From Hyphomicrobiales bacterium (GTDB lineage Bacteria; Pseudomonadota; Alphaproteobacteria; Rhizobiales; Xanthobacteraceae): a stretch of DNA of 53,264 bases. Positions 1 through 53,264 of the stretch are shown in pieces. Under the pieces are notes generated by a model, which ran no database searches, was not told the origin of the DNA, and saw only the letters and a list, made by a program, of their open reading frames with translations. The translations under genes were made by a program, and so were the position numbers. The stretch's first letter is position 1. Every line of letters starts with the position of its first letter. The DNA lies in contig JAFKKM010000039.1 in the NCBI GenBank assembly GCA_017305555.1, positions 1 through 53,264 of the forward strand. The letters run 5' to 3'.

Positions 1-1215
1 CAGGGCGGCGGCACTGATTCCGCCGACGAAAAGCCCGACTTTCCTGTTGCCGACGGAACCGGCCATGATAGTCTTAGAGATCGTATTGACCGCGATCGCG
101 ACCATCACGGCGCGGGCCGCCGTATTCGAATCGACATCGCCACCCGCCATCCGGGCCATCGAAATCGTCACGGCGTCGACATCCGCGACGCCGGACAGTG
201 CAGCCACCACCAAAACGCCAACCTCGCCGAACATGCGACGCACCAGTTCCGCGGCCAGCATCACCGCCGCAAGCAACGCCGCGAGCTTGATCGCGGTCCC
301 GATTGCAAGCGGATTGCCGATCTGAAGGTCGGGCGTTTCCTGTTGAACGTTTCTGATCCAGAGAGCAGCGGCTCCGATACCCAGCACTGCCGCGGCGGTC
401 AGCAGCGCAGGGATCAGTGGCGCGAGAAACGCACCATTGAGCGCCAACGCAATCGCACCTGTGCGCAGCATCATGACGACACTGGCCACCAGAATGCCCG
501 CGCTCAACAATCCCGACGAGGACGGATGCTCGCGAGCGAGCCGCGCCAAAGCGAGCGTGGTGACGGTCGAGGATGCCAGCCCTCCCGCACTGGCCGCCAT
601 GAAGACCCCAAGCCGATTGCCGAATGCCCTGATGGCTATGTAGCCGGCAAACGAAATCGTCGCGATCATGATGGCGAGAAGCCATATCCGATGAGGATTG
701 ATCGCATTCCATGGATCAATCGGCCGGTTCGGCAGCAACGGCAGCAGCAGGAACGACATCGCGAGCAAAGTCAGAACGGCGCGGATTTCCTGCCAACTCA
801 GTGAACTGATCCAGCGGTGCAGCGGTTCGCGCAACGCCAGAAGAACTGTCACACCGACGGCGCTGGTAATGGCCAGTTGCAGATCCCCGACGACGGCCAG
901 CGTCCCAAGCAGAAACGTCAGCATTCCGGCGACAACCGACGTCACGCTGGCGCCACCTTCTCTCCGCGCTTCCAGCCAATGAAAGGCCGTGAACGCTCCG
1001 ACATATCCCAGAAAGATCCAGCCTATGATCGCCGCACTGGTTTGAAGGGAAACAAGGCCGGTTACGCCGCCCAGCAATCCGGATAGCGCGAAGGTGCGAA
1101 ACCCCGCGGCGCGTCGATTGTCTTCCGCATCCCGCGTTTGCCAGCCGCGCTCCAGGCCGATCAGGAGCCCGATCGCCAGCGACACGGTCAGTCGGCTGAG
1201 AACTTCACCGTCCAT
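1..1215 (-). CDS. MgtC/DUF4010-type integral membrane protein, C-terminus cut by window edge
   Basis: Open frame of 405 codons on the minus strand from ATG at 1215 to the window edge, with no stop, so the C-terminus is missing. The N-terminus carries the MgtC-like signature GLLIGLERGW at about residues 11-20, then a long series of hydrophobic helices. A conserved stretch near residues 190-210 (ASAGGLASSTVTTLALA) and a later SGVADVDAVTISMA segment are typical of the DUF4010 half of MgtC/SapB-DUF4010 proteins. The family sits in the inner membrane and its substrate is unknown. It points away from the RNase gene at 1474. A weak FNR-like palindrome at 1310-1323 lies about 100 bp upstream. The ribosome site is poor (CGGAA). 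Confidence 0.8.
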   Translation of the reverse strand, partial: MDGEVLSRLTVSLAIGLLIGLERGWQTRDAEDNRRAAGFRTFALSGLLGGVTGLVSLQTSAAIIGWIFLGYVGAFTAFHWLEARREGGASVTSVVAGMLTFLLGTLAVVGDLQLAITSAVGVTVLLALREPLHRWISSLSWQEIRAVLTLLAMSFLLLPLLPNRPIDPWNAINPHRIWLLAIMIATISFAGYIAIRAFGNRLGVFMAASAGGLASSTVTTLALARLAREHPSSSGLLSAGILVASVVMMLRTGAIALALNGAFLAPLIPALLTAAAVLGIGAAALWIRNVQQETPDLQIGNPLAIGTAIKLAALLAAVMLAAELVRRMFGEVGVLVVAALSGVADVDAVTISMARMAGGDVDSNTAARAVMVAIAVNTISKTIMAGSVGNRKVGLFVGGISAAAL

Positions 1216-1309
1216 GACTATTCCGTGCGATTGTGCTGCGTGCCATCATCAGCGCGCGGCAATCCGTAAAACCGTGCGCATCCAATCCCATCACTTGATG
1301 ATAACGTGC

Positions 1310-1323
1310 ATGATCTGCGTCAA
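1310..1323. promoter_or_regulatory. Possible FNR/Dnr-type box, imperfect
   Basis: ATGATCTGCGTCAA differs from TTGAT-N4-GTCAA at the first base only. It lies between the divergent genes at 1215 (minus) and 1474 (plus). Its centre is 101 bp from the minus-strand start and 157 bp from the plus-strand start, so which gene it serves is unclear. It is the least certain box apart from its similarity to those elsewhere in the window. Confidence 0.3.
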
Positions 1324-1473
1324 TAGCCAACTCGGCACGAGCATGACACTTACAGGGACTTATCCTGTCCGATCGAGTCGCAGTATGTCGCATCTCACTG
1401 ACGCAGTTATTCCAGTCGCCCCGGCCGTTTTGATCCGTCGTTAACAATTTGAACTCCCCCTTGAGGCCCTTCC

Positions 1474-3072
1474 ATGAGTGTCACTCTTCAATTCTGCGGT
1501 GCGGCCCACACGGTTACGGGATCCTGCTATTGCTTCAAGACTCCGGCGGGCACCTTTCTGGTCGATTGCGGGCTCTTCCAGGGGCAGAAGACGCTCAAGG
1601 AGTTGAACTACACCGCCTTCCCATTTCGTCCCGCTGATGTCGATATCGTCCTTCTGACACACGCCCATATCGACCACAGCGGCCTACTGCCAAAACTGAT
1701 GCTTGAAGGTTTTCGCGGCCGGATATTCGCCACGCGCGGAACGATCGATCTGTGTTCATATATGTTGCCGGATTCCGGGAGCATTCAGGAATCCGAGGTC
1801 GCGGCCCTGAACCGGCGCAACCTGAAGCGCGGAAAGCCCGAAGTCAGCCCGATCTATACACAGGCCGACGCCGTCGCATCGCTACAGTCATTCCGGTCCG
1901 TCGAATACGAGACGTGGGTCGATGTCATTCCGGGCGTCCGCGCCCGCTATTGGAACGCCGGCCATCTTCTCGGATCCGCCTCGATCGAACTGGAATTCGC
2001 CGATGAAAACACCCCTGAGCATCCCCTGCGGGTGCTCATGTCCGGCGATCTCGGTCCCGATACGAAACTGCTGCAACCCGACCCCGTTGCCCCGGCAGGA
2101 TTCGATTATGTGATTTCGGAATCAACCTACGGCGACCGCGTTCGCCCGGAAACAACACATCAGGGCCGGCAACAGCGCCTGGCAGCCGAAGTTCACGACG
2201 CCGCCAAGGCAAACGGCGCCTTACTGATCCCTGCTTTCGCCGTCGAACGCACGCAGGAATTGATCGTCGATCTGGTTGGCCTGATGGAGCGCGGAGAGAT
2301 CCCTGTCGCGCCGATCTTCCTAGATTCTCCTCTCGCGATCCGTGCCACGGAGGTTTTCCGAAACCATGCCGCAAGTCTTGACCCAAATATCGACGTCGCC
2401 CGTTTGCTCAGTTCGCCGCATCTCAGATTCACCGAGACGGTGGAGGAAAGCAAATCGATCGCCAAGCTCTCCGGATTTCATATCATCATTGCAGCGAGTG
2501 GAATGTGCGATGCCGGTCGGATCCGCCACCATCTGAAACATTGGCTATGGAATAGCCGCGCGACGGTGCTTCTGGTCGGTTTTCAGGCTCGCGGCACGCT
2601 CGGACGATTCCTCGAAGAAGGAGCGAAAGCCGTTCGCATCCAAGGAGAGGATATCAACGTGGCGGCCCGGATTCGCCGGATCGACGACTATTCCGGACAT
2701 GCGGACGGCTCAGAGCTGGTCAGATGGATTGCTGCGCGCCGCCCCATTCAAAGAGGCATCTTCCTGGTCCACGGCGAGGATCAGGCCATGGCAGGATTGT
2801 CCGAACGAATTGCGGAGCGGGTGATTCCATCGGCAAAAATCTTCCTGCCGATCCTCGACGACATCTATGATTTATCGACGAACGTGCCGACCAGCCTGAG
2901 CGCGACACATCGTCGTCGGCTTGCTCCCGAGGCCGTGGTCGCCCTTGATTGGCACAACGACATGTCCAAGATGATTCTCGATATCAACGACAGGGTTGGA
3001 GCGGCAGCGGATGACCGGGCACGCGGCGTCATCATTCGAAGATTGCGACGGGCCCTGGACGCGGACGTTTGA
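1474..3072 (+). CDS. Beta-CASP metallo-beta-lactamase fold RNase (MBL-fold RNA-processing exonuclease)
   Basis: 532 aa. The zinc motif LLTHAHIDHSG lies at about residues 60-70. Further metal ligands are the His in NAGHLLGSASI (about 163) and the Asp in MSGDLG (about 191). The beta-CASP part has SESTYGDR, then GMCDAGRIRHHL (about 344-355) and the terminal YSGHADGSEL motif. This order is that of bacterial CPSF/YsgA-like RNases, which cut RNA in the cytoplasm using two Zn ions. Start ATG 1474 follows TTGAGG at good spacing. The last 70 residues are a helical tail of unknown role. It stands alone, converging with the CBS gene at 3104-3595. RNA substrate unknown. Confidence 0.88.
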   Translation: MSVTLQFCGAAHTVTGSCYCFKTPAGTFLVDCGLFQGQKTLKELNYTAFPFRPADVDIVLLTHAHIDHSGLLPKLMLEGFRGRIFATRGTIDLCSYMLPDSGSIQESEVAALNRRNLKRGKPEVSPIYTQADAVASLQSFRSVEYETWVDVIPGVRARYWNAGHLLGSASIELEFADENTPEHPLRVLMSGDLGPDTKLLQPDPVAPAGFDYVISESTYGDRVRPETTHQGRQQRLAAEVHDAAKANGALLIPAFAVERTQELIVDLVGLMERGEIPVAPIFLDSPLAIRATEVFRNHAASLDPNIDVARLLSSPHLRFTETVEESKSIAKLSGFHIIIAASGMCDAGRIRHHLKHWLWNSRATVLLVGFQARGTLGRFLEEGAKAVRIQGEDINVAARIRRIDDYSGHADGSELVRWIAARRPIQRGIFLVHGEDQAMAGLSERIAERVIPSAKIFLPILDDIYDLSTNVPTSLSATHRRRLAPEAVVALDWHNDMSKMILDINDRVGAAADDRARGVIIRRLRRALDADV

Positions 3073-3103
3073 CCCCCGCTAGAGCCAACGCCCTCGACAC
3101 ACC

Positions 3104-3595
3104 TCATGCAATGTCTTGGTCAGCACCGACGTCATTGCTCGCGGAAACCTGACCGCATTTGCGCTCGACCGCCGCGAGTAACTCAGCCTTTGAAATCATC
3201 CCGAGGACCGCACCTTCACGCACCACGGGAATCTGCGCGACGTGATGGCCCTCCATCAAGGCGATCGCTTCGGTCAGATCCGCATCCGGCTCTACACAAA
3301 CCGGATTCCGCGTCATGATCTCGTCGACACGGCGGCCATGCGCGTGGGCAATCGCGGTCGCGTTTTCGTTCGTCCCGAAAATGGCATCGAACCATGGATG
3401 ATCGGCCGGCACCGTTCCGAGCTCAATACGTCGCAGGAAGTCGCCCTCCGACACGATGCCGACGAAACTGCCGGAACTATCGACGACGGACAGCCCTCTT
3501 CGATTGGTTTCCATCAGAAGCCGAACCGCATCGATCACGCGGCAATCCGGTTTGACACTCACCGCCGGCGATCGCATCACCTCTGAAGCTTTCAT
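3104..3595 (-). CDS. Tandem CBS-domain protein
   Basis: 163 aa, two CBS domains (about residues 1-60 and 85-145), each opening with a MxxxVxxVxPD-like strand (MRSPAVSVKPDC; MTRNPVCVEPDA). It has no other domain, so it is probably a small cytoplasmic sensor of adenosine nucleotides or a partner of another protein. Start ATG 3595 is preceded by GGAG. A perfect TTGAT-N4-ATCAA palindrome is centred 63 bp upstream, the geometry of FNR/FixK class II activation, which suggests expression under low oxygen. A similar CBS protein lies downstream of sdhD at 31665. Ligand and partner cannot be told from sequence. Confidence 0.88.
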   Translation of the reverse strand: MKASEVMRSPAVSVKPDCRVIDAVRLLMETNRRGLSVVDSSGSFVGIVSEGDFLRRIELGTVPADHPWFDAIFGTNENATAIAHAHGRRVDEIMTRNPVCVEPDADLTEAIALMEGHHVAQIPVVREGAVLGMISKAELLAAVERKCGQVSASNDVGADQDIA

Positions 3596-3651
3596 GATCT
3601 GCTCCGATCTTCGCTCGTGATCCTTTATCGGGGCGTAGCGGTACCGAAACC

Positions 3652-3665
3652 TTGATTCATATCAA
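3652..3665 (-). promoter_or_regulatory. Perfect FNR/FixK-type box upstream of the CBS gene
   Basis: TTGATTCATATCAA is an exact match to TTGAT-N4-ATCAA. Its centre, 3658.5, is 63 bp before the ATG at 3595. A site at -41.5 would give a transcript start near 3617 and a leader of about 21 nt. It is the best canonical FNR site in the window. Confidence 0.75.
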
Positions 3666-3776
3666 CACGCACCGATGCTTGACCGACGCCTTACGTCGCA
3701 ACGTTTGCGATGGCTCAACGCCCGACTGAAAAATCCTGCTGAAGTGGCTTGGCCAACATAGATAGGACGACCGCCC

Positions 3777-3965
3777 ATGACTTTCGAACGCGCACCGACC
3801 GGGCAACCATCCCCATTGCCGTCGGCAAAAACGTCAAAGAAGCCCACGCATAAGAATACGGATCAGCCCGTTCCCTGGTATGGACGGCTTCTGATCGGAG
3901 GGGTGCTAATCGGCGCCACGATCGAGTTCTTTCGCCTTTTGCTCACGGCTATCGTGATGAACTAA
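3777..3965 (+). CDS. Small single-span membrane protein, unknown
   Basis: 62 aa. The N-terminal 35 residues are polar, rich in Pro, Lys and Thr. One membrane span follows at about residues 40-60 (LIGGVLIGATIEFFRLLLTA), ending two residues before the stop. An AGGAC sequence precedes the ATG. No family is recognised. The clean polar-then-hydrophobic layout and an unobstructed intergenic position favour a real gene, but its small size leaves doubt. It follows the FNR box at 3652 on the other side, 118 bp away. Confidence 0.45.
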   Translation: MTFERAPTGQPSPLPSAKTSKKPTHKNTDQPVPWYGRLLIGGVLIGATIEFFRLLLTAIVMN

Positions 3966-4101
3966 TCCGCCAAACTGCGTCTGACGACGCTTGACGACGC
4001 ACGGGGATGACCATCCTTAAAAAGGCAATCAACTCGGCATAATTCATGGCGACCGGATTCGATCGCGCCTGCGGCGGGTGCGCCGAATCAGCGTCCTGGG
4101 C

Positions 4102-4293
4102 CTAAAGGGCGGTGACAAAGCTTTGAGTGCTGCGACATGTGGTGCATTCATAGACCTGATGTTCGAAGTCCGGCTTACCTGGCTCGGGCTCGATACAAGA
4201 GAAACGCATTCTAGAGCCGCATTTCACGCATAGCGGGTCGACGCCCAGCTTCTTGAGGTTGCTTTGTCCCTCTGCAATGCTTTCCGAAGCCAT
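4102..4293 (-). CDS. Small zinc-ribbon protein
   Basis: 63 aa with two Cys pairs, CVKC at about residues 22-25 and CTTC at about 49-52, spaced as in a treble-clef/zinc-ribbon protein. Between them is FSCIEPEPGKP, a phrase typical of short rhizobial zinc-ribbon hypotheticals. ATG 4293 follows AGGACG. The 5' part overlaps the 3' end of the PilZ gene by 83 bp in another frame, so the two are probably translated from one mRNA. The long overlap could also reflect a frameshift that lengthened the PilZ protein. Function unknown; a nucleic-acid or protein-binding role is only a guess. Confidence 0.6.
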   Translation of the reverse strand: MASESIAEGQSNLKKLGVDPLCVKCGSRMRFSCIEPEPGKPDFEHQVYECTTCRSTQSFVTAL

Positions 4294-4621
4294 CACGTCC
4301 TGCCTTACCTGGGGATTTGGTCCTGGGAGAATTGTCGGCAGATTCGAGAAAACGAACGCCGAGTTGCTTTCCGTTGCTCCAGACCAGTTCGCAGCGCCGA
4401 TATGCTGCACCGGTGGTGGAGAGCACCAGAAAAAAATCCTTCGAGGCCAACCTGTTCGTGGATGGCTCGATGACCAGCTTCGCTCCACCGAAGGCAACAT
4501 CCATCATCAGACAGTTACGGCGCCACGTCCCGTCAAGCCCAACGATCTGCACAGGAATTCCACGCGAAAACTCGACGCGGCGTGCCTTTCGTTTAGGGGC
4601 GAGGGGCGGGCCTGGGGTCAT
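4211..4621 (-). CDS. PilZ-domain protein
   Basis: 136 aa. It has the PilZ pattern of an Arg-rich N-terminus (KRKARRVEFSRGI, residues about 10-22) followed by MDVAFGGAKL, a variant of the DxSxxG c-di-GMP motif with Ala in place of Ser, then a beta-barrel ending in LGVRFL. It is probably a c-di-GMP receptor or a degenerate relative. The first possible start is TTG 4630; ATG 4621 is preferred. An FNR-like box (4676-4689) is centred 61.5 bp upstream of that ATG, the same spacing as at other genes here. The C-terminal 30 residues look like low-quality sequence and overlap the zinc-ribbon gene. Confidence 0.68.
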   Translation of the reverse strand: MTPGPPLAPKRKARRVEFSRGIPVQIVGLDGTWRRNCLMMDVAFGGAKLVIEPSTNRLASKDFFLVLSTTGAAYRRCELVWSNGKQLGVRFLESADNSPRTKSPGKAGRDGFGKHCRGTKQPQEAGRRPAMREMRL

Positions 4622-4675
4622 CGACGGCAACGTTTGAGATGGAAGTCGCTTGTAACCTTCCTAGTCTCTTAGGAA

Positions 4676-4689
4676 TTGATCTGGCGCAA
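4676..4689. promoter_or_regulatory. FNR/Dnr-type box between PilZ gene and HTH regulator
   Basis: TTGATCTGGCGCAA has one perfect half-site (TTGAT) and one CGCAA half-site, the same second half as the boxes at dnr (12970) and nosR. Its centre lies 61.5 bp from the PilZ ATG (minus) and 84.5 bp from ATG 4767 (plus), so it could serve either or both divergent genes. Confidence 0.55.
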
Positions 4690-4698
4690 GGCAGTCCT

Positions 4699-4713
4699 TA
4701 CCCACTTTGGGTA
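4699..4713. promoter_or_regulatory. Inverted repeat, possible operator
   Basis: TACCCA-CTT-TGGGTA, a perfect 6-bp palindrome with a 3-bp spacer. It lies between the FNR-like box and ATG 4767 of the HTH gene. This is where an autorepressor could bind; that role is inference. Confidence 0.35.
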
Positions 4714-4766
4714 GGAAGGTATCCTTTTCGATCCGGGACGCCGCCTCCCCCAACCGCCTGAGAACC

Positions 4767-5234
4767 ATGCAAAAGAACTCCGATTTAATCAGAGCCGTCT
4801 CAAGGCATTCCGTCGCCTACATCCTTCTTTCGATGAGCGAACTATTTCGTCACTACGATGACTTCGATCCGCTCGATCTCTTGATCATTCACGCGATTCT
4901 GAATGCGAACGTCATTAATATCATGAAAGATCCTAAACTCGATAAACGGTTCGGCAGCATACATGCCGTCGAGCCGGATACGATAAAGCTTGGCGTCTCG
5001 CGCGCGGCGCTTTCTCGCTTCCTGGGCCTACCACTCGAGACGGTCAGACGGCGCGTCAAGCGTCTCAAGAAACGAGATATTCTTTCGGATGAGACGAGCG
5101 GCCTGATCGTTTTAGAGGCCAACGCCTACAGGTTCGGAAACAACCACGAGCTACAATTGGCAAACATTAGCCTGGTACGAAAACTGCTTCGCGACTTGAA
5201 GAAAGCAGGAATCAACGGTCCAGAAGAGTTGTGA
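4767..5234 (+). CDS. Winged-helix/HTH transcriptional regulator, unclassified
   Basis: 155 aa from ATG 4767. A frame extension to a TTG at 4707 would start inside the inverted repeat at 4699-4713 and is less likely. The central part, IKLGVSRAALSRFLGLPLET followed by VRRRVKRLKKRDIL, is a helix-turn-helix plus wing (about residues 72-110) of the kind seen in Crp, MarR and IclR C-terminal domains. No ligand-binding domain is recognisable; the N-terminal 60 residues are helical. Its direct target is probably local: it is divergent from the PilZ gene and shares the FNR-like box at 4676-4689. Base composition is somewhat more AT-rich than the neighbouring RNase gene. Confidence 0.7.
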   Translation: MQKNSDLIRAVSRHSVAYILLSMSELFRHYDDFDPLDLLIIHAILNANVINIMKDPKLDKRFGSIHAVEPDTIKLGVSRAALSRFLGLPLETVRRRVKRLKKRDILSDETSGLIVLEANAYRFGNNHELQLANISLVRKLLRDLKKAGINGPEEL

Positions 5235-5302
5235 GACTAGGTGCGATCTCATATCTCATGACGGCAGCACGTCCTGAGGCGGGCTGCAATGCTCGTCGAC
5301 TT

Positions 5303-5749
5303 CTATTTCTGCTGAATACGATTTAGATAATCGATAACCGCCAGGATGCGAGTTCTCACGATGACTTCTCGCAAAGCTCGCGCCGGATCCAACGCGTCAT
5401 ATGGTGGATCAACAGCGTGCGGCAGATTCGTAATGGGGTTGAATCGTTCTCCCCAAATTGGCATTTCACGCGTGCCGTGAGCAGCGATTATCTTCGATCC
5501 ATATATCGTTTCATAGACGGTCGCCGTTGGAAACACCCCATTGTTGTTTTTGGTCAGGACCGTCAGATCGGCAGGCGCCACCTTGAGTTGCCCACTGATG
5601 GGCCCCTTGCCCTTTCCATCCGCGCCATGGCAGCTTGCGCATGAAGACTGAAATTCCGCCTTACCGACATCACGGTCGTCAGCTTGGACGCCACCGGCGA
5701 AAACAATGGCAAAACTGGCCAAAATCAACCATTTCACGTATTGGATCAT
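5303..5749 (-). CDS. Periplasmic class I cytochrome c
   Basis: 148 aa. A signal peptide (about residues 1-23, cleaved near VQA-DD) precedes the heme site CASCH at about residues 36-40. The axial Met is probably the one in TREMPIWG (about 97). Its size and fold suit a small mono-heme periplasmic carrier. The ATG at 5749 is preferred to an in-frame TTG just upstream. A perfect TTGAC-N4-GTCAA box is centred 65.5 bp upstream, so it should be induced with the denitrification genes. It could feed NosZ or the CuA enzyme encoded at 6.7-9.2 kb, but this is not shown. Convergent with the HTH gene at 4767. Confidence 0.9.
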   Translation of the reverse strand: MIQYVKWLILASFAIVFAGGVQADDRDVGKAEFQSSCASCHGADGKGKGPISGQLKVAPADLTVLTKNNNGVFPTATVYETIYGSKIIAAHGTREMPIWGERFNPITNLPHAVDPPYDALDPARALREVIVRTRILAVIDYLNRIQQK

Positions 5750-5807
5750 CAATTCGTTTCCCTAGCTCTCGGGTATGCACTTCTAGCAGTCTTGCGTTGG
5801 CATCAAC

Positions 5808-5821
5808 TTGACGTAGGTCAA
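5808..5821 (-). promoter_or_regulatory. Perfect Dnr/NNR-type box upstream of cytochrome c
   Basis: TTGACGTAGGTCAA matches TTGAC-N4-GTCAA exactly. Its centre is 65.5 bp from the ATG at 5749. It predicts a transcript start near 5773. Confidence 0.75.
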
Positions 5822-6146
5822 TCGCTCCTGCTCTTGGCTGAAGGCATGATGGGACGCAGGTCTGCAACCAAGCCATTCCCGAGTGATCGCTGGTGATGAA
5901 AGACCGGCTCGCCACCGACAGAAATCGTTAGCGGAGTCGTCGCCCAAGCGGTTGCTCTAATGTTTAAGGTGTACCGCGATCAGCAGTTCGAGCAGATCAG
6001 AATGCCGCAGATGGGAATGTCAGAAATTTTGTGTTCGAGACCATACTGACGAAACGAACAGATCGTCGACCAGTTGAAGAATGCGTTATCGGAATGAGTC
6101 TTTAGCACCGAGATCGCAGAGTACTTCGATGCCGGAGAGCTCTGAA
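5822..6146. other. Noncoding stretch, nothing recognised
   Basis: No frame here has coding character. Short open frames antisense to the cytochrome promoter do not resemble known proteins. The sequence is less GC-rich than its neighbours and may be degenerate. Confidence 0.5.
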
Positions 6147-6617
6147 TCACTCCGTCTCAATCCGCCGGCTTGATCTGTTGCCGCATGGCGCCTGCATTTG
6201 GATCATCGGCCAGACCACACGCCGCCACGCCGATAGGCCGGCTTCCCATGCAATGATGTGGCCATCCTGAATGATGAACCACTGCGGAGCACCGGGGCGC
6301 GCCCGTACCTGCTCACGCAAGAACATGAGATCCGCCGGCCATTGCGCCTCCGCTAACAGATCGTAGAGGCGCGACGCAATCACCTCCCGGTACTTGATAT
6401 TCTGAAAAACGCTGCTGCCAAGAAAATCCTGCCGCTCGTCTCGACGCCAGATACGGCACGGCCCGCAATCGTCGGCACCGACATAGATAACGGTGATCGC
6501 CCCGCACGGCTTCGCCGTTTGATTTCGCGCATCCGCAAACAGCAACCCACACCCGAACAGGATGACGAATCCAGCCAGCACGTGCCGCGAGACTATGGGG
6601 AACGCGGTCCGCCACAT
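6147..6617 (-). CDS. Thioredoxin-like periplasmic protein with CGPC active site
   Basis: 156 aa. It has an N-terminal signal or membrane anchor (about residues 10-30), then a thioredoxin-type strand ITVIYVGADD leading into C51-G-P-C54. The fold continues weakly to about residue 140. The later cis-Pro region is replaced by GAPQWFIIQDG (about residues 110-120), which still fits a thioredoxin fold. It is probably a thiol-disulfide reductase or chaperone in the periplasm. It is transcribed divergently from the CuA oxidase-like operon, so a role in cytochrome c or CuA maturation is plausible. ATG 6617 has no strong ribosome site. Confidence 0.72.
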   Translation of the reverse strand: MWRTAFPIVSRHVLAGFVILFGCGLLFADARNQTAKPCGAITVIYVGADDCGPCRIWRRDERQDFLGSSVFQNIKYREVIASRLYDLLAEAQWPADLMFLREQVRARPGAPQWFIIQDGHIIAWEAGLSAWRRVVWPMIQMQAPCGNRSSRRIETE

Positions 6618-6651
6618 TTGAACAACATAAGCCAGACCATCGCGATGTCAC

Positions 6652-6665
6652 TTATCCAAAGTCAA
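6652..6665 (+). promoter_or_regulatory. Dnr/FNR-like box in front of the heme-copper operon
   Basis: TTATCCAAAGTCAA: second half-site GTCAA perfect, first half-site TTATC degenerate. Its centre is 62.5 bp before ATG 6721, predicting a start near 6700 and a leader of about 20 nt. The geometry matches the CBS, PilZ and cytochrome c genes. Confidence 0.5.
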
Positions 6666-6720
6666 GGCCCAGCCCTGCGAACAGGGCAGTCTGCAACCGA
6701 AAGGGTGAAAGGGTTGCGCC

Positions 6721-6894
6721 ATGTCCAACATCGTCAAACCGTCCGAGCCACCTGACGCCGATGAACCTGTGCCGTTCATGCAGCGCGTGTTGGACGACCC
6801 ATTTCTGCTTCTCTTCATCGGCGTCACCATTCCCACCATCCTCTACCTCGTCTGGGGCGTAATGGAGATCGCCAACGTCCCGGTTGGCAAATAG
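6721..6894 (+). CDS. 57-aa single-span subunit of the heme-copper complex
   Basis: 57 aa, ATG 6721 after AAAGGG, stop 6892-6894. The first 25 residues are acidic and Pro-rich. One membrane helix follows (FLLLFIGVTIPTILYLVWGV, about residues 28-47), then a short tail. It lies 11 bp before the CuA subunit gene and has GC-rich third positions like its neighbours. Small single-helix subunits of this kind accompany ba3-type oxidases and related NO reductases. Its operon position makes a structural subunit the likely role. No family name is certain. Confidence 0.75.
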   Translation: MSNIVKPSEPPDADEPVPFMQRVLDDPFLLLFIGVTIPTILYLVWGVMEIANVPVGK

Positions 6895-6905
6895 GAGCGT
6901 GATCG

Positions 6906-7457
6906 ATGGCCGTTACCTCTCCCGAGCGCCGCGTCTGGTGGAATGAACCGGTTGAGCGCGTCGAAATGATCTGGATCGCCGTGGCGCTGCTATGGGGCCT
7001 GTTCATGTTTTTCTTTATGATCGCCTGGCATTTCATCGGCGGTCAGAATCTTTCAACCGAAGCTTATCGCGTGGTGCCGAGCGTCTACCAGAATAAGGTG
7101 GACGAATTCGCCCAGAAGTATCAGGTCGGCGACGAATCCGGCACGCCGATCGTGCGGCCACCAGCCGGCGTCGACATCTATCTCCTCGGGCGGCTCTGGC
7201 AATGGTGGCCTGTGCTGCAACTGGAAAAGGGGCAGAGCTACCGCCTGCATCTGTCATCGGCCGATTGGCAGCACGGCTTCTCGCTGCAACCCACCAACAT
7301 CAACATCCAGGTTCATCCCGGCTACGAGCACGTCATCGTCCTGACGCCGACCGAGGCCGGCGAGTTCGGTATCATCTGCAACGAGTTCTGCGGCATCGGC
7401 CATCACACCATGACCGGGAAGATCATCGTCGTCGATAGCAAGGCGGAGGCGAAGTAA
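6906..7457 (+). CDS. Heme-copper enzyme subunit II with complete CuA site
   Basis: 183 aa. One N-terminal membrane helix (about residues 20-42), then a periplasmic cupredoxin. All CuA ligands are present: H123 in DWQHGF, then C158, E160, C162, H166 and M169 in CNEFCGIGHHTM. The length and single anchor resemble the short subunit II of ba3-type oxidases rather than the two-span A-type. CuA takes electrons from a soluble cytochrome c, so this is a cytochrome c-oxidising enzyme, unlike cNOR, whose NorC carries heme c. ATG 6906 follows AGGAGCG; the stop is one base from the start of subunit I. Confidence 0.93.
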   Translation: MAVTSPERRVWWNEPVERVEMIWIAVALLWGLFMFFFMIAWHFIGGQNLSTEAYRVVPSVYQNKVDEFAQKYQVGDESGTPIVRPPAGVDIYLLGRLWQWWPVLQLEKGQSYRLHLSSADWQHGFSLQPTNINIQVHPGYEHVIVLTPTEAGEFGIICNEFCGIGHHTMTGKIIVVDSKAEAK

Positions 7458-7458
7458 C

Positions 7459-9183
7459 ATGACCACCGTCGAGGGAATTGTCGCAGCGACGCGCGAACGG
7501 GCCGCGAATTTTCGCACCTGCCAGTTCACCGGTCTCAAAGTCGATATCGGCGCGCAGCGGTTGATCATCGCCAACGCGGTCGCGGCTGTGGTGTTTCTCG
7601 CCGTTGGCGGCCTGATGGGGCTGATGGTGGCGCTGACGCGCTGGCCGGCGGTACATCTTCTGCCTGCCGAGTGGTTCTACCTGATCCTGACCGCGCACGG
7701 CGCCAACGTGCTCTTGTTCTGGATCATCTTCTTCGAGATTGCCGTGCTGTATTTCGCCTCCGCAGTGCTGCTCAATTCGCGCCTCGCCGCGCCGAAGCTC
7801 GGTTGGCTCGGCTTCGTCCTGATGGTGGTCGGCGCCATCATCACCAACGTCGCGGTGCTGCAGGGTGAATCGACGGTGATGTTCACCTCGTATCCGCCGA
7901 TGATGGCGCGGCCGCACTTTTATCTCGGCATCATCCTGTTCGCGGTCGGCGCTCTGATCGGCGTCGGGCTGTTCTTCGGGACACTGATGATCGCCAAGGC
8001 CGAGCGCACCTATGAAGGCTCGATCCCGCTCGTCACCTTTGGCGCGCTGACGGCGGCAATCATCGCCGTGTTCACGCTGGCGTCGGGGGCGATCATCCTG
8101 GTTCCGACCATGCTGTGGTCGATGGGACTGATCCGCGACATTGATCCGTTGATGTACAAGCTGGTGTGGTGGGCGATGGGCCATTCCTCGCAGCAAATCA
8201 ACGTCTCGGCGCACGTCTCGGTGTGGTACATGATCGGCGCGCTGGTGCTGGGCGCCAAACCGCTATCGGAGAAGGTCAGCCGCGGCGCGTTCTTCCTCTA
8301 CATCCTGTTCCTGCAACTGGCCTCCGCACACCACCTGCTGGCCGAGCCGGGAATCAGCGCCGAGTGGAAGATCGTCAACACCAGCTACATGATGTATCTG
8401 GCGGTGCTCGGTTCGATGATCCACGGCCTCACCGTACCCGGTTCGATCGAGGCGGCGCAGCGCCGCAACGGCTTCAACAGAGGCGTGTTCGAGTGGCTGC
8501 GCAAGGCGCCGTGGGGCAACCCCGCGTTCTCCGGCATGTTTCTGTCGCTGGTGATGTTCGGATTCATCGGCGGCATCTCCGGCGTGATACTCGGCACCGA
8601 GCAACTCAACGTGCTGATGCACAACACTATCTATGTCCCCGGCCATTTCCACGGCACGGTGGTCGCCGGCACTACGCTGGCCTTCATGGCCGGCACCTAT
8701 CTGGTGCTGCCGCTGATCTTCCAACGCGACATCATCTGGCCGAGCTTGGCGCGCATTCAGCCCTACCTGTTCGGCATCGGCGCCGCCGGCATCTCGGTGT
8801 TCATGATGGGCGCCGGCACCCTCGGCGTGGCGCGGCGGCACTGGGACATCAACTTTACCGACGCAGTGATCGGCTTCCAGCATTCGCCCGGCGCGTTCCT
8901 GATGATGGGCATGAACGGCATCAGCGCCATTCTCGCGGCGCTCGGCGGCATCATTTTCGTGCTGGTGGTGGTCGGCACCGCGCTGTTCGGCAAGAAGATC
9001 GGGCCGGGCCACAAGATGACGTTTCCGCTGCATTCGTCGGCTGCGGTCGTGTCGAAGTATGGCAGTGAAGGCACGATCAAACTGCCCGGCACCATCGTGC
9101 TGGTGACGATCTTCTTCCTGTCTTTCGTGCTCTATTACTTCGTCAACTGGAAGTACCTGTCTGACCTGTGGCTGTTCCGTTGA
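7459..9183 (+). CDS. Heme-copper oxidoreductase subunit I lacking the active-site Tyr (putative NO reductase)
   Basis: 574 aa, about 12-14 helices. All metal ligands are visible: H80 (TAHG) and H398 for the low-spin heme, H396 (GHFHG) for the high-spin heme, and H242, H291 and H292 for CuB. In oxidases the helix VI motif is GHPEVY, with Tyr four residues after His. Here it is GHSSQQ, so that position is Gln246. No Tyr stands 6-7 residues before the HH pair as in cbb3 enzymes. Loss of the cross-linked Tyr is a mark of NO-reducing branches of the superfamily. The Dnr-like regulator in this operon and the absence of norCB from the window agree. A low-activity oxidase cannot be excluded. Confidence 0.9.
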   Translation: MTTVEGIVAATRERAANFRTCQFTGLKVDIGAQRLIIANAVAAVVFLAVGGLMGLMVALTRWPAVHLLPAEWFYLILTAHGANVLLFWIIFFEIAVLYFASAVLLNSRLAAPKLGWLGFVLMVVGAIITNVAVLQGESTVMFTSYPPMMARPHFYLGIILFAVGALIGVGLFFGTLMIAKAERTYEGSIPLVTFGALTAAIIAVFTLASGAIILVPTMLWSMGLIRDIDPLMYKLVWWAMGHSSQQINVSAHVSVWYMIGALVLGAKPLSEKVSRGAFFLYILFLQLASAHHLLAEPGISAEWKIVNTSYMMYLAVLGSMIHGLTVPGSIEAAQRRNGFNRGVFEWLRKAPWGNPAFSGMFLSLVMFGFIGGISGVILGTEQLNVLMHNTIYVPGHFHGTVVAGTTLAFMAGTYLVLPLIFQRDIIWPSLARIQPYLFGIGAAGISVFMMGAGTLGVARRHWDINFTDAVIGFQHSPGAFLMMGMNGISAILAALGGIIFVLVVVGTALFGKKIGPGHKMTFPLHSSAAVVSKYGSEGTIKLPGTIVLVTIFFLSFVLYYFVNWKYLSDLWLFR

Positions 9184-9207
9184 GCGGAAGAGACGAGGAG
9201 GCAAGAC

Positions 9208-10866
9208 ATGCGCGCCGTGCTGACCACCACCGTCTCGCTGCTCAAGCTGCGCATTGGCATCGCGATCGCCGCCAGCACGATCGCGGGCGTGGCGGCGGCA
9301 CAGGGTATGCCGCGTGAGACGTGGGAGGTGTTGGCGTTGGCGCTGGCAGTGCTCGGGGCCTCGGGCGCGGCCGGCGCGTTCAACCACTATTACGAGCGCG
9401 ATCTTGATCGCCACATGCGGCGCACCGAGAGCCGGCCGTTTGCCAGTGGAATGTTGCAGCCGGGCGCGGGCTGGCTCGCGGCCTTCGCCGCGCTCGCGAT
9501 GCTGTCGCTGGCGCTGGCCTATGTCGTCGGCGGCGCGGTCAGTGCCCTCTACGTGCTGCTCGGTGGCCTGACCTACGGCGTGGTCTATACCGTGTGGCTG
9601 AAGCGTCGGACGCCAATGAATATCGTGATCGGCGGGCTGTCCGGCAGCTTCGCCGTGCTGGCCGGTGCGGCGGCGGTCGATCCGATGCCGCAGACGGTGC
9701 CGGTGCTGCTGGCGCTGGTGTTGTTCCTGTGGACGCCGCCGCATTTCTGGGCGCTTGCCGCGGCGCGCCGTGACGACTACGCCAATGCCGGCTTTCCGAT
9801 GCTGCCGGTTGTCACATCCGAGCGGGTCTGGACCACGGCGATCCTCGCCCACACCGTGGCGCTGTCGATGCTATCACTGCTGCCGCTCTGGTTCGGAATG
9901 GGGGCAATCTACGGGATCGGCGCGAGCGTTGGCGGCGCGGTGTTCGTGTGGCGGAGCTGGCAGCTTTACCGCGCCCCGAGCCGCGCCACCGCAATGGCGA
10001 CCTTCGGCGCATCGCTGATCCACCTCACCTTGTTGACGCTGGCGGTGGTGCTGGATACCGCGGTGGTGACCAAGGCGGCGGCTACGCCGGCCGGTGACCC
10101 CCTCGATCCCCGCATCGTACTGGAGCGAAGCGAGGCGGCGATCGGTACCAAGTTCGGCGACTACGCGCTGCGCGATCCGCAAGGCCGCCATATCGCACTC
10201 AGCGATTATCGCGGCCGCCCGCTGGTCGTCAGTCTGGTCTATACGAGTTGCAGCACCACTTGTCCGGTGACAACGCAGCACCTCATCGACGCGGTGGCGC
10301 AGGCGCGCCGCAGCCTCGGGGCAGACCGCTTCGCGGTGCTGACCATCGGCTTCGACGCGCGCCGCGACAGCCCGCAGCGCATGGCGGCGTTCGCCGGCCG
10401 GCAGGGCATCCCGGCCAGTGGCTGGGACGTCGCCAGCGGCGACGAGGCGACGTTGGCGGCGCTGATCCGAGATCTGGGCTTCAGTTATCAGGCGGTCGCC
10501 GGCGGTTTCGATCACATCGCACAAACCACGATTATCGATGCCGGAGGGCGGGTCTACCGTCAGATCTACGGCGACGACTTCCCGCTGCCGGTGTTCGTCG
10601 AGCCACTGAAGGAAGCGGTGTTCGGCATCACCACCCGTGCGCTGACCGTCTCGGCGCTGTTCGATCGCCTGAGCTTCCTCTGCACCGTCTACGATCCCGG
10701 CCAAGGCCGCTACCGCACCAGCTATGCCATCGCGCTCGGCATCGGTATCGGCGGGTTATCGCTGCTGCTTACCGGCGGCATCTTCGTTCGCGCGTGGATG
10801 CGAAACCGCCGGTTGGAAGCATTGCGCCGCGCTTCGCCGCCGCAACTGCTCGGGCGGCGGACATGA
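9208..10866 (+). CDS. Fusion of heme O synthase (CtaB/UbiA family) with SCO1/SenC copper chaperone
   Basis: 552 aa. Residues 1-285 are a UbiA-type polyprenyltransferase with NHYYERDLDRHMRRT (about residues 59-73, the Asp-rich Mg-prenyl-PP site) and several helices. They are close to protoheme IX farnesyltransferase but lack one Asp of the usual NxxxDxxxD. Residues 305-505 are a SCO domain: thioredoxin fold, copper site C348-STT-C352-P and distal H436. A C-terminal helix (about 512-532) anchors it. The fusion would join heme farnesylation to CuA metallation for the enzyme just upstream. The stop overlaps the next start by 4 bp. The two functions normally sit on separate proteins. Confidence 0.88.
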   Translation: MRAVLTTTVSLLKLRIGIAIAASTIAGVAAAQGMPRETWEVLALALAVLGASGAAGAFNHYYERDLDRHMRRTESRPFASGMLQPGAGWLAAFAALAMLSLALAYVVGGAVSALYVLLGGLTYGVVYTVWLKRRTPMNIVIGGLSGSFAVLAGAAAVDPMPQTVPVLLALVLFLWTPPHFWALAAARRDDYANAGFPMLPVVTSERVWTTAILAHTVALSMLSLLPLWFGMGAIYGIGASVGGAVFVWRSWQLYRAPSRATAMATFGASLIHLTLLTLAVVLDTAVVTKAAATPAGDPLDPRIVLERSEAAIGTKFGDYALRDPQGRHIALSDYRGRPLVVSLVYTSCSTTCPVTTQHLIDAVAQARRSLGADRFAVLTIGFDARRDSPQRMAAFAGRQGIPASGWDVASGDEATLAALIRDLGFSYQAVAGGFDHIAQTTIIDAGGRVYRQIYGDDFPLPVFVEPLKEAVFGITTRALTVSALFDRLSFLCTVYDPGQGRYRTSYAIALGIGIGGLSLLLTGGIFVRAWMRNRRLEALRRASPPQLLGRRT

Positions 10867-12428
10867 TCGCCCTGGTGCGCCGGGGCACCGCGCGTGGCTT
10901 CGATGCCGCCGAACGCGGCCTCAACCGCCTCGCCGGCCCGGCGGTCAATCCGCTTGCGCAACTCGGCGCACTCGGCTTCTTCCTGTTCTGGATCGTCGTT
11001 GTCAGCGGTATCTACCTGTTCATGCTGTTCGACACCGGCGTCGAGAACGCCCATGCCTCGATCGAATGGTATTCCACGCGCTACGCCTGGCACGCCGGAG
11101 TGATGCGCAGCTTTCACCGCTATGCCTCCGACATGATGATCGTGGTGATGGCGCTGCATCTGCTGCGGGAGTTTTCACGTGACCGCTATCGCGGCGGCCG
11201 CTGGTTCTCGTGGGTGACCGGCGTGCCGGTGATCTGGTTCCTCTACATGTCCGGGATCACCGGCTACTGGCTGGTGTGGGATCAGTTGGCGCAATACATC
11301 GCTACCACCTCGACCGAACTGCTCGACTGGCTGCCGATTTTCGGCGAGCCGATCGCCCGCAATTTTCTCGCGCCGTCGAGCCTATCGAACCGCTTCTTCA
11401 CATTGCTCGTGTTTTTGCACATCGCGGTTCCGCTGTTACTGCTGTTCATGTTGTGGATTCACATCCAGCGCATTACCCGGCCCAAGGTGAACCCGCCGCG
11501 CACGCTGGCGGCGCTGACGATGCTGGCGCTGCTCGCGGTATCGATCGTCAAGCCGGCACTGAGCCAGGGCGCGGCGGACCTTGCGAAAGTGCCGAGCCCG
11601 GTCGGGCTCGACTGGTTCTATCTGCCGCTCTATCCGCTGGCCGATGCCGCGCCGGGCGCGCTGTGGGGGCTACTCGGGGCGGCGACCGTGATGCTGGCTG
11701 CGATGCCATGGCTGCCGCCGCTGCGGCGGATGAAGCCCGCCACCGTCGATCTCGACCACTGCAACGGTTGCGGCCGCTGCGTCGAGGATTGCCCATATGA
11801 CGCCTTGCAGCTCGTACTGCGCAGCGACGGCCTGCCCTATCACGTCGAGGTCGTCGTCAATACCGACAAATGCGTGAGCTGCGGCATTTGCACCGGCGCG
11901 TGCCCGTCGTCAACGCCGTTCCGCAGCACAGGCCCGCTCGATACCGGCATCGACCTGCCGGATGTCACCTTCGCCTCGATGCGCGAGCGGCTCCATGAAC
12001 TGGCCGCGCGGGACACCTCGTCGCCGCGTCTTCTAGTGATCGGTTGCTGGCACGGCGCCGCCGCCGCGCGTGGCGAGGACGTCCTGTCGCTGCCCTGTGT
12101 TGCCGCCGCACCACCGTCGCTGATCGACTACGCGCTGAGTCGCGGTCTGGTCGATGGCGTCGTCATCGCCGGCTGCTCCGAGAGCGCTTGCTACAACCGT
12201 CTCGGCGTAGAATGGATGCAGCAACGCATCGCCGGCGAGCGCAATCCATACTTGCGGTCGCGCGTGCCGCGCGACCGCATCCTCTCGGTCTGGGCCTCGC
12301 CGGCCGAGGGAGCGCGGCTAGATCACGAGATCAACACTTTCAAGGTGCGGCTCGCAAAACTCGCGCAGGAGCAGCCGCAGCAGCAGACCACCGAGACGCC
12401 GACGACGGTCAGGGAGGCGGCATCATGA
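10863..12428 (+). CDS. Cytochrome b / 2x[4Fe-4S] ferredoxin / MvhD-like fusion protein
   Basis: 521 aa. Residues 30-290 are a bc1/b6f-type cytochrome b: the bis-His pairs H85/H99 and H186/H200 have the standard 13-residue spacing. Near residue 250, LDWFYLPLY resembles the PEWY quinol-site loop. Residues 295-350 hold two 4Fe-4S motifs (C300, 303, 306, 310 and C337, 340, 343, 347). Residues 388-500 resemble MvhD/FlpD [2Fe-2S] subunits, with C395, C412, C438 and C443. No Rieske protein is encoded nearby. The cluster-bearing half is probably cytoplasmic. It could link the quinone pool to a soluble low-potential donor. ATG 10863 overlaps the previous stop (ATGA). Confidence 0.87.
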   Translation: MIALVRRGTARGFDAAERGLNRLAGPAVNPLAQLGALGFFLFWIVVVSGIYLFMLFDTGVENAHASIEWYSTRYAWHAGVMRSFHRYASDMMIVVMALHLLREFSRDRYRGGRWFSWVTGVPVIWFLYMSGITGYWLVWDQLAQYIATTSTELLDWLPIFGEPIARNFLAPSSLSNRFFTLLVFLHIAVPLLLLFMLWIHIQRITRPKVNPPRTLAALTMLALLAVSIVKPALSQGAADLAKVPSPVGLDWFYLPLYPLADAAPGALWGLLGAATVMLAAMPWLPPLRRMKPATVDLDHCNGCGRCVEDCPYDALQLVLRSDGLPYHVEVVVNTDKCVSCGICTGACPSSTPFRSTGPLDTGIDLPDVTFASMRERLHELAARDTSSPRLLVIGCWHGAAAARGEDVLSLPCVAAAPPSLIDYALSRGLVDGVVIAGCSESACYNRLGVEWMQQRIAGERNPYLRSRVPRDRILSVWASPAEGARLDHEINTFKVRLAKLAQEQPQQQTTETPTTVREAAS

Positions 12429-12937
12429 GCCTGCCGGTCTCGATTCCTCGGTTGATCGGATTGTTCGCGGTGCTGACGGCGGTGACGGCGTTTGCCGCCA
12501 CCTTCTCCAACGCGCCAGCCTACCGGCAGATTCCCGCCGGCACCGGCGTCATCAAGTTCAGCTTCAGCCATAGCGCCGACCGCGGGCGAGAATGCCGCCG
12601 CCGTACCCCGGAGGAACTGGCGAAGCTGCCGCCCAACATGCGCCGGCCGCTCGACTGCCCGCGCAGCAGGCGCGCCATTTTCGCCGAGCTTGCGATCGAC
12701 GACGTCGTGGTGTTCAGCAAGGAATTACCGCCCTCGGGTTTTGCCAAGGACGGACCGTCGCAAGTCTATCGCCGCTTCATGGTGGCGGCGGGCTCTCACA
12801 CCATCGCCGCACGGTTGCGGGATACGCCGCGGGCAAGCGGCTTCGATCACGAACGCATCGAGGCAGTGTCGGTCCGCCCCGGGCAAAGCCTCGCGCTCGA
12901 TTTCCGCCCAGAGCACGGTGGATTCATCTGGCGCTGA
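12425..12937 (+). CDS. Secreted or anchored protein of unknown function in the heme-copper operon
   Basis: 170 aa; ATG 12425 overlaps the stop of the cytochrome b fusion (ATGA), so it is translationally coupled. A signal or anchor sequence covers about residues 8-30. The rest is a compact beta-rich domain with a CRRRTPEELAKLP stretch (about 57-69) and a second Cys in PLDCPRSRR, with no recognised cofactor motif beyond these two Cys. Family not recognised. Its place as last gene of the operon and its predicted periplasmic location suggest an assembly factor or accessory subunit of the CuA enzyme. Confidence 0.75.
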   Translation: MSLPVSIPRLIGLFAVLTAVTAFAATFSNAPAYRQIPAGTGVIKFSFSHSADRGRECRRRTPEELAKLPPNMRRPLDCPRSRRAIFAELAIDDVVVFSKELPPSGFAKDGPSQVYRRFMVAAGSHTIAARLRDTPRASGFDHERIEAVSVRPGQSLALDFRPEHGGFIWR

Positions 12938-12969
12938 CAGCAAATCTCGGGGGCACACGTTTGTCTTCT

Positions 12970-12983
12970 TTGACATGGCGCAA
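12970..12983 (+). promoter_or_regulatory. Dnr/FNR-type box in front of the Dnr-like gene
   Basis: TTGACATGGCGCAA has a perfect TTGAC half-site and a CGCAA half-site. Its centre is 68.5 bp before ATG 13045, predicting a transcript start near 13018. It suggests auto- or cross-regulation. Confidence 0.6.
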
Positions 12984-13044
12984 TATCGACGCGGCGCGGC
13001 CGTGCTTGGCTGGCTCATTGCCGTTGCCTGCCGGGAGCGCCGTC

Positions 13045-13818
13045 ATGACCCCCGCCGACTGGTCGATCGTCAACCGCGTTCCCGTCTTCCGTTCGATGGG
13101 CGACGCACTGAGCCATCGCACAGTGCGCCGCCACGCGCGCGGCGAACTGTTGTTCCAGCAGGGTGACCCGGCGACCTGCTGCTTTCTCGTGCTCGACGGT
13201 TGGGTCAAGCTCTACCGTCAGACCACCGACGGCGACGAGGTAGTGGTATCGCTGTTCACCGCCGGCGAAAGCTTCGCCGAGGCGATGATGTTCCGTGGCG
13301 GCCGTTATCCCGCAACGGCGGAGGCGGTGACGTCGGTGCGGCTTCTGCATATCGACGGCCAGTTGCTGCGCGACGCCATCCTGCGCAACCCGCAGATTTC
13401 GTTCGACATGCTGGCCGCGTCGTCGCTGCATCTGCGGCGGCTGGTCGAGCAGGTCGAGCAGTTGAAGGCGCAATCGGCGCCCAAGCGCATCGCCAGCTTT
13501 CTGTTGTCGCTCACGTCAGTGCGCCGTGGTCCAGCGCGGATCGAATTGCCTTACGAGAAGCTACTGATCGCCAACCGCCTCGGCATGAAGCCAGAAAGCT
13601 TCTCGCGGGCGCTGCGGCAGCTTCGCGGCACCGGCGTCTCTGTCGAGCGCGAGTTCGTCCGCATCAATGAGGTGGCCCACCTCAGTGCCTTTATCGAGGG
13701 CGACGAGTCCGATGGCGTTCCGTGCCGGCGGATCCGGACGCCGTCGCAGTGCGGAGCGTTTGACCTTGGTTGCCTTGGAACCGCCTACCCCGGATCGTTG
13801 CGCCGGCTGCGTCCGTGA
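13045..13818 (+). CDS. dnr: Crp/Fnr-family regulator of the Dnr type (probable NO/anaerobic regulator)
   Basis: 257 aa. A cyclic-nucleotide-binding-type beta-roll covers about residues 12-125, then the dimer helix, then the HTH with KPESFSRALRQL (about 180-191). ExxSR in the recognition helix is the FNR/Dnr signature for reading TTGA half-sites. There is no N-terminal Cys cluster, so it is not an O2-sensing FNR. Dnr/NnrR proteins sense NO through heme. The start is ATG 13045, preceded by a TTGAC-N4-CGCAA box. The C-terminal 30 residues are longer than usual. It probably controls the heme-copper operon, nar, nos, hemN and the cytochrome genes here. Confidence 0.85.
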   Translation: MTPADWSIVNRVPVFRSMGDALSHRTVRRHARGELLFQQGDPATCCFLVLDGWVKLYRQTTDGDEVVVSLFTAGESFAEAMMFRGGRYPATAEAVTSVRLLHIDGQLLRDAILRNPQISFDMLAASSLHLRRLVEQVEQLKAQSAPKRIASFLLSLTSVRRGPARIELPYEKLLIANRLGMKPESFSRALRQLRGTGVSVEREFVRINEVAHLSAFIEGDESDGVPCRRIRTPSQCGAFDLGCLGTAYPGSLRRLRP

Positions 13819-13832
13819 TTGGCAAGCATCTC

Positions 13833-14216
13833 TTATCGGCGGTCTTCGATAGCGCGCAACATGGCGGCTCCCGCCTTGGCGCTGCTGGCAATCTCGAGAA
13901 ACAACAACGCCATCTCCTCGAACACGGAACGGTCCTGCTCGCCTTCGGTCATCTGATCGAGTTCAGACAGCAGCGTCAAAATCGCGGCGATACGATCCTT
14001 GTGGTCGCGTGCGTAGGTGAGACCCTGGCGCGATAGCCGTCGCCGCTCCATCGCACCGAATCGATCAAGCGCAGCAGCCAGTGTGTCGCGGCATCGGCAA
14101 TCGAGATCGGAAAATAGCAAGGTACGCCGCAGTCGCTCGATCAGATTGGCGGCATTCTCGATCGAAGGCGTGGCTTCCGGCGTGGTCCTCACAAGATTCG
14201 CTGGACGATCGTCCAT
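13833..14216 (-). CDS. Helical hypothetical protein downstream of hemN
   Basis: 127 aa from ATG 14216 (site GGAG). Almost all predicted helix, acidic at the C-terminus, with a Cys pair CRC near residue 41. No family is recognised. It follows hemN on the same strand with a 41-bp gap and faces dnr tail to tail, so it is probably co-transcribed with hemN. No membrane span or catalytic motif can be seen. Confidence 0.65.
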   Translation of the reverse strand: MDDRPANLVRTTPEATPSIENAANLIERLRRTLLFSDLDCRCRDTLAAALDRFGAMERRRLSRQGLTYARDHKDRIAAILTLLSELDQMTEGEQDRSVFEEMALLFLEIASSAKAGAAMLRAIEDRR

Positions 14217-14257
14217 AGATTGCTCTCCATACCGGCACGACGCGCAGCAGGGCATCC

Positions 14258-15607
14258 CTAAATAGCGCGGCTATAGGTCCTGCTCGATTGAAGAAGGTAG
14301 GCATCGAAAGCCGCGGCAACGCTGCGGACCAGCAATCGGGCGTCAGCGACGACTTCGACGCGCGGACCTTCAAGTCGGACGATGCCGTCGTCGGCAAGTG
14401 TCTGCAGCCGCGCCAGCACAGGTGAGAGACCATTGATCGATGCTCCGCGCCGGGCGCAAACCTCCTCGATATCGACGACGAGATCACACATGATCCGCTC
14501 GATCAGTTCGGCGCGCAGGGCGTCGTCGTCGGTTAGACGATAACCCTTCGCGGTGGCAAGCTCGCCCCGCCTGATACGTTCGGCGTAGCGGCCTAGCACC
14601 ACCTCGTTCTGCACATAACCTTGCGGCAGACGCCCTATGGCCGAAGCACCGAAGCCGATCAGCGTCTCGCAGGCATCGGTCGTGTAGCCCTGGAAATTGC
14701 GCCGCAGCCGATTTTCAGTCTGAGCGCGAGCCATCGCGTCATCGGCGCGCGCGAAGTGATCGAATCCGATGCGCATATAGCCTGCCGCGACCAGTGCTTG
14801 GGCAATCGCTTCTGCCTGCTCGTGCCGCTCAACTCCGCTTGGAAGATCCGCCTCGTTGATCTTGCGTTGATGCTTCTTGAAGTCGGGAATGTGTGCGTAG
14901 CCGAATACGGACAAGCGGTCCGGCTTTATGGCGAGACATGCGTTGACGGTAGCGACGCAGGACTCGACCGTTTGCAACGGCAGCCCATAGATCAGATCGA
15001 AATTGATACTGCGCACGCCATTCGCGCGCAAGCCATCCACCGCGTGCGCGGTGCAGGCGACGCTCTGAATGCGATTGATCGCCTTCTGCACGCGAGGGTC
15101 AAAGCTCTGGACGCCGAGGCTGGCACGGGTAAATCCGCTATCGCCAAGCGCCCCGGTCATCTCGGACGTAAGCGTTCTTGGATCGATCTCGACGGCGATT
15201 TCAGCTGCGGGTTTGATGTCGAATCGCTCGCGTAAAAGCGCAGTTAGTGCAAGCAGCGCCTCGGGCGCCACGATGGTCGGCGTACCGCCGCCGAAATGAA
15301 TGTGATGCACGGCAAGAGGCGTAGGTGCCTTGCGTGCGACCAGCTCGATTTCGCACCGTAGGACATCGATATAATCGTCAATCGGCTCATCCGTTTGCGT
15401 GATAGTGGTATGACAGCCGCAGTACGAGCACATCGAACGGCAGAACGGCACATGAAGGTAAAGGGACGTCTTAGAGGGTGCGGGAAGCATTTCGAGCCAT
15501 TGCTCATAGGTGGCTCCTGTGACGGCGTTCGAGAACTGCGGCGCGGTCGGATAACTCGTATAGCGCGGCAATCGTTCGTCGTAACAGATCTTCAGTGTGT
15601 TGCTCAC
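14258..15607 (-). CDS. hemN: Oxygen-independent coproporphyrinogen III oxidase (radical SAM)
   Basis: 449 aa. It catalyses O2-independent oxidative decarboxylation of coproporphyrinogen III to protoporphyrinogen IX in the cytoplasm. The radical-SAM cluster motif CRSMCSYCGC lies at about residues 56-65, followed by the SAM-binding HFGGGTPT stretch (about 106-113). Length and order match HemN (about 450 aa). The start is GTG 15607 after AGGTTAGGAC. An FNR-like box (15769-15782) lies about 168 bp upstream. It supplies heme when oxygen is absent. A short fragment of a second hemN survives at 51742. Confidence 0.95.
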   Translation of the reverse strand: MSNTLKICYDERLPRYTSYPTAPQFSNAVTGATYEQWLEMLPAPSKTSLYLHVPFCRSMCSYCGCHTTITQTDEPIDDYIDVLRCEIELVARKAPTPLAVHHIHFGGGTPTIVAPEALLALTALLRERFDIKPAAEIAVEIDPRTLTSEMTGALGDSGFTRASLGVQSFDPRVQKAINRIQSVACTAHAVDGLRANGVRSINFDLIYGLPLQTVESCVATVNACLAIKPDRLSVFGYAHIPDFKKHQRKINEADLPSGVERHEQAEAIAQALVAAGYMRIGFDHFARADDAMARAQTENRLRRNFQGYTTDACETLIGFGASAIGRLPQGYVQNEVVLGRYAERIRRGELATAKGYRLTDDDALRAELIERIMCDLVVDIEEVCARRGASINGLSPVLARLQTLADDGIVRLEGPRVEVVADARLLVRSVAAAFDAYLLQSSRTYSRAI

Positions 15608-15768
15608 GTCCTAACCTCGTACCCGCACCGCCCTGAACCCTCGTCGGCGATGTGAAAACGTCTATCCGCGGCCACCGTAATTGCGTGACTAGCCGCTAGT
15701 TCGCCCCGATCATCGACATCACTCGGCGAGAGACAGCCTTACTCTGGCTTCTCTTTGCAGCTCGGCTT

Positions 15769-15782
15769 TTGCTCTAGATCAA
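15769..15782 (-). promoter_or_regulatory. FNR-type box upstream of hemN
   Basis: TTGCTCTAGATCAA has a perfect ATCAA half-site; the other half-site is TTGCT. Its centre is 168 bp from the hemN GTG. With a start at -41.5 the leader would be about 127 nt, longer than at the other genes. Confidence 0.5.
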
Positions 15783-16136
15783 ACAAACTGACAAATTCGT
15801 CGGATATCAGCATCGCAAGGTCGGCAGCGGGACGTGATCATGCCGCGCGAAGGTTGTCTGCCCGGTTGGATGAGCTTGAGGTCACAGAGTGTCGCGGCGG
15901 CTCCCGTGAACAAGTTTAAGCTGGCACTGGAACCTAATGCAACGGCGTGGCATCCTATCAAACGTCGTCTTCAGAATTCTCGCACGCCCCAGAACACTCG
16001 ATGTCGTACTCTCCCTCGAACACGCATCGTCCCGCGCTTCTCGCTATCGACGGGTTGAAATTGCGAAAGCCGGATCTGTCATACTGCCTGCATAAACCCA
16101 GATTTGCTCTAATTATTGCATTTTGGAGCACCGCTT
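15783..16136. other. Intergenic, no gene recognised
   Basis: Between the hemN promoter region and the VIT1-like gene. Open frames on the plus strand lack coding character. No RNA gene or repeat was recognised. Confidence 0.5.
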
Positions 16137-16832
16137 ATGCGCGCCTTGCACGATGAAAATCATCTCATCGAACGCATTGGCTGGCTTCGCGCTGCCGTAC
16201 TGGGCGCCAATGATGGGCTGATCTCAACGTCAAGTCTGATCGTTGGTGTAGCGGCCGCGACTACGGCCTCGCATGATATCCTTGTAGCGGGCGTCGCAGG
16301 TCTCGTAGCTGGGGCGATGTCAATGGCGGCGGGTGAATACGTGTCAGTTAGTTCCCAGGCTGACACGGAAGAAGCCGATATGGCGCGCGAGAGCCATGAG
16401 CTCGCCGCGCAGCCCGAAGCCGAGTTGGCCGAACTCGCCGCAATCTATGAGCAACGCGGTGTAGCGCCAGATCTGGCCCGGCAAGTTGCCGAGCAGATGA
16501 TGTCGAAGAATGCGTTTGAGGCCCATGCGCGCGACGAGCTCGGGCTGGCGAGCCATGTGATGGCAAAGCCCGTCCAGGCGGCGATCACATCCGCTGTGAC
16601 CTTTGCTACGGGTGCGGCCTTGCCGCTGATCGTCGCACTGCTCGCCCCGACGGCGATGGTCGCGTGGGCCGTGTCTATCGCCTGCTTGATCGGGCTTGCA
16701 GCACTCGGGGCGGTCGGCGCCTTCGCGGGCGGCGCCAGCGTCTGGAGGCCGACGATCCGTGTCGTGTTCTGGGGCGTCGTAGCCATGGCATCGACGGCCG
16801 CCGTCGGTTCCCTCATTGGTCGGGCGATTTGA
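16137..16832 (+). CDS. VIT1/CCC1-family iron/manganese transporter
   Basis: 231 aa from ATG 16137 (GGAG seven bases upstream). The N-terminus has the family signature LRAAVLGANDGLISTSSLIVGVA (quoted in part, residues about 14-36), the GDGI-like helix 1 in which Asp and Met line the metal path. Next come GAMSMAAGEYVSVSSQ (about 59-74) and a cytoplasmic Glu-rich loop (Glu at several positions, about 80-110), where VIT proteins bind metal. The last half holds three further membrane spans. It would move Fe2+ or Mn2+ out of the cytoplasm. It stands alone between noncoding stretches. A stem-loop follows at 16924. Confidence 0.9.
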   Translation: MRALHDENHLIERIGWLRAAVLGANDGLISTSSLIVGVAAATTASHDILVAGVAGLVAGAMSMAAGEYVSVSSQADTEEADMARESHELAAQPEAELAELAAIYEQRGVAPDLARQVAEQMMSKNAFEAHARDELGLASHVMAKPVQAAITSAVTFATGAALPLIVALLAPTAMVAWAVSIACLIGLAALGAVGAFAGGASVWRPTIRVVFWGVVAMASTAAVGSLIGRAI

Positions 16833-16923
16833 ACTGAAGTGTCTGTCGTTCGATACTCCGGCGCTGATGTCGCTTCTTGTTATACTGGGGGTGATTGTGT
16901 TTCGCGGGGTGGACGTCGGGGTC

Positions 16924-16954
16924 AACGCTCTCACATCATTAAGATTAGAGCGTT
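16924..16954. terminator. Stem-loop downstream of VIT1-like gene
   Basis: AACGCTCT and AGAGCGTT form an 8-bp perfect stem around a 15-nt loop. There is no clear T-run. It could be a bidirectional terminator or a remnant of a short intergenic palindromic repeat. Confidence 0.35.
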
Positions 16955-17116
16955 AGATTCGTTGTGATCTGATTGAGGAGGTCAAAGTTCAATCGGTATT
17001 CACACAGATCTCGATCTTTCACTTTTGAATACCGTCGCCATTGCGCTTGATCGTTGAAAGATATAACATATATGTCAAATATATCTTTTGTGCGGCCTAC
17101 ATAGGGATCAGCCGTT

Positions 17117-17314
17117 ATGATCAAACACAGCCAGCTAAAGCTAGGCGCCGCGCCGGACGCTATCGCAATCAACAATGCCGAAATTAACGAGCGGCAGTCT
17201 GACTGGGATGCCGTATCCATGGCATCATGGGAATCATTCCCCGCCAGCGATCCGCCCGCATGGATCGGACGACGTTCGGATGACCTGCCTCATCGGAAAT
17301 CGCGCAAGCGTTAA
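17117..17314 (+). CDS. Small conserved alphaproteobacterial protein
   Basis: 65 aa. The C-terminal half has SMASWESFPASDPPAW (about residues 34-49). The ESFPASDPPAW phrase recurs in short uncharacterised rhizobial proteins, which is the main reason to accept this one. The N-terminus is poorly conserved in style. No ribosome site stands out. It lies 14 bp before the DUF6522 gene and is probably co-transcribed with it. Role unknown. Confidence 0.6.
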   Translation: MIKHSQLKLGAAPDAIAINNAEINERQSDWDAVSMASWESFPASDPPAWIGRRSDDLPHRKSRKR

Positions 17315-17328
17315 TCACGGACAATCGC

Positions 17329-17619
17329 ATGAAAATTGAGATTACCAATGGCGATATCCTCATCGATGCTGAACTGCTCGGGAAGATGTTAGCCATTGAG
17401 TCTGCGACGGTCCCAGCGCTAATGCAAGCCCGGGCGATCACCAGCATCTGCGAGAAGGGCCTCGACGTGCACCGGGGCCAATATCGTTTGAGCTTCTTCT
17501 ACCAGAGTCGGCGCGCCCGACTAAATGTCGACAGATCGGGACATATATTGCAACGCTCGATCGTAAATTTCGGCCAGAAGCCATTGCCGCGCGCGCCGTA
17601 CAGCCCAAATAGCAAATAG
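17329..17619 (+). CDS. DUF6522-like protein
   Basis: 96 aa. The pattern of an N-terminal ITNGDILIDAELLGKML, then ALMQARAITSICEKG, YRLSFFYQSRRARL and a terminal IVNFGQKPLP matches what I know of the DUF6522 family, small cytoplasmic proteins often found near denitrification or nitrosative-stress genes in rhizobia. No biochemical function is known. It is the second gene of a probable pair with the small gene at 17117. The sequence appears complete. Its codon use is less GC-biased than in the heme-copper operon. Confidence 0.75.
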   Translation: MKIEITNGDILIDAELLGKMLAIESATVPALMQARAITSICEKGLDVHRGQYRLSFFYQSRRARLNVDRSGHILQRSIVNFGQKPLPRAPYSPNSK

Positions 17620-18185
17620 CCCGGGGCGATCCGAGCCAGTGGCAGATGGTCGATTGTAGACGGATAGAGACTACTGCAGCCTACGATTCCGATGCCGCAG
17701 TTTCGGCAACGATGTTTGCGGTGCCGGCGGTTGGTCGCTCAAAGATGAGTGCCGTCGGATCGTATTAAAACACTTGCGCCACTGCTCGATGACAACAGTA
17801 GTCTCTTTGAGGCGGTCGAAGATTCAACCGTTCAGGCGTTCGTCGCCAGTTTGCAGTTAAAGAATCGCAGTAGCCGTTTTCCCCGCGGATTACCGGACGC
17901 AATGTGAGAAGTGTCTTTGCTCTAATTTTTCCGAGCGAGTTACGCACGTTCTCCATTGTCATTCCCACGCCGCTCCTCCTTTGGTTCTTATCGACACGTG
18001 TCCACCGGCTTCCATGGAGCTAATCTATCGCTGTCGGTGGCGTTCTGTCTTCTCTCGTCAGAGTTCTAAATTATGCTTCACCTACGCTTTGGATCTATCG
18101 TCATTTCAATAGTGAACCGTCAAGTCAGCAATAACGGCTCGCAAATGCTCAATGCGACATCAACACCGGAACTGTCATTGCTGTT
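17620..18185. other. Noncoding, degenerate stretch
   Basis: No coding frame, RNA gene or repeat recognised. It is less GC-rich than the flanking operons. It borders the uspA pseudogene and probably includes its eroded 3' end. Confidence 0.5.
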
Positions 18186-18702
18186 CAAGAGATGGCAAAG
18201 CATCGGCGACCCGCTCGCGCAGCGGTTCGGCTTCAGTCCCAGCACACAATGACACGGTCGAGCTTCAAACCGTCCTTCTGAATAAACGGAACGATCAAGA
18301 CCAGTCGTCCGGATCTGAATAAGGTAGCCTCAGGGACTGAATCTGACGGTGCCGCGTGACCACGCTCGACCTGTTTCACCATTGGCAAATCGACCCGCCG
18401 TGCAATCCGTGCAGATGCATCTGCCCGGGCTTCCGATATTGGTTTCAACCTACCGCGAACTAGCTAACAGGCCTGCACGGCGGGCCGCCTCATTGAATAC
18501 ATCAATCGAAGTACCGGCACGTCGTCGGCTTTCGGGCCACAACCCATCGATATACTCGGCCGGAATTTCGCCATATCCGGCTGTGGGAAATTCCGGCTGG
18601 TAGGCGAATTCAATGCCTAACAGTGTGCTTCGAAGCGGCTCGCAACGGAAATTGCGAAGTCAGAGGGCATATTTTTATAAAGTGAACGATGACAAGACAC
18701 CA
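18186..18702 (-). pseudogene. Wrecked UspA-type universal stress protein gene
   Basis: Pieces of a UspA protein follow in order on the minus strand in several frames: LVIVHF (N-terminus), DFAISVASRFEAH, then GIEFAYQPEFPTAGYGEIPAEYID (quoted in part), then TLFRSGRLVLIVPF and VIVCWD. At 18233 a TGA stands where GGA is expected (CWD-G-SRTAARA), and SRTAARA continues beyond it. One extra base then shifts the frame before VADALPSLEQ. At least three frameshifts and one nonsense change are visible, so the gene is dead. Universal stress proteins are common in anaerobic regulons of this group. An FNR site cannot be recognised upstream. Confidence 0.75.
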
Positions 18703-19156
18703 TTCAGCACCGTCCGAATGAGCAGGTGCATGCGTATCGGTTTCATTATGATAGAGATGAAGAAATAACGAAGCTATTGATTCCGAGATGTTAGCGCAGG
18801 ACAATTGGATTCACTAACCACGTTAGTAGTGGATACTTAAGTCGACGCTTTCAAATTTGCTTGTCGCTCAATTCTGCACCGCTGACGGTTATGCGATAGC
18901 GTCGCCAACGGCCGCAGTCACCGGATGCCGGTCTCTAGGCCAGATCCAGACGGCCTGATTTGAAAGAGTACTTCGCCGTCAAAGACATGCACACCCCGAT
19001 GTGCCGGCTTTCGTCGGATGCACGGACTGAAGTCGTGTAGGCAGCGTCTCGAGGTAAAAGCCGGCGAACGCCCGTAGGCTTCGAAACCGGCAGGCGCCTA
19101 CATCGGAATCATCATCGTACGGTCTCCGAGTGTCGCTCTGCTTGTATCACCTCTCG
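18703..19156. other. Intergenic, nothing recognised
   Basis: Low coding character in all frames. No tRNA, repeat or regulatory palindrome was seen. Confidence 0.5.
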
Positions 19157-19441
19157 TCACACGGCACCCTGTCGTCCTGTCGCAACCCACCTCAGAATGG
19201 TCTGAACGGCCGTCAATCCAGGATCATCCGCCTTGCGAATAGCTGTGAGCATCTGGAACCATAAATCGTCGTCGGCGCCGTCGATAAATGCGCGAACCGC
19301 GCCCGCGACAAATTCCGCGGTCCCCATTGATGCGTCGGCGGCGCGCATCTCGATGGCAATCGCCAGATCGGGATCCAGGGTATCAAGTACTTGCGCTGCC
19401 AAGTCCGGCTGATCCAATCGGGCAATGAGGGCTCCGAGCAT
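19157..19441 (-). CDS. Hypothetical protein, N-terminus possibly frameshifted
   Basis: 94 aa from ATG 19441 (a TTG two codons earlier is possible). The sequence is coherent and acidic, with an Asp-Pro pair repeated near residues 24-26 (LDPDLAIAIEMR) and a segment EFVAGAVRAFIDGADDDLWF (about 42-61). No family is recognised. An overlapping frame upstream, starting MHSAAAHALKD at 19479, reads smoothly into it if one base is added, so the true N-terminus may have been lost by a frameshift. It is isolated. Confidence 0.45.
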   Translation of the reverse strand: MLGALIARLDQPDLAAQVLDTLDPDLAIAIEMRAADASMGTAEFVAGAVRAFIDGADDDLWFQMLTAIRKADDPGLTAVQTILRWVATGRQGAV

Positions 19442-19902
19442 CTGCAATCCTTCAAGGCATGGGCGGCAGCACTGTGCATATCACCGAACTCACTCGATGC
19501 CGCCCGATGGTTTACGCGAAGACTATCACAACCACCCTCCAGATGACGATTAGGATGAAACCACCGATCAGAATCGGTGGGAGCGTGGTTAGCGAAGCTG
19601 TCTCTGCGTCCTGTTCCTCGCGATGCCTGCTCTGTTTACCGCTGTTGTGATCAGTCGTCAGCCATCTCGTACTCTTTCCGCGTCGCCCCCGACTGCCGCA
19701 CTTCTGTTTCACGTTCCACTGGCTGGCTCAAACGAGATTGAAGCGTAGCGCCAAGCCATATTTGACGGCACCGTCGTTGGCAGATTATTGCAGTCATCAC
19801 CGATGTGATAGGCTTGCGATCGAGCTTTGGGCCACTGTCCAGCGTCGCCTACCAGGCAAGATAATCTGGCGGCATAGACCGTGATCAGACGATATGGCTC
19901 GT
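19442..19902. other. Mostly noncoding; possible remnant of a small membrane protein
   Basis: On the minus strand near 19512-19640 a frame ends in TLPPILIGGFILIVIWRVVV, a convincing membrane span, but no good start is in frame. A nearby ATG (MADD) needs a frameshift to join it. Nothing else was recognised. Confidence 0.3.
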
Positions 19903-20622
19903 TTACTGTATAAGGGGCGTTTGCGTGCCGCCAAGATCTACGCCCGAGAGCCTCGCCTGGCCGGCGAGTACGCTTACATATTGTCGAACGGCTTTTTCCT
20001 CGACCTTTGAACGCAGTCGAACTGCTATCTGTGCGCTCACGGTTTCGAAAGGTAATTTCTTTCCTGGAATGCTTTGATCGACGGATACAATATGAAAACC
20101 GTAACGTGTCTTGACCAGGTCGCGAAGAACCCCTAACGCACCAAACTTGAAAAGCACCTTTTCAAACTCCGGCACAGTGTCGCCGCGGCCGATCTGTCCC
20201 AAATTGCCGCCTTGTTGTCCTGATGGACAGTTTGAAAGCTCACGCGCCAAAGCGTCGAAACGATCGGGCTCACGAAGCAATTGGTTTAGGGTCTCCTCAG
20301 CACGGGCCCGAATTTCGGGAATGCGCACCTGTGGCGTGACCTGAAACAGAATATGACGGGCATGCACTAGATCGCCGCTCTGAAACTCTCGTGGGTGCCC
20401 GTTATAGTAGCGGCGGCATTCCTCCTCGGTGGGTGAAGGCGTCGTAACCTCGCGCTCCAGCAGTGCTTCGATCGCCGCATCGATCTTCGTCTCTTCACTT
20501 GCGGTCTCGGCCAGCAGGTCGACGGCAATCGCACGTTGCCGCAGAAGCTCGCGCGCCGCGGCAAGCTCGCTGGAACTATCCGGTTTGACCGAGACCTCGA
20601 CGCCATTGACGGATACTATCAC
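19903..20622 (-). CDS. PpiC/parvulin-type peptidyl-prolyl isomerase of the nar operon
   Basis: 239 aa from GTG 20622, which overlaps the narI stop. The parvulin domain covers about residues 105-205: HARHILFQV, then GGNLGQIGRGDTVPEFEKVLF (quoted in part), and YGFHIVSVD at its end. The N-terminal 100 residues are helical, with no signal peptide, as in NifM-like cytoplasmic PPIases. Pseudomonas aeruginosa has a PpiC-type gene at the same place after narI. It probably helps fold or assemble nitrate reductase in the cytoplasm. It is the last gene of narK-narGHJI-ppiC. Confidence 0.88.
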   Translation of the reverse strand: MIVSVNGVEVSVKPDSSSELAAARELLRQRAIAVDLLAETASEETKIDAAIEALLEREVTTPSPTEEECRRYYNGHPREFQSGDLVHARHILFQVTPQVRIPEIRARAEETLNQLLREPDRFDALARELSNCPSGQQGGNLGQIGRGDTVPEFEKVLFKFGALGVLRDLVKTRYGFHIVSVDQSIPGKKLPFETVSAQIAVRLRSKVEEKAVRQYVSVLAGQARLSGVDLGGTQTPLIQ

Positions 20623-21338
20623 GAGCGGACGGGCTCCTTCGCCCTCGTCTTCGGCGTGCGCACGATCTGGTAAGGCCGGAACAGATAGGCCAGCGCGCCG
20701 CCGCCGCTCCAGATATGGATCATGCGCGTGAACGGCGAAACGAAGAACAACGTGAAGCCCAAGAGGATATGCAATTTGTAGGTAAGCGGCACATCGACCA
20801 TCAGGGCCGCAGCATTGCCATCGAGGGTGACGATCCCCTTGACGTAGCTCGTCAACGTTTCGAACAGCCCCCCATCCATGTGGAAGGCGGACAGCGGCAC
20901 GGTGAGCAGGCCGAGCAGAAGCTGCAACCACAGCATCAAGGTGATGGTGATGTCCCATTTGCGGCTGTTGAGCCGGATGCGTGGATCGGCCAGCCGCCGG
21001 TAGATGAGGATCGAAAGCCCAACGATGGCAGTGAGCCCCGCGATGCCGCCCACCACCATGGCGAGGAGCTGGTGCGCGACAGGATCAAGCGCCCAGTCCA
21101 CAGCCCAATGCGGTGCGAGAAACCCGGCAAAATGCCCGAGGATGACGACGATTACACCGTAGTGGAACAGGTTCGAGCCGAGCCGGAGCTGGCCCTTGCG
21201 CAGCATCTGAGATGAGTCGCTCTTCCATGTGTAAGGCTCGCGGTCGAAGCGGATTAGGCTGCCGACCAGGAGGACGACGAGACAGATATAGGGATAGACG
21301 CCGAACAGCAGCGTGTTCACATAAGCATTGGACAGCAT
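20619..21338 (-). CDS. narI: Respiratory nitrate reductase gamma subunit (cytochrome b)
   Basis: 239 aa, five membrane spans. It oxidises quinol and passes electrons through two b hemes to NarH. Start ATG 21338 follows GAGGAGG at good spacing; the frame runs further upstream but without family likeness. The N-terminus LFGVYPYICLVVLLVGSLIR is typical. Histidine ligands are those of NLFHYGV and GHFAGFL (helix II region) and those of YKLHILLGF and TRMIHIWS near the C-terminus. Full length for the family. It lies 14 bp after narJ and overlaps the PPIase start. Confidence 0.96.
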   Translation of the reverse strand: MLSNAYVNTLLFGVYPYICLVVLLVGSLIRFDREPYTWKSDSSQMLRKGQLRLGSNLFHYGVIVVILGHFAGFLAPHWAVDWALDPVAHQLLAMVVGGIAGLTAIVGLSILIYRRLADPRIRLNSRKWDITITLMLWLQLLLGLLTVPLSAFHMDGGLFETLTSYVKGIVTLDGNAAALMVDVPLTYKLHILLGFTLFFVSPFTRMIHIWSGGGALAYLFRPYQIVRTPKTRAKEPVRS

Positions 21339-21352
21339 TGCCAAGTCCTCCT

Positions 21353-21988
21353 CTAGGCAGCCGGTGTACACGTCGCTGAATCGGCAGATGCAAGAGATCC
21401 GCCGAAAGCGGGTTGCTCGGTCCATTCACGATCGAGCGTCTCAATGCGTTCCTTTACGGGCGGTACCTTGTCGACTTCGATCGGGCTTTCTCCTGCGACG
21501 ACGAGCAAGGCTTGTAACACCGCCGCGTAGCGGCTTCGCCGCGCGACAAGGGAACGGCCGATTGTCGTCAGGATCTGGGCGCAGTCCGCCAGCATGTCGC
21601 GAGCCTCCGCGAGGTCGCGGCAGCTCAGATATTCGAGTACGACGGGAAGATAATCCGGCAGTTCGCGTGCGGTGAGTTCGAACCCAGCCTTCTCGTAGAG
21701 CTGTTTGAGTTCGACCATGGCCTCGCCACGGTCGCGGCTCTCACCATGCAAATGCTCGAACAGATGCAGGGAGAGCGCCCGACCCCGGTCGAAGAGATCG
21801 ACATAGCGCTCCTCGGCGGCCAGCAGATCGCCGTCCCCCAGTTCGTCGATCAATGCGAGGAGATCGTCGCGGCGAGGCGGATCAAGCAGCGGCGCCGTTC
21901 TGACGATGTCCGCGATCTCCGGCAGCGCCTGTCGCATACCTTCCGACGGATACGACAGCAGGGCACTGAAAGCCTTGAATAGCAGCAT
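21353..21988 (-). CDS. narJ: Nitrate reductase assembly chaperone NarJ
   Basis: 211 aa, all helical, of the TorD/NarJ chaperone family. It binds the NarG apoprotein in the cytoplasm during molybdenum cofactor and FeS insertion and is not in the final enzyme. It begins LLFKAFSALLSYPSE, has the family stretch SLHLFEHLHGESRDRGEAM (about residues 79-97) and DYLPVVLEYLS (about 120-130). ATG 21988, preceded by GAGGCGAGG, lies 10 bp after narH; a longer upstream extension overlaps narH and is rejected. Confidence 0.95.
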   Translation of the reverse strand: MLLFKAFSALLSYPSEGMRQALPEIADIVRTAPLLDPPRRDDLLALIDELGDGDLLAAEERYVDLFDRGRALSLHLFEHLHGESRDRGEAMVELKQLYEKAGFELTARELPDYLPVVLEYLSCRDLAEARDMLADCAQILTTIGRSLVARRSRYAAVLQALLVVAGESPIEVDKVPPVKERIETLDREWTEQPAFGGSLASADSATCTPAA

Positions 21989-21998
21989 CCTCGCCTCC

Positions 21999-23531
21999 TC
22001 AGGTATCGAGCGGCCGCACAGGATTGAGCTTGCGCCGCCCCATCTTGCCGCCGAACAGCGTCGAGTGCGGTGGCCCGAAATCGCAGCCATTGCCGAAGGT
22101 GAAGCCGCAGGAGCCTTTCAGGCCGTAGGCGTCCTCGGCCTCCTCACGGTGGCTGGTCGGAATGACGAAACGGTCCTCATAGTTGGCGATGGCGAGATAG
22201 CGGTGCATGTCCTCGACCTGCGCCTTCGACAGGCCGGCCTGAGCCAGTACCGCTTCTCCGTCACCCTCGCCCAACTGCCGCTGGCGGAAATGGATGCGCA
22301 TGGCGAGCATCCGTTCCAGCGCCGTGACGACCGGCTCCTCCGCACCCGCCGTAAGCAGATTGGCGAGATAGCGGACAGGGATGCGCAACGAGCGGACATC
22401 GGGAATCTCCCCGTTCGTCTCGATCGCGCCCGCGTTGGCGTGCGACTGGATCGGGGACAGCGGTGGAACGTACCAGACCATCGGCAGTGTGCGATATTCG
22501 GGGTGAAGCGGGAATGCGATCTTCCAGTCGACGGCCATCTTGTAGGCCGGCGAGCGCTTGGCCGCCGCGATCCAGTTATCGGCGATGCCGTCGGCTCGGG
22601 CCTGGGCCTCGACCGCCGGGTCGTTCGGATCGAGGAACAGCTTGAGCTGCGCCTCGTAGAGATCCTGTTCGTCCTCGACCGCGGCGGCGGCCTCGATGCC
22701 GTCGGCGTCGTAGAGCAGCACGCCGAGATAGCGGATGCGTCCGACGCGCGTCTCCGAGCACACGGTTGGCTGGCCGGCCTCGATACGCGGATAGCAGAAG
22801 ATGCATTTCTCGGCTTTTCCCGAGGTCCAGTTGTAATAGATCTTCTTGTACGGGCAGCCAGACACGCACATGCGCCAGCCCCGGCACTTGTCCTGATCGA
22901 TCAGGACGATGCCGTCTTCCTCGCGCTTGTAGATCGAGCCGGACGGGCAGGAAGCAACGCAGCTCGGGTTGAGGCAATGCTCGCACAGCCGCGGCAGATA
23001 CATCATGAACGTGTTTTCAAACTGACCGTAAATGTCCTTCTGCACCGCCTCGAAATTGTAGTCCTTGGAGCGCTTGTCGAACTCGCCGCCAAGGATCTCC
23101 TCCCAGTTCGGCCCCCATTCGATTTTTTCCATTGGCTTGCCGGTAACAAGCGACAGCGGGCGTGCCACCGGCGAGGTCGGTAGTTCGGGCGCCTTTTGCA
23201 GGTGCTCGTAGTCGAAGGTGAAGGGCTCGTAATAGTCGTCGATTTCCGGCAGATGCGGGTTGGCGAATATCTTGGCGAGGATCGAAAGCCGCCCGCCTTG
23301 CTTGGGCACGATCTTGCCGTTCTTCTTGCGTTTCCAGCCGCCCTGCCAGCGTTCTTGGTTCTCCCAATCTTTCGGGTAGCCGATACCTGGCTTGGTCTCG
23401 ACATTGTTGAACCAAGCATATTCCATGCCTTGGCGTGAGGTCCATACCTGCTTGCAGGTCACCGAGCAGGTGTGGCAGCCGATACATTTGTCGAGGTTCA
23501 TTACCATCGCGATCTGGGCGCGGATTTTCAT
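21999..23531 (-). CDS. narH: Respiratory nitrate reductase beta subunit (four FeS clusters)
   Basis: 510 aa. It carries electrons from NarI hemes to NarG. The N-terminus CIGCHTCSVTCKQVW (about residues 16-30) and later groups LCEHCLNPSCVASCPSG (about 183-199), CRGWRMCVSGCP (about 216-227, the 3Fe-4S site with Trp replacing a Cys) and KCIFCYPRIE are all present and intact. It lacks a signal peptide and sits on the cytoplasmic side. Its ATG overlaps the narG stop by 4 bp (ATGA), the usual translational coupling. Confidence 0.97.
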   Translation of the reverse strand: MKIRAQIAMVMNLDKCIGCHTCSVTCKQVWTSRQGMEYAWFNNVETKPGIGYPKDWENQERWQGGWKRKKNGKIVPKQGGRLSILAKIFANPHLPEIDDYYEPFTFDYEHLQKAPELPTSPVARPLSLVTGKPMEKIEWGPNWEEILGGEFDKRSKDYNFEAVQKDIYGQFENTFMMYLPRLCEHCLNPSCVASCPSGSIYKREEDGIVLIDQDKCRGWRMCVSGCPYKKIYYNWTSGKAEKCIFCYPRIEAGQPTVCSETRVGRIRYLGVLLYDADGIEAAAAVEDEQDLYEAQLKLFLDPNDPAVEAQARADGIADNWIAAAKRSPAYKMAVDWKIAFPLHPEYRTLPMVWYVPPLSPIQSHANAGAIETNGEIPDVRSLRIPVRYLANLLTAGAEEPVVTALERMLAMRIHFRQRQLGEGDGEAVLAQAGLSKAQVEDMHRYLAIANYEDRFVIPTSHREEAEDAYGLKGSCGFTFGNGCDFGPPHSTLFGGKMGRRKLNPVRPLDT

Positions 23532-26500
23532 GACGCAGTCTCCTCGACGGCACGATCGACGGGGTTGGAATGATCGAGCCAGTCGATCTTGGTGAGCTTG
23601 CGTACGATGACGAACTCGTCACGGTTCGAGCCGACCGTTCCGTAATAGTTGAAACCGTATGAAAGCTGCGCGTAGCCACCGACCATATGGGTCGGCTTGA
23701 GCAGCGTTCGCGTCACGGAATTATGGATGCCGCCGCGCAGGCCGGTAATCTGCGAGCCCGGCACATTCACGATCTTTTCCTGCGCATGATACATCAGGCA
23801 CATGCCTTCATGGACGCGCTGGCTGACCACGGCGCGCGCCGCGATCGCCCCGTTCAGGTTGAACAGCTCGATCCAGTCGTTGTCGACGATGCCAGCCTGT
23901 TTCGCATCGGTCTCGGACAGCCACACGATCGGCCCACCGCGCGACAAAGTCAGCATCAGCAAGTTGTCTGTATAGGTGGAATGAATGCCCCATTTCTGAT
24001 GCGGCGTGATGAAGTTCAGCACGATTTCCGCTTCGCCATTGCTCTTCTTGCCGAGCATTTCGGAAACCGTGCGAGTGTCGACCGGTGGCCGGTAGACGGC
24101 GAAGCTCTCGCCGAAATCGCGAAACCAGCGATGATCCTGATAGAATTGCTGGCGACCGCTCAAGGTACGCCACGGGATCAATTCGTTCACATTGGTGTAG
24201 CCCGCCGTATAGGAGACATGCTCGCTCTCGATCCCGGACCAGGTCGGCGATGAGATGATCTTGCGCGGCTGAGCCTGGATGTCGCGAAAGCGGATTTTCT
24301 CGTCTTCGCGCATCCGGGCCAGATGCGTGTGATCGCGTCCCGTTATTTTGCCCAGCGCCTCCCAGGCCTTGACCGCCACCTCGCCGTTGGTTTCGGGCGC
24401 CAGATACATGATGACTTCCGCCGCATCGATATCCGTCTCGATGCGCGGCCGGCCTTGTGTCGGGCCGCCGTCATTGACGCGATAGTTCAGGTCGCCGAGA
24501 CCCTTTACCTCCTGCTCGGTATTCCAACCGATGCCCTTGCCGCCATTGCCGAGCTTGTCGGCCAGCGGACCAAGCGATGTGAAGCGACGATACGTGTTGG
24601 GATAGTCACGCTCGACCACCGTGATCTGCGGGGCAGTAACGCCGGGAATGAGGTCGCATTCGCCTTTCTTCCAGTCCTTGACCTCGAAGGGCTGCGCAAG
24701 CTCGCCGGGGGTGTCGTGCTGAATGGGTGTGAGCACAACGTCTCGTTCGACACCGAGATGGCCTTCGGCCAGTTCGGAGAACCGCTTGGCGATGGTCTTG
24801 TAGGTCTCCCAGTCGCTACGTGATTCCCAGACCGGGTCCACTGCCGTCGATAGCGGATGAATGAAAGGGTGCATGTCGGAGGTGTTGAGGTCGTTCTTCT
24901 CGTACCATGTGGCGGTCGGCAGCACGACGTCGGAATACAGGCAACTCGTCGACATGCGGAAGTCGAGCGTGACGACGAGATCGAGCTTGCCTTCAGGCGC
25001 GGGATCTCGCCAAGCAACCTCTTCGGGCTTGAGGCCGTCCATCTCGCCAAGATCCTTGCCCTGCAGGCCATGCCGGGTGCCAAGGAAATGCTTCAGGAAA
25101 TATTCGTGTCCCTTGCCCGACGAGCCGAACAGGTTGGAGCGCCAGATGAACAGGTTGCGTGGAAAATTGACCGGATCGTCCGGGTCTTCGCAGGCCATGG
25201 CCAGCTTGCCCGACTTCAGGCCGGCGGCGACATGGTCCTTCACCTCGGCGCCGGCCTTTTCCGCCTCGGCCGCAAGCGTGAGAGGGTTGACGTTGAGCTG
25301 CGGCGCCGAGGGCAGCCAGCCCATGCGCTCGGCCCTGACGTTGAGGTCGATCATCGAGCCGCGATAGGCGGCGGGATCGGCGAGCGGCGAGAGCAGTTCG
25401 GAAACGTCGAGCTTCTCGTAACGCCATTGGTCGCTGTGCGCATAAAAGAACGACGTGCCATTCATCTGGCGCGGCGGGCGCACCCAGTCGAGCGCAAAAG
25501 CCAGCATGGTCCAGCCGGTCTGCGGCCTCAGCTTCTCCTGTCCGACATAATGTGCCCAGCCGCCGCCCGAGACGCCGACGGTGCCGCACATCATCAGAAC
25601 GTTGATGATGCTGCGGTAGCCCATATCCTGGTGATACCAATGGTTCATGCCGGCGCCGATGATCACCATCGAGCGGCCTTTCGTCTTCTCGGCATTGTCG
25701 GCAAAGCCGCGCGCCAAGGCGATCGCCTTGTCTACGGTGACGCCCGTGATCGATTCCTGCCAAGCGGGAGTATAGGGGACGTTCTCCTCGAAGGAGGTCG
25801 CGCAGGCCCCGCCAAGTCCCCGGTCGAGCCCATAATTGGCACAGAGCAGGTCGAACACCGTTGCGATACGCGCCTCTCCGTCTGCGAGCACGACACGGCG
25901 CACCGGCACATTGCGCAACAGTACGTCACCACCCTGGTCGTTCTCGGGGAAATGGTCGTGCAGCTTGCCGCCGAAATAAGGGAATGCCACCGGCACAACC
26001 TCGTCGCGACGATCGACAACGCTCAGCGCAACGCGGATATCCTCCCCGGTTTCTCCGTCCTTTGGTTCAAGGTTCCAGCGTCCCGTCGCGCCATCTTCGC
26101 TCGGCCAACGATAGCCGCTCGATCCCTGTGGAATGACGAGCTCGCCGGTTTCTTCCGCGAGTGCCACCGTCTTCCAGTCGGCACGGTCGGCCTTCGGCAC
26201 ATCGATGAGGTCGCTCTGCCGTACGTAGCGATCCGGTATCCAACGTTCGCCATCCTTGCGCAGCCGCACTAGCATCGGCATGTCGGTGTAACGGCGCGTA
26301 TAATCCTGGAAATATGGCACCTGGCGGTCGAGGAAAAACTCCTTGAGAATGACATGGCCCATCGCCATCGCGAGCGCCGCATCAGTACCCTGTTTGGGAT
26401 GAAGCCAGAGATCGGAAAGCTTGGCGACCTCTGCATAGTCGGGCGTGATCGCCACGACCTTTGTGCCGTTATAACGCGCCTCGACGAAGAAATGAGCGTC

Positions 26501-27286
26501 GGGCGTGCGTGTCTGCGGTACGTTCGAGCCCCAGGCAATGATGTAGCCGGAATTGTACCAGTCGGCCGATTCCGGCACGTCTGTCTGCTCGCCCCAGGTC
26601 TGCGGGCTCGACGGCGGCAGGTCGCAGTACCAATCGTAGAAAGATAAGAGCGTACCGCCAATCAGGCTGAGATAGCGCGAGCCGGAAGCGTAGGAGACCA
26701 TCGACATGGCCGGGATCGGGGAAAAGCCAACGACACGGTCCGGTCCCCATTTCTTGATGGTATGGACGTTCGATGCGGCGATGATCTCGCTTACCTCGTC
26801 CCAGGTGGAACGAATAAATCCGCCACGGCCGCGCATCGACTTATAGGATTTTGAAGTTTCGGCATTCCCGGTGATCGACGCCCATGCTTCGACGGGTTGC
26901 AGTGTCCTGCGTGCTTCTCGCCATGCCTTGATCAAGCGACCGCGCACCAAGGGATATTTGATGCGGCTGGCGCTATAGAGATACCAGCTATAGGAGGCAC
27001 CGCGCGAGCAGCCGCGCGGCTCATGGTTGGGCATGCCGGGACGGGTGCGCGGATAGTCGGTCTGCTGCGTCTCCCAGGTGACGACGCCGCTCTTGACGTA
27101 GATTTTCCAGGAGCATGAGCCGGTGCAGTTCACGCCATGCGTCGAGCGAACGATTTTGTCGTGCTGCCAGCGCTGCCGGTAGCCTTCTTCCCACATGCGA
27201 TCCTCGTCGCGCAGCTCGCCATGTCCGTCAGCGAAGCTTTCACGCTTTCGGGAAAGGTAGGTGAGACGCTCAAGGAAATGGCTCAT
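23528..27286 (-). CDS. narG: Respiratory nitrate reductase alpha subunit (Mo-bisMGD)
   Basis: 1252 aa, full length. It reduces nitrate to nitrite in the cytoplasm. The FS0 [4Fe-4S] ligands are H50, C54 and C58 in HGVNCTGSC, plus the Cys in PRGCSRGASYSW. The Mo ligand Asp is in the YNSGYIIAWGSN region, and the Tyr and Gly-rich MGD-binding segments follow (for example GAGMNHWYHQDMGYRS). The start ATG 27286 is preceded by AAGGAAAAGAG. The gene is 18 bp after narK and overlaps narH, forming one operon narK-G-H-J-I-ppiC. It shows no frameshift. Confidence 0.98.
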   Translation of the reverse strand: MSHFLERLTYLSRKRESFADGHGELRDEDRMWEEGYRQRWQHDKIVRSTHGVNCTGSCSWKIYVKSGVVTWETQQTDYPRTRPGMPNHEPRGCSRGASYSWYLYSASRIKYPLVRGRLIKAWREARRTLQPVEAWASITGNAETSKSYKSMRGRGGFIRSTWDEVSEIIAASNVHTIKKWGPDRVVGFSPIPAMSMVSYASGSRYLSLIGGTLLSFYDWYCDLPPSSPQTWGEQTDVPESADWYNSGYIIAWGSNVPQTRTPDAHFFVEARYNGTKVVAITPDYAEVAKLSDLWLHPKQGTDAALAMAMGHVILKEFFLDRQVPYFQDYTRRYTDMPMLVRLRKDGERWIPDRYVRQSDLIDVPKADRADWKTVALAEETGELVIPQGSSGYRWPSEDGATGRWNLEPKDGETGEDIRVALSVVDRRDEVVPVAFPYFGGKLHDHFPENDQGGDVLLRNVPVRRVVLADGEARIATVFDLLCANYGLDRGLGGACATSFEENVPYTPAWQESITGVTVDKAIALARGFADNAEKTKGRSMVIIGAGMNHWYHQDMGYRSIINVLMMCGTVGVSGGGWAHYVGQEKLRPQTGWTMLAFALDWVRPPRQMNGTSFFYAHSDQWRYEKLDVSELLSPLADPAAYRGSMIDLNVRAERMGWLPSAPQLNVNPLTLAAEAEKAGAEVKDHVAAGLKSGKLAMACEDPDDPVNFPRNLFIWRSNLFGSSGKGHEYFLKHFLGTRHGLQGKDLGEMDGLKPEEVAWRDPAPEGKLDLVVTLDFRMSTSCLYSDVVLPTATWYEKNDLNTSDMHPFIHPLSTAVDPVWESRSDWETYKTIAKRFSELAEGHLGVERDVVLTPIQHDTPGELAQPFEVKDWKKGECDLIPGVTAPQITVVERDYPNTYRRFTSLGPLADKLGNGGKGIGWNTEQEVKGLGDLNYRVNDGGPTQGRPRIETDIDAAEVIMYLAPETNGEVAVKAWEALGKITGRDHTHLARMREDEKIRFRDIQAQPRKIISSPTWSGIESEHVSYTAGYTNVNELIPWRTLSGRQQFYQDHRWFRDFGESFAVYRPPVDTRTVSEMLGKKSNGEAEIVLNFITPHQKWGIHSTYTDNLLMLTLSRGGPIVWLSETDAKQAGIVDNDWIELFNLNGAIAARAVVSQRVHEGMCLMYHAQEKIVNVPGSQITGLRGGIHNSVTRTLLKPTHMVGGYAQLSYGFNYYGTVGSNRDEFVIVRKLTKIDWLDHSNPVDRAVEETAS

Positions 27287-27304
27287 TCTCTTTTCCTTTC
27301 CCGT

Positions 27305-28567
27305 TCAAGTTCGCGGCGAGGATTGAGTTGCCGGCGCGCCCAAAGACTCACCCATGACCGGCGCACGACGCACCTCGGTCAGATAATTCAGGATCAGCGA
27401 TACCCAGACGATGCCATAAAGCAGCATGAAGCAACTGGAGTTCAAGCCGATCCGATCAAGAAGGGCGCCGAACATGATTGGCAGGAGAAAACCACCCAAT
27501 CCACCCGCCATACCGACAATGCCAGAAACCGCGCCCATGCTCTCTGCAAAATCGTCGCCGATATACTTGAAGGTCGATGCCATGCCACAGGCGAAAGCAA
27601 TCCCGAGTACGAACAGAAGAACCGCAAAGAACCATACAGGCAAGGCAATGCCGAAACTGGCTGGGCCGCTGACTGTGTGGACGGTCAGTTCTGTCCTTGG
27701 ATAGGAAAGCAGGAACAGGCAGATCCAGGCAATCCACAGTACCCACCAGGTGACGTTGTGTGCGCCAAAGCGGTCCGACAGCCAGCCGCCAAACGCACGG
27801 AAAATTCCGGCGGGCAACGCAAAACAGGCGGCAAGCAGTGCCGCCTGCGCAATCGAAAGTCCATATTCCGAGGTGAAGTATTGTGGCATCCAAATCGAGA
27901 GTGCTGTGAAGCCACCGAAAACGATCGAGTAGTACTGGCAGTATTTCCATACATGCGGATCGCGCAATACCACGAGCTGTTGCCGCATCGACGCAAGAGG
28001 CTTGCCCGTCCCGGGGTCGGGCGCCGAGAATATCCAAAAGATCACTGCGGTAACGACGAGCATCACCGCATAGAGGCGCGGGACCATCTGCCAGCCATAA
28101 GCGTCAATCAACCACGGTGCCACGAACATATTAAGCGCCGCGCCGACCGTGCCGGCTCCGAAGACACCCATGGCGAAGCCGCGCTGCTCCTTCGGAAAGA
28201 AGCGCGCGACATAGGGCGTACCGACTGAAAACGAGGCTCCTACGAGCCCGAGGGCGAGACCGAGCAGTAGGAACTGCCAGAGCGTGGTGGCATAGGCCGA
28301 AACCCAGAGCGGCACAGCACAACCAAGCAGCAGCACCAGCATAATGATGCGACCGCCGAAACGATCCGTCCAGATGCCAAGTGGTAGCCGAAAAATTGCT
28401 CCCGTTAGAACGGGAGTTGCAGTGAGCACCCCGAACTGGATCGCGTCGAGACCAAGCTGCGCACGGATCGGGATGCCCGTCACGCCGAACATCATCCAGA
28501 CCGCGAAGCAGACTGTAAAAGCCCAAGTCGTTACAAGTAGGACGGAAAGAGGCCTGAATTTGGTCAT
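27305..28567 (-). CDS. narK: MFS nitrate/nitrite transporter NarK
   Basis: 420 aa, 12 membrane spans, single domain (not the fused narK1K2 form). It has the NarK signature near residue 60 (FRLPLGIWTDRFGGR) and the second nitrate signature GIVGMAGGLGGFLLPIMFG in helix 11 (about 353-371). It imports nitrate and/or exports nitrite. The ATG at 28567 has AAGAGG at 5 bases; an in-frame GTG two codons upstream is possible. It heads the nar operon. A TTGAC-N4-GTCAC box is centred only 33.5 bp upstream, closer than expected for class II activation. Confidence 0.95.
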   Translation of the reverse strand: MTKFRPLSVLLVTTWAFTVCFAVWMMFGVTGIPIRAQLGLDAIQFGVLTATPVLTGAIFRLPLGIWTDRFGGRIIMLVLLLGCAVPLWVSAYATTLWQFLLLGLALGLVGASFSVGTPYVARFFPKEQRGFAMGVFGAGTVGAALNMFVAPWLIDAYGWQMVPRLYAVMLVVTAVIFWIFSAPDPGTGKPLASMRQQLVVLRDPHVWKYCQYYSIVFGGFTALSIWMPQYFTSEYGLSIAQAALLAACFALPAGIFRAFGGWLSDRFGAHNVTWWVLWIAWICLFLLSYPRTELTVHTVSGPASFGIALPVWFFAVLLFVLGIAFACGMASTFKYIGDDFAESMGAVSGIVGMAGGLGGFLLPIMFGALLDRIGLNSSCFMLLYGIVWVSLILNYLTEVRRAPVMGESLGAPATQSSPRT

Positions 28568-28593
28568 CCGCACCTCTTAGGCGATGATGGAAC

Positions 28594-28607
28594 GTGACCA
28601 CGGTCAA
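28594..28607 (-). promoter_or_regulatory. Dnr/FNR-type box just upstream of narK
   Basis: On the minus strand TTGACCGTGGTCAC matches TTGAC-N4-GTCAA except at the last base. It is the only such palindrome found upstream of nar. Its distance to the ATG (33.5 bp from the centre) would place a class II start inside the gene, so either the start is elsewhere or the site acts differently. Confidence 0.5.
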
Positions 28608-29107
28608 ACGAACTAATCCGATGGTTCGATCCTGTTCTGTGCTTCAGTCGTATTACCGATGAAAGGACGAACCGAAACGTCGTCGAGGCTACTATTGCGA
28701 CGCAGAACCGCTTTGCGTTTAATCGAACGCGATGACGAAGTCCTGACGATGTGCGATTTAGGTCTGTTGCGACAATAACGCGACGCTGATTGAAGGCATA
28801 GCTCTGTGCCGCGACTATCGCGCAGGGAGATTGTAGAGCCGGGCAGTGAAGTAGCGCTGTCCATCGGCTCAAACAAGCGTAGCGGGCGGCCCGCTTTGGA
28901 ATGGCTCGTGACACCCACTTGCACATCTCCAACTCGACGAATTTATGTACTTTACATATATCTTATCGACGCGCAAGCTTTGGGCGGTAGCGTTTTAGTG
29001 CGAACTTACCGCTTGTGATTGGATCGCGCGGCTTGGGCGCGGACTCGTGAACATCGATCAAATTCGCGAATGTAATAACGGCGCACTTTGAGACATCTGC
29101 TGCTCTA
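28608..29107. other. Intergenic with no recognised gene
   Basis: Upstream region of narK up to the transposase remnant. Short open frames on both strands lack family likeness. Confidence 0.45.
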
Positions 29108-29640
29108 TTATAGTTGTGCTCGGAGCACCTCGTAAGGCGCCTTTCGGTTGAATGCACCGCGAGGTCGGAGAAGTTGTAGAACTGTTCCCACTCGGGGAGC
29201 CTTGCTCAAAGATCCAGATCGTCGGTGCAGGTCAGAAGTTGATAGAACTCCCGCTCATCAGTTCAATGTGACCGCTCGACCTTGTCGTTCAGCTGAAATG
29301 AAGCAGGTTTGATGTAAACGTAGCGAATGCCCAGGTCTTCGGCATGCCAGCGAAATTGGGCTGGAATTCATGGCCATTGCCCGCTCGCACCTCGCGGATG
29401 CGGAACGGAAATTTGTCGATGATGGTACTAGTGAAGTCGATCGCGTTTGACTGATCGTTCTGATGTAGATCTTAAGGGCGCGAACGCGCGTGGCATCGTC
29501 GATAGCCATGTACTGGTAGCGCTTCACGGGCTTGCCGTCTTTGCCTTCGAATTTCAGAAACTTGACGTCGACCTGAATCTGATGCCCCGGCACCTTGAGC
29601 GACATAAAAGTTGCTATGCGTCGCGCCAGCAAGATCTAAT
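29108..29640 (-). pseudogene. IS481-type transposase remnant
   Basis: The rve integrase core survives in pieces: VPGHQIQVDVKFLKFEGKDG, then AIDDATRVRALKIY, then, after frameshifts, EDLGIRYVYIKPASFQLND, KVERSH followed by TGA, and finally AFNRKAPYEVLRAQL before the natural stop at 29108. The order is that of IS481-family transposases. The N-terminal third is missing and at least two frameshifts and two stops are present. No terminal inverted repeats were recognised. An insertion once separated the nar and sdh blocks. Confidence 0.75.
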
Positions 29641-29939
29641 CGCACGCCATCGCGACCCCAAGCGTTGCGGCGGGGCGTCACCGCATCGCGCGCGGCAATC
29701 CTATTTATGTGAAATCAATAATTATTGAACCAATCGCATCCGCCGTATTATTCTTCCAATGGTGCTTAGCCGTCGATGCCCCGCTGCTTTCGCTGTGCGG
29801 CTTACGTGTACGCAGATTGCGCGCTATGCCGGAGAACTCGCTAGAGTTCGTTCGATATACCTACGGTGCGTCAAATGAACCTGGTTAGGCGAAGAAAGAA
29901 GACCATCCGCGATGGATCGCGAATTCGTGAGGGAAAGAA
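29641..29939. other. Intergenic upstream of sdhB, with AT-rich palindrome
   Basis: It holds TCAATAATTATTGA at 29715-29728, a perfect 14-bp palindrome of unknown meaning. Its half-sites face outwards relative to an FNR box. Nothing else was recognised. Confidence 0.4.
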
Positions 29940-30797
29940 ATGGCAAAAGCCAATACATTCATCATCACCTCTTCTGATCAAGTTTCTCGGCGAACGATCC
30001 TCAAGCGGTTCCCCATTCCCCGCAATTTCGGCGTACCGAACGGATCGCAGATCGAGCCCGGGCGCACGTGGACAGCGCCGGAGGGCGCGACTCGCACCAA
30101 GCAATTCGAGGTTTATCGCTACAATCCGGTCAGTGGCGAAAATCCGCACCTCGATCTTTTCGAAGTCGATCTGGACGATTGCGGGCCCATGGTTTTAGAT
30201 GCGTTGATTTGGATCAAAAACAAGGTCGACCCGACGTTGACCTTCAGGCGCTCCTGCCGCGAGGGCGTCTGCGGCTCCTGTGCCATGAATATGGACGGTA
30301 CTAACTGGCTGGCTTGCACAAGATTCATCGAGGAAACCGATTCGCCCACGAGAATCTATCCGCTCGCGAATATGAGGATCATCAAGGACCTCGTTCCCGA
30401 TCTCACGCATCTATACGCACAGTACGAATTGATCGAACCGTGGCTTCAGACCAAGACGTCCGATCCAGACCGAGAGCGGCTACAAGCGCCTGAGGATCGA
30501 AAAAAACTGGACGGCTATTATGAGTGCATTCTTTGCTTCTGCTGCACCTCCGGCTGTCCGAGCCATTGGTGGAACGGCGATCGCTTCCTAGGACCGGCCG
30601 TCCTCTTGCAGGCGTGGCGCTGGTTGGCCGACAGCCGCGATGAAGCGACCGGCAGGCGGCTCGATACTCTTGAAGACCCGTTCCGGCTTTATCGGTGCCA
30701 CACCATTCTGAACTGCACCCGCACTTGTCCAAAGGGACTCAATCCCGGAAAGGCCATCGCAGAAATCAAGAAAAGGATCGCGGACCGCCGGAGTTGA
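29940..30797 (+). CDS. sdhB: Succinate dehydrogenase / fumarate reductase iron-sulfur subunit
   Basis: 285 aa, about 25 longer than usual because of the N-terminus. The [2Fe-2S] site is CREGVCGSC (about residues 105-113, with a further Cys at about 125). The [4Fe-4S] motif is [12 protein letters not shown] (about 198-209), and the 3Fe-4S Cys are in [14 protein letters not shown]. It should carry electrons from an SdhA flavoprotein to the membrane anchors. No sdhA is adjacent, so it must pair with a subunit encoded elsewhere or be a second, partial complex. ATG 29940 follows GAGGGAAAG. Confidence 0.93.
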
Positions 30798-30807
30798 GGA
30801 GCGGATC

Positions 30808-31215
30808 ATGGAACACTTATCAAACAAGCATACTCGGCCACTCTCGCCCAATATTCAGATTTACCGGCCCCAACTCACTTCGGTACTTTCCATCGTCAAT
30901 CGGATCACCGGCGTTTTCCTGAGCGCGTGCGCCGTTGTTCTTGTCGTCTGGTTGATTGCGGCGGCGAGCGGCCGCGAGGCGTATTCGCGTTTTCATGATT
31001 GCATTGCATCGTGGCCCGGCCAGTTTTTTCTGCTCGCGAGCACATTCGCCTTCTTCTTGCATCTCTGCGGCGGCATCCGTCACCTAGTCTGGGATACGGT
31101 GCGCGGCTTTGAGCTGCGTCAGATATATATCTCAGGCTGGATCGTGGTCGCTACAAGCGTGGTTCTGACTCTGGCCTGCTGGTTAGCCAGCCTTTTGATA
31201 GCGAGGCAAGTCTAA
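30808..31215 (+). CDS. sdhC: Succinate dehydrogenase cytochrome b556 subunit
   Basis: 135 aa, three membrane spans. It starts HLSNKHTRPLSPNIQIYRP-like, where family members have RPLSPHLQIYR, and keeps FFLHLCGGIRHLVWDT (about residues 79-94) with the heme His. It anchors SdhB and forms the quinone site. ATG 30808 follows GAGGAG and lies 10 bp after sdhB. Its stop overlaps the sdhD start (TAATG). Confidence 0.93.
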   Translation: MEHLSNKHTRPLSPNIQIYRPQLTSVLSIVNRITGVFLSACAVVLVVWLIAAASGREAYSRFHDCIASWPGQFFLLASTFAFFLHLCGGIRHLVWDTVRGFELRQIYISGWIVVATSVVLTLACWLASLLIARQV

Positions 31216-31613
31216 TGGTCGGGTATCGCTTTCGCTCCCCGCTGGGCCTAGCGATGAGCCTTGGATCCGCCAAGAGCGGGTTCGGACATTGGTGGACCGA
31301 GCGGGTCACGGCTGTTGCACTCATTCCCTTAGGCGTTTGGTTTGCTGCATCGCTGATTGCCCATAGCGGCAGTAACTACGAGGCGTTCATTGGTTGGATG
31401 GGCTCACCCATTACCGCGGTCCTGATGATCCTGCTGCTGATCACGCTCTTCTGGCATATCGCGCTTGGCCTTCAGGTCGCTATCGAGGACTACGTTCATT
31501 CCGGCACGAAGATTTGGTTGCTGCTTATAACTCATTTCTTGTGCTTCGCGCTGGCAGTGGGCGGTATCGTAGCGACGCTACGGATTGCGATCGGGGTCTG
31601 GACAGCCACCTGA
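31215..31613 (+). CDS. sdhD: Succinate dehydrogenase membrane anchor
   Basis: 132 aa, three membrane spans. The start overlaps the sdhC stop by one base. The family hallmarks are GLAMSLGSAKSGFGHWWTER at the N-terminus and the heme-region helix FWHIALGLQVAIEDYVH (about residues 77-93). It completes the sdhBCD set and closes the cluster before the CBS gene. It appears intact. Together with sdhC it binds heme b and ubiquinone. Confidence 0.93.
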   Translation: MVGYRFRSPLGLAMSLGSAKSGFGHWWTERVTAVALIPLGVWFAASLIAHSGSNYEAFIGWMGSPITAVLMILLLITLFWHIALGLQVAIEDYVHSGTKIWLLLITHFLCFALAVGGIVATLRIAIGVWTAT

Positions 31614-31664
31614 CTCCAGTCACGGAGAGGACCGCCGATCGAGAACGGATGGGAGTCATAGGAC

Positions 31665-32111
31665 GTGCTTACAGTCGAACAAATCTTACCGGCCGTTGAG
31701 GAAAGACTAGTCACGGTGAAAGCCGATGCCTTGCTAATCGATGCGGCGAAACTGCTGAATGGCCCACGACAGAACCTGGTCGTCGTTTGTGACGATCGCG
31801 GAAAGATGACCGGGGTTATCACCAAGACTGACGTTGTTAGCCGTATCAGCCAATGCACAGGTTGTAGCTGCATGATGGCGGCCTCTCACGTAATGACTCG
31901 GGAGGTCACATTCTGTCGACCGAGTGACAGGCTGCATGACGTTTGGTCGATGGTTAAGCAACGAGGTCTGAAGAACATTCCGATCGTGGATAGGGATACT
32001 GTGCCGCTCGGCGTGCTGAACGCTAGGGACATGGTCCGAGTTCTCCTTGAAGATACCGAACACGAAGAATCGCTCCTGCGCGACTACGTTATCGGTATCG
32101 GATATAGATAG
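31665..32111 (+). CDS. Tandem CBS-domain protein next to sdhD
   Basis: 148 aa, start GTG 31665 after GGGAG...AGGAC. The first CBS domain is about residues 1-60 (ILPAVEERLVTVKADA and GVITKTDVVSRI), the second about 70-140 (MTREVTFCRPSDRLHD and PLGVLNARDMVRVLL). Between them a Cys-rich SQCTGCSCMM loop (Cys at about 63, 66, 68) could bind a metal or sense redox. It resembles the CBS protein at 3104-3595 in size and role. Possibly co-transcribed with sdhBCD, 51 bp after sdhD. Ligand unknown. Confidence 0.85.
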   Translation: MLTVEQILPAVEERLVTVKADALLIDAAKLLNGPRQNLVVVCDDRGKMTGVITKTDVVSRISQCTGCSCMMAASHVMTREVTFCRPSDRLHDVWSMVKQRGLKNIPIVDRDTVPLGVLNARDMVRVLLEDTEHEESLLRDYVIGIGYR

Positions 32112-32306
32112 GTGGTGCAGGAATGGACGAGCGATAAAAAAGCAGTCGCCAGCGATGGCTGGCTCGAACGTGCTTTAGTCCGATGGGAATGGGAGGGCGG
32201 CCATACTGCGCCGCGTGCAGAAAGGCATGCGACGCCTGACGTGGAAAACCGGATTCCAATTTACGCCGAAGCAGCCGCCAGCACGCCGGCCGCGCCACGC
32301 GCATAG
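32112..32306 (+). CDS. Small possible protein between the CBS gene and ubiV
   Basis: 64 aa from GTG 32112, immediately after the CBS stop. It contains ALVRWEWEGGH (about residues 21-31); a similar phrase ending in WExEGG occurs in small rhizobial proteins. The last 15 codons run antisense into the 3' end of ubiV. No family or function is recognised. It may only be an open frame. Confidence 0.3.
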   Translation: MVQEWTSDKKAVASDGWLERALVRWEWEGGHTAPRAERHATPDVENRIPIYAEAAASTPAAPRA

Positions 32307-33166
32307 CCGTCAACCAGCGTTCCGGGAAGTTCGAGGCCGCCGAGCCTGACAAGCGCCTCTTGCGGCGCGATCTCGCCCGAGGCCAGCGCGCGATAGATTT
32401 GCGTCACCACCACCATGTCGCAGGTTTGCGGCGACAGCCGCAGGCGGGCAATGGCGCGCGTGGTCAATTCCGCCGGCGGCGACAGGACAGCCTGTACCTG
32501 CGCTGACAGGGTCTGCACTCCGTTCATGGCGAGGAATGCCTGCTCGTCTAGCGTCTCGACCACCAGCCCGTCGGCATCCTGCTCGCAGGTGAATTGGCAG
32601 GAATCCTTGTGCAGTCCGTGCAGCCTCGCGTGATAGCAGCGCCCGGACAGCGCCAGCGGCAACCGACCGAAGGCGAACACCTCGAACGCGGCATCGGGGC
32701 ACGCCATCGCGATCGCACCGATCGTCGCCAGCGACAGTTCGACCGGCGGGCAGATGGCGTGCGCACCACGGCGGATGAAGAACCGCGCCGTCGCCTCGTT
32801 ATAGATGTTGAGGAATGGCCCCGCCACGAACGGCTGTCCCGCCCGCGCCGGCAGCGCAGTAACGTCGTTGATCTCCACCAGACGGCCGTCGGCGCAAAGC
32901 TCCTCGATGGCACGGCGCTCGCGCGGCAGCGTCGGCATCGCCAGCGTCGAGAGCACGACCTCCTTGCCGCCGCGCTCCAGCCGCTCGATGATCTCCGGCC
33001 ACACCGGATCGGAGAACGGCATCCGCTTGCCGCAGATCACTTCACCGACATGAACGCGCTCCACCGGCGCTTCGTCGGCGATGCGGTAATAGAAGTCCCG
33101 CAGCCGATCAGGCGGCCAATGGAAGAACGTGGGTCCGAGCGTCAGCGCGATCGACACGTCTCTCAT
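32261..33166 (-). CDS. ubiV: O2-independent ubiquinone hydroxylase subunit UbiV (U32 peptidase-like)
   Basis: 301 aa. UbiV forms a heterodimer with UbiU that hydroxylates ubiquinone precursors without O2, using prephenate as oxygen donor. The [4Fe-4S] Cys are visible in GRCYHARLHGLHKD followed by SCQFTCEQD (about residues 173-196), with a first Cys likely near the middle of the chain (PPVELSL and upstream). Start ATG 33166 overlaps a GGAG. It lies 6 bp after ubiU, last in the ubiD-X-T-U-V cluster. Length is normal. Confidence 0.93.
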   Translation of the reverse strand: MRDVSIALTLGPTFFHWPPDRLRDFYYRIADEAPVERVHVGEVICGKRMPFSDPVWPEIIERLERGGKEVVLSTLAMPTLPRERRAIEELCADGRLVEINDVTALPARAGQPFVAGPFLNIYNEATARFFIRRGAHAICPPVELSLATIGAIAMACPDAAFEVFAFGRLPLALSGRCYHARLHGLHKDSCQFTCEQDADGLVVETLDEQAFLAMNGVQTLSAQVQAVLSPPAELTTRAIARLRLSPQTCDMVVVTQIYRALASGEIAPQEALVRLGGLELPGTLVDGYARGAAGVLAAASA

Positions 33167-33172
33167 CTCCAG

Positions 33173-34174
33173 TTATCGCCAGGTCTTGCGGTAAGCGCCG
33201 GTGGTCTGCCGGCCGCCTTCCGACAGCGCCGCGAGGATGCCCTCGATCTCCACCGAGTCGCGGCCCAGTTCGGCAGCATCGACCGCGCGACGGAAGGCGC
33301 GCACCACCTCGGACACATAGCCCTTGCCGCGCTGCCGACCCTCGATCTTCAGCGCGGTGATGCCCGCCTCCTTAAGCGCCACGATCATGGTGCCAGCATT
33401 GAGGCTGACAGGGTCCTCGAACAGATAACCGATCTTGCCGCCAGCGGTGAAGCGGCCCTTGCATAGCGTCGGATAGCCGGCCGGTGAGCCGGGGTCGTAA
33501 CGGTCGATGGTGAAGCCAGCCAGACGTGCGGTGGTCGCCTGCCCGCTCTCGTCATAGCTCACTGCCTCGGGCGGCGAGCAGACGCCGTTGAGGTTCGGCG
33601 AGCGTCCTGTGGCATAGGACGACAGGTGGCAGCGCCCCTCCATCATCACGCACAGGCCGCCGAACACGAAGGCTTCGGTCTCCACTGCGATGGCGCTATT
33701 GAGCGCCTTGATCTCCTGCACCGACAGCACGCGCGGTAGCACCACGCGACGAACGGCGAACGCCTCGAGATAAAAGCCGATCGCCTCGGGGGTGGCGGCC
33801 GCCGCCTGCACCGACAGATGCAGCCGGGTCTTCGGATGATTCTGCGCCATGTGGTCGAGCACGGCGATGTCGGCGGCAATCACCGCGTCGGCGTCGCACG
33901 CCACCGCCGTATCCGCCGCCCGCCGCCACGGGTCGGTGTCGCCGGCGCGCGCGAAGGTGTTGATCGCCACCAGCACCTTGCTGCCGTGGCCATGGGCGAA
34001 GCGGATGCCCTCGGCCATTTCCCTCGGCGAGAAATTGAGGCCGGGGAAGTTTCGCGCATTGGTGTCGTCGCTGAAGCCGCAATAGACGGCATCGGCCCCG
34101 GCGGTGACCGCCGCCCGCAAGGTGGCCGGCGTGCCGGCCGGACAGACCAACTCCATACGCTGCTGCGCCGTCAT
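33173..34174 (-). CDS. ubiU: O2-independent ubiquinone hydroxylase subunit UbiU (U32 peptidase-like)
   Basis: 333 aa from ATG 34174. The upstream frame is shadow. It begins ELVCPAGTPATLRAAV, the U32 start, and keeps VMMEGRCHLSSYATG (about residues 170-184), NGVCSPPE (about 190-197) and PTLCKGRF (about 230), which supply the [4Fe-4S] Cys. Cytoplasmic partner of UbiV. The start overlaps the ubiT stop by 4 bp. Its presence beside nar and nos fits ubiquinone synthesis during denitrification. Confidence 0.94.
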   Translation of the reverse strand: MTAQQRMELVCPAGTPATLRAAVTAGADAVYCGFSDDTNARNFPGLNFSPREMAEGIRFAHGHGSKVLVAINTFARAGDTDPWRRAADTAVACDADAVIAADIAVLDHMAQNHPKTRLHLSVQAAAATPEAIGFYLEAFAVRRVVLPRVLSVQEIKALNSAIAVETEAFVFGGLCVMMEGRCHLSSYATGRSPNLNGVCSPPEAVSYDESGQATTARLAGFTIDRYDPGSPAGYPTLCKGRFTAGGKIGYLFEDPVSLNAGTMIVALKEAGITALKIEGRQRGKGYVSEVVRAFRRAVDAAELGRDSVEIEGILAALSEGGRQTTGAYRKTWR

Positions 34175-34719
34175 ATCTCGACCTCCCGGCGTGTCGGTGT
34201 TGCCGTTGTCGCCACCCGCCGCGCGACGTCGAGTCCGCCGAGAATACCGGCGTCGGCAAACCGGCCGAGAGCGCCGGTCAGGCCCAGCAGGTCGGAGGGG
34301 CGCAGTTCCGCATCCTCGATCGCATTGCGCAGCGTAACGACAGCCTCGGTTTTTCCCGTGACCGAAATGGCACGGTGGAAGAACAGCGCATCGCCGTCGA
34401 GCGTGCCTTCGAGAACGCCGAGCAGCACCAGAATGGGGCCACGGATCGCCACGTCGCACGGCGTCTCCGCGCTGCGGAAGACGACGCGCACCACGGCGGA
34501 CGTGCCATCCGGCACCACGCAGAACGCGAACGGAAGGTCGGTCGGATCGATCAAGTAGCGCGCATGGCGATGCTCGCCGAGCCGCTCGAAAATCTGCGGC
34601 CGCCGTCGCGCCAGCGAGCGCAGCGACAGCGTCAGGAACGGCCCCAGCGGCAGCCCGGCGAACGGCGGTAATATCCGCCGGGCAAACGCCGGCAAACTCA
34701 TCTCCTCGCCGTCCCGCAT
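34171..34719 (-). CDS. ubiT: SCP2-domain ubiquinone biosynthesis accessory factor UbiT
   Basis: 182 aa from ATG 34719 (GAGGA eight bases upstream); a later ATG 34701 lacks spacing. The SCP2 lipid-binding domain covers about residues 35-135, with LPFAFCVVPDG and AVVRVVFRSAETPCDVAIRG (quoted to 20). UbiT binds ubiquinone precursors in the anaerobic pathway. The C-terminal tail ends in the ubiU start overlap. Assignment rests on SCP2-like sequence plus its place directly before ubiUV. Confidence 0.85.
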   Translation of the reverse strand: MRDGEEMSLPAFARRILPPFAGLPLGPFLTLSLRSLARRRPQIFERLGEHRHARYLIDPTDLPFAFCVVPDGTSAVVRVVFRSAETPCDVAIRGPILVLLGVLEGTLDGDALFFHRAISVTGKTEAVVTLRNAIEDAELRPSDLLGLTGALGRFADAGILGGLDVARRVATTATPTRREVEI

Positions 34720-34820
34720 GGCTGCGTCCTCGCTTGCCCGAACCGGCAGCATCCTAGCGTGCGGGGTGCGTCGAAGTTTGCTCCGGCGCAAAGAACAGCG
34801 TCGAAGTTGCACGCGATGAA

Positions 34821-35420
34821 TTACTGCTCGTCAAGCCCGGACTTGGCATCGCCCCGCTCTCCCCAGCGCGTCATCGCTTCCCCCGGATCGACGCCTGCCC
34901 AGCCGATCAGCCGCGCGGCTATCTCGCGCACGATATCCTCGATCGAGGCCGGCGCGGCGTAGAACGGCGGCACCGGCGGCGCGATCACCGCGCCGAGCCG
35001 GGCCAGCCGCAGCATGGCGTCGAGATGGCCTTCGTGCAGCGGCGCCTCGCGCGGGGCGACCACCAGCCGCCGCTTCTCCTTCAACACTACGTCGGCTGCG
35101 CGCGTCAGCAGGTTGTCGCCGAGGCCGTGCGCCATCGCCGCGAGGCTGCGCATCGAGCACGGCACCACGATCATCCCGTCGGTGCGGAACGAGCCGCTGG
35201 CGATCGGCGCGGCGAGATCCTGTTCGGAATAAAGATGGGCCGCCATGGCGTTCAGCGCGGCGAAGCCGTCCGACCCGAGTTCGTGGGCGATAGTGTGTCG
35301 CGCCCCACGCGACACCACGAGATGGGTTTCAACGCCGCGATCGGCCAGTTGACGCAAAGTCTCGCGGGCAAGCACCGCACCGGATGCGCCGCTGACGCCG
35401 ACGATCAGACGTTGCGGCAT
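34821..35420 (-). CDS. ubiX: Flavin prenyltransferase UbiX
   Basis: 199 aa. It makes prenylated FMN for UbiD. The start RLIVGVSGASGAVLAR holds the FMN-binding GASG loop (about residues 8-13). VVPCSMRSLAAMAHGLGDNL (about 104-123) and LVVAPREAPLH (about 138-148) are the typical UbiX blocks. ATG 35420 follows GGAGG and overlaps the ubiD stop by 16 bp, coupling translation. Cytoplasmic. Confidence 0.95.
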   Translation of the reverse strand: MPQRLIVGVSGASGAVLARETLRQLADRGVETHLVVSRGARHTIAHELGSDGFAALNAMAAHLYSEQDLAAPIASGSFRTDGMIVVPCSMRSLAAMAHGLGDNLLTRAADVVLKEKRRLVVAPREAPLHEGHLDAMLRLARLGAVIAPPVPPFYAAPASIEDIVREIAARLIGWAGVDPGEAMTRWGERGDAKSGLDEQ

Positions 35421-36910
35421 GTCGCCTCCAGAAAAAACTCTTGCCAGCGTTCGCCCACCTGCCGTTCGATGCTGGCGTCCATCACCATCGTCTCACCCCA
35501 GCCGCGGCCGGTCTCCGTGCCGATCTTACGCGTGGCGTCGATGCCGAGCTTGCCGCCCAGCCCTTCCAGCGGCGAAGCGAAGTCGAGTTGGTCGATCGGC
35601 GTCCGCTCCGCCAGCAGCAGATCACGCGACGGGTCCATGCGGGTGGCGACCGCCCACATCACGTCCGGCCAACTGCGGATGTCGATATCGTCATCGACGA
35701 CGATCAGCATCTTGGTCATGGAGAACTGCGGCAACAGCGACCAGAACCCCATCATCACTCGCCGCGCCTGCCCGGCATAGGATTTGGCGATGGCGATCAC
35801 CGCGATCCGGTAGGAGCAGGCCTCGGGCGGGAGCCAAACGTCGAGGATCTCCGAAAGCTGCTGGCGCAAAAGCGGCTTGAACACGTCGAGCAGCGCTTCG
35901 CCAATGACCGACGGCTCGTCGGGCGCGCGCCCAGTGAAGGTGGTGAGATACTGCGCGTCCTCGCGCAACCGCATGGCTTTCAGCGTGAACACCGGGTAGT
36001 GCGCCGGCGCGTTGTAATAGCCGGTATGGTCGCCGAACGGCCCCTCCAGCATGGTTTCCGTCACAGAGACGGTGCCTTCAAGCACGATCTCCGCACTCGC
36101 CGGCACATGCAGCGCGATCTGCCGGCACGGCGTAAGCTCGACGCGGCGGCCGCTGAGGACACCAGCCAGCGCCAGTTCCGAAACGCCTTCGGGGGCCGGC
36201 ATCACGGCGGCCAGCAGCAGCGCCGGGTCGGCTCCGATCACCACCGTCACCGGCATCTCGGTTTTCTCGGCCCGCCACAGGCGATGGTGGGAGGCGCCGC
36301 CGCGCATTGGCAGCCAGCGCATGATGGCGCGGTCGCGGCCGATCACCTGCATCCTGTAGACGCCGACGTTGTACGTGGTTGGATCATCAACGCCCGGCGA
36401 GCGGGTAATCCCCAGCGGCCATGTGATGAGCGGGCCGGCATCTCCGGGCCAGCAGGTCTGCACCGGAAGCTGCGAGAAATCCGCCGTGCCGTCACGCCAT
36501 TCGCGCGGCGCGGCGACAATCCGCGGGCGCGCCTGCAACGCGGTACGCGCGACGGGCCACAGCCGCCGCACCTCGCGCAAGCTGCGCGGCGGCTGTGGCG
36601 CGCGCATCCAGGCGAGCAATTCCCCGAGCGACTCCAGCCCTTCGGGGTCGGTGCCAAGCCCCCACGCCACCCGCTCGGTGGTGCCGAACAGGTTCGTGAC
36701 CACAGGAAGCCGCGCTACACCGCCATCGTCGGCAAGCGCCGCCGTCAACCGCAGTGCCGGTCCGGCCGTTGCGATGACCCTGCGATGCAGTTCGGTGAGT
36801 TCCAGTCGCATGGCGACCGGCGCGGTAACGGTGCGCAACGCATCATGGGTCTTAAGATAGGAGAGAAACGAACCGAGGTTAGGAAATGGTGGGAGACGGC
36901 GCTGGTGCAT
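35405..36910 (-). CDS. ubiD: UbiD-family prFMN-dependent decarboxylase
   Basis: 501 aa from ATG 36910; the frame extends 23 codons upstream without family likeness. UbiD decarboxylates 4-hydroxy-3-polyprenylbenzoate. Visible blocks are DPTTYNVGVYRMQVIG (about residues 153-168), MEGPFGDHTGYYN with the catalytic Glu-rich region nearby (about 275-290), and a C-terminal DDDIDIRSWPDVMWAVATR. The enzyme needs prFMN, made by UbiX encoded next. Operon ubiD-X-T-U-V. An FNR-like box is centred 62.5 bp upstream. It could also be a ubiD paralogue used only anaerobically. Confidence 0.9.
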   Translation of the reverse strand: MHQRRLPPFPNLGSFLSYLKTHDALRTVTAPVAMRLELTELHRRVIATAGPALRLTAALADDGGVARLPVVTNLFGTTERVAWGLGTDPEGLESLGELLAWMRAPQPPRSLREVRRLWPVARTALQARPRIVAAPREWRDGTADFSQLPVQTCWPGDAGPLITWPLGITRSPGVDDPTTYNVGVYRMQVIGRDRAIMRWLPMRGGASHHRLWRAEKTEMPVTVVIGADPALLLAAVMPAPEGVSELALAGVLSGRRVELTPCRQIALHVPASAEIVLEGTVSVTETMLEGPFGDHTGYYNAPAHYPVFTLKAMRLREDAQYLTTFTGRAPDEPSVIGEALLDVFKPLLRQQLSEILDVWLPPEACSYRIAVIAIAKSYAGQARRVMMGFWSLLPQFSMTKMLIVVDDDIDIRSWPDVMWAVATRMDPSRDLLLAERTPIDQLDFASPLEGLGGKLGIDATRKIGTETGRGWGETMVMDASIERQVGERWQEFFLEATCRNV

Positions 36911-36965
36911 GAAGAGTCCGGCCTCAATGATCGCTCGTTGATGGCACGCCAAGCCGCGGGCAACG

Positions 36966-36979
36966 TTGAGGCCGCGCAA
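36966..36979 (-). promoter_or_regulatory. Possible Dnr/FNR-type box before ubiD
   Basis: On the minus strand TTGCGCGGCCTCAA fits TTG-N8-CAA with degenerate inner bases. The centre is 62.5 bp from ATG 36910, the spacing seen at the other candidates. Confidence 0.4.
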
Positions 36980-37078
36980 AGACCATCACGCGGCCACCGC
37001 CTATGCTCAAACGTCGGAGGCTCCACGGCCGCCGCGAAAGATGTCGCGGAACGTCGCGACGCAGCCCGGAGAAGTTCG

Positions 37079-37579
37079 ATGGATGACGGTGATATTCAGG
37101 TCGGCCGACTACGGCGTCTCGACGACGGCTTTGAAGGACGTATCGAACGGCTTGTCGAACACGACCGCGACGCCGTCTGGCGCATGTTGACCGAGCCGCA
37201 GGCGCTCGCACAGTGGCTCGCGCCGGGCATAATTGAGCTCCGGCCGGGCGGCACGGTTCATATCGACTTCGCCGACAGCGGGACGACGATCGACAGCACC
37301 GTGCTCGCGCTGGACCCACCGCAACTGCTTGAATACTCATGGAGCAGCGGCAACGAACCGCAGCGGCCGATGCGTTGGGAATTGCAGCCGGCCGGCAGCG
37401 GAACACGGCTGATCCTGACCCTGCGACTGCCGGCAGGAGAAGATGCCGCCAAGGCATGCGCCGGCTTCGAAGCGCACCTCGAGATGCTTCTCGCCGCGCT
37501 CGAAGGTGTCCCGATTCGTTTTCCCTTCGATCATTTCCTGAAGTCGCGGCAACTTTATCAGAACTTCCTGCCGAAATAA
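37079..37579 (+). CDS. SRPBCC/AHSA1-family protein
   Basis: 166 aa from ATG 37079. It shows the START/AHSA1 fold: VWRMLTEPQALAQWLAP (about residues 37-53), GGTVHIDFADSG, then LLEYSWSSGNEP and RLILTLRLPAG, ending in a long C-terminal helix. Such proteins bind hydrophobic ligands or act as cofactor-handling factors; the ligand here is unknown. It is divergent from ubiD. A broken paralogue in the opposite orientation is at 49655-50175, beyond the nos cluster. Confidence 0.85.
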   Translation: MDDGDIQVGRLRRLDDGFEGRIERLVEHDRDAVWRMLTEPQALAQWLAPGIIELRPGGTVHIDFADSGTTIDSTVLALDPPQLLEYSWSSGNEPQRPMRWELQPAGSGTRLILTLRLPAGEDAAKACAGFEAHLEMLLAALEGVPIRFPFDHFLKSRQLYQNFLPK

Positions 37580-37910
37580 GTACGACCGCGACACAGGTTC
37601 ACTCAATGTCGTCAGCCAGTGACTATCCACAATCGAAGAACGGACCTCTCAGTATTCCGAGAGGCTCCCAAGTGCGATTATCAATTAGGCCTGCACATCC
37701 GATTGGGCCGTTCATCTTCTAACCACGCGCCGCTGGTTCACGGCTTTTCGCCGGCAGCGAGTCCGCTGTTAAGGAAGATCACGATGCGCCGAAATCTGAA
37801 ATTCTAGAATGCAACAAAATCAACATCCGCCCCGGCCTTCGTACAAAATCTAAGATTCGCTCACTGAATTACTGCGACAAGTCAATCTCACATCCGAACT
37901 CTTCTAACGA
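37580..37910. other. Intergenic, nothing recognised
   Basis: Between the SRPBCC gene and the stem-loop of the cytochrome c gene. Short AT-rich frames only. Confidence 0.5.
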
Positions 37911-37947
37911 CTTAACGGTGACGTCTGTGGCAAGCGTCACCGTTAAG
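37911..37947 (-). terminator. Strong stem-loop after the cytochrome c gene
   Basis: CTTAACGGTGACG and CGTCACCGTTAAG are exact reverse complements (13 bp) around an 11-nt loop. It lies 27 bp beyond the stop codon of the minus-strand cytochrome gene, so it closes the nos cluster. No T-run follows on the minus strand. It would also serve transcripts from the plus strand. Confidence 0.65.
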
Positions 37948-37974
37948 CTCCACCCGAGCGAAAGATAACGACGG

Positions 37975-38364
37975 CTATTTCTTCTTGCCGCTGGCGTCAA
38001 ACTGTTTGAGGAAAGCGATCAGATCGTCGATCTTCTTCTCATCCTTCAATCCCGCAAACACCATCTTGGTGCCCGGGACTTTAGCCTTAGGATCTTTGAT
38101 ATACTCGCGGAATGTCGTCTCATCCCAGGTGAGGCCCGAATTCTTATTGGCGGCGGAATAATTGTAACCGGCTACGCTGCCGGAATGACGGCCTATCAAC
38201 CCATTTAGTTCCGGTCCCACGCCGTTCTTCGCGGTTTCGCCGATCTGGTGGCAGGCCTTGCAGACCGCGAAAACCTTCTCGCCAGCGGCAGCATCCTGCG
38301 CTTGCGCCTGACCGATCGTAGTACCGACCAGAGCCAGCACAGTCGCAAACATCATCACTCTCAT
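37975..38364 (-). CDS. Periplasmic cytochrome c2/c550-type protein
   Basis: 129 aa from ATG 38364, after GAGGGAG. A signal peptide is present (about residues 1-23, AQA-QD). The heme site CKACH lies at about 38-42; the axial Met is in PGTKMVFAG (about 98). Residues GVGPELNGLIGRHSG and YNYSAANKNSGLTWD are typical of mitochondrial-like c2 cytochromes. It lies just after nosX on the same strand and is a plausible electron donor for NosZ or for the CuA enzyme. Confidence 0.93.
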   Translation of the reverse strand: MRVMMFATVLALVGTTIGQAQAQDAAAGEKVFAVCKACHQIGETAKNGVGPELNGLIGRHSGSVAGYNYSAANKNSGLTWDETTFREYIKDPKAKVPGTKMVFAGLKDEKKIDDLIAFLKQFDASGKKK

Positions 38365-38451
38365 TCTTTTGCTCCCTCGTAAGATGCCCATCATGGGCTG
38401 GTGATGGCCAGATCTTTGGCGCACTGAACGAACGATAGAGATGATCATGTC

Positions 38452-39447
38452 TCAGGTCCCATACACAAGCATTCTTCCATCTGCATCAGTGATATGAACC
38501 TGAATATCTGGCCGTGCCGCTATGATTTCGCGGATGCGCGAACCGGTCAGCAGACTGAATGCCGTCGAGAGCGCATCAGCCTCCGTCGCAGTCGGCGCGA
38601 TGACGCTAATCGAACGATAACGCGATGGGCTGCGGCCGGTTGTAGGATCGAAGAGATGGGTGAAGCGTCCCGCAGGATCGAACCTAAACCCCGCGCCTGC
38701 TGTTGTTGCAATTGCGTGGTCGACGAGGTCAACGGTCTTGTTCATCTCCTCGGGCTTGTCCGGATCAGCAAGACCTACGCGCCATGGCATCCCGTCCGGC
38801 TTCGCGCCGATCGCGCGGATCTCGCCCATGTTGACAAGCGTAGTTGAAATTCCTACCGCGCGCAGCATCTCAGTGACACGATCGGTAGCGTAGCCTTGCG
38901 CAATGCCGTTTAACGTGACCGCACTGCCCGGCTTCAATAGGGCGATGCGATCGGGGCTGACCTTGAGGTATCGATAGCTTACCTTCGACAACACCTCTGT
39001 GAGGCTGCTTGCAGATGGTCCATCAAGCGTTGGATTTTCTTGCGTAAAATGTGCCGCATATAAATTCCACAAGGGCTGCACGGTCGGATCGAACGCCCCT
39101 CCCGTCAGCGCAGCAAAGTCGAGCGATGCGTTGAGTAGCGTGACCATATCGGCGCTGGGCGACACAAGAATACCGGTACGGTTGAGTGTGCAGATCGCCG
39201 AATCGGGCTGATATAGGCTGAATTGCTGCTCAAGCCGACGCACTTCACCAACGCACAGATGAATCAGCCGCTCAGCCTCCATCCGGTCAGGATGATAAAT
39301 CTCGATCGAGACCTGTGCACCCAGCGCGGACCCTTGCCAGCGAATCGGCGTGTCTGCCATCGCACGACGACTGCCAAGTAGAACGACTCCGCCCGCCATC
39401 GCTGCAATGGTAATGAACCGTCGGCGCGTGATGGATGAATGTATCAT
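38452..39447 (-). CDS. nosX: NosX, ApbE-family FAD:protein FMN transferase
   Basis: 331 aa. It attaches FMN covalently to the periplasmic domain of NosR. It has a Tat-type signal (TRRRFITIAAMAGG, residues about 7-20), the ApbE block AVTLNGIAQGYATDRV (about 164-179) and a late TEADALSTAFSLL (about 289-301) that holds metal and FAD contacts. Periplasmic. It is the last of nosRZDFYLX, 36 bp after nosL. Start ATG 39447. Length normal. Confidence 0.93.
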   Translation of the reverse strand: MIHSSITRRRFITIAAMAGGVVLLGSRRAMADTPIRWQGSALGAQVSIEIYHPDRMEAERLIHLCVGEVRRLEQQFSLYQPDSAICTLNRTGILVSPSADMVTLLNASLDFAALTGGAFDPTVQPLWNLYAAHFTQENPTLDGPSASSLTEVLSKVSYRYLKVSPDRIALLKPGSAVTLNGIAQGYATDRVTEMLRAVGISTTLVNMGEIRAIGAKPDGMPWRVGLADPDKPEEMNKTVDLVDHAIATTAGAGFRFDPAGRFTHLFDPTTGRSPSRYRSISVIAPTATEADALSTAFSLLTGSRIREIIAARPDIQVHITDADGRMLVYGT

Positions 39448-39483
39448 AGCTGTCGCCTCTAGTTTGCCCGTATCCGAGGGTAG

Positions 39484-40002
39484 TTACCCACTTTGTCCTG
39501 ATGCGCCGCCGCCGAGCACATAGATTTTCGGAATCTGATCAAAGCTGACGACACGACCGCCATTGCTGAGGACGAATGCATCGGCTGCCTCGCGGTTGCC
39601 GAAGGGCACGGCTTCGTCCGTTTCCATGCCGCTTCGCCTGCGGCTCTCGATCACGAAAAACGCCTTGCGTGCATCGACCCAGTTGGCCGCACCGGGTTCT
39701 TCCCAACTTGGCGCCGCTCCCATGTCGGAGACGTAAATCGCGCGGATATCGCGCGGTTGGTCCGGCATCAGAGTGAAGGCCACTGTGTCGCGTACTGATG
39801 TGAACCAGTAGGGGTCGAGCCGGCCCGCAGTGATGATCTGTCCCTTCGGCCCTGGATGCTCAAGCACATTCATGCCGCAGAACACGCCGAGCGCGTCGTC
39901 CGTAAGCGAAACGGGCGGCGGTGGCGCCGATGCCGACTCGCCCTGATTGCAGGCTGTGAGTGCGATCGCAAATATCGCGAAGCAGAGCGCGCGCAGAATC
40001 AT
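39484..40002 (-). CDS. nosL: NosL, copper-binding lipoprotein for NosZ assembly
   Basis: 172 aa from ATG 40002 (overlapping the nosY stop, ATGA). The lipobox is LTAC, with lipid on C18. The Cu(I) site uses the Cys and Met of FCGMNVLEHPGPKG (about residues 40-53). NosL delivers copper to NosD for the CuZ site and sits on the periplasmic face, anchored by lipid. An ORF extension upstream lacks a signal. The C-terminal 60 residues are the usual NosL fold. Confidence 0.93.
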   Translation of the reverse strand: MILRALCFAIFAIALTACNQGESASAPPPPVSLTDDALGVFCGMNVLEHPGPKGQIITAGRLDPYWFTSVRDTVAFTLMPDQPRDIRAIYVSDMGAAPSWEEPGAANWVDARKAFFVIESRRRSGMETDEAVPFGNREAADAFVLSNGGRVVSFDQIPKIYVLGGGASGQSG

Positions 40003-40826
40003 AACTCCCTCCGCGCGAAAGACACCGTTGCAAGACCAAGCGGAACCGCAATCCACAACACCATCCCGACCAGTAGCGCAAGTGTGCTCGCGCCGGTACT
40101 GCCAGCGAGCCCAGCCATGCCGGAGAACTGACTGACATTAAACCCGGTAAGGTTCGCAAGGCGATAGATGTCGGTTGGATTGAGAAAGAGCAGTCGCTCC
40201 AGCACCGAGGCAGAGACAGTTCTGCCCTGATCGACGACCAGCAGGCCGAGCAGGGCCATATCGAACACCAGCACCATGATCAGCCAGACGCCGACTGAAA
40301 CCCCTGCAGCCGTGCCGCGATCCCCCGCCAGGCTACTAATGAGATAACCGATCGCAACGAATGCCGCACCGAGCATGATTGACGTCCCGATCATCCAGGC
40401 GAAGGCGTACCAACTTGCCGCCAACACCGCTGCGCCACTGATGGCCAGCGCTCCTGCCGCGACGCCGTATCCAATCACGGTAGCGAACGCGAGGATGAGC
40501 ACATGCCCGCAGAATTTCCCGAGAACGATCTGATATCGACCGACCGGATAACTGAGCAGCAGAATCATGGTTCCGCGTTCCATCTCGCCAACGATGGCGT
40601 CGTGCGAGATCAATAGCGCGATCAGCGGCAATAGAAAGATGGTGAGGCTGGAGAGACTGACAACCACAACGTCGAGCGCGCCCGCACCGACATTGCCGGT
40701 CGGCGCACTGCCGAGAAAGGTCAGTGACAACGCGAGCGCGGCCAGCAGGAGCGTGGTCGCAAGTACCCATCGATTGCGCAAACTCTCCAGGATTTCCTTG
40801 CCGGCGATGATGGTGACGGTTTTCAC
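39999..40826 (-). CDS. nosY: NosY, membrane subunit of the NosFY ABC transporter
   Basis: 275 aa, six membrane spans, ABC-2 permease fold. NosDFY couples ATP hydrolysis to maturation of the CuZ cluster. It begins TIIAGKEILESLRNRWVLAT and has the coupling segment MERGTMILLLSYPVGRYQ (about residues 82-99). It overlaps nosF and nosL by 4 bp each. Confidence 0.94.
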   Translation of the reverse strand: MKTVTIIAGKEILESLRNRWVLATTLLLAALALSLTFLGSAPTGNVGAGALDVVVVSLSSLTIFLLPLIALLISHDAIVGEMERGTMILLLSYPVGRYQIVLGKFCGHVLILAFATVIGYGVAAGALAISGAAVLAASWYAFAWMIGTSIMLGAAFVAIGYLISSLAGDRGTAAGVSVGVWLIMVLVFDMALLGLLVVDQGRTVSASVLERLLFLNPTDIYRLANLTGFNVSQFSGMAGLAGSTGASTLALLVGMVLWIAVPLGLATVSFARREL

Positions 40827-41734
40827 TCCGCAGTCTCCCGCGCGCGAAGAAAATGTGCATAAAGATCGTCGAGGGTCGGTGTCACAACTTCAATATTGCG
40901 CACCTGCGGGTCGGCGGCGGCCACCTGCAGCAGTGCCATCTTCCGTTCATCGTCCGGCACCAGCACAACATGGCCGTCCGTGCCGGACGCTGCCAGGTTG
41001 GCGAGCCACGTCGGCGCCGCATCGTCATAACCGGGCCCAAGCTCAAACGAGACGCGGATCGGCAATTGCGACAGCCGACGCAGTTCGGCGAGCGTGCCCT
41101 CCGCCACCAAAGTACCGCGGTTCATGATCAACACATGCTGGGCGCGGCCTTCAAGTTCGCTCAGCGCGTGCGAAGAAATCAGCACCGTCGCTCCGCCATC
41201 GCGCAGTTCATGCAGGATATCGTAGAAGGTCTGACGCAACGCCGGATCAAGACCCGTGGTCGGCTCATCAAGCAGGAGAATGCGCGGACGTCCGAGCAGC
41301 GCCTGGGCGAGGCCGAGCCGCTGCCGCATGCCCTTGGAATAGGTCCCGACCCGACGGTCGGCGGCATCGCCAAGACCGACGCGGTCGAGCATGGTCGATG
41401 CCGTCGCAGGCTTGAGCTGTTTGAGCCGCGCATAGAAGCTCAGCGTCTCACGTCCAGTGAGGGCCGCGTTGAAGGCAACGTTTTCCGGCAGATAGCCGAG
41501 TTGCCGGCGGGCCGAGAATTCGCCCGCCGCCGGATCCTCGCCGAGCACACGGATAGCACCGCCACTTGGCTGGATCAGCCCTAACATCAGCTTGATCAGT
41601 GTCGTCTTGCCTGCGCCGTTATGGCCGACCAGCGCGCAGATACCTCCAGGAGGCAGATCGAACGATACCTCGCGCAGTGCATGAATCTTCCCGTAGGCTT
41701 TGTCGACCTTCTGGATGGAGATGGTGGCGGTCAT
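40823..41734 (-). CDS. nosF: NosF, ABC transporter ATPase
   Basis: 303 aa. Walker A GHNGAGKTT (about residues 38-46), signature YSKGMRQRLGLAQAL (about 130-144), Walker B ILLLDEPTTGLDP (about 149-161) and the H-loop in ISSHALSELE. It drives NosY conformational change for NosD. Start overlaps nosD stop by 4 bp (ATGA). The C-terminal 90 residues are the usual accessory domain. Confidence 0.95.
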   Translation of the reverse strand: MTATISIQKVDKAYGKIHALREVSFDLPPGGICALVGHNGAGKTTLIKLMLGLIQPSGGAIRVLGEDPAAGEFSARRQLGYLPENVAFNAALTGRETLSFYARLKQLKPATASTMLDRVGLGDAADRRVGTYSKGMRQRLGLAQALLGRPRILLLDEPTTGLDPALRQTFYDILHELRDGGATVLISSHALSELEGRAQHVLIMNRGTLVAEGTLAELRRLSQLPIRVSFELGPGYDDAAPTWLANLAASGTDGHVVLVPDDERKMALLQVAAADPQVRNIEVVTPTLDDLYAHFLRARETAE

Positions 41735-43095
41735 GGCAGGCTCCGGCCAGCTGCTGGCCGTGGTGGCGGCGCGATCAAAGGATGGGTATCAACCACGCCG
41801 CCGGGATAAAGTGCGGGGAACTGCGCTTGCGCCCAGCGAAGCACCTGAACCGCAGGGCTGTTGATCAGGATCTTTGCCGATGGAGCGGTCCACAGTACAC
41901 GATCAACCAGATCGTTGGGCCGATAGGCGGTATCGGCCACGCCATCGCCGTTAAGGTCGAACGCCGGGTTGTCGCTCCAGTAATTACCGCGCCCGCCCTT
42001 TGACCAGTCGAGGTCTCGAGTACCGACATATTTCACCTGGTTGCGGTTGCCGACAAAAGCGTTGCCCGTGATCTCGTTACCTTCTGAGCCCGCGGTGAAG
42101 TGCACGCCAATCTCGCATCCTTCGAACCAGTTGTTATGGAATTGATTGCGGTTGGCGTTGTAGATGAACACGCACTTGCCGGGGCCATTGCGCACGCCGG
42201 CCGGCACGGCAGAACTCGCGTCCGGCAACATGCCGCGCTCATCACTCGCGACATCCTGTGGATCCGATATAACATCGATCGCTCCGCCCGCGACCAGATT
42301 GCCCTCAATTCTGGCAAAATTGGCGTAGTTGAACAGCAGGCCATGGTCGCGATCGCGATATGAGACATTGCCCTGAATGACAAGGCGGTTCGAAAACATG
42401 ATCGCATAGCCGACGTGGTTCTTGATCGAGACGTTGCCGCTGACCTCGCTGTCATTGGTGTACATGTAATGGACGGCGAACCGGACCTTTTCGAAACGGT
42501 TATTGGTGAAGCGATCCTTGCGGCTGGAAATGGTGAAGATACCATCACGACCGTAACGAATGGTGTTGCCGTCGACCGTCACATCCGGCGCATTCCAGAC
42601 CGACACACCATTACCGGCCTCGGCGAGGCGGATGTTCTGCAGACCTTCGATCACATTGTTGAGGACACGCGTACCCGTAGCCCCGTGCACATAGACCCCG
42701 AACAGATTGCCGATGATGCGATTGCTCTCGACCAGCGCCCGTTCGGCCGTCTTCTCGAGATAGATACCGGAATTCATCGCCTGGAGATCGCGACCCGACC
42801 CCTTGATGGTCAGCCCACGGATTTCGACGCCGGGCCCATAGACACTGATGACACTCCCTTCGCCATTTCCGGTCAGAATCGCGCCTGGTTCGCCCCGCAA
42901 CATGACGCGGCGCTCAATCCGGATCGGCCCCTTGTGTTCACCCGGAGCCAACACAAAAATGTCGCCGTCCCGCGCGCTGTCTAGCGCCTGTTGGGTGAGT
43001 TCACCGGGAACAAGCGTGAGCGTCTCCGCGTACGCGAAGGCTGATAGACCGACGGCGAGAGCCGCCGCCGGCAGAATGCTGAGGAAACGACGCAC
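41731..43095 (-). CDS. nosD: NosD, periplasmic copper-cluster assembly protein
   Basis: 454 aa, start GTG 43095 after GCGAGG. A signal peptide covers about residues 1-23 (FAYA-ET). The body is a right-handed beta-helix of about 12 turns (repeated EGNxI, VxNNxxxN strands, about 60-370; NosD/CASH type). NosD docks with NosZ and, with NosFY, helps to build CuZ. It lies 25 bp after nosZ. Confidence 0.95.
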   Translation of the reverse strand: MRRFLSILPAAALAVGLSAFAYAETLTLVPGELTQQALDSARDGDIFVLAPGEHKGPIRIERRVMLRGEPGAILTGNGEGSVISVYGPGVEIRGLTIKGSGRDLQAMNSGIYLEKTAERALVESNRIIGNLFGVYVHGATGTRVLNNVIEGLQNIRLAEAGNGVSVWNAPDVTVDGNTIRYGRDGIFTISSRKDRFTNNRFEKVRFAVHYMYTNDSEVSGNVSIKNHVGYAIMFSNRLVIQGNVSYRDRDHGLLFNYANFARIEGNLVAGGAIDVISDPQDVASDERGMLPDASSAVPAGVRNGPGKCVFIYNANRNQFHNNWFEGCEIGVHFTAGSEGNEITGNAFVGNRNQVKYVGTRDLDWSKGGRGNYWSDNPAFDLNGDGVADTAYRPNDLVDRVLWTAPSAKILINSPAVQVLRWAQAQFPALYPGGVVDTHPLIAPPPRPAAGRSLP

Positions 43096-43120
43096 GGATG
43101 CCTCGCTTTACGCTGACTCG

Positions 43121-45064
43121 TTAAACCGACTTCGGCTCGACCAGCATACGGCCCTTCATCTCCATATGCATAGCGTGGCAGAACCACTGGCAATAATACC
43201 AGTAGACTCCTGCCCTATCCGCCGTGAATGTCACCGACGCCGTTGCCTGCGGCGCGACCTCCATGGCGATGCCGTAGTTCACGATCGTGAAACCGTGGGT
43301 AAGGTCCTCTACCGAATCAATATTGGTGACATAGACCGTCACTTCATCGCCTTGCTTCACGGTGAACTGCTCGAGGCCGAATGCCGGCGCCGTGGACGTC
43401 ATGTAGACGCGCACCTTATTGCCGTCGCGAACGACCTTTGAATCGGCCTCGAGGTCGATGCCGTCGGCCTTCGCCTGCATCACAGCGTCGGCAAACATCG
43501 GATCGGCGCGATCCCAGATCGAAATCGGATTAATCTTGGAGCGATGAACGATCGTCGCATCGTGCGGTTCCGCGAAACTCGGGCCATCATGCACCAGCAC
43601 CATCTTATCGCCCGAGATGTCGATGAGCTGATCGTTCTCGGGCTTCAGCGGACCAACATTGAGAAAACGGTCCTTGGAGAACTTGTTCAGTGAGATCAGC
43701 CATTTTCCGTCCGCCTCGTTGGTCTGACCCATGGAGGTGTGATTGTGGCCCGGCTGATAGTGTACGTCGAGCTTCTGGATGATTGGGTCGACCTTCTCGC
43801 CCTTGAACGCACGCTTAGCTAGATCGATGTTCCACTTGCATACCTGGCTGTCAATAAAGAGGGTCGTATAAGCGTTACCCTTGCCATCATAGGCAGTGTG
43901 CAACGGACCGAGGCCGACCTCCGGCTCCGCAACAACGACATCGCGTGGCTTGATTTTGTCGTCGAACAATTGGTCGAACAGTCGCACGTCGAAGACGGTG
44001 ACGGTCGGAGATAGCTTGCCGTTGGCGACGACGTGGATGCCGTCTGGCGCAGTGTTGATGCCGTGGGGACTATTGGAGACCGGCACATAACGCGTGTAAG
44101 GCGAGCCGTGGCGGCCATCGAGCACCGGAACGCCTCCCATTTCCTTGTAGTCGCCCTTCTTCACCGCCTCCTCAATGCGCTTGATATTGAAGATCGTCAC
44201 CCAGTCTTGTTCACTGGCGGTCATCTCCGCAAGCGTGACACCCCCTTCGGAATTGTAGCAGGTTGAAAAGGCGTACTTGCCTTGGTAATCGGCGTCGACG
44301 TTGTCGAGATTCCCATCGACAATGACCTGCCAGGCAACCTTCATGGTATCGCCGTCAACTGCTGTAAAAATAGACCGGTATTCTTTCGGCTTGTCGAGAA
44401 TCTTGCCATCATTCGGCAGTGGGACACCGTCTTCGCCATTGCAGAATACATAGCCCGTACGCGGATACTTTTGCACGCGCAAGCCGTGGACCGTGTGTTG
44501 ATTCGGTAATTGAATGATCTTGTCGCATTTCATGACGTCGAGACGCACACGCGCGACGCGGGTGTTCGCCTTGTCGTTCATGAAGACGTAGCGACCGTCG
44601 TAGGTGCCATTGGTGAACGAAAGGTGCGGATGGTGGAGATCGCCATTTACATAGGTGCCACCACGAGTCTTGAGAAATTCGCGCCCCTCTGGGGTCAACC
44701 CCTCGGTAAGCACCTTCAGGCTCTCGTTGGTTTGGCCCCAGCCGGTCGCACTGCAACGGTTGAATACTGGCACCCGCATCAGTTCGCGCATTGACGGCAA
44801 GCCGACGATACGCATCTCGCCGCACTGACCGGAGGAGAAGAACACGTAATATTCATCGAGTTCTCCGGGGGCGACTTCGGTCTTGTGGACCGCTGGGCGC
44901 GCCGCTGGAGCCTTTGGCTGCCCCTTTGTCTGCGCCTCCGCTGCCGCGATAAGCCCCCTATCAATCGGTAGAGCTACGCCTGCAGCCAAACCGACGCCCG
45001 CCGCGGCCGTCGTGCCGAGCAGGGCTCGTCGGCTAACGTTCTTGCCGTCCTCGTGATTGCTCAT
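43121..45064 (-). CDS. nosZ: Nitrous oxide reductase NosZ (clade I, Tat-exported)
   Basis: 647 aa. It reduces N2O to N2 in the periplasm. Tat signal SRRALLG at residues 11-17. The C-terminal CuA cupredoxin has C625, W627, C629, H633 and M636 in [12 protein letters not shown]. The CuZ histidines are in DLHHPHLSF (about 137-145), [18 protein letters not shown] and EPHDATI. The ligand set is complete. Start ATG 45064 follows GGAGACTT. The Tat signal puts it in clade I, as expected with nosR and nosX beside it. Confidence 0.98.
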
Positions 45065-45081
45065 GGAAGTCTCCTAGGTTT

Positions 45082-47427
45082 TCACGTTGTAGGTGTTGCG
45101 ACAGAGTCTCCGGGTGCATTGATCGTCTTGCCTCCGGCAGTAATGATTGTGTTTGGCCCCTTACCAGGCCGCATCGATGGCGAGGACAGCGCTTCGCGCT
45201 TCTCCCGCTTGAGGCGCACCTGGATCATGTGCGGGCAGCGATGGTCATCGAAGTAAAGTTCCTGACAGTGCATACAGTAGATGCACTCGTTGACATTGAT
45301 ATGGCCCTCTGGATGGATTGCCTGCACCGGGCATTCGTTGGCACAGCGCTGACAGGGGGAGCCGCATTCCGGCCAGCGACGAAGCCACTCGAACATGCGC
45401 ATACGACCGGGAACGGCGAGCGCCGCACCGAGAGGGCACAGATAACGACAGAAGAAGCGCTCGATAAACAGCCCGGCTGCGAGCAGTGTCAGCGCGTAGA
45501 TGACGAACGGCCAATCCCGCGCAAACTTGAGGATGATTGCGGTCTTGAACGGCTCGATCTCGGCGATCTGTTCGGCCAGTGCGGTAGAATAGAGCGACAA
45601 TCCGAATAGGCCGAGAAAGATGATGTACTTGATCGGCCAAAGCCGTTCGTGCAGTCCCCACGGCAGCCGGAGTTGTGGCACCTTCACCGCCTGGGCGATG
45701 TTGTTAAGCAACTCCTGCAAGGCGCCAAACGGGCAGAGCCATCCGCAGAACGGTCCCCGTCCCCAGAATAGCAGGCCAGCGGCAATCGATGCCCAAAGCA
45801 AGAAGATGTGCGGCGCTGACAGGAAGTATTCCCAGCTAAATCCGGTGAGCAGCGAATTCATGAAGGTCAAGACATTGACCACGGATAATTGTGCGTTGAC
45901 GTACCAGCCGAGCCACACCAGTACGAACAGCAGATAGGCGCGGCGCACCCAAACGTAAACTCTGGGTCGCCGCACCAGAACGTTCTGAAAGAAGAAGATC
46001 AACGTTAGCGTGCCGAGAGCGAATACGGTAATGCCAATCCGAACGACATCGCCGCGCCAGATCCGCATCCATAGCGGGTCGTCGTCTGAGGCGGGTGTAG
46101 CCACGTTCTGCGAAAGCTGTGGCGATGCATTGGAGGGCTCCGCGTGAACCACCGTCGCAGGCTGCTCGCGCTTGAGATACGCATCCGGCAGTGTATAGCT
46201 GAGATCGAACGTCAGAAACGCCTTGTCCCGCGCGCCAATGGCGCGCTGCACCAGAAGCTGCAAAGCCCACGGTTCGACCGGATCGAACGTAAAATCGGGC
46301 GGCAGCACGAACAGGCCGATTTCAGGAAAGCTGGGCGCGCCCGCCGCGGCAAAGTCACCAAGCCGCGTGTGATCGCGATCACGAAAGCGAATGCTGTTAC
46401 CGTCCTGTAAAAGCTCGATGCGATCAAAAATGCCGCCACGAACATAGCCCGACCCTTTGAACGAATAATGGCCCGAGCCCGCAACCACGATCGCCTGCTG
46501 GCCAGGCTTGAGTCGCGCCTTGAGGCGATCATATCCGTCGTCCCCGAGCAGACTGCGGCCGATGGTCGGCACCGCGACATCCGCAGTATAAAGATCGATG
46601 AAATCTTCAGCCGGGTCGCCAGCTTCAGGATGCGCGACGGCGGCTGCATTACCAGACTTCTCGTAAGCCTCGTTGATATCCGCGACACTCAGATGAAGAC
46701 GCCGGATCGCGCCGTCGCCCAGGAGCGTTTGCCAGTCGCGCACCTCGGTCTTGGCCATATCGATGGCCTTGATCGCCGGTGCCGCGACGGCGGCCACATT
46801 GGCTTGCCCTTGTGAGCCGATACGCCCTGTCTTGATTAGTCTTGTTGCTGACCGAACGATGCTGTCGCCAATCACCAAAACGGTGACGGTGGCACCGCTC
46901 ACGATGTCAACCTGAGGAGCACGTACCGTCCCGTTCACCACCGGCACCATTTCTGCGCCCAGGAGTTTATTGATGGCGTCGATAACGCGCTTCTCCGGAA
47001 TTCCGATCAAGACGATCGGCTCTTTATGCTCGACGAGCTTGAAGCCGGAGAGGACACCTCGGGTACTGATACCAACGAGAACTCGGATTGGCTTTCCAGA
47101 ATAGCCGACGGCGTTTGAGAAATCGGAATTAAGATAGGCAAAGCCAAGAAGCTGATCGTCTCTATAGATCGGGGCCACCGGCGGATCGCCCTGTAGTGCT
47201 CCGAAGCGATTTGCTTCCGGGATCAATTCCGATGGCTGCGCCTTGGCAAGATAGTCACCGAGCTGCCCCGCAGCATGTGCGTCTGCGGCCAACAGGCCGG
47301 TGCTGAACAGGCAGATACACGCGATAATGCAAGCGAAGCAGAAATCTCGGAGTTTAGACAAGATATCTCCATCCGCTCTTCCAGCTTCAGGCGAAGCTGA
47401 AAAAAAAAGCTGCCGGTTCCCGCCCAT
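45082..47427 (-). CDS. nosR: NosR, flavo-FeS membrane protein for NosZ expression and activity
   Basis: 781 aa from ATG 47427 (AAGG at 7 bases). ATG 47448 and a TTG at 47361 after GGAG are alternatives. A signal helix lies at about residues 30-50. The periplasmic FMN domain has VDIVSGATVT (FMN bound to Thr), followed by six spans. The cytoplasmic motifs are CGWLCPFGALQE and CRYLCPLGA. A C-terminal 2x[4Fe-4S] ferredoxin follows: CQRCANECPVQAI and CIYCMHCQELYFDDHRCP. It gives electrons to NosZ. A run of nine A/T bases sits just after the start. Confidence 0.96.
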   Translation of the reverse strand: MGGNRQLFFSASPEAGRADGDILSKLRDFCFACIIACICLFSTGLLAADAHAAGQLGDYLAKAQPSELIPEANRFGALQGDPPVAPIYRDDQLLGFAYLNSDFSNAVGYSGKPIRVLVGISTRGVLSGFKLVEHKEPIVLIGIPEKRVIDAINKLLGAEMVPVVNGTVRAPQVDIVSGATVTVLVIGDSIVRSATRLIKTGRIGSQGQANVAAVAAPAIKAIDMAKTEVRDWQTLLGDGAIRRLHLSVADINEAYEKSGNAAAVAHPEAGDPAEDFIDLYTADVAVPTIGRSLLGDDGYDRLKARLKPGQQAIVVAGSGHYSFKGSGYVRGGIFDRIELLQDGNSIRFRDRDHTRLGDFAAAGAPSFPEIGLFVLPPDFTFDPVEPWALQLLVQRAIGARDKAFLTFDLSYTLPDAYLKREQPATVVHAEPSNASPQLSQNVATPASDDDPLWMRIWRGDVVRIGITVFALGTLTLIFFFQNVLVRRPRVYVWVRRAYLLFVLVWLGWYVNAQLSVVNVLTFMNSLLTGFSWEYFLSAPHIFLLWASIAAGLLFWGRGPFCGWLCPFGALQELLNNIAQAVKVPQLRLPWGLHERLWPIKYIIFLGLFGLSLYSTALAEQIAEIEPFKTAIILKFARDWPFVIYALTLLAAGLFIERFFCRYLCPLGAALAVPGRMRMFEWLRRWPECGSPCQRCANECPVQAIHPEGHINVNECIYCMHCQELYFDDHRCPHMIQVRLKREKREALSSPSMRPGKGPNTIITAGGKTINAPGDSVATPTT

Positions 47428-47475
47428 TTGGTAACCTTGCTTGGACATCTTTATCAGTCACGATAATATTGATGT

Positions 47476-47489
47476 TTGCGCTAAGTCAA
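47476..47489 (-). promoter_or_regulatory. Dnr/FNR-type box upstream of nosR
   Basis: TTGCGCTAAGTCAA (minus: TTGACTTAGCGCAA), the same half-sites as the box at dnr. Outer bases extend it to TTTG-N8-CAAA. The centre is 55.5 bp from ATG 47427, so a class II start near 47441 would leave a 14-nt leader. Confidence 0.6.
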
Positions 47490-47512
47490 AAAGCCGCGAA
47501 ACGGAGTTGTTC

Positions 47513-48406
47513 ATGCATGAAGAGCCCCTGTTGACAGTGGCACCCGCGCCGATCGCGGCCCTGCCAGAGTTTTATGCGGTTGCCTTCCATCAGGCGGAGC
47601 TTGCGGCGCGACATTACAGCGCAGCTACAACGCACGTTCATCAACTATCAGAAGCCGTAGGCTCAGTATTTAGAATTCTCGCATCGCGAGAATTCGCTCG
47701 TGCCAACGCGATTGCCAGAGCCTGCGTTGACGCCCGTGATGTGCCACCCGATCTAAAAAATCTACCGACCAGCTTCGAAACTATCGTTCCTGCCCAAGAA
47801 GTCAGCGATATCACGCAATCTCGTCTCTCGACCCCTTATGCTGCATGGGCGCTTGCAGTCCGGCATCGTCGGCGCGCCTTTATCTATTGGACATATGTTA
47901 CAGCACTTACAAAGAATACCGAGGTCAGAGCCGCCGCCGAGCTGTTGGCCAAGGAAGCGTTGTCCGATGGAAATGAATTGCGCCAGCGCCGACGTCTTGC
48001 ATGGCAGAGCGAACACGGACAGACGATGGAGGATCAACTGCGTGAGCGGAATGCTTCCACAGCTTTGCTTGAAAGCCTGTTACGTCGGGACGTGATCGCA
48101 TGGTCACAAACACTGCCGCTTTCCGAAGGTAGACACCTTCTGGGTGTCGGAGTGTCAGGATTCATATCCGACGACGCAATTCCGTCCGAGATCCTCGAGA
48201 CGCCTACCGTTGATGAGATTGAACAGATCAAGCAGCGCGCCCTGCGGCGGGCCGAACAATTATCAAATATGTATCTCGATGAAGCGGAAAGAGCGAACGA
48301 TCAGAGTAGCCTGGAATTCGCACAAGAACTTGCCACGCGGTCAATTGCACGCCTCGCCAGCTTGCGTGCCAGTGCAACCTTGGCCTCTGAAATGACGGCC
48401 CAGTAG
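47513..48406 (+). CDS. Helical, ferritin-like hypothetical protein
   Basis: 297 aa from ATG 47513, with ACGGAGT upstream; the frame reaches back to 47441 but crosses the nosR promoter. It is mainly helical. The region RAFIYWTYVTALTKNTEVRA followed by AAELLAKEALSDGNEL (about residues 120-155) resembles the helix pairs of ferritin-like or rubrerythrin domains, but several usual Glu/His ligands are not in place. The C-terminus is a second helical bundle. No signal peptide. It is divergent from nosR. Ferritin-like membership is a suggestion. Confidence 0.6.
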   Translation: MHEEPLLTVAPAPIAALPEFYAVAFHQAELAARHYSAATTHVHQLSEAVGSVFRILASREFARANAIARACVDARDVPPDLKNLPTSFETIVPAQEVSDITQSRLSTPYAAWALAVRHRRRAFIYWTYVTALTKNTEVRAAAELLAKEALSDGNELRQRRRLAWQSEHGQTMEDQLRERNASTALLESLLRRDVIAWSQTLPLSEGRHLLGVGVSGFISDDAIPSEILETPTVDEIEQIKQRALRRAEQLSNMYLDEAERANDQSSLEFAQELATRSIARLASLRASATLASEMTAQ

Positions 48407-48419
48407 AATGGGCCGGCCG

Positions 48420-48628
48420 ATGACGCCACTGATATCACCTCAACGCAGTCGACGATTGGTCCTATAGCGGCGTCAGGGCTCATTTCCTCGCGTGCGCCGG
48501 ACCTAGTGCGTAGAGCATTTATCGCCGTCAAGGCGACGCTAGATCCGGCTGATATCATCAATCCGGGCGTGCTGTTCAATCCGCTAGGCCACAGGGTCGG
48601 CTTCACCGGTGCGCTGGGTGCAACTTGA
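48420..48628 (+). pseudogene. C-terminal fragment of an FAD-linked oxidase (GlcD/D-lactate dehydrogenase type)
   Basis: The frame reads VRRAFIAVKATLDPADIINP then GVLFNPLGH and stops at 48628. KATLDPADIINPG is the hallmark end of the FAD-linked oxidase C-terminal domain. The first 400 or more residues of such an enzyme are absent, and no start codon precedes it. It follows the stop of the ferritin-like gene in the same frame, by coincidence or by fusion. Confidence 0.55.
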
Positions 48629-48738
48629 CCATCGCGACTGAATATTCTGCCCAACGTCAAGCGGCCAGAACTACGTGCGAACGTTCAGGGGCAGCGCCCC
48701 ATGAATATCCGTCAGGTCATTTCATCAGACAAATGGAA

Positions 48739-49371
48739 TCATTGCCAGAGCCGCTCCTTACGAGAGGCGACGTTCTTGCATTCAACCGCGCTATCATCAC
48801 GTCGTCCCAAAAGGTAGTTTTGGAGTGCAATCGCTTCATCGCTTGATTTCACCAACCGCTCCGTCAAGCTCAACAGCAGTTCGAATTCCCTTTCGCCGAG
48901 AACTCCGAACTGAATATCATTCACCTGCATCTGTGTCGGTGCGAGCTTATCTAGCAAATCACTGCCGGCAGAGGTTACGTCCAGTAGGACGCGACGCCTG
49001 TCGCGGGGATGGGTCTCCTTGGAGATCAGCCCCATGATCAGCAGCCTGTTGATGATCGTGCTCGTAAAGGCGCCGCTCAGGTGAAGATGCTTGGCAAGCT
49101 CAATCACCCCCACCTCACCGCCGGCAGACAAATGTCGGACTGATATCAGTGTTGCATATTCGATTCCTGTCAGACCGACAAAGGCTCCATGTCCTTCCCG
49201 TAGCGCTGAATGACGCGCAAAAAACGCCAACAAACCGTGTATCAGGCGTCGGAAATCCTGATCGCGTCCGTCGCGGAGCAATACCGGCCTTGAAACGGTA
49301 AGTGCGGGAACGCGGGCGCATGATCCGCGAACCAAGTGCTTCGATCTACTTGAAGAGTCGCGTCGAGCCAA
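48739..49371 (-). CDS. MarR-family transcriptional regulator
   Basis: Up to 210 aa; the first start is TTG 49371, just after a nine-base G run (minus strand), and the true start may be a later TTG or GTG. The winged-helix core is clear: VGVIELAKHLHLSGAFTSTI (about residues 86-105, HTH) and NRLLIMGLISKETHPRDRRR (about 107-126, recognition helix and wing), ending in LTERLVKSSDE. It probably represses a nearby catabolic or stress gene; its neighbour is only a fragment of an FAD oxidase. Confidence 0.75.
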   Translation of the reverse strand: MARRDSSSRSKHLVRGSCARVPALTVSRPVLLRDGRDQDFRRLIHGLLAFFARHSALREGHGAFVGLTGIEYATLISVRHLSAGGEVGVIELAKHLHLSGAFTSTIINRLLIMGLISKETHPRDRRRVLLDVTSAGSDLLDKLAPTQMQVNDIQFGVLGEREFELLLSLTERLVKSSDEAIALQNYLLGRRDDSAVECKNVASRKERLWQ

Positions 49372-49654
49372 CGTCGCCCCCCCCCACTCCGTCAGAAATG
49401 CAGCGATGTGACGCCAATAGCCAACACCGCGTCTTGGTGCCGGCCGGCGACACCGTGAGCCGTTGCTGGTAGGCCGATATAGCGATCACGAAGCGAACAA
49501 CGGCCACGCCGGACAACCCTGCGGCGGGGCAACCGCCCGTCGTAAAGGGCCTTCGGCCTACCGTTCATGCCGGACCTCCAGCGAATCCTACGGATTGTTC
49601 TGACGACACATCGACCATCCCACAGCGTGCGGCTCATTTCGACAGCAGTTCCTC
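49372..49654. other. Intergenic with C9 homopolymer
   Basis: Starts with a run of nine C (plus strand) at about 49377-49385. The rest shows no gene. Confidence 0.45.
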
Positions 49655-50175
49655 CTAGATGCCGCGCTGCTTAAGATAGTGATCGAAGGGAAAGCGGATC
49701 GAAACACTCTCAAGGGCCGCGGCCAGCATCTCCGGATGCGCATCGAAGCCAGCGCATACCTTCGCGATATCCTCGCCAGCCGGCAGTCGCACGGTCAGTG
49801 TTAATCGCGTTCCTCCCTGACGGCATCCAGTTCCCAACACAACGGACGTTGGGGTTCATCTCTGCTGCTCCATGAATATTCTAACAACCGCGGCGGATCA
49901 AACTGGAGGACCGTGCTGTCGATCATCACTCCACTATCCGCAAAATCGATATGAACGGCCCCGTTGGGCCGCAACTCGATAGAGCCCGGTACAAGCCACT
50001 GACGAAATTCCTGTGGCTCAGTTAGCATGCACCAGACGACATCTTGACCATGCTCGAAAACCCGCTCGAGCCGAGCCTCAAAAGCATCATCGAGACGCGT
50101 GACTATTCCCGTCGACGCGCGATCCTCAGTCACCAAACACTCCTCATCGCCTAGGCTTCTTGCGCAACTGGCCAT
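49655..50175 (-). pseudogene. Frameshifted SRPBCC/AHSA1 paralogue
   Basis: Reads as a close relative of the intact protein at 37079: VWCMLTEPQEFRQWLVPGSI, GAVHIDFADSG, LLEYSWSSRDEPQRPL, then WELDAV. Near 49830 the frame is lost. The match resumes one frame over with TRLTLTVRLPAGED and IRFPFDHYLKQRGI. Alignment to the intact copy shows one base missing between WEL and GTRL (14 nt instead of 15). It has the inverse orientation of the copy at 37079. Confidence 0.8.
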
Positions 50176-50413
50176 TATCTGACGCCTAGTTCAGGTCCCG
50201 CCGACGGGCAACGGCATGATTGCAGCAAAAGACGAAATGAACCTGTGACTGCGCACCTTATGGCGAGTTTTTGAATACGTTGCCATCCTGGCCTGTTAAT
50301 TCCGTCCGAACGTTGCGGAATCTCAAATACGATTGCGCGAAACACATTTAGAAACATTTCGAGCACAACAAATGACCGGCGACCGCGAGACGGGAGAGTG
50401 GTAAGGATTCGAA

Positions 50414-50629
50414 ATGATGCCGACTTACCTCGACAAGGATGCTTACAACCAGCTAATTGAAACATTATTGACGGTCCCGGAACTGCTCAAGGTGAAACCG
50501 TCACCATGGTCGGGCAAGATCACGGCGCGCGAGATTGGCGTAGCGCTCGGTACCAAGGCTAACATTTGGCCCACTCGAGATCAGCCAAAGGCATCGTGCG
50601 CGCCCAATGGAGGCCTTCCATTTTGTTAA
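50414..50629 (+). CDS. Short hypothetical protein, possibly a remnant
   Basis: 71 aa; ATG 50414 follows AAGGATTCG. The first 50 residues (DKDAYNQLIETLLTVPELLK, then KITAREIGVALGTKANIW) read like a helical DNA-binding or regulatory protein. The last 20 do not, so a frameshift near 50565 is possible. No family recognised. It precedes the TetR gene by 68 bp. Confidence 0.3.
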   Translation: MMPTYLDKDAYNQLIETLLTVPELLKVKPSPWSGKITAREIGVALGTKANIWPTRDQPKASCAPNGGLPFC

Positions 50630-50697
50630 TCGCTTCTCGGCGAAAGACGCTATAAATTAGGCTGATCCGTTTTCTTGACGCGAGGATCGAAATCAGA

Positions 50698-51360
50698 ATG
50701 ATGGAAGATTTGGCGAATGATGCTTGTGTCGGCGGCCTCGCCCAAGTCAAAACCTCGCGCGCAGACAAAAGAGAAAAGACACGCAAATCACTCCTGCAAG
50801 CTGCAATCGAGATTGTGGGAGAAGAGGGATATGCAGCGGCAAGCATCAGCAGGATTACAAGCAGGGCCAACGTTGCGTTGGGCACCTTTTATAATTACTT
50901 CGATAATCAACAAAGTCTTTTTGGTCAACTATTGCCATTTATGGACGATCAATTGACTGCGCACATCAGGGCGGAAGTGAGTGATTCATCGGCAAGTGCG
51001 GCGTTCGATCGTGCACACTTCATTGCGTATGTTGAATTCTGTCGCAATACCCCTGCATTTCTTCGTGTACTAGACGAAGCAAAGGTATTCGCGCCTGAAA
51101 TCTATCGAAGATACGTCACAACAATGCTTGAAGGTTATCTCCGCTCGCTCGAGCGAAGCGTCTCCAAGCAAGAGACTCTCAGTTTCACCTCGGAAAACTT
51201 ACCATCGATTGCTATTGTACTGATGGGCATCCGACATTATGCGGCAATGCTCCATCAGTACAGATACATGGAGCACTCAGCACTCTCACTAGAAGCAACG
51301 GCGGATATCTATGAGAAATTTCTGATGTGCGGGATTTTAAACGACAAACAAAGCAATTGA
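50698..51360 (+). CDS. TetR-family transcriptional regulator
   Basis: 220 aa. The N-terminal HTH is typical: LLQAAIEIVGEEGYAAASIS, then RITSRANVALGTFYNYFDNQ and QSLFGQLL (about residues 33-80). The ligand domain is helical with no recognised signature. The gene is noticeably more AT-rich than the operons nearby, which points to separate acquisition. Neighbours give no target. Confidence 0.85.
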   Translation: MMEDLANDACVGGLAQVKTSRADKREKTRKSLLQAAIEIVGEEGYAAASISRITSRANVALGTFYNYFDNQQSLFGQLLPFMDDQLTAHIRAEVSDSSASAAFDRAHFIAYVEFCRNTPAFLRVLDEAKVFAPEIYRRYVTTMLEGYLRSLERSVSKQETLSFTSENLPSIAIVLMGIRHYAAMLHQYRYMEHSALSLEATADIYEKFLMCGILNDKQSN

Positions 51361-51741
51361 AGCATCCAGCAGGATTATTAGGCGGGAGCTCCTCGACGGA
51401 TATTTCTATTCTTCTGCACCTGTCCTAGCCTTACTCTGGTTCGACGTGATCCTAGTTTCCGTTGAATTGGATTCAGCTTTTAAGCTGCTTCGGTTAGGTA
51501 CCAACGAAGCGGAGCTGTATCGGCTAGATAAGCTCTCGCAATGCTGTTTCATTTGTTACAACAAACAGACCGTGTATCAGAACTAGAGTAAAGCAACTCT
51601 GCTGTTCGGCAAGATTGCTGATCGAGCCAAACTGACAGCCTGCAGCGTGCACCGCAACGCATTTGCCGACGAAATATCCTCTTGTGTCGCCACTTGCAGT
51701 CGAGGGCAATGCGCAGGTCGTGAGTTTATAGCCTGGGCGGC
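51361..51741. other. Intergenic, nothing recognised
   Basis: Downstream of the TetR gene up to the hemN fragment. Only weak open frames. A further 231 bp of the same kind follow the fragment (51823-52053). Confidence 0.5.
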
Positions 51742-51822
51742 ACAATAAAGAATCACTACGAACAGCGATTGCCGCGCTACGAGAGTTGTCTAACCGCGCC
51801 GCAGTTCTCGAACGCTGGGGTC
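51742..51822 (+). pseudogene. 5' fragment of a second hemN gene
   Basis: Reads TIKNHYEQRLPRYESCLTAP then QFSNA. The complete HemN encoded at 14258-15607 starts SNTLKICYDERLPRYTSYPT then APQFSNA. The fragment keeps residues about 3-27 in register and then all similarity ends. The DNA is also alike over RLPRY and TAPQFSN. No radical SAM motif survives. Confidence 0.65.
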
Positions 51823-52053
51823 ATCTCGGTCGGCATTGAAGCGATCGACGACCTCCTATTTCTGACCTTGTCGAGCGCAACCGTCTCCAGGATGACTCCC
51901 TCGCCACCCAACTCGCCTGCAAAATTGCACGGCCACCGCGCCAATGCCTCACCGAAGGATGGGTACTGCCGTTGACGTGCTACTTCCGACGTATGGCCAC
52001 GCTACATATTTGGGGTCAAGCTCGTATACGCTAAGGCAATAACGAGATTCAAA

Positions 52054-52536
52054 ATGACGAGCATGATACGAAGTCGACTCTATCCCGCAATTGTTGCGGT
52101 GCTACTGCTCATCATCGCGGGGATGACGTACAAATTCATCGTTACCGGATCGACAGGAAAGACAGAGGACGGTCGGATAACGATCCTGCTTGAACCTGGC
52201 GAACGCGATCTGATGTTGAAGGAAATGCGTGCTTTTGTTGAAGGTCTTCAGCAAATTTCAGAAGCACTATCGAAAGACGACATGAAAAGCGTTGCTAAAT
52301 CCGCTCGCGCAATGGGGACCTCACGAGCCCACGACGTGCCGCTCGCGATGATGAGCAAACTGCCATTAAGCTTCAAAAAGCTCGCGTTCAGCGTCCACGG
52401 TGGGTTCGATACCATTGCCATGGATGCCGACACAATCGCCTCGCCAAAACACACCCTTGGCCAGCTTTCCGAGATTTTGCAAAATTGCGTCGCATGCCAC
52501 AGCAGCTATCAGGTCAAAGCCATTACTGCCAAATAG
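52054..52536 (+). CDS. Membrane-anchored cytochrome c'/c556-like protein
   Basis: 160 aa. An N-terminal anchor or signal is at about residues 10-28. The body is helical with a single heme site CVACH near the C-terminus (about 147-151), as in class II cytochromes c (c' and c556). There is no Met at the usual c556 ligand position that I can be sure of. It would lie in the periplasm; c' cytochromes bind NO. It could help NO tolerance in this denitrifying region, which is inference. Confidence 0.8.
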   Translation: MTSMIRSRLYPAIVAVLLLIIAGMTYKFIVTGSTGKTEDGRITILLEPGERDLMLKEMRAFVEGLQQISEALSKDDMKSVAKSARAMGTSRAHDVPLAMMSKLPLSFKKLAFSVHGGFDTIAMDADTIASPKHTLGQLSEILQNCVACHSSYQVKAITAK

Positions 52537-52671
52537 GCCTCACCGATTGTCGCGATCTTGCCCACCAGCGTCCTTCAGTCGCAACAACATCAGCTTGTAA
52601 AGCCAAACGTCGACATTAGCTGAACACTGGGGACTGGGCTATTACCGCTTCACCATAAAGGGAGAGAAGTC

Positions 52672-53142
52672 ATGGCTGACAGGCCGTTTCGTAATCCTTT
52701 GCTGGCAAAGTTGGAGGCTACCAGCCACTACACTATCCGTAGCGCATGGGAAGGACTCGAGTATCTTAACCGCTACTGGAGAGGAGACCGAAACGCCTCC
52801 TATAATCTTGCACTTCATGTCTGTCGGGATGCGGTAGATGGATGGGTTTCGCCAGAGCGGGCGCGCGAAGCACTTAAGCGCGCATTGAAAGCGACTGATC
52901 TCTTGATCCCGCGGTCGCGACACTCACCGCCCAAGTTTCGGATCTCACAATTCACGAATATTCGTTCACACCCAGCATCGGTTGAACGACCCACGTTAAC
53001 GCAGTCATCCATCGTCATGGATAAATGTGACAATCACAAAACTTCCGACCGATCCAACGAAGCTTTTCCCTATGCTTTTCCACCTCATCGAGGTCATGTT
53101 GGCAAAGAACTACATGTCCAAGTACTACCGAGAGGTTCTGAG
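52672..53142 (+). CDS. DUF982-domain protein, interrupted by an IS end
   Basis: ATG 52672 has GGGAGAGAAG before it. The first 85 residues are a DUF982 domain (rhizobial, unknown role): PFRNPLLAKLEATSHYTIRS, then LEYLNRYW, a Cys in ALHVCRDAV, and SPERAREALKRAL. The frame then stays open, with little family likeness, to an IS21-like terminus at 53143, and on into the element. So the natural C-terminus is either lost or replaced by read-through. Function unknown. Confidence 0.6.
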
Positions 53143-53264
53143 TGTCAATCGGCTTACAAATTTGACCCCGTATCGGCGTCCAATTTTGACCCCTTCGCGC
53201 GGCGTGATTTGAGGGTAGCGCTCGACTCGTCGGAGCTGGCCGGGATTGCGGAGACGAGACGAGC
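53143..53264 (+). mobile_element. Left end of a probable IS21-family element (partial)
   Basis: It starts TGTCAATCGG and has the repeated motif AAATTTGACCCC (53158-53169) and AATTTTGACCCC (53182-53193), separated by GTATCGGCGTCC. Multiple short repeats of TTTGACCCC near a TG terminus are typical of IS21 elements of rhizobia. The istA gene would begin beyond the window. No target duplication can be seen. Confidence 0.55.

Follow-up and report, generated by a model that had tools for sequence, protein, structure and literature searches.

Organization of the gene cluster

The analyzed window is a stretch of 53,264 nucleotides from a Hyphomicrobiales bacterium (contig JAFKKM010000039.1, assembly GCA_017305555.1). 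It contains an operon in which a fusion of cytochrome b, ferredoxin and MvhD/FlpD-like parts is encoded beside a heme-copper enzyme with a CuA subunit:

6721..6894, + strand: small single-TM protein of 57 aa, with which the operon opens (a homologue is present at 27 of 41 loci)
6906..7457, + strand: CuA subunit II (eNOR subunit II; COX2, 20.9 bits, just under the cut-off of 22)
7459..9183, + strand: heme-copper subunit I, eNOR type (COX1, 213.6 bits)
9208..10866, + strand: heme o synthase (CtaB) fused to SCO1 (UbiA, 7.9e-48; SCO1, 6.4e-13)
10863..12428, + strand: fusion of cytochrome b, 2x[4Fe-4S] and MvhD/FlpD, 521 aa plus stop
10935..11471, + strand: cytochrome b (b6-like) part of the fusion, residues 25-203 (PF00033; heme ligands H85/H99 and H186/H200)
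11511..11720, + strand: subunit-IV/ExtQ-like part of the fusion, residues 217-286 (NF040970 ExtQ, 3.5e-8, under the curated cut-off)
11742..11912, + strand: two [4Fe-4S] ferredoxin motifs of the fusion, residues 294-350 (PF00037, Fer4, twice; 8 Cys)
12000..12392, + strand: MvhD/FlpD-like domain of the fusion, residues 380-510 (PF02662; C395, C412, C438, C443)
12425..12937, + strand: orfC, 170 aa (ATGA overlap with the fusion)
13045..13818, + strand: Crp/FNR-family regulator, 257 aa (cNMP_binding and HTH_Crp_2, in the longer frame)

The denitrification setting assumed in a preliminary description of this DNA is borne out, as the window also encodes NarGHJI and an MFS carrier, and NirK is encoded elsewhere in the host genome. 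The small single-TM protein has the conserved core MQ..LDN(P)F.LL...P...Y..WG, and neither it nor orfC has a match in Pfam. The CtaB part scores above the TIGR01473 cut-off, and the stop of the CtaB-SCO1 gene shares four bases with the start codon region of the fusion. On a Defluviimonas plasmid, CtaB and SCO1 are two separate genes. In 41 of 41 loci, orfC follows a cytochrome b fusion. Its product is predicted to consist of one N-terminal helix and a beta domain, the latter probably periplasmic. The Cys pair C57/C78 as well as H49 and H125 are conserved in an alignment of 42 rows; the row of locus L077 is partly wrong, as orfC is split over two frames there. The structure model of orfC has a pLDDT of 70, and a fold search of the PDB with it returned nothing at E ≤0.001. 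The Crp/FNR-family protein, with a homologue in 6/41 loci (near full length in 3), is a possible local regulator, and there is no good match to an FNR box upstream of the operon near 6721.

The neighboring CuA enzyme

In passages of published work, eNOR is counted among the more recently characterized NO reductases (PMC11388526); it is recognized by a glutamine replacing the active-site tyrosine in subunit I, and cytochrome c oxidase is a frequent misannotation of its genes (PMC8756737). Subunit I in the window has the motif GHSSQQ, with glutamine at CuB-His+4, the position of the active-site tyrosine, and this glutamine is found in all 31 aligned sequences. The CuA motif CxxxCxxxHxxM is present in subunit II of the window and in 28/28 homologues, although the CoxB match (2.9e-12) falls under its cut-off. 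Judged by these sequence features, the neighboring oxidase belongs to the eNOR type of NO reductase and has a CuA subunit. Together with the co-occurrence described below, they support the proposed tie between the fusion and the CuA enzyme and identify that enzyme as eNOR.

Domain architecture and conservation of the fusion protein

The coordinates 10863-12428, the length of 521 aa and all residues named in the preliminary description are correct, and its domain assignments hold: Pfam finds Cytochrome_B at residues 25-203 (74.3 bits, where 27.2 is required), two copies of Fer4 and FlpD (PF02662; residues 407-500, 38.5 bits, above the cut-off of 22.3). The motif LDWF (residues 249-252) lies within the subunit-IV/ExtQ-like part, whose hydrophobic peaks are at positions 224 and 275, and is a candidate for a PEWY-like quinol-site loop. 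A D-type loop (PDWY) is noted for low-potential chains in a passage of PMC6349771.

The preliminary description would have been refuted by a C-terminal domain that is not MvhD-like. A profile of this domain, made from 28 homologues, gave six matches in the PDB at E ≤0.01, all of them MvhD-type chains (best 9sw2_D, E 3e-14, and 5odc_D, 9e-14), and its MvhD-like nature is thus upheld. C412, C438 and C443 align with MvhD cysteines in all four alignments shown, and C395 falls on an MvhD cysteine in that with 9sw2_D, the only one of the four extending that far. The MvhD cysteine set (an N-terminal CCNWC, then C, then GCxxGDC) is nevertheless incomplete in the fusion, which retains only C395 of the N-terminal cysteines, with the three other positions present. 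In a scan of the whole genome, the fusion was the sole match to FlpD. The operon contains no Hdr, hydrogenase or formate dehydrogenase gene that could serve as partner, nor a gene for any other cytoplasmic redox partner. A structure model of the fusion, built from three sequences, was poor (pLDDT 43.8, pTM 0.30) and was not used.

We aligned 45 homologues of the fusion, with identities to the window protein down to ~42%. The heme ligands H85, H99, H186 and H200, residues D250-W251 of the LDWF loop, and W139, D140 and E152 of the cytochrome b part are present in 45/45. All 12 cysteines occur together in 44/45 homologues, each single one in 44 or 45. The sole exception is a paralogue with a ferredoxin/FAD/NAD(P)H reductase module as tail; at locus L110 a tandem paralogue of the fusion carries Fer2-FAD-NAD(P) domains in this position, and the tail thus acts like an exchangeable redox port. 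The conservation and domain evidence for the fusion is far beyond chance. Selenocysteine in the MvhD domain was considered after five matches of the phylum search had been flagged for an inner TGA, and was rejected: in two of these matches (G392, G369) and in L093 the codon simply terminates the reading frame, near position 502-506, and in the three others (G417, G449, G360) the aligned frame is devoid of TGA.

No Rieske motif was found by a pattern scan of 42 stretches around fusion loci, whereas the same pattern recovers the Rieske gene in 3/3 bc1 control loci, which confirms the earlier claim that the fusion has no Rieske partner. One could imagine that the fusion derives from a quinol:cytochrome c complex by loss of the Rieske protein, leaving the cytochrome b as a plain quinol dehydrogenase or sensor and the tail as a leftover. 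The cytochrome b half is indeed close to b6/ExtP, and a further cytochrome b gene at a different site in the host genome (G000:C76) is a candidate for bc1. Retention of all 12 tail cysteines in 44/45 homologues over such sequence distances argues against this reading, which we consider highly improbable.

Co-occurrence of the fusion and eNOR

The fusion is co-inherited with eNOR. Within the order, both are found in the identical 18 of 297 genomes. Among 398 genomes of the phylum they occur together in 29, eNOR occurs without the fusion in one (G389), and the fusion occurs without eNOR in 5; four phylum genomes that have the fusion and in which no eNOR was found are 69-96% complete. The distance matrices of the fusion and subunit I correlate over 31 pairs (r 0.937), a value reached in 0/2000 permutations. 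The preliminary description would also have been undermined if the gene were common outside heme-copper operons. On this point the outcome is divided: in 7/41 loci the fusion lies outside the oxidase operon, but genome-wide it still tracks eNOR, which is encoded elsewhere in six of those seven genomes. Genes next to the stand-apart fusions (CysS/RlmB in L098, RlmB in L096, Rrf2/IscS/HscA in L103, and neighbors shared with L103 by BLAST clusters in L101, L105, L106 and L107) were considered as partners, and their proximity was judged to be chance.

The seven separate loci argue against a fixed equimolar complex of the fusion and eNOR. The plasmid eNOR loci of Thermus and Thermomicrobium do without the fusion, which makes it look like an accessory module. 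The position of the fusion directly after CtaB-SCO, with the four-base overlap, also fits a role in assembly, in which the fusion would supply electrons for maturation of eNOR rather than for catalysis. Such electrons could serve heme modification, insertion of CuA in concert with SCO, or a disulfide of orfC. The conserved Cys pair of orfC and the occurrence of some fusion-orfC pairs apart from the oxidase genes are in line with such a role. We consider it improbable, since complete conservation of the bis-heme and putative quinol sites exceeds the need of an assembly factor, and the Thermomicrobium and Thermus plasmid enzymes have no fusion at their loci.

Proposed role and direction of electron flow

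The fusion is probably a dedicated membrane partner of proteobacterial eNOR, through which electrons pass between the quinone pool, a cytoplasmic iron-sulfur port and this enzyme. The invariant heme and cluster ligands, the matches to HdrA2 and MvhD, the co-occurrence with eNOR and the pairing with orfC all point to this role, as far as sequence comparison can tell. Counting against it, eNOR exists without the fusion, and the fusion is present in genomes in which no eNOR was found.

As to direction, we tentatively favor an outward, electron-splitting flow over an inward one. The fusion would sit beside eNOR with its tail in the cytoplasm, and cytochrome b would oxidize quinol at its periplasmic face. 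As a Rieske protein is lacking, CuA would take up the first electron, either directly or with orfC or a cytochrome c as intermediary, for delivery to NO. The second would travel via both b hemes to the [4Fe-4S] clusters and reach a soluble low-potential carrier through MvhD. The MvhD-ferredoxin tail would then exchange electrons with heme b, versus flavin in the Hdr enzymes. At the usual potentials of CuA and ubiquinone, reduction of ferredoxin by the low-potential branch would hardly be feasible, and splitting thus requires an unusual CuA or low-potential hemes. There is a precedent proposal in anammox bacteria for quinol driving the reduction of a low-potential carrier: passages of PMC12954380 propose that Rieske/cytochrome b complexes of Kuenenia with NAD(P) reductases split quinol electrons, with reduction of nitrite to NO as the pull.

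The inward feed, which is the reading of the preliminary description, would start from reduced ferredoxin, flavodoxin or an NAD(P)H-linked enzyme docked at MvhD. Electrons would proceed by way of the [4Fe-4S] clusters to heme b and from there to quinone or straight to CuA, so that eNOR uses cytoplasmic reductant and bc1 is bypassed for NO removal. The domain order that the tail shares with HdrA2, the resemblance of the paralogue's Fer2-FAD-NAD(P) tail to an NAD(P)H entry port and the lack of a Rieske motif at the loci all agree with it. However, in a host with a pumping NADH dehydrogenase this route would waste energy, an objection also raised for Kuenenia in a passage of PMC12954380, and the conserved D-W loop of the putative quinol site is unneeded if electrons go straight to CuA. 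We regard the inward feed as rather unlikely. Doubtful as well is the full form of the outward reading, a Rieske-free splitting complex with CuA in the Rieske role, a flavin-free MvhD and NO reduction driving the formation of a low-potential reductant.

The near-constant pairing in the bacterial genomes sampled suggests dedicated wiring of NO reduction to the electron supply of the cell. The electron supply of eNOR is barely covered in passages of the open literature, one of which terms the enzyme quinol-dependent (PMC13274419); a partner gene that is nearly one-to-one with eNOR provides a concrete, testable answer. The fusion is also a marker for eNOR, an N2O-producing enzyme. If its tail exchanges electrons with ferredoxin, it would represent a quinone-based, flavin-free low-potential link in ordinary proteobacteria.

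Comparison with known systems

The iron-sulfur domain types of the fusion are familiar chiefly from enzymes of methanogens. The fusion itself was not found described in the literature searched, whose coverage does not extend to the main eNOR study (Murali et al. 2024); within that scope, the earlier statement that no such system has been described agrees. The closest likeness of the tail is to HdrA2: residues 293-503 of the fusion match positions 572-774 of HdrA2 (E 3e-16), and both have two ferredoxin motifs followed by MvhD. The fusion differs in having cytochrome b in place of the flavin (HdrA core) domain. It misses the NCBIfam cut-off for HdrA2 (58.7 against 1100 bits), a narrow cut-off passed by 1/14 control genomes. 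The HdrA2 model on the host genome gave the fusion as best match and 16 other short matches, none above cut-off. With no other FlpD in the genome, the usual Hdr partner thus seems absent.

The membrane part resembles the ExtO-ExtP-ExtQ system of Geobacter. ExtP is the best NCBIfam match of the cytochrome b part (1.2e-29; 103.6 bits, under the cut-off of 290), and ExtQ that of the part following it (3.5e-8). A passage of PMC5877670 presents ExtO as a Rieske protein. The eNOR loci of the Thermomicrobium roseum and Thermus thermophilus plasmids share the CuA-type subunit II, a short protein as first gene, and a subunit I with GHGAQQ, again with glutamine at His+4. The fusion is absent from these loci and has no match elsewhere on the plasmids; the T. 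roseum locus has instead a CtaA-CtaB chain (CtaA assigned by eye).

The Kuenenia complexes (Kuste4569-4574 and Kustd1480-1485), as presented in passages of PMC12954380, likewise combine a b6-like cytochrome b and subunit IV with negative-side Fe-S clusters and a redox port, and a nitrogen-oxide pull is proposed for one of the two. They contain a Rieske protein, multiheme cytochromes c and a flavin NAD(P) reductase, whereas the fusion has no Rieske protein and unites its parts in a single chain, with MvhD as the port and a CuA heme-copper enzyme as its associate.

Domain composition and conservation of the fusion protein

The 521-aa protein (the fusion) joins cytochrome b, ferredoxin and MvhD-like parts in one chain, as the preliminary description had proposed, and each part matches Pfam over cut-off. 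The features in the window are as follows.

10863-12428, +: fusion gene, single open frame of 521 codons
Fusion residues 25-203: cytochrome b
Fusion residues 217-292: match to ExtQ, a subunit-IV-like protein, under its cut-off; includes the LDWF loop, a putative PEWY-like quinol-site loop
Fusion residues 294-350: two 4Fe-4S motifs
Fusion residues 407-500: FlpD (MvhD family)
12425-12937, +: orfC, a 170-aa protein

Among PDB chains at E up to 0.01, a profile of 28 homologous tails matches exclusively MvhD-type ones (six), which places the C-terminal domain among true relatives of MvhD, as first suggested. The end of HdrA2 (residues 572-774 of 777) aligns with the whole fusion tail (residues 293-503; E 3e-16, under cut-off). 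Compared with MvhD, the N-terminal CCNWC group is reduced to one cysteine.

We sampled 41 loci, namely a Defluviimonas plasmid and 40 stretches from other genomes which, the window's genome aside, cover 17 of 17 matches in the order, 20 of 33 in the phylum and three relatives. They yielded 44 homologous frames, aligned in 45 rows with the window protein. All four heme histidines, the loop residues D250 and W251, and also W139, D140 and E152 are present in 45/45 rows. The 12 cysteines, besides which the window protein has none, are all kept in 44/45. The exception, L110_12047 (L110:10137-12119, −), is a tandem paralogue in an eNOR locus with a Fer2, FAD_binding_6 and NAD_binding_1 tail, domains that identify it as a fusion of a ferredoxin-NAD(P)H reductase module to cytochrome b. 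The second copy in this locus, L110_9589, deviates at four positions in the quinol-site region (135, 144, 155 and 257).

The neighbouring eNOR operon

The genes upstream of the fusion encode a TM protein of 57 aa, subunits II (CuA) and I (heme-copper) and CtaB-SCO. Subunit I has the motif GHSSQQ, where oxygen reductases show GH..Y, and the glutamine at His+4 is found in all 31 aligned sequences (window plus 30 loci). Since this glutamine is a published mark of the NO reductase type eNOR (PMC8756737), we assign the neighbour by motif to eNOR. Four heme-copper subunits I score over cut-off in the window's whole genome, the eNOR one included. From their motifs we take the other three to be one aa3 and two cbb3 enzymes, so eNOR looks like the genome's sole NO reductase of the heme-copper superfamily. 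The denitrification setting proposed earlier is borne out by NirK, encoded in the genome, and by the following genes.

19903-28573: NarGHJI (−), an MFS carrier before NarG and a PPIC-type peptidyl-prolyl isomerase gene after NarI

NirS was not counted, because the cytochrome d1 match, over cut-off in a 388-aa frame, covers just 9-117 of 368.

The 57-aa single-TM protein (6721-6894), first in the operon, has a homologue in 27 of the 41 loci, and comparable short proteins also come first in the Thermomicrobium roseum and Thermus thermophilus eNOR loci; it is possibly an unrecognised eNOR subunit. CtaB and SCO1 form a single chain in the window (9208-10866) and in locus L137 (7817-9619); the T. 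roseum locus instead encodes a 600-aa chain whose first half is CtaA-like by eye. Adjoining fusion/orfC in L110 (6624-8057, −) and L093 (466-1908, −) is a second, distant heme-copper subunit-I-like protein. Its helix VI carries GGHVLQF, which lacks both tyrosine and glutamine at His+4, and an NCBIfam search gave it no match. PhsA-like molybdopterin oxidoreductase and NapC/TorC-like multiheme cytochrome genes lie near the fusion in L107 (12626-15719, where they were typed), with related pairs in L096, L097 and L100.

FNR-type sites are perfect at 3652 and 30204, and a third, with one mismatch, lies upstream of hemN at 15769. The window holds 31 sites with up to two mismatches vs 16.5 expected, none of them close before the eNOR operon. 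A beta-CASP metallo-beta-lactamase-fold protein (1474-3072) is likely an ordinary RNA-processing nuclease; its best NCBIfam models, type VII CRISPR Cas14 and archaeal aCPSF1, both score far under cut-offs.

Association of the fusion with eNOR

Counting the window's own genome, the fusion (E up to 1e-40) and subunit I (E up to 1e-100) occur in the identical 18 of 297 genomes of the order. Among 398 genomes of the phylum, 34 have the fusion and 30 subunit I: 29 both, five the fusion alone and one subunit I alone. Looser searches found a subunit I fragment in one fusion-only genome (G528) and none in the other four (G434, G449, G456 and G574; 69-96% complete), nor the fusion in the subunit-I-only genome, G389. 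With the window's genome excluded, Fisher p is 6e-28 (order) and 9e-37 (phylum), values in which related genomes overstate independence. Full-length fusions in 5 of 61 closer relatives, the window's genome counted, make the distribution patchy. For the fusion and subunit I, protein distances over 31 rows show a correlation of r 0.937 (0 of 2000 permutations equally high), to which shared descent contributes.

The suggested tie to a heme-copper operon stands in part. Subunit I lies within the fetched stretch in 30/41 loci (oxidase genes in opposite direction in L100), and contig ends close to the fusion cut four (L073, L092, L093 and L097). In seven the fusion is apart from oxidase genes within the stretch (L096, L098, L101, L103, L105, L106 and L107); six of these seven genomes have subunit I elsewhere, which in G385 lies some 19 kb away on the contig that carries the fusion, and in G449 none was found elsewhere in the genome. 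orfC lies behind a cytochrome b fusion in 41/41 loci, directly behind the MvhD type in 40 and behind the NAD(P)H-type paralogue in L110. Together with subunit I in six of seven detached genomes, this argues that the fusion and orfC are a unit whose bond to eNOR exceeds mere position. A Pfam search with orfC gave no match; it has conserved histidines and a cysteine pair (both cysteines missing in L093), and could be a Rieske substitute or chaperone.

The plasmid-borne eNOR loci of T. roseum and T. thermophilus (GHGAQQ) comprise subunits II and I and the short first protein; the fusion was not found there, and the searched Thermus and Thermomicrobium plasmids are not among its matches. A Haloarcula match was rejected as eNOR, having the tyrosine of oxygen reductases at His+4. 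Our literature searches found no published description of the fusion, which is new within their reach; the principal eNOR paper lay outside it and might mention the fusion.

Possible electron transfer

Going by its hydrophobic peaks and its homology to cytochrome b, the fusion seems to have a b6-like bundle of four helices and two further helices; from family topology, the tail is presumably cytoplasmic and the LDWF loop periplasmic. A Rieske motif was not found in a pattern scan of 42 stretches, the pattern being positive in 3/3 bc1 control loci from same-genus genomes, in agreement with the proposed lack of a Rieske partner. As no gene of the window's operon contains CxxCH, the high-potential electron would have to be accepted by CuA itself, orfC or a soluble cytochrome c.

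At ordinary potentials the low branch could hardly reach ferredoxin, which counts against splitting of electrons from quinol. The alternative is an inward feed through the fusion, opposite in direction to quinol oxidation. Such a feed would waste energy, as argued for Kuenenia in PMC12954380, and the quinol-site residues are invariant; we therefore tentatively favour quinol oxidation by the fusion with splitting of the electrons.

An FlpD search of the window's genome found none besides the fusion. The HdrA2 model has 17 matches there, of which the fusion is best and the remaining ones are short, so the tail probably meets a carrier other than Hdr. In the account of Hdr enzymes in PMC9012536, MvhD hands electrons to the C-terminal ferredoxin, which relays them to flavin. 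There the tail feeds flavin, whereas in the fusion the equivalent tail meets heme b.
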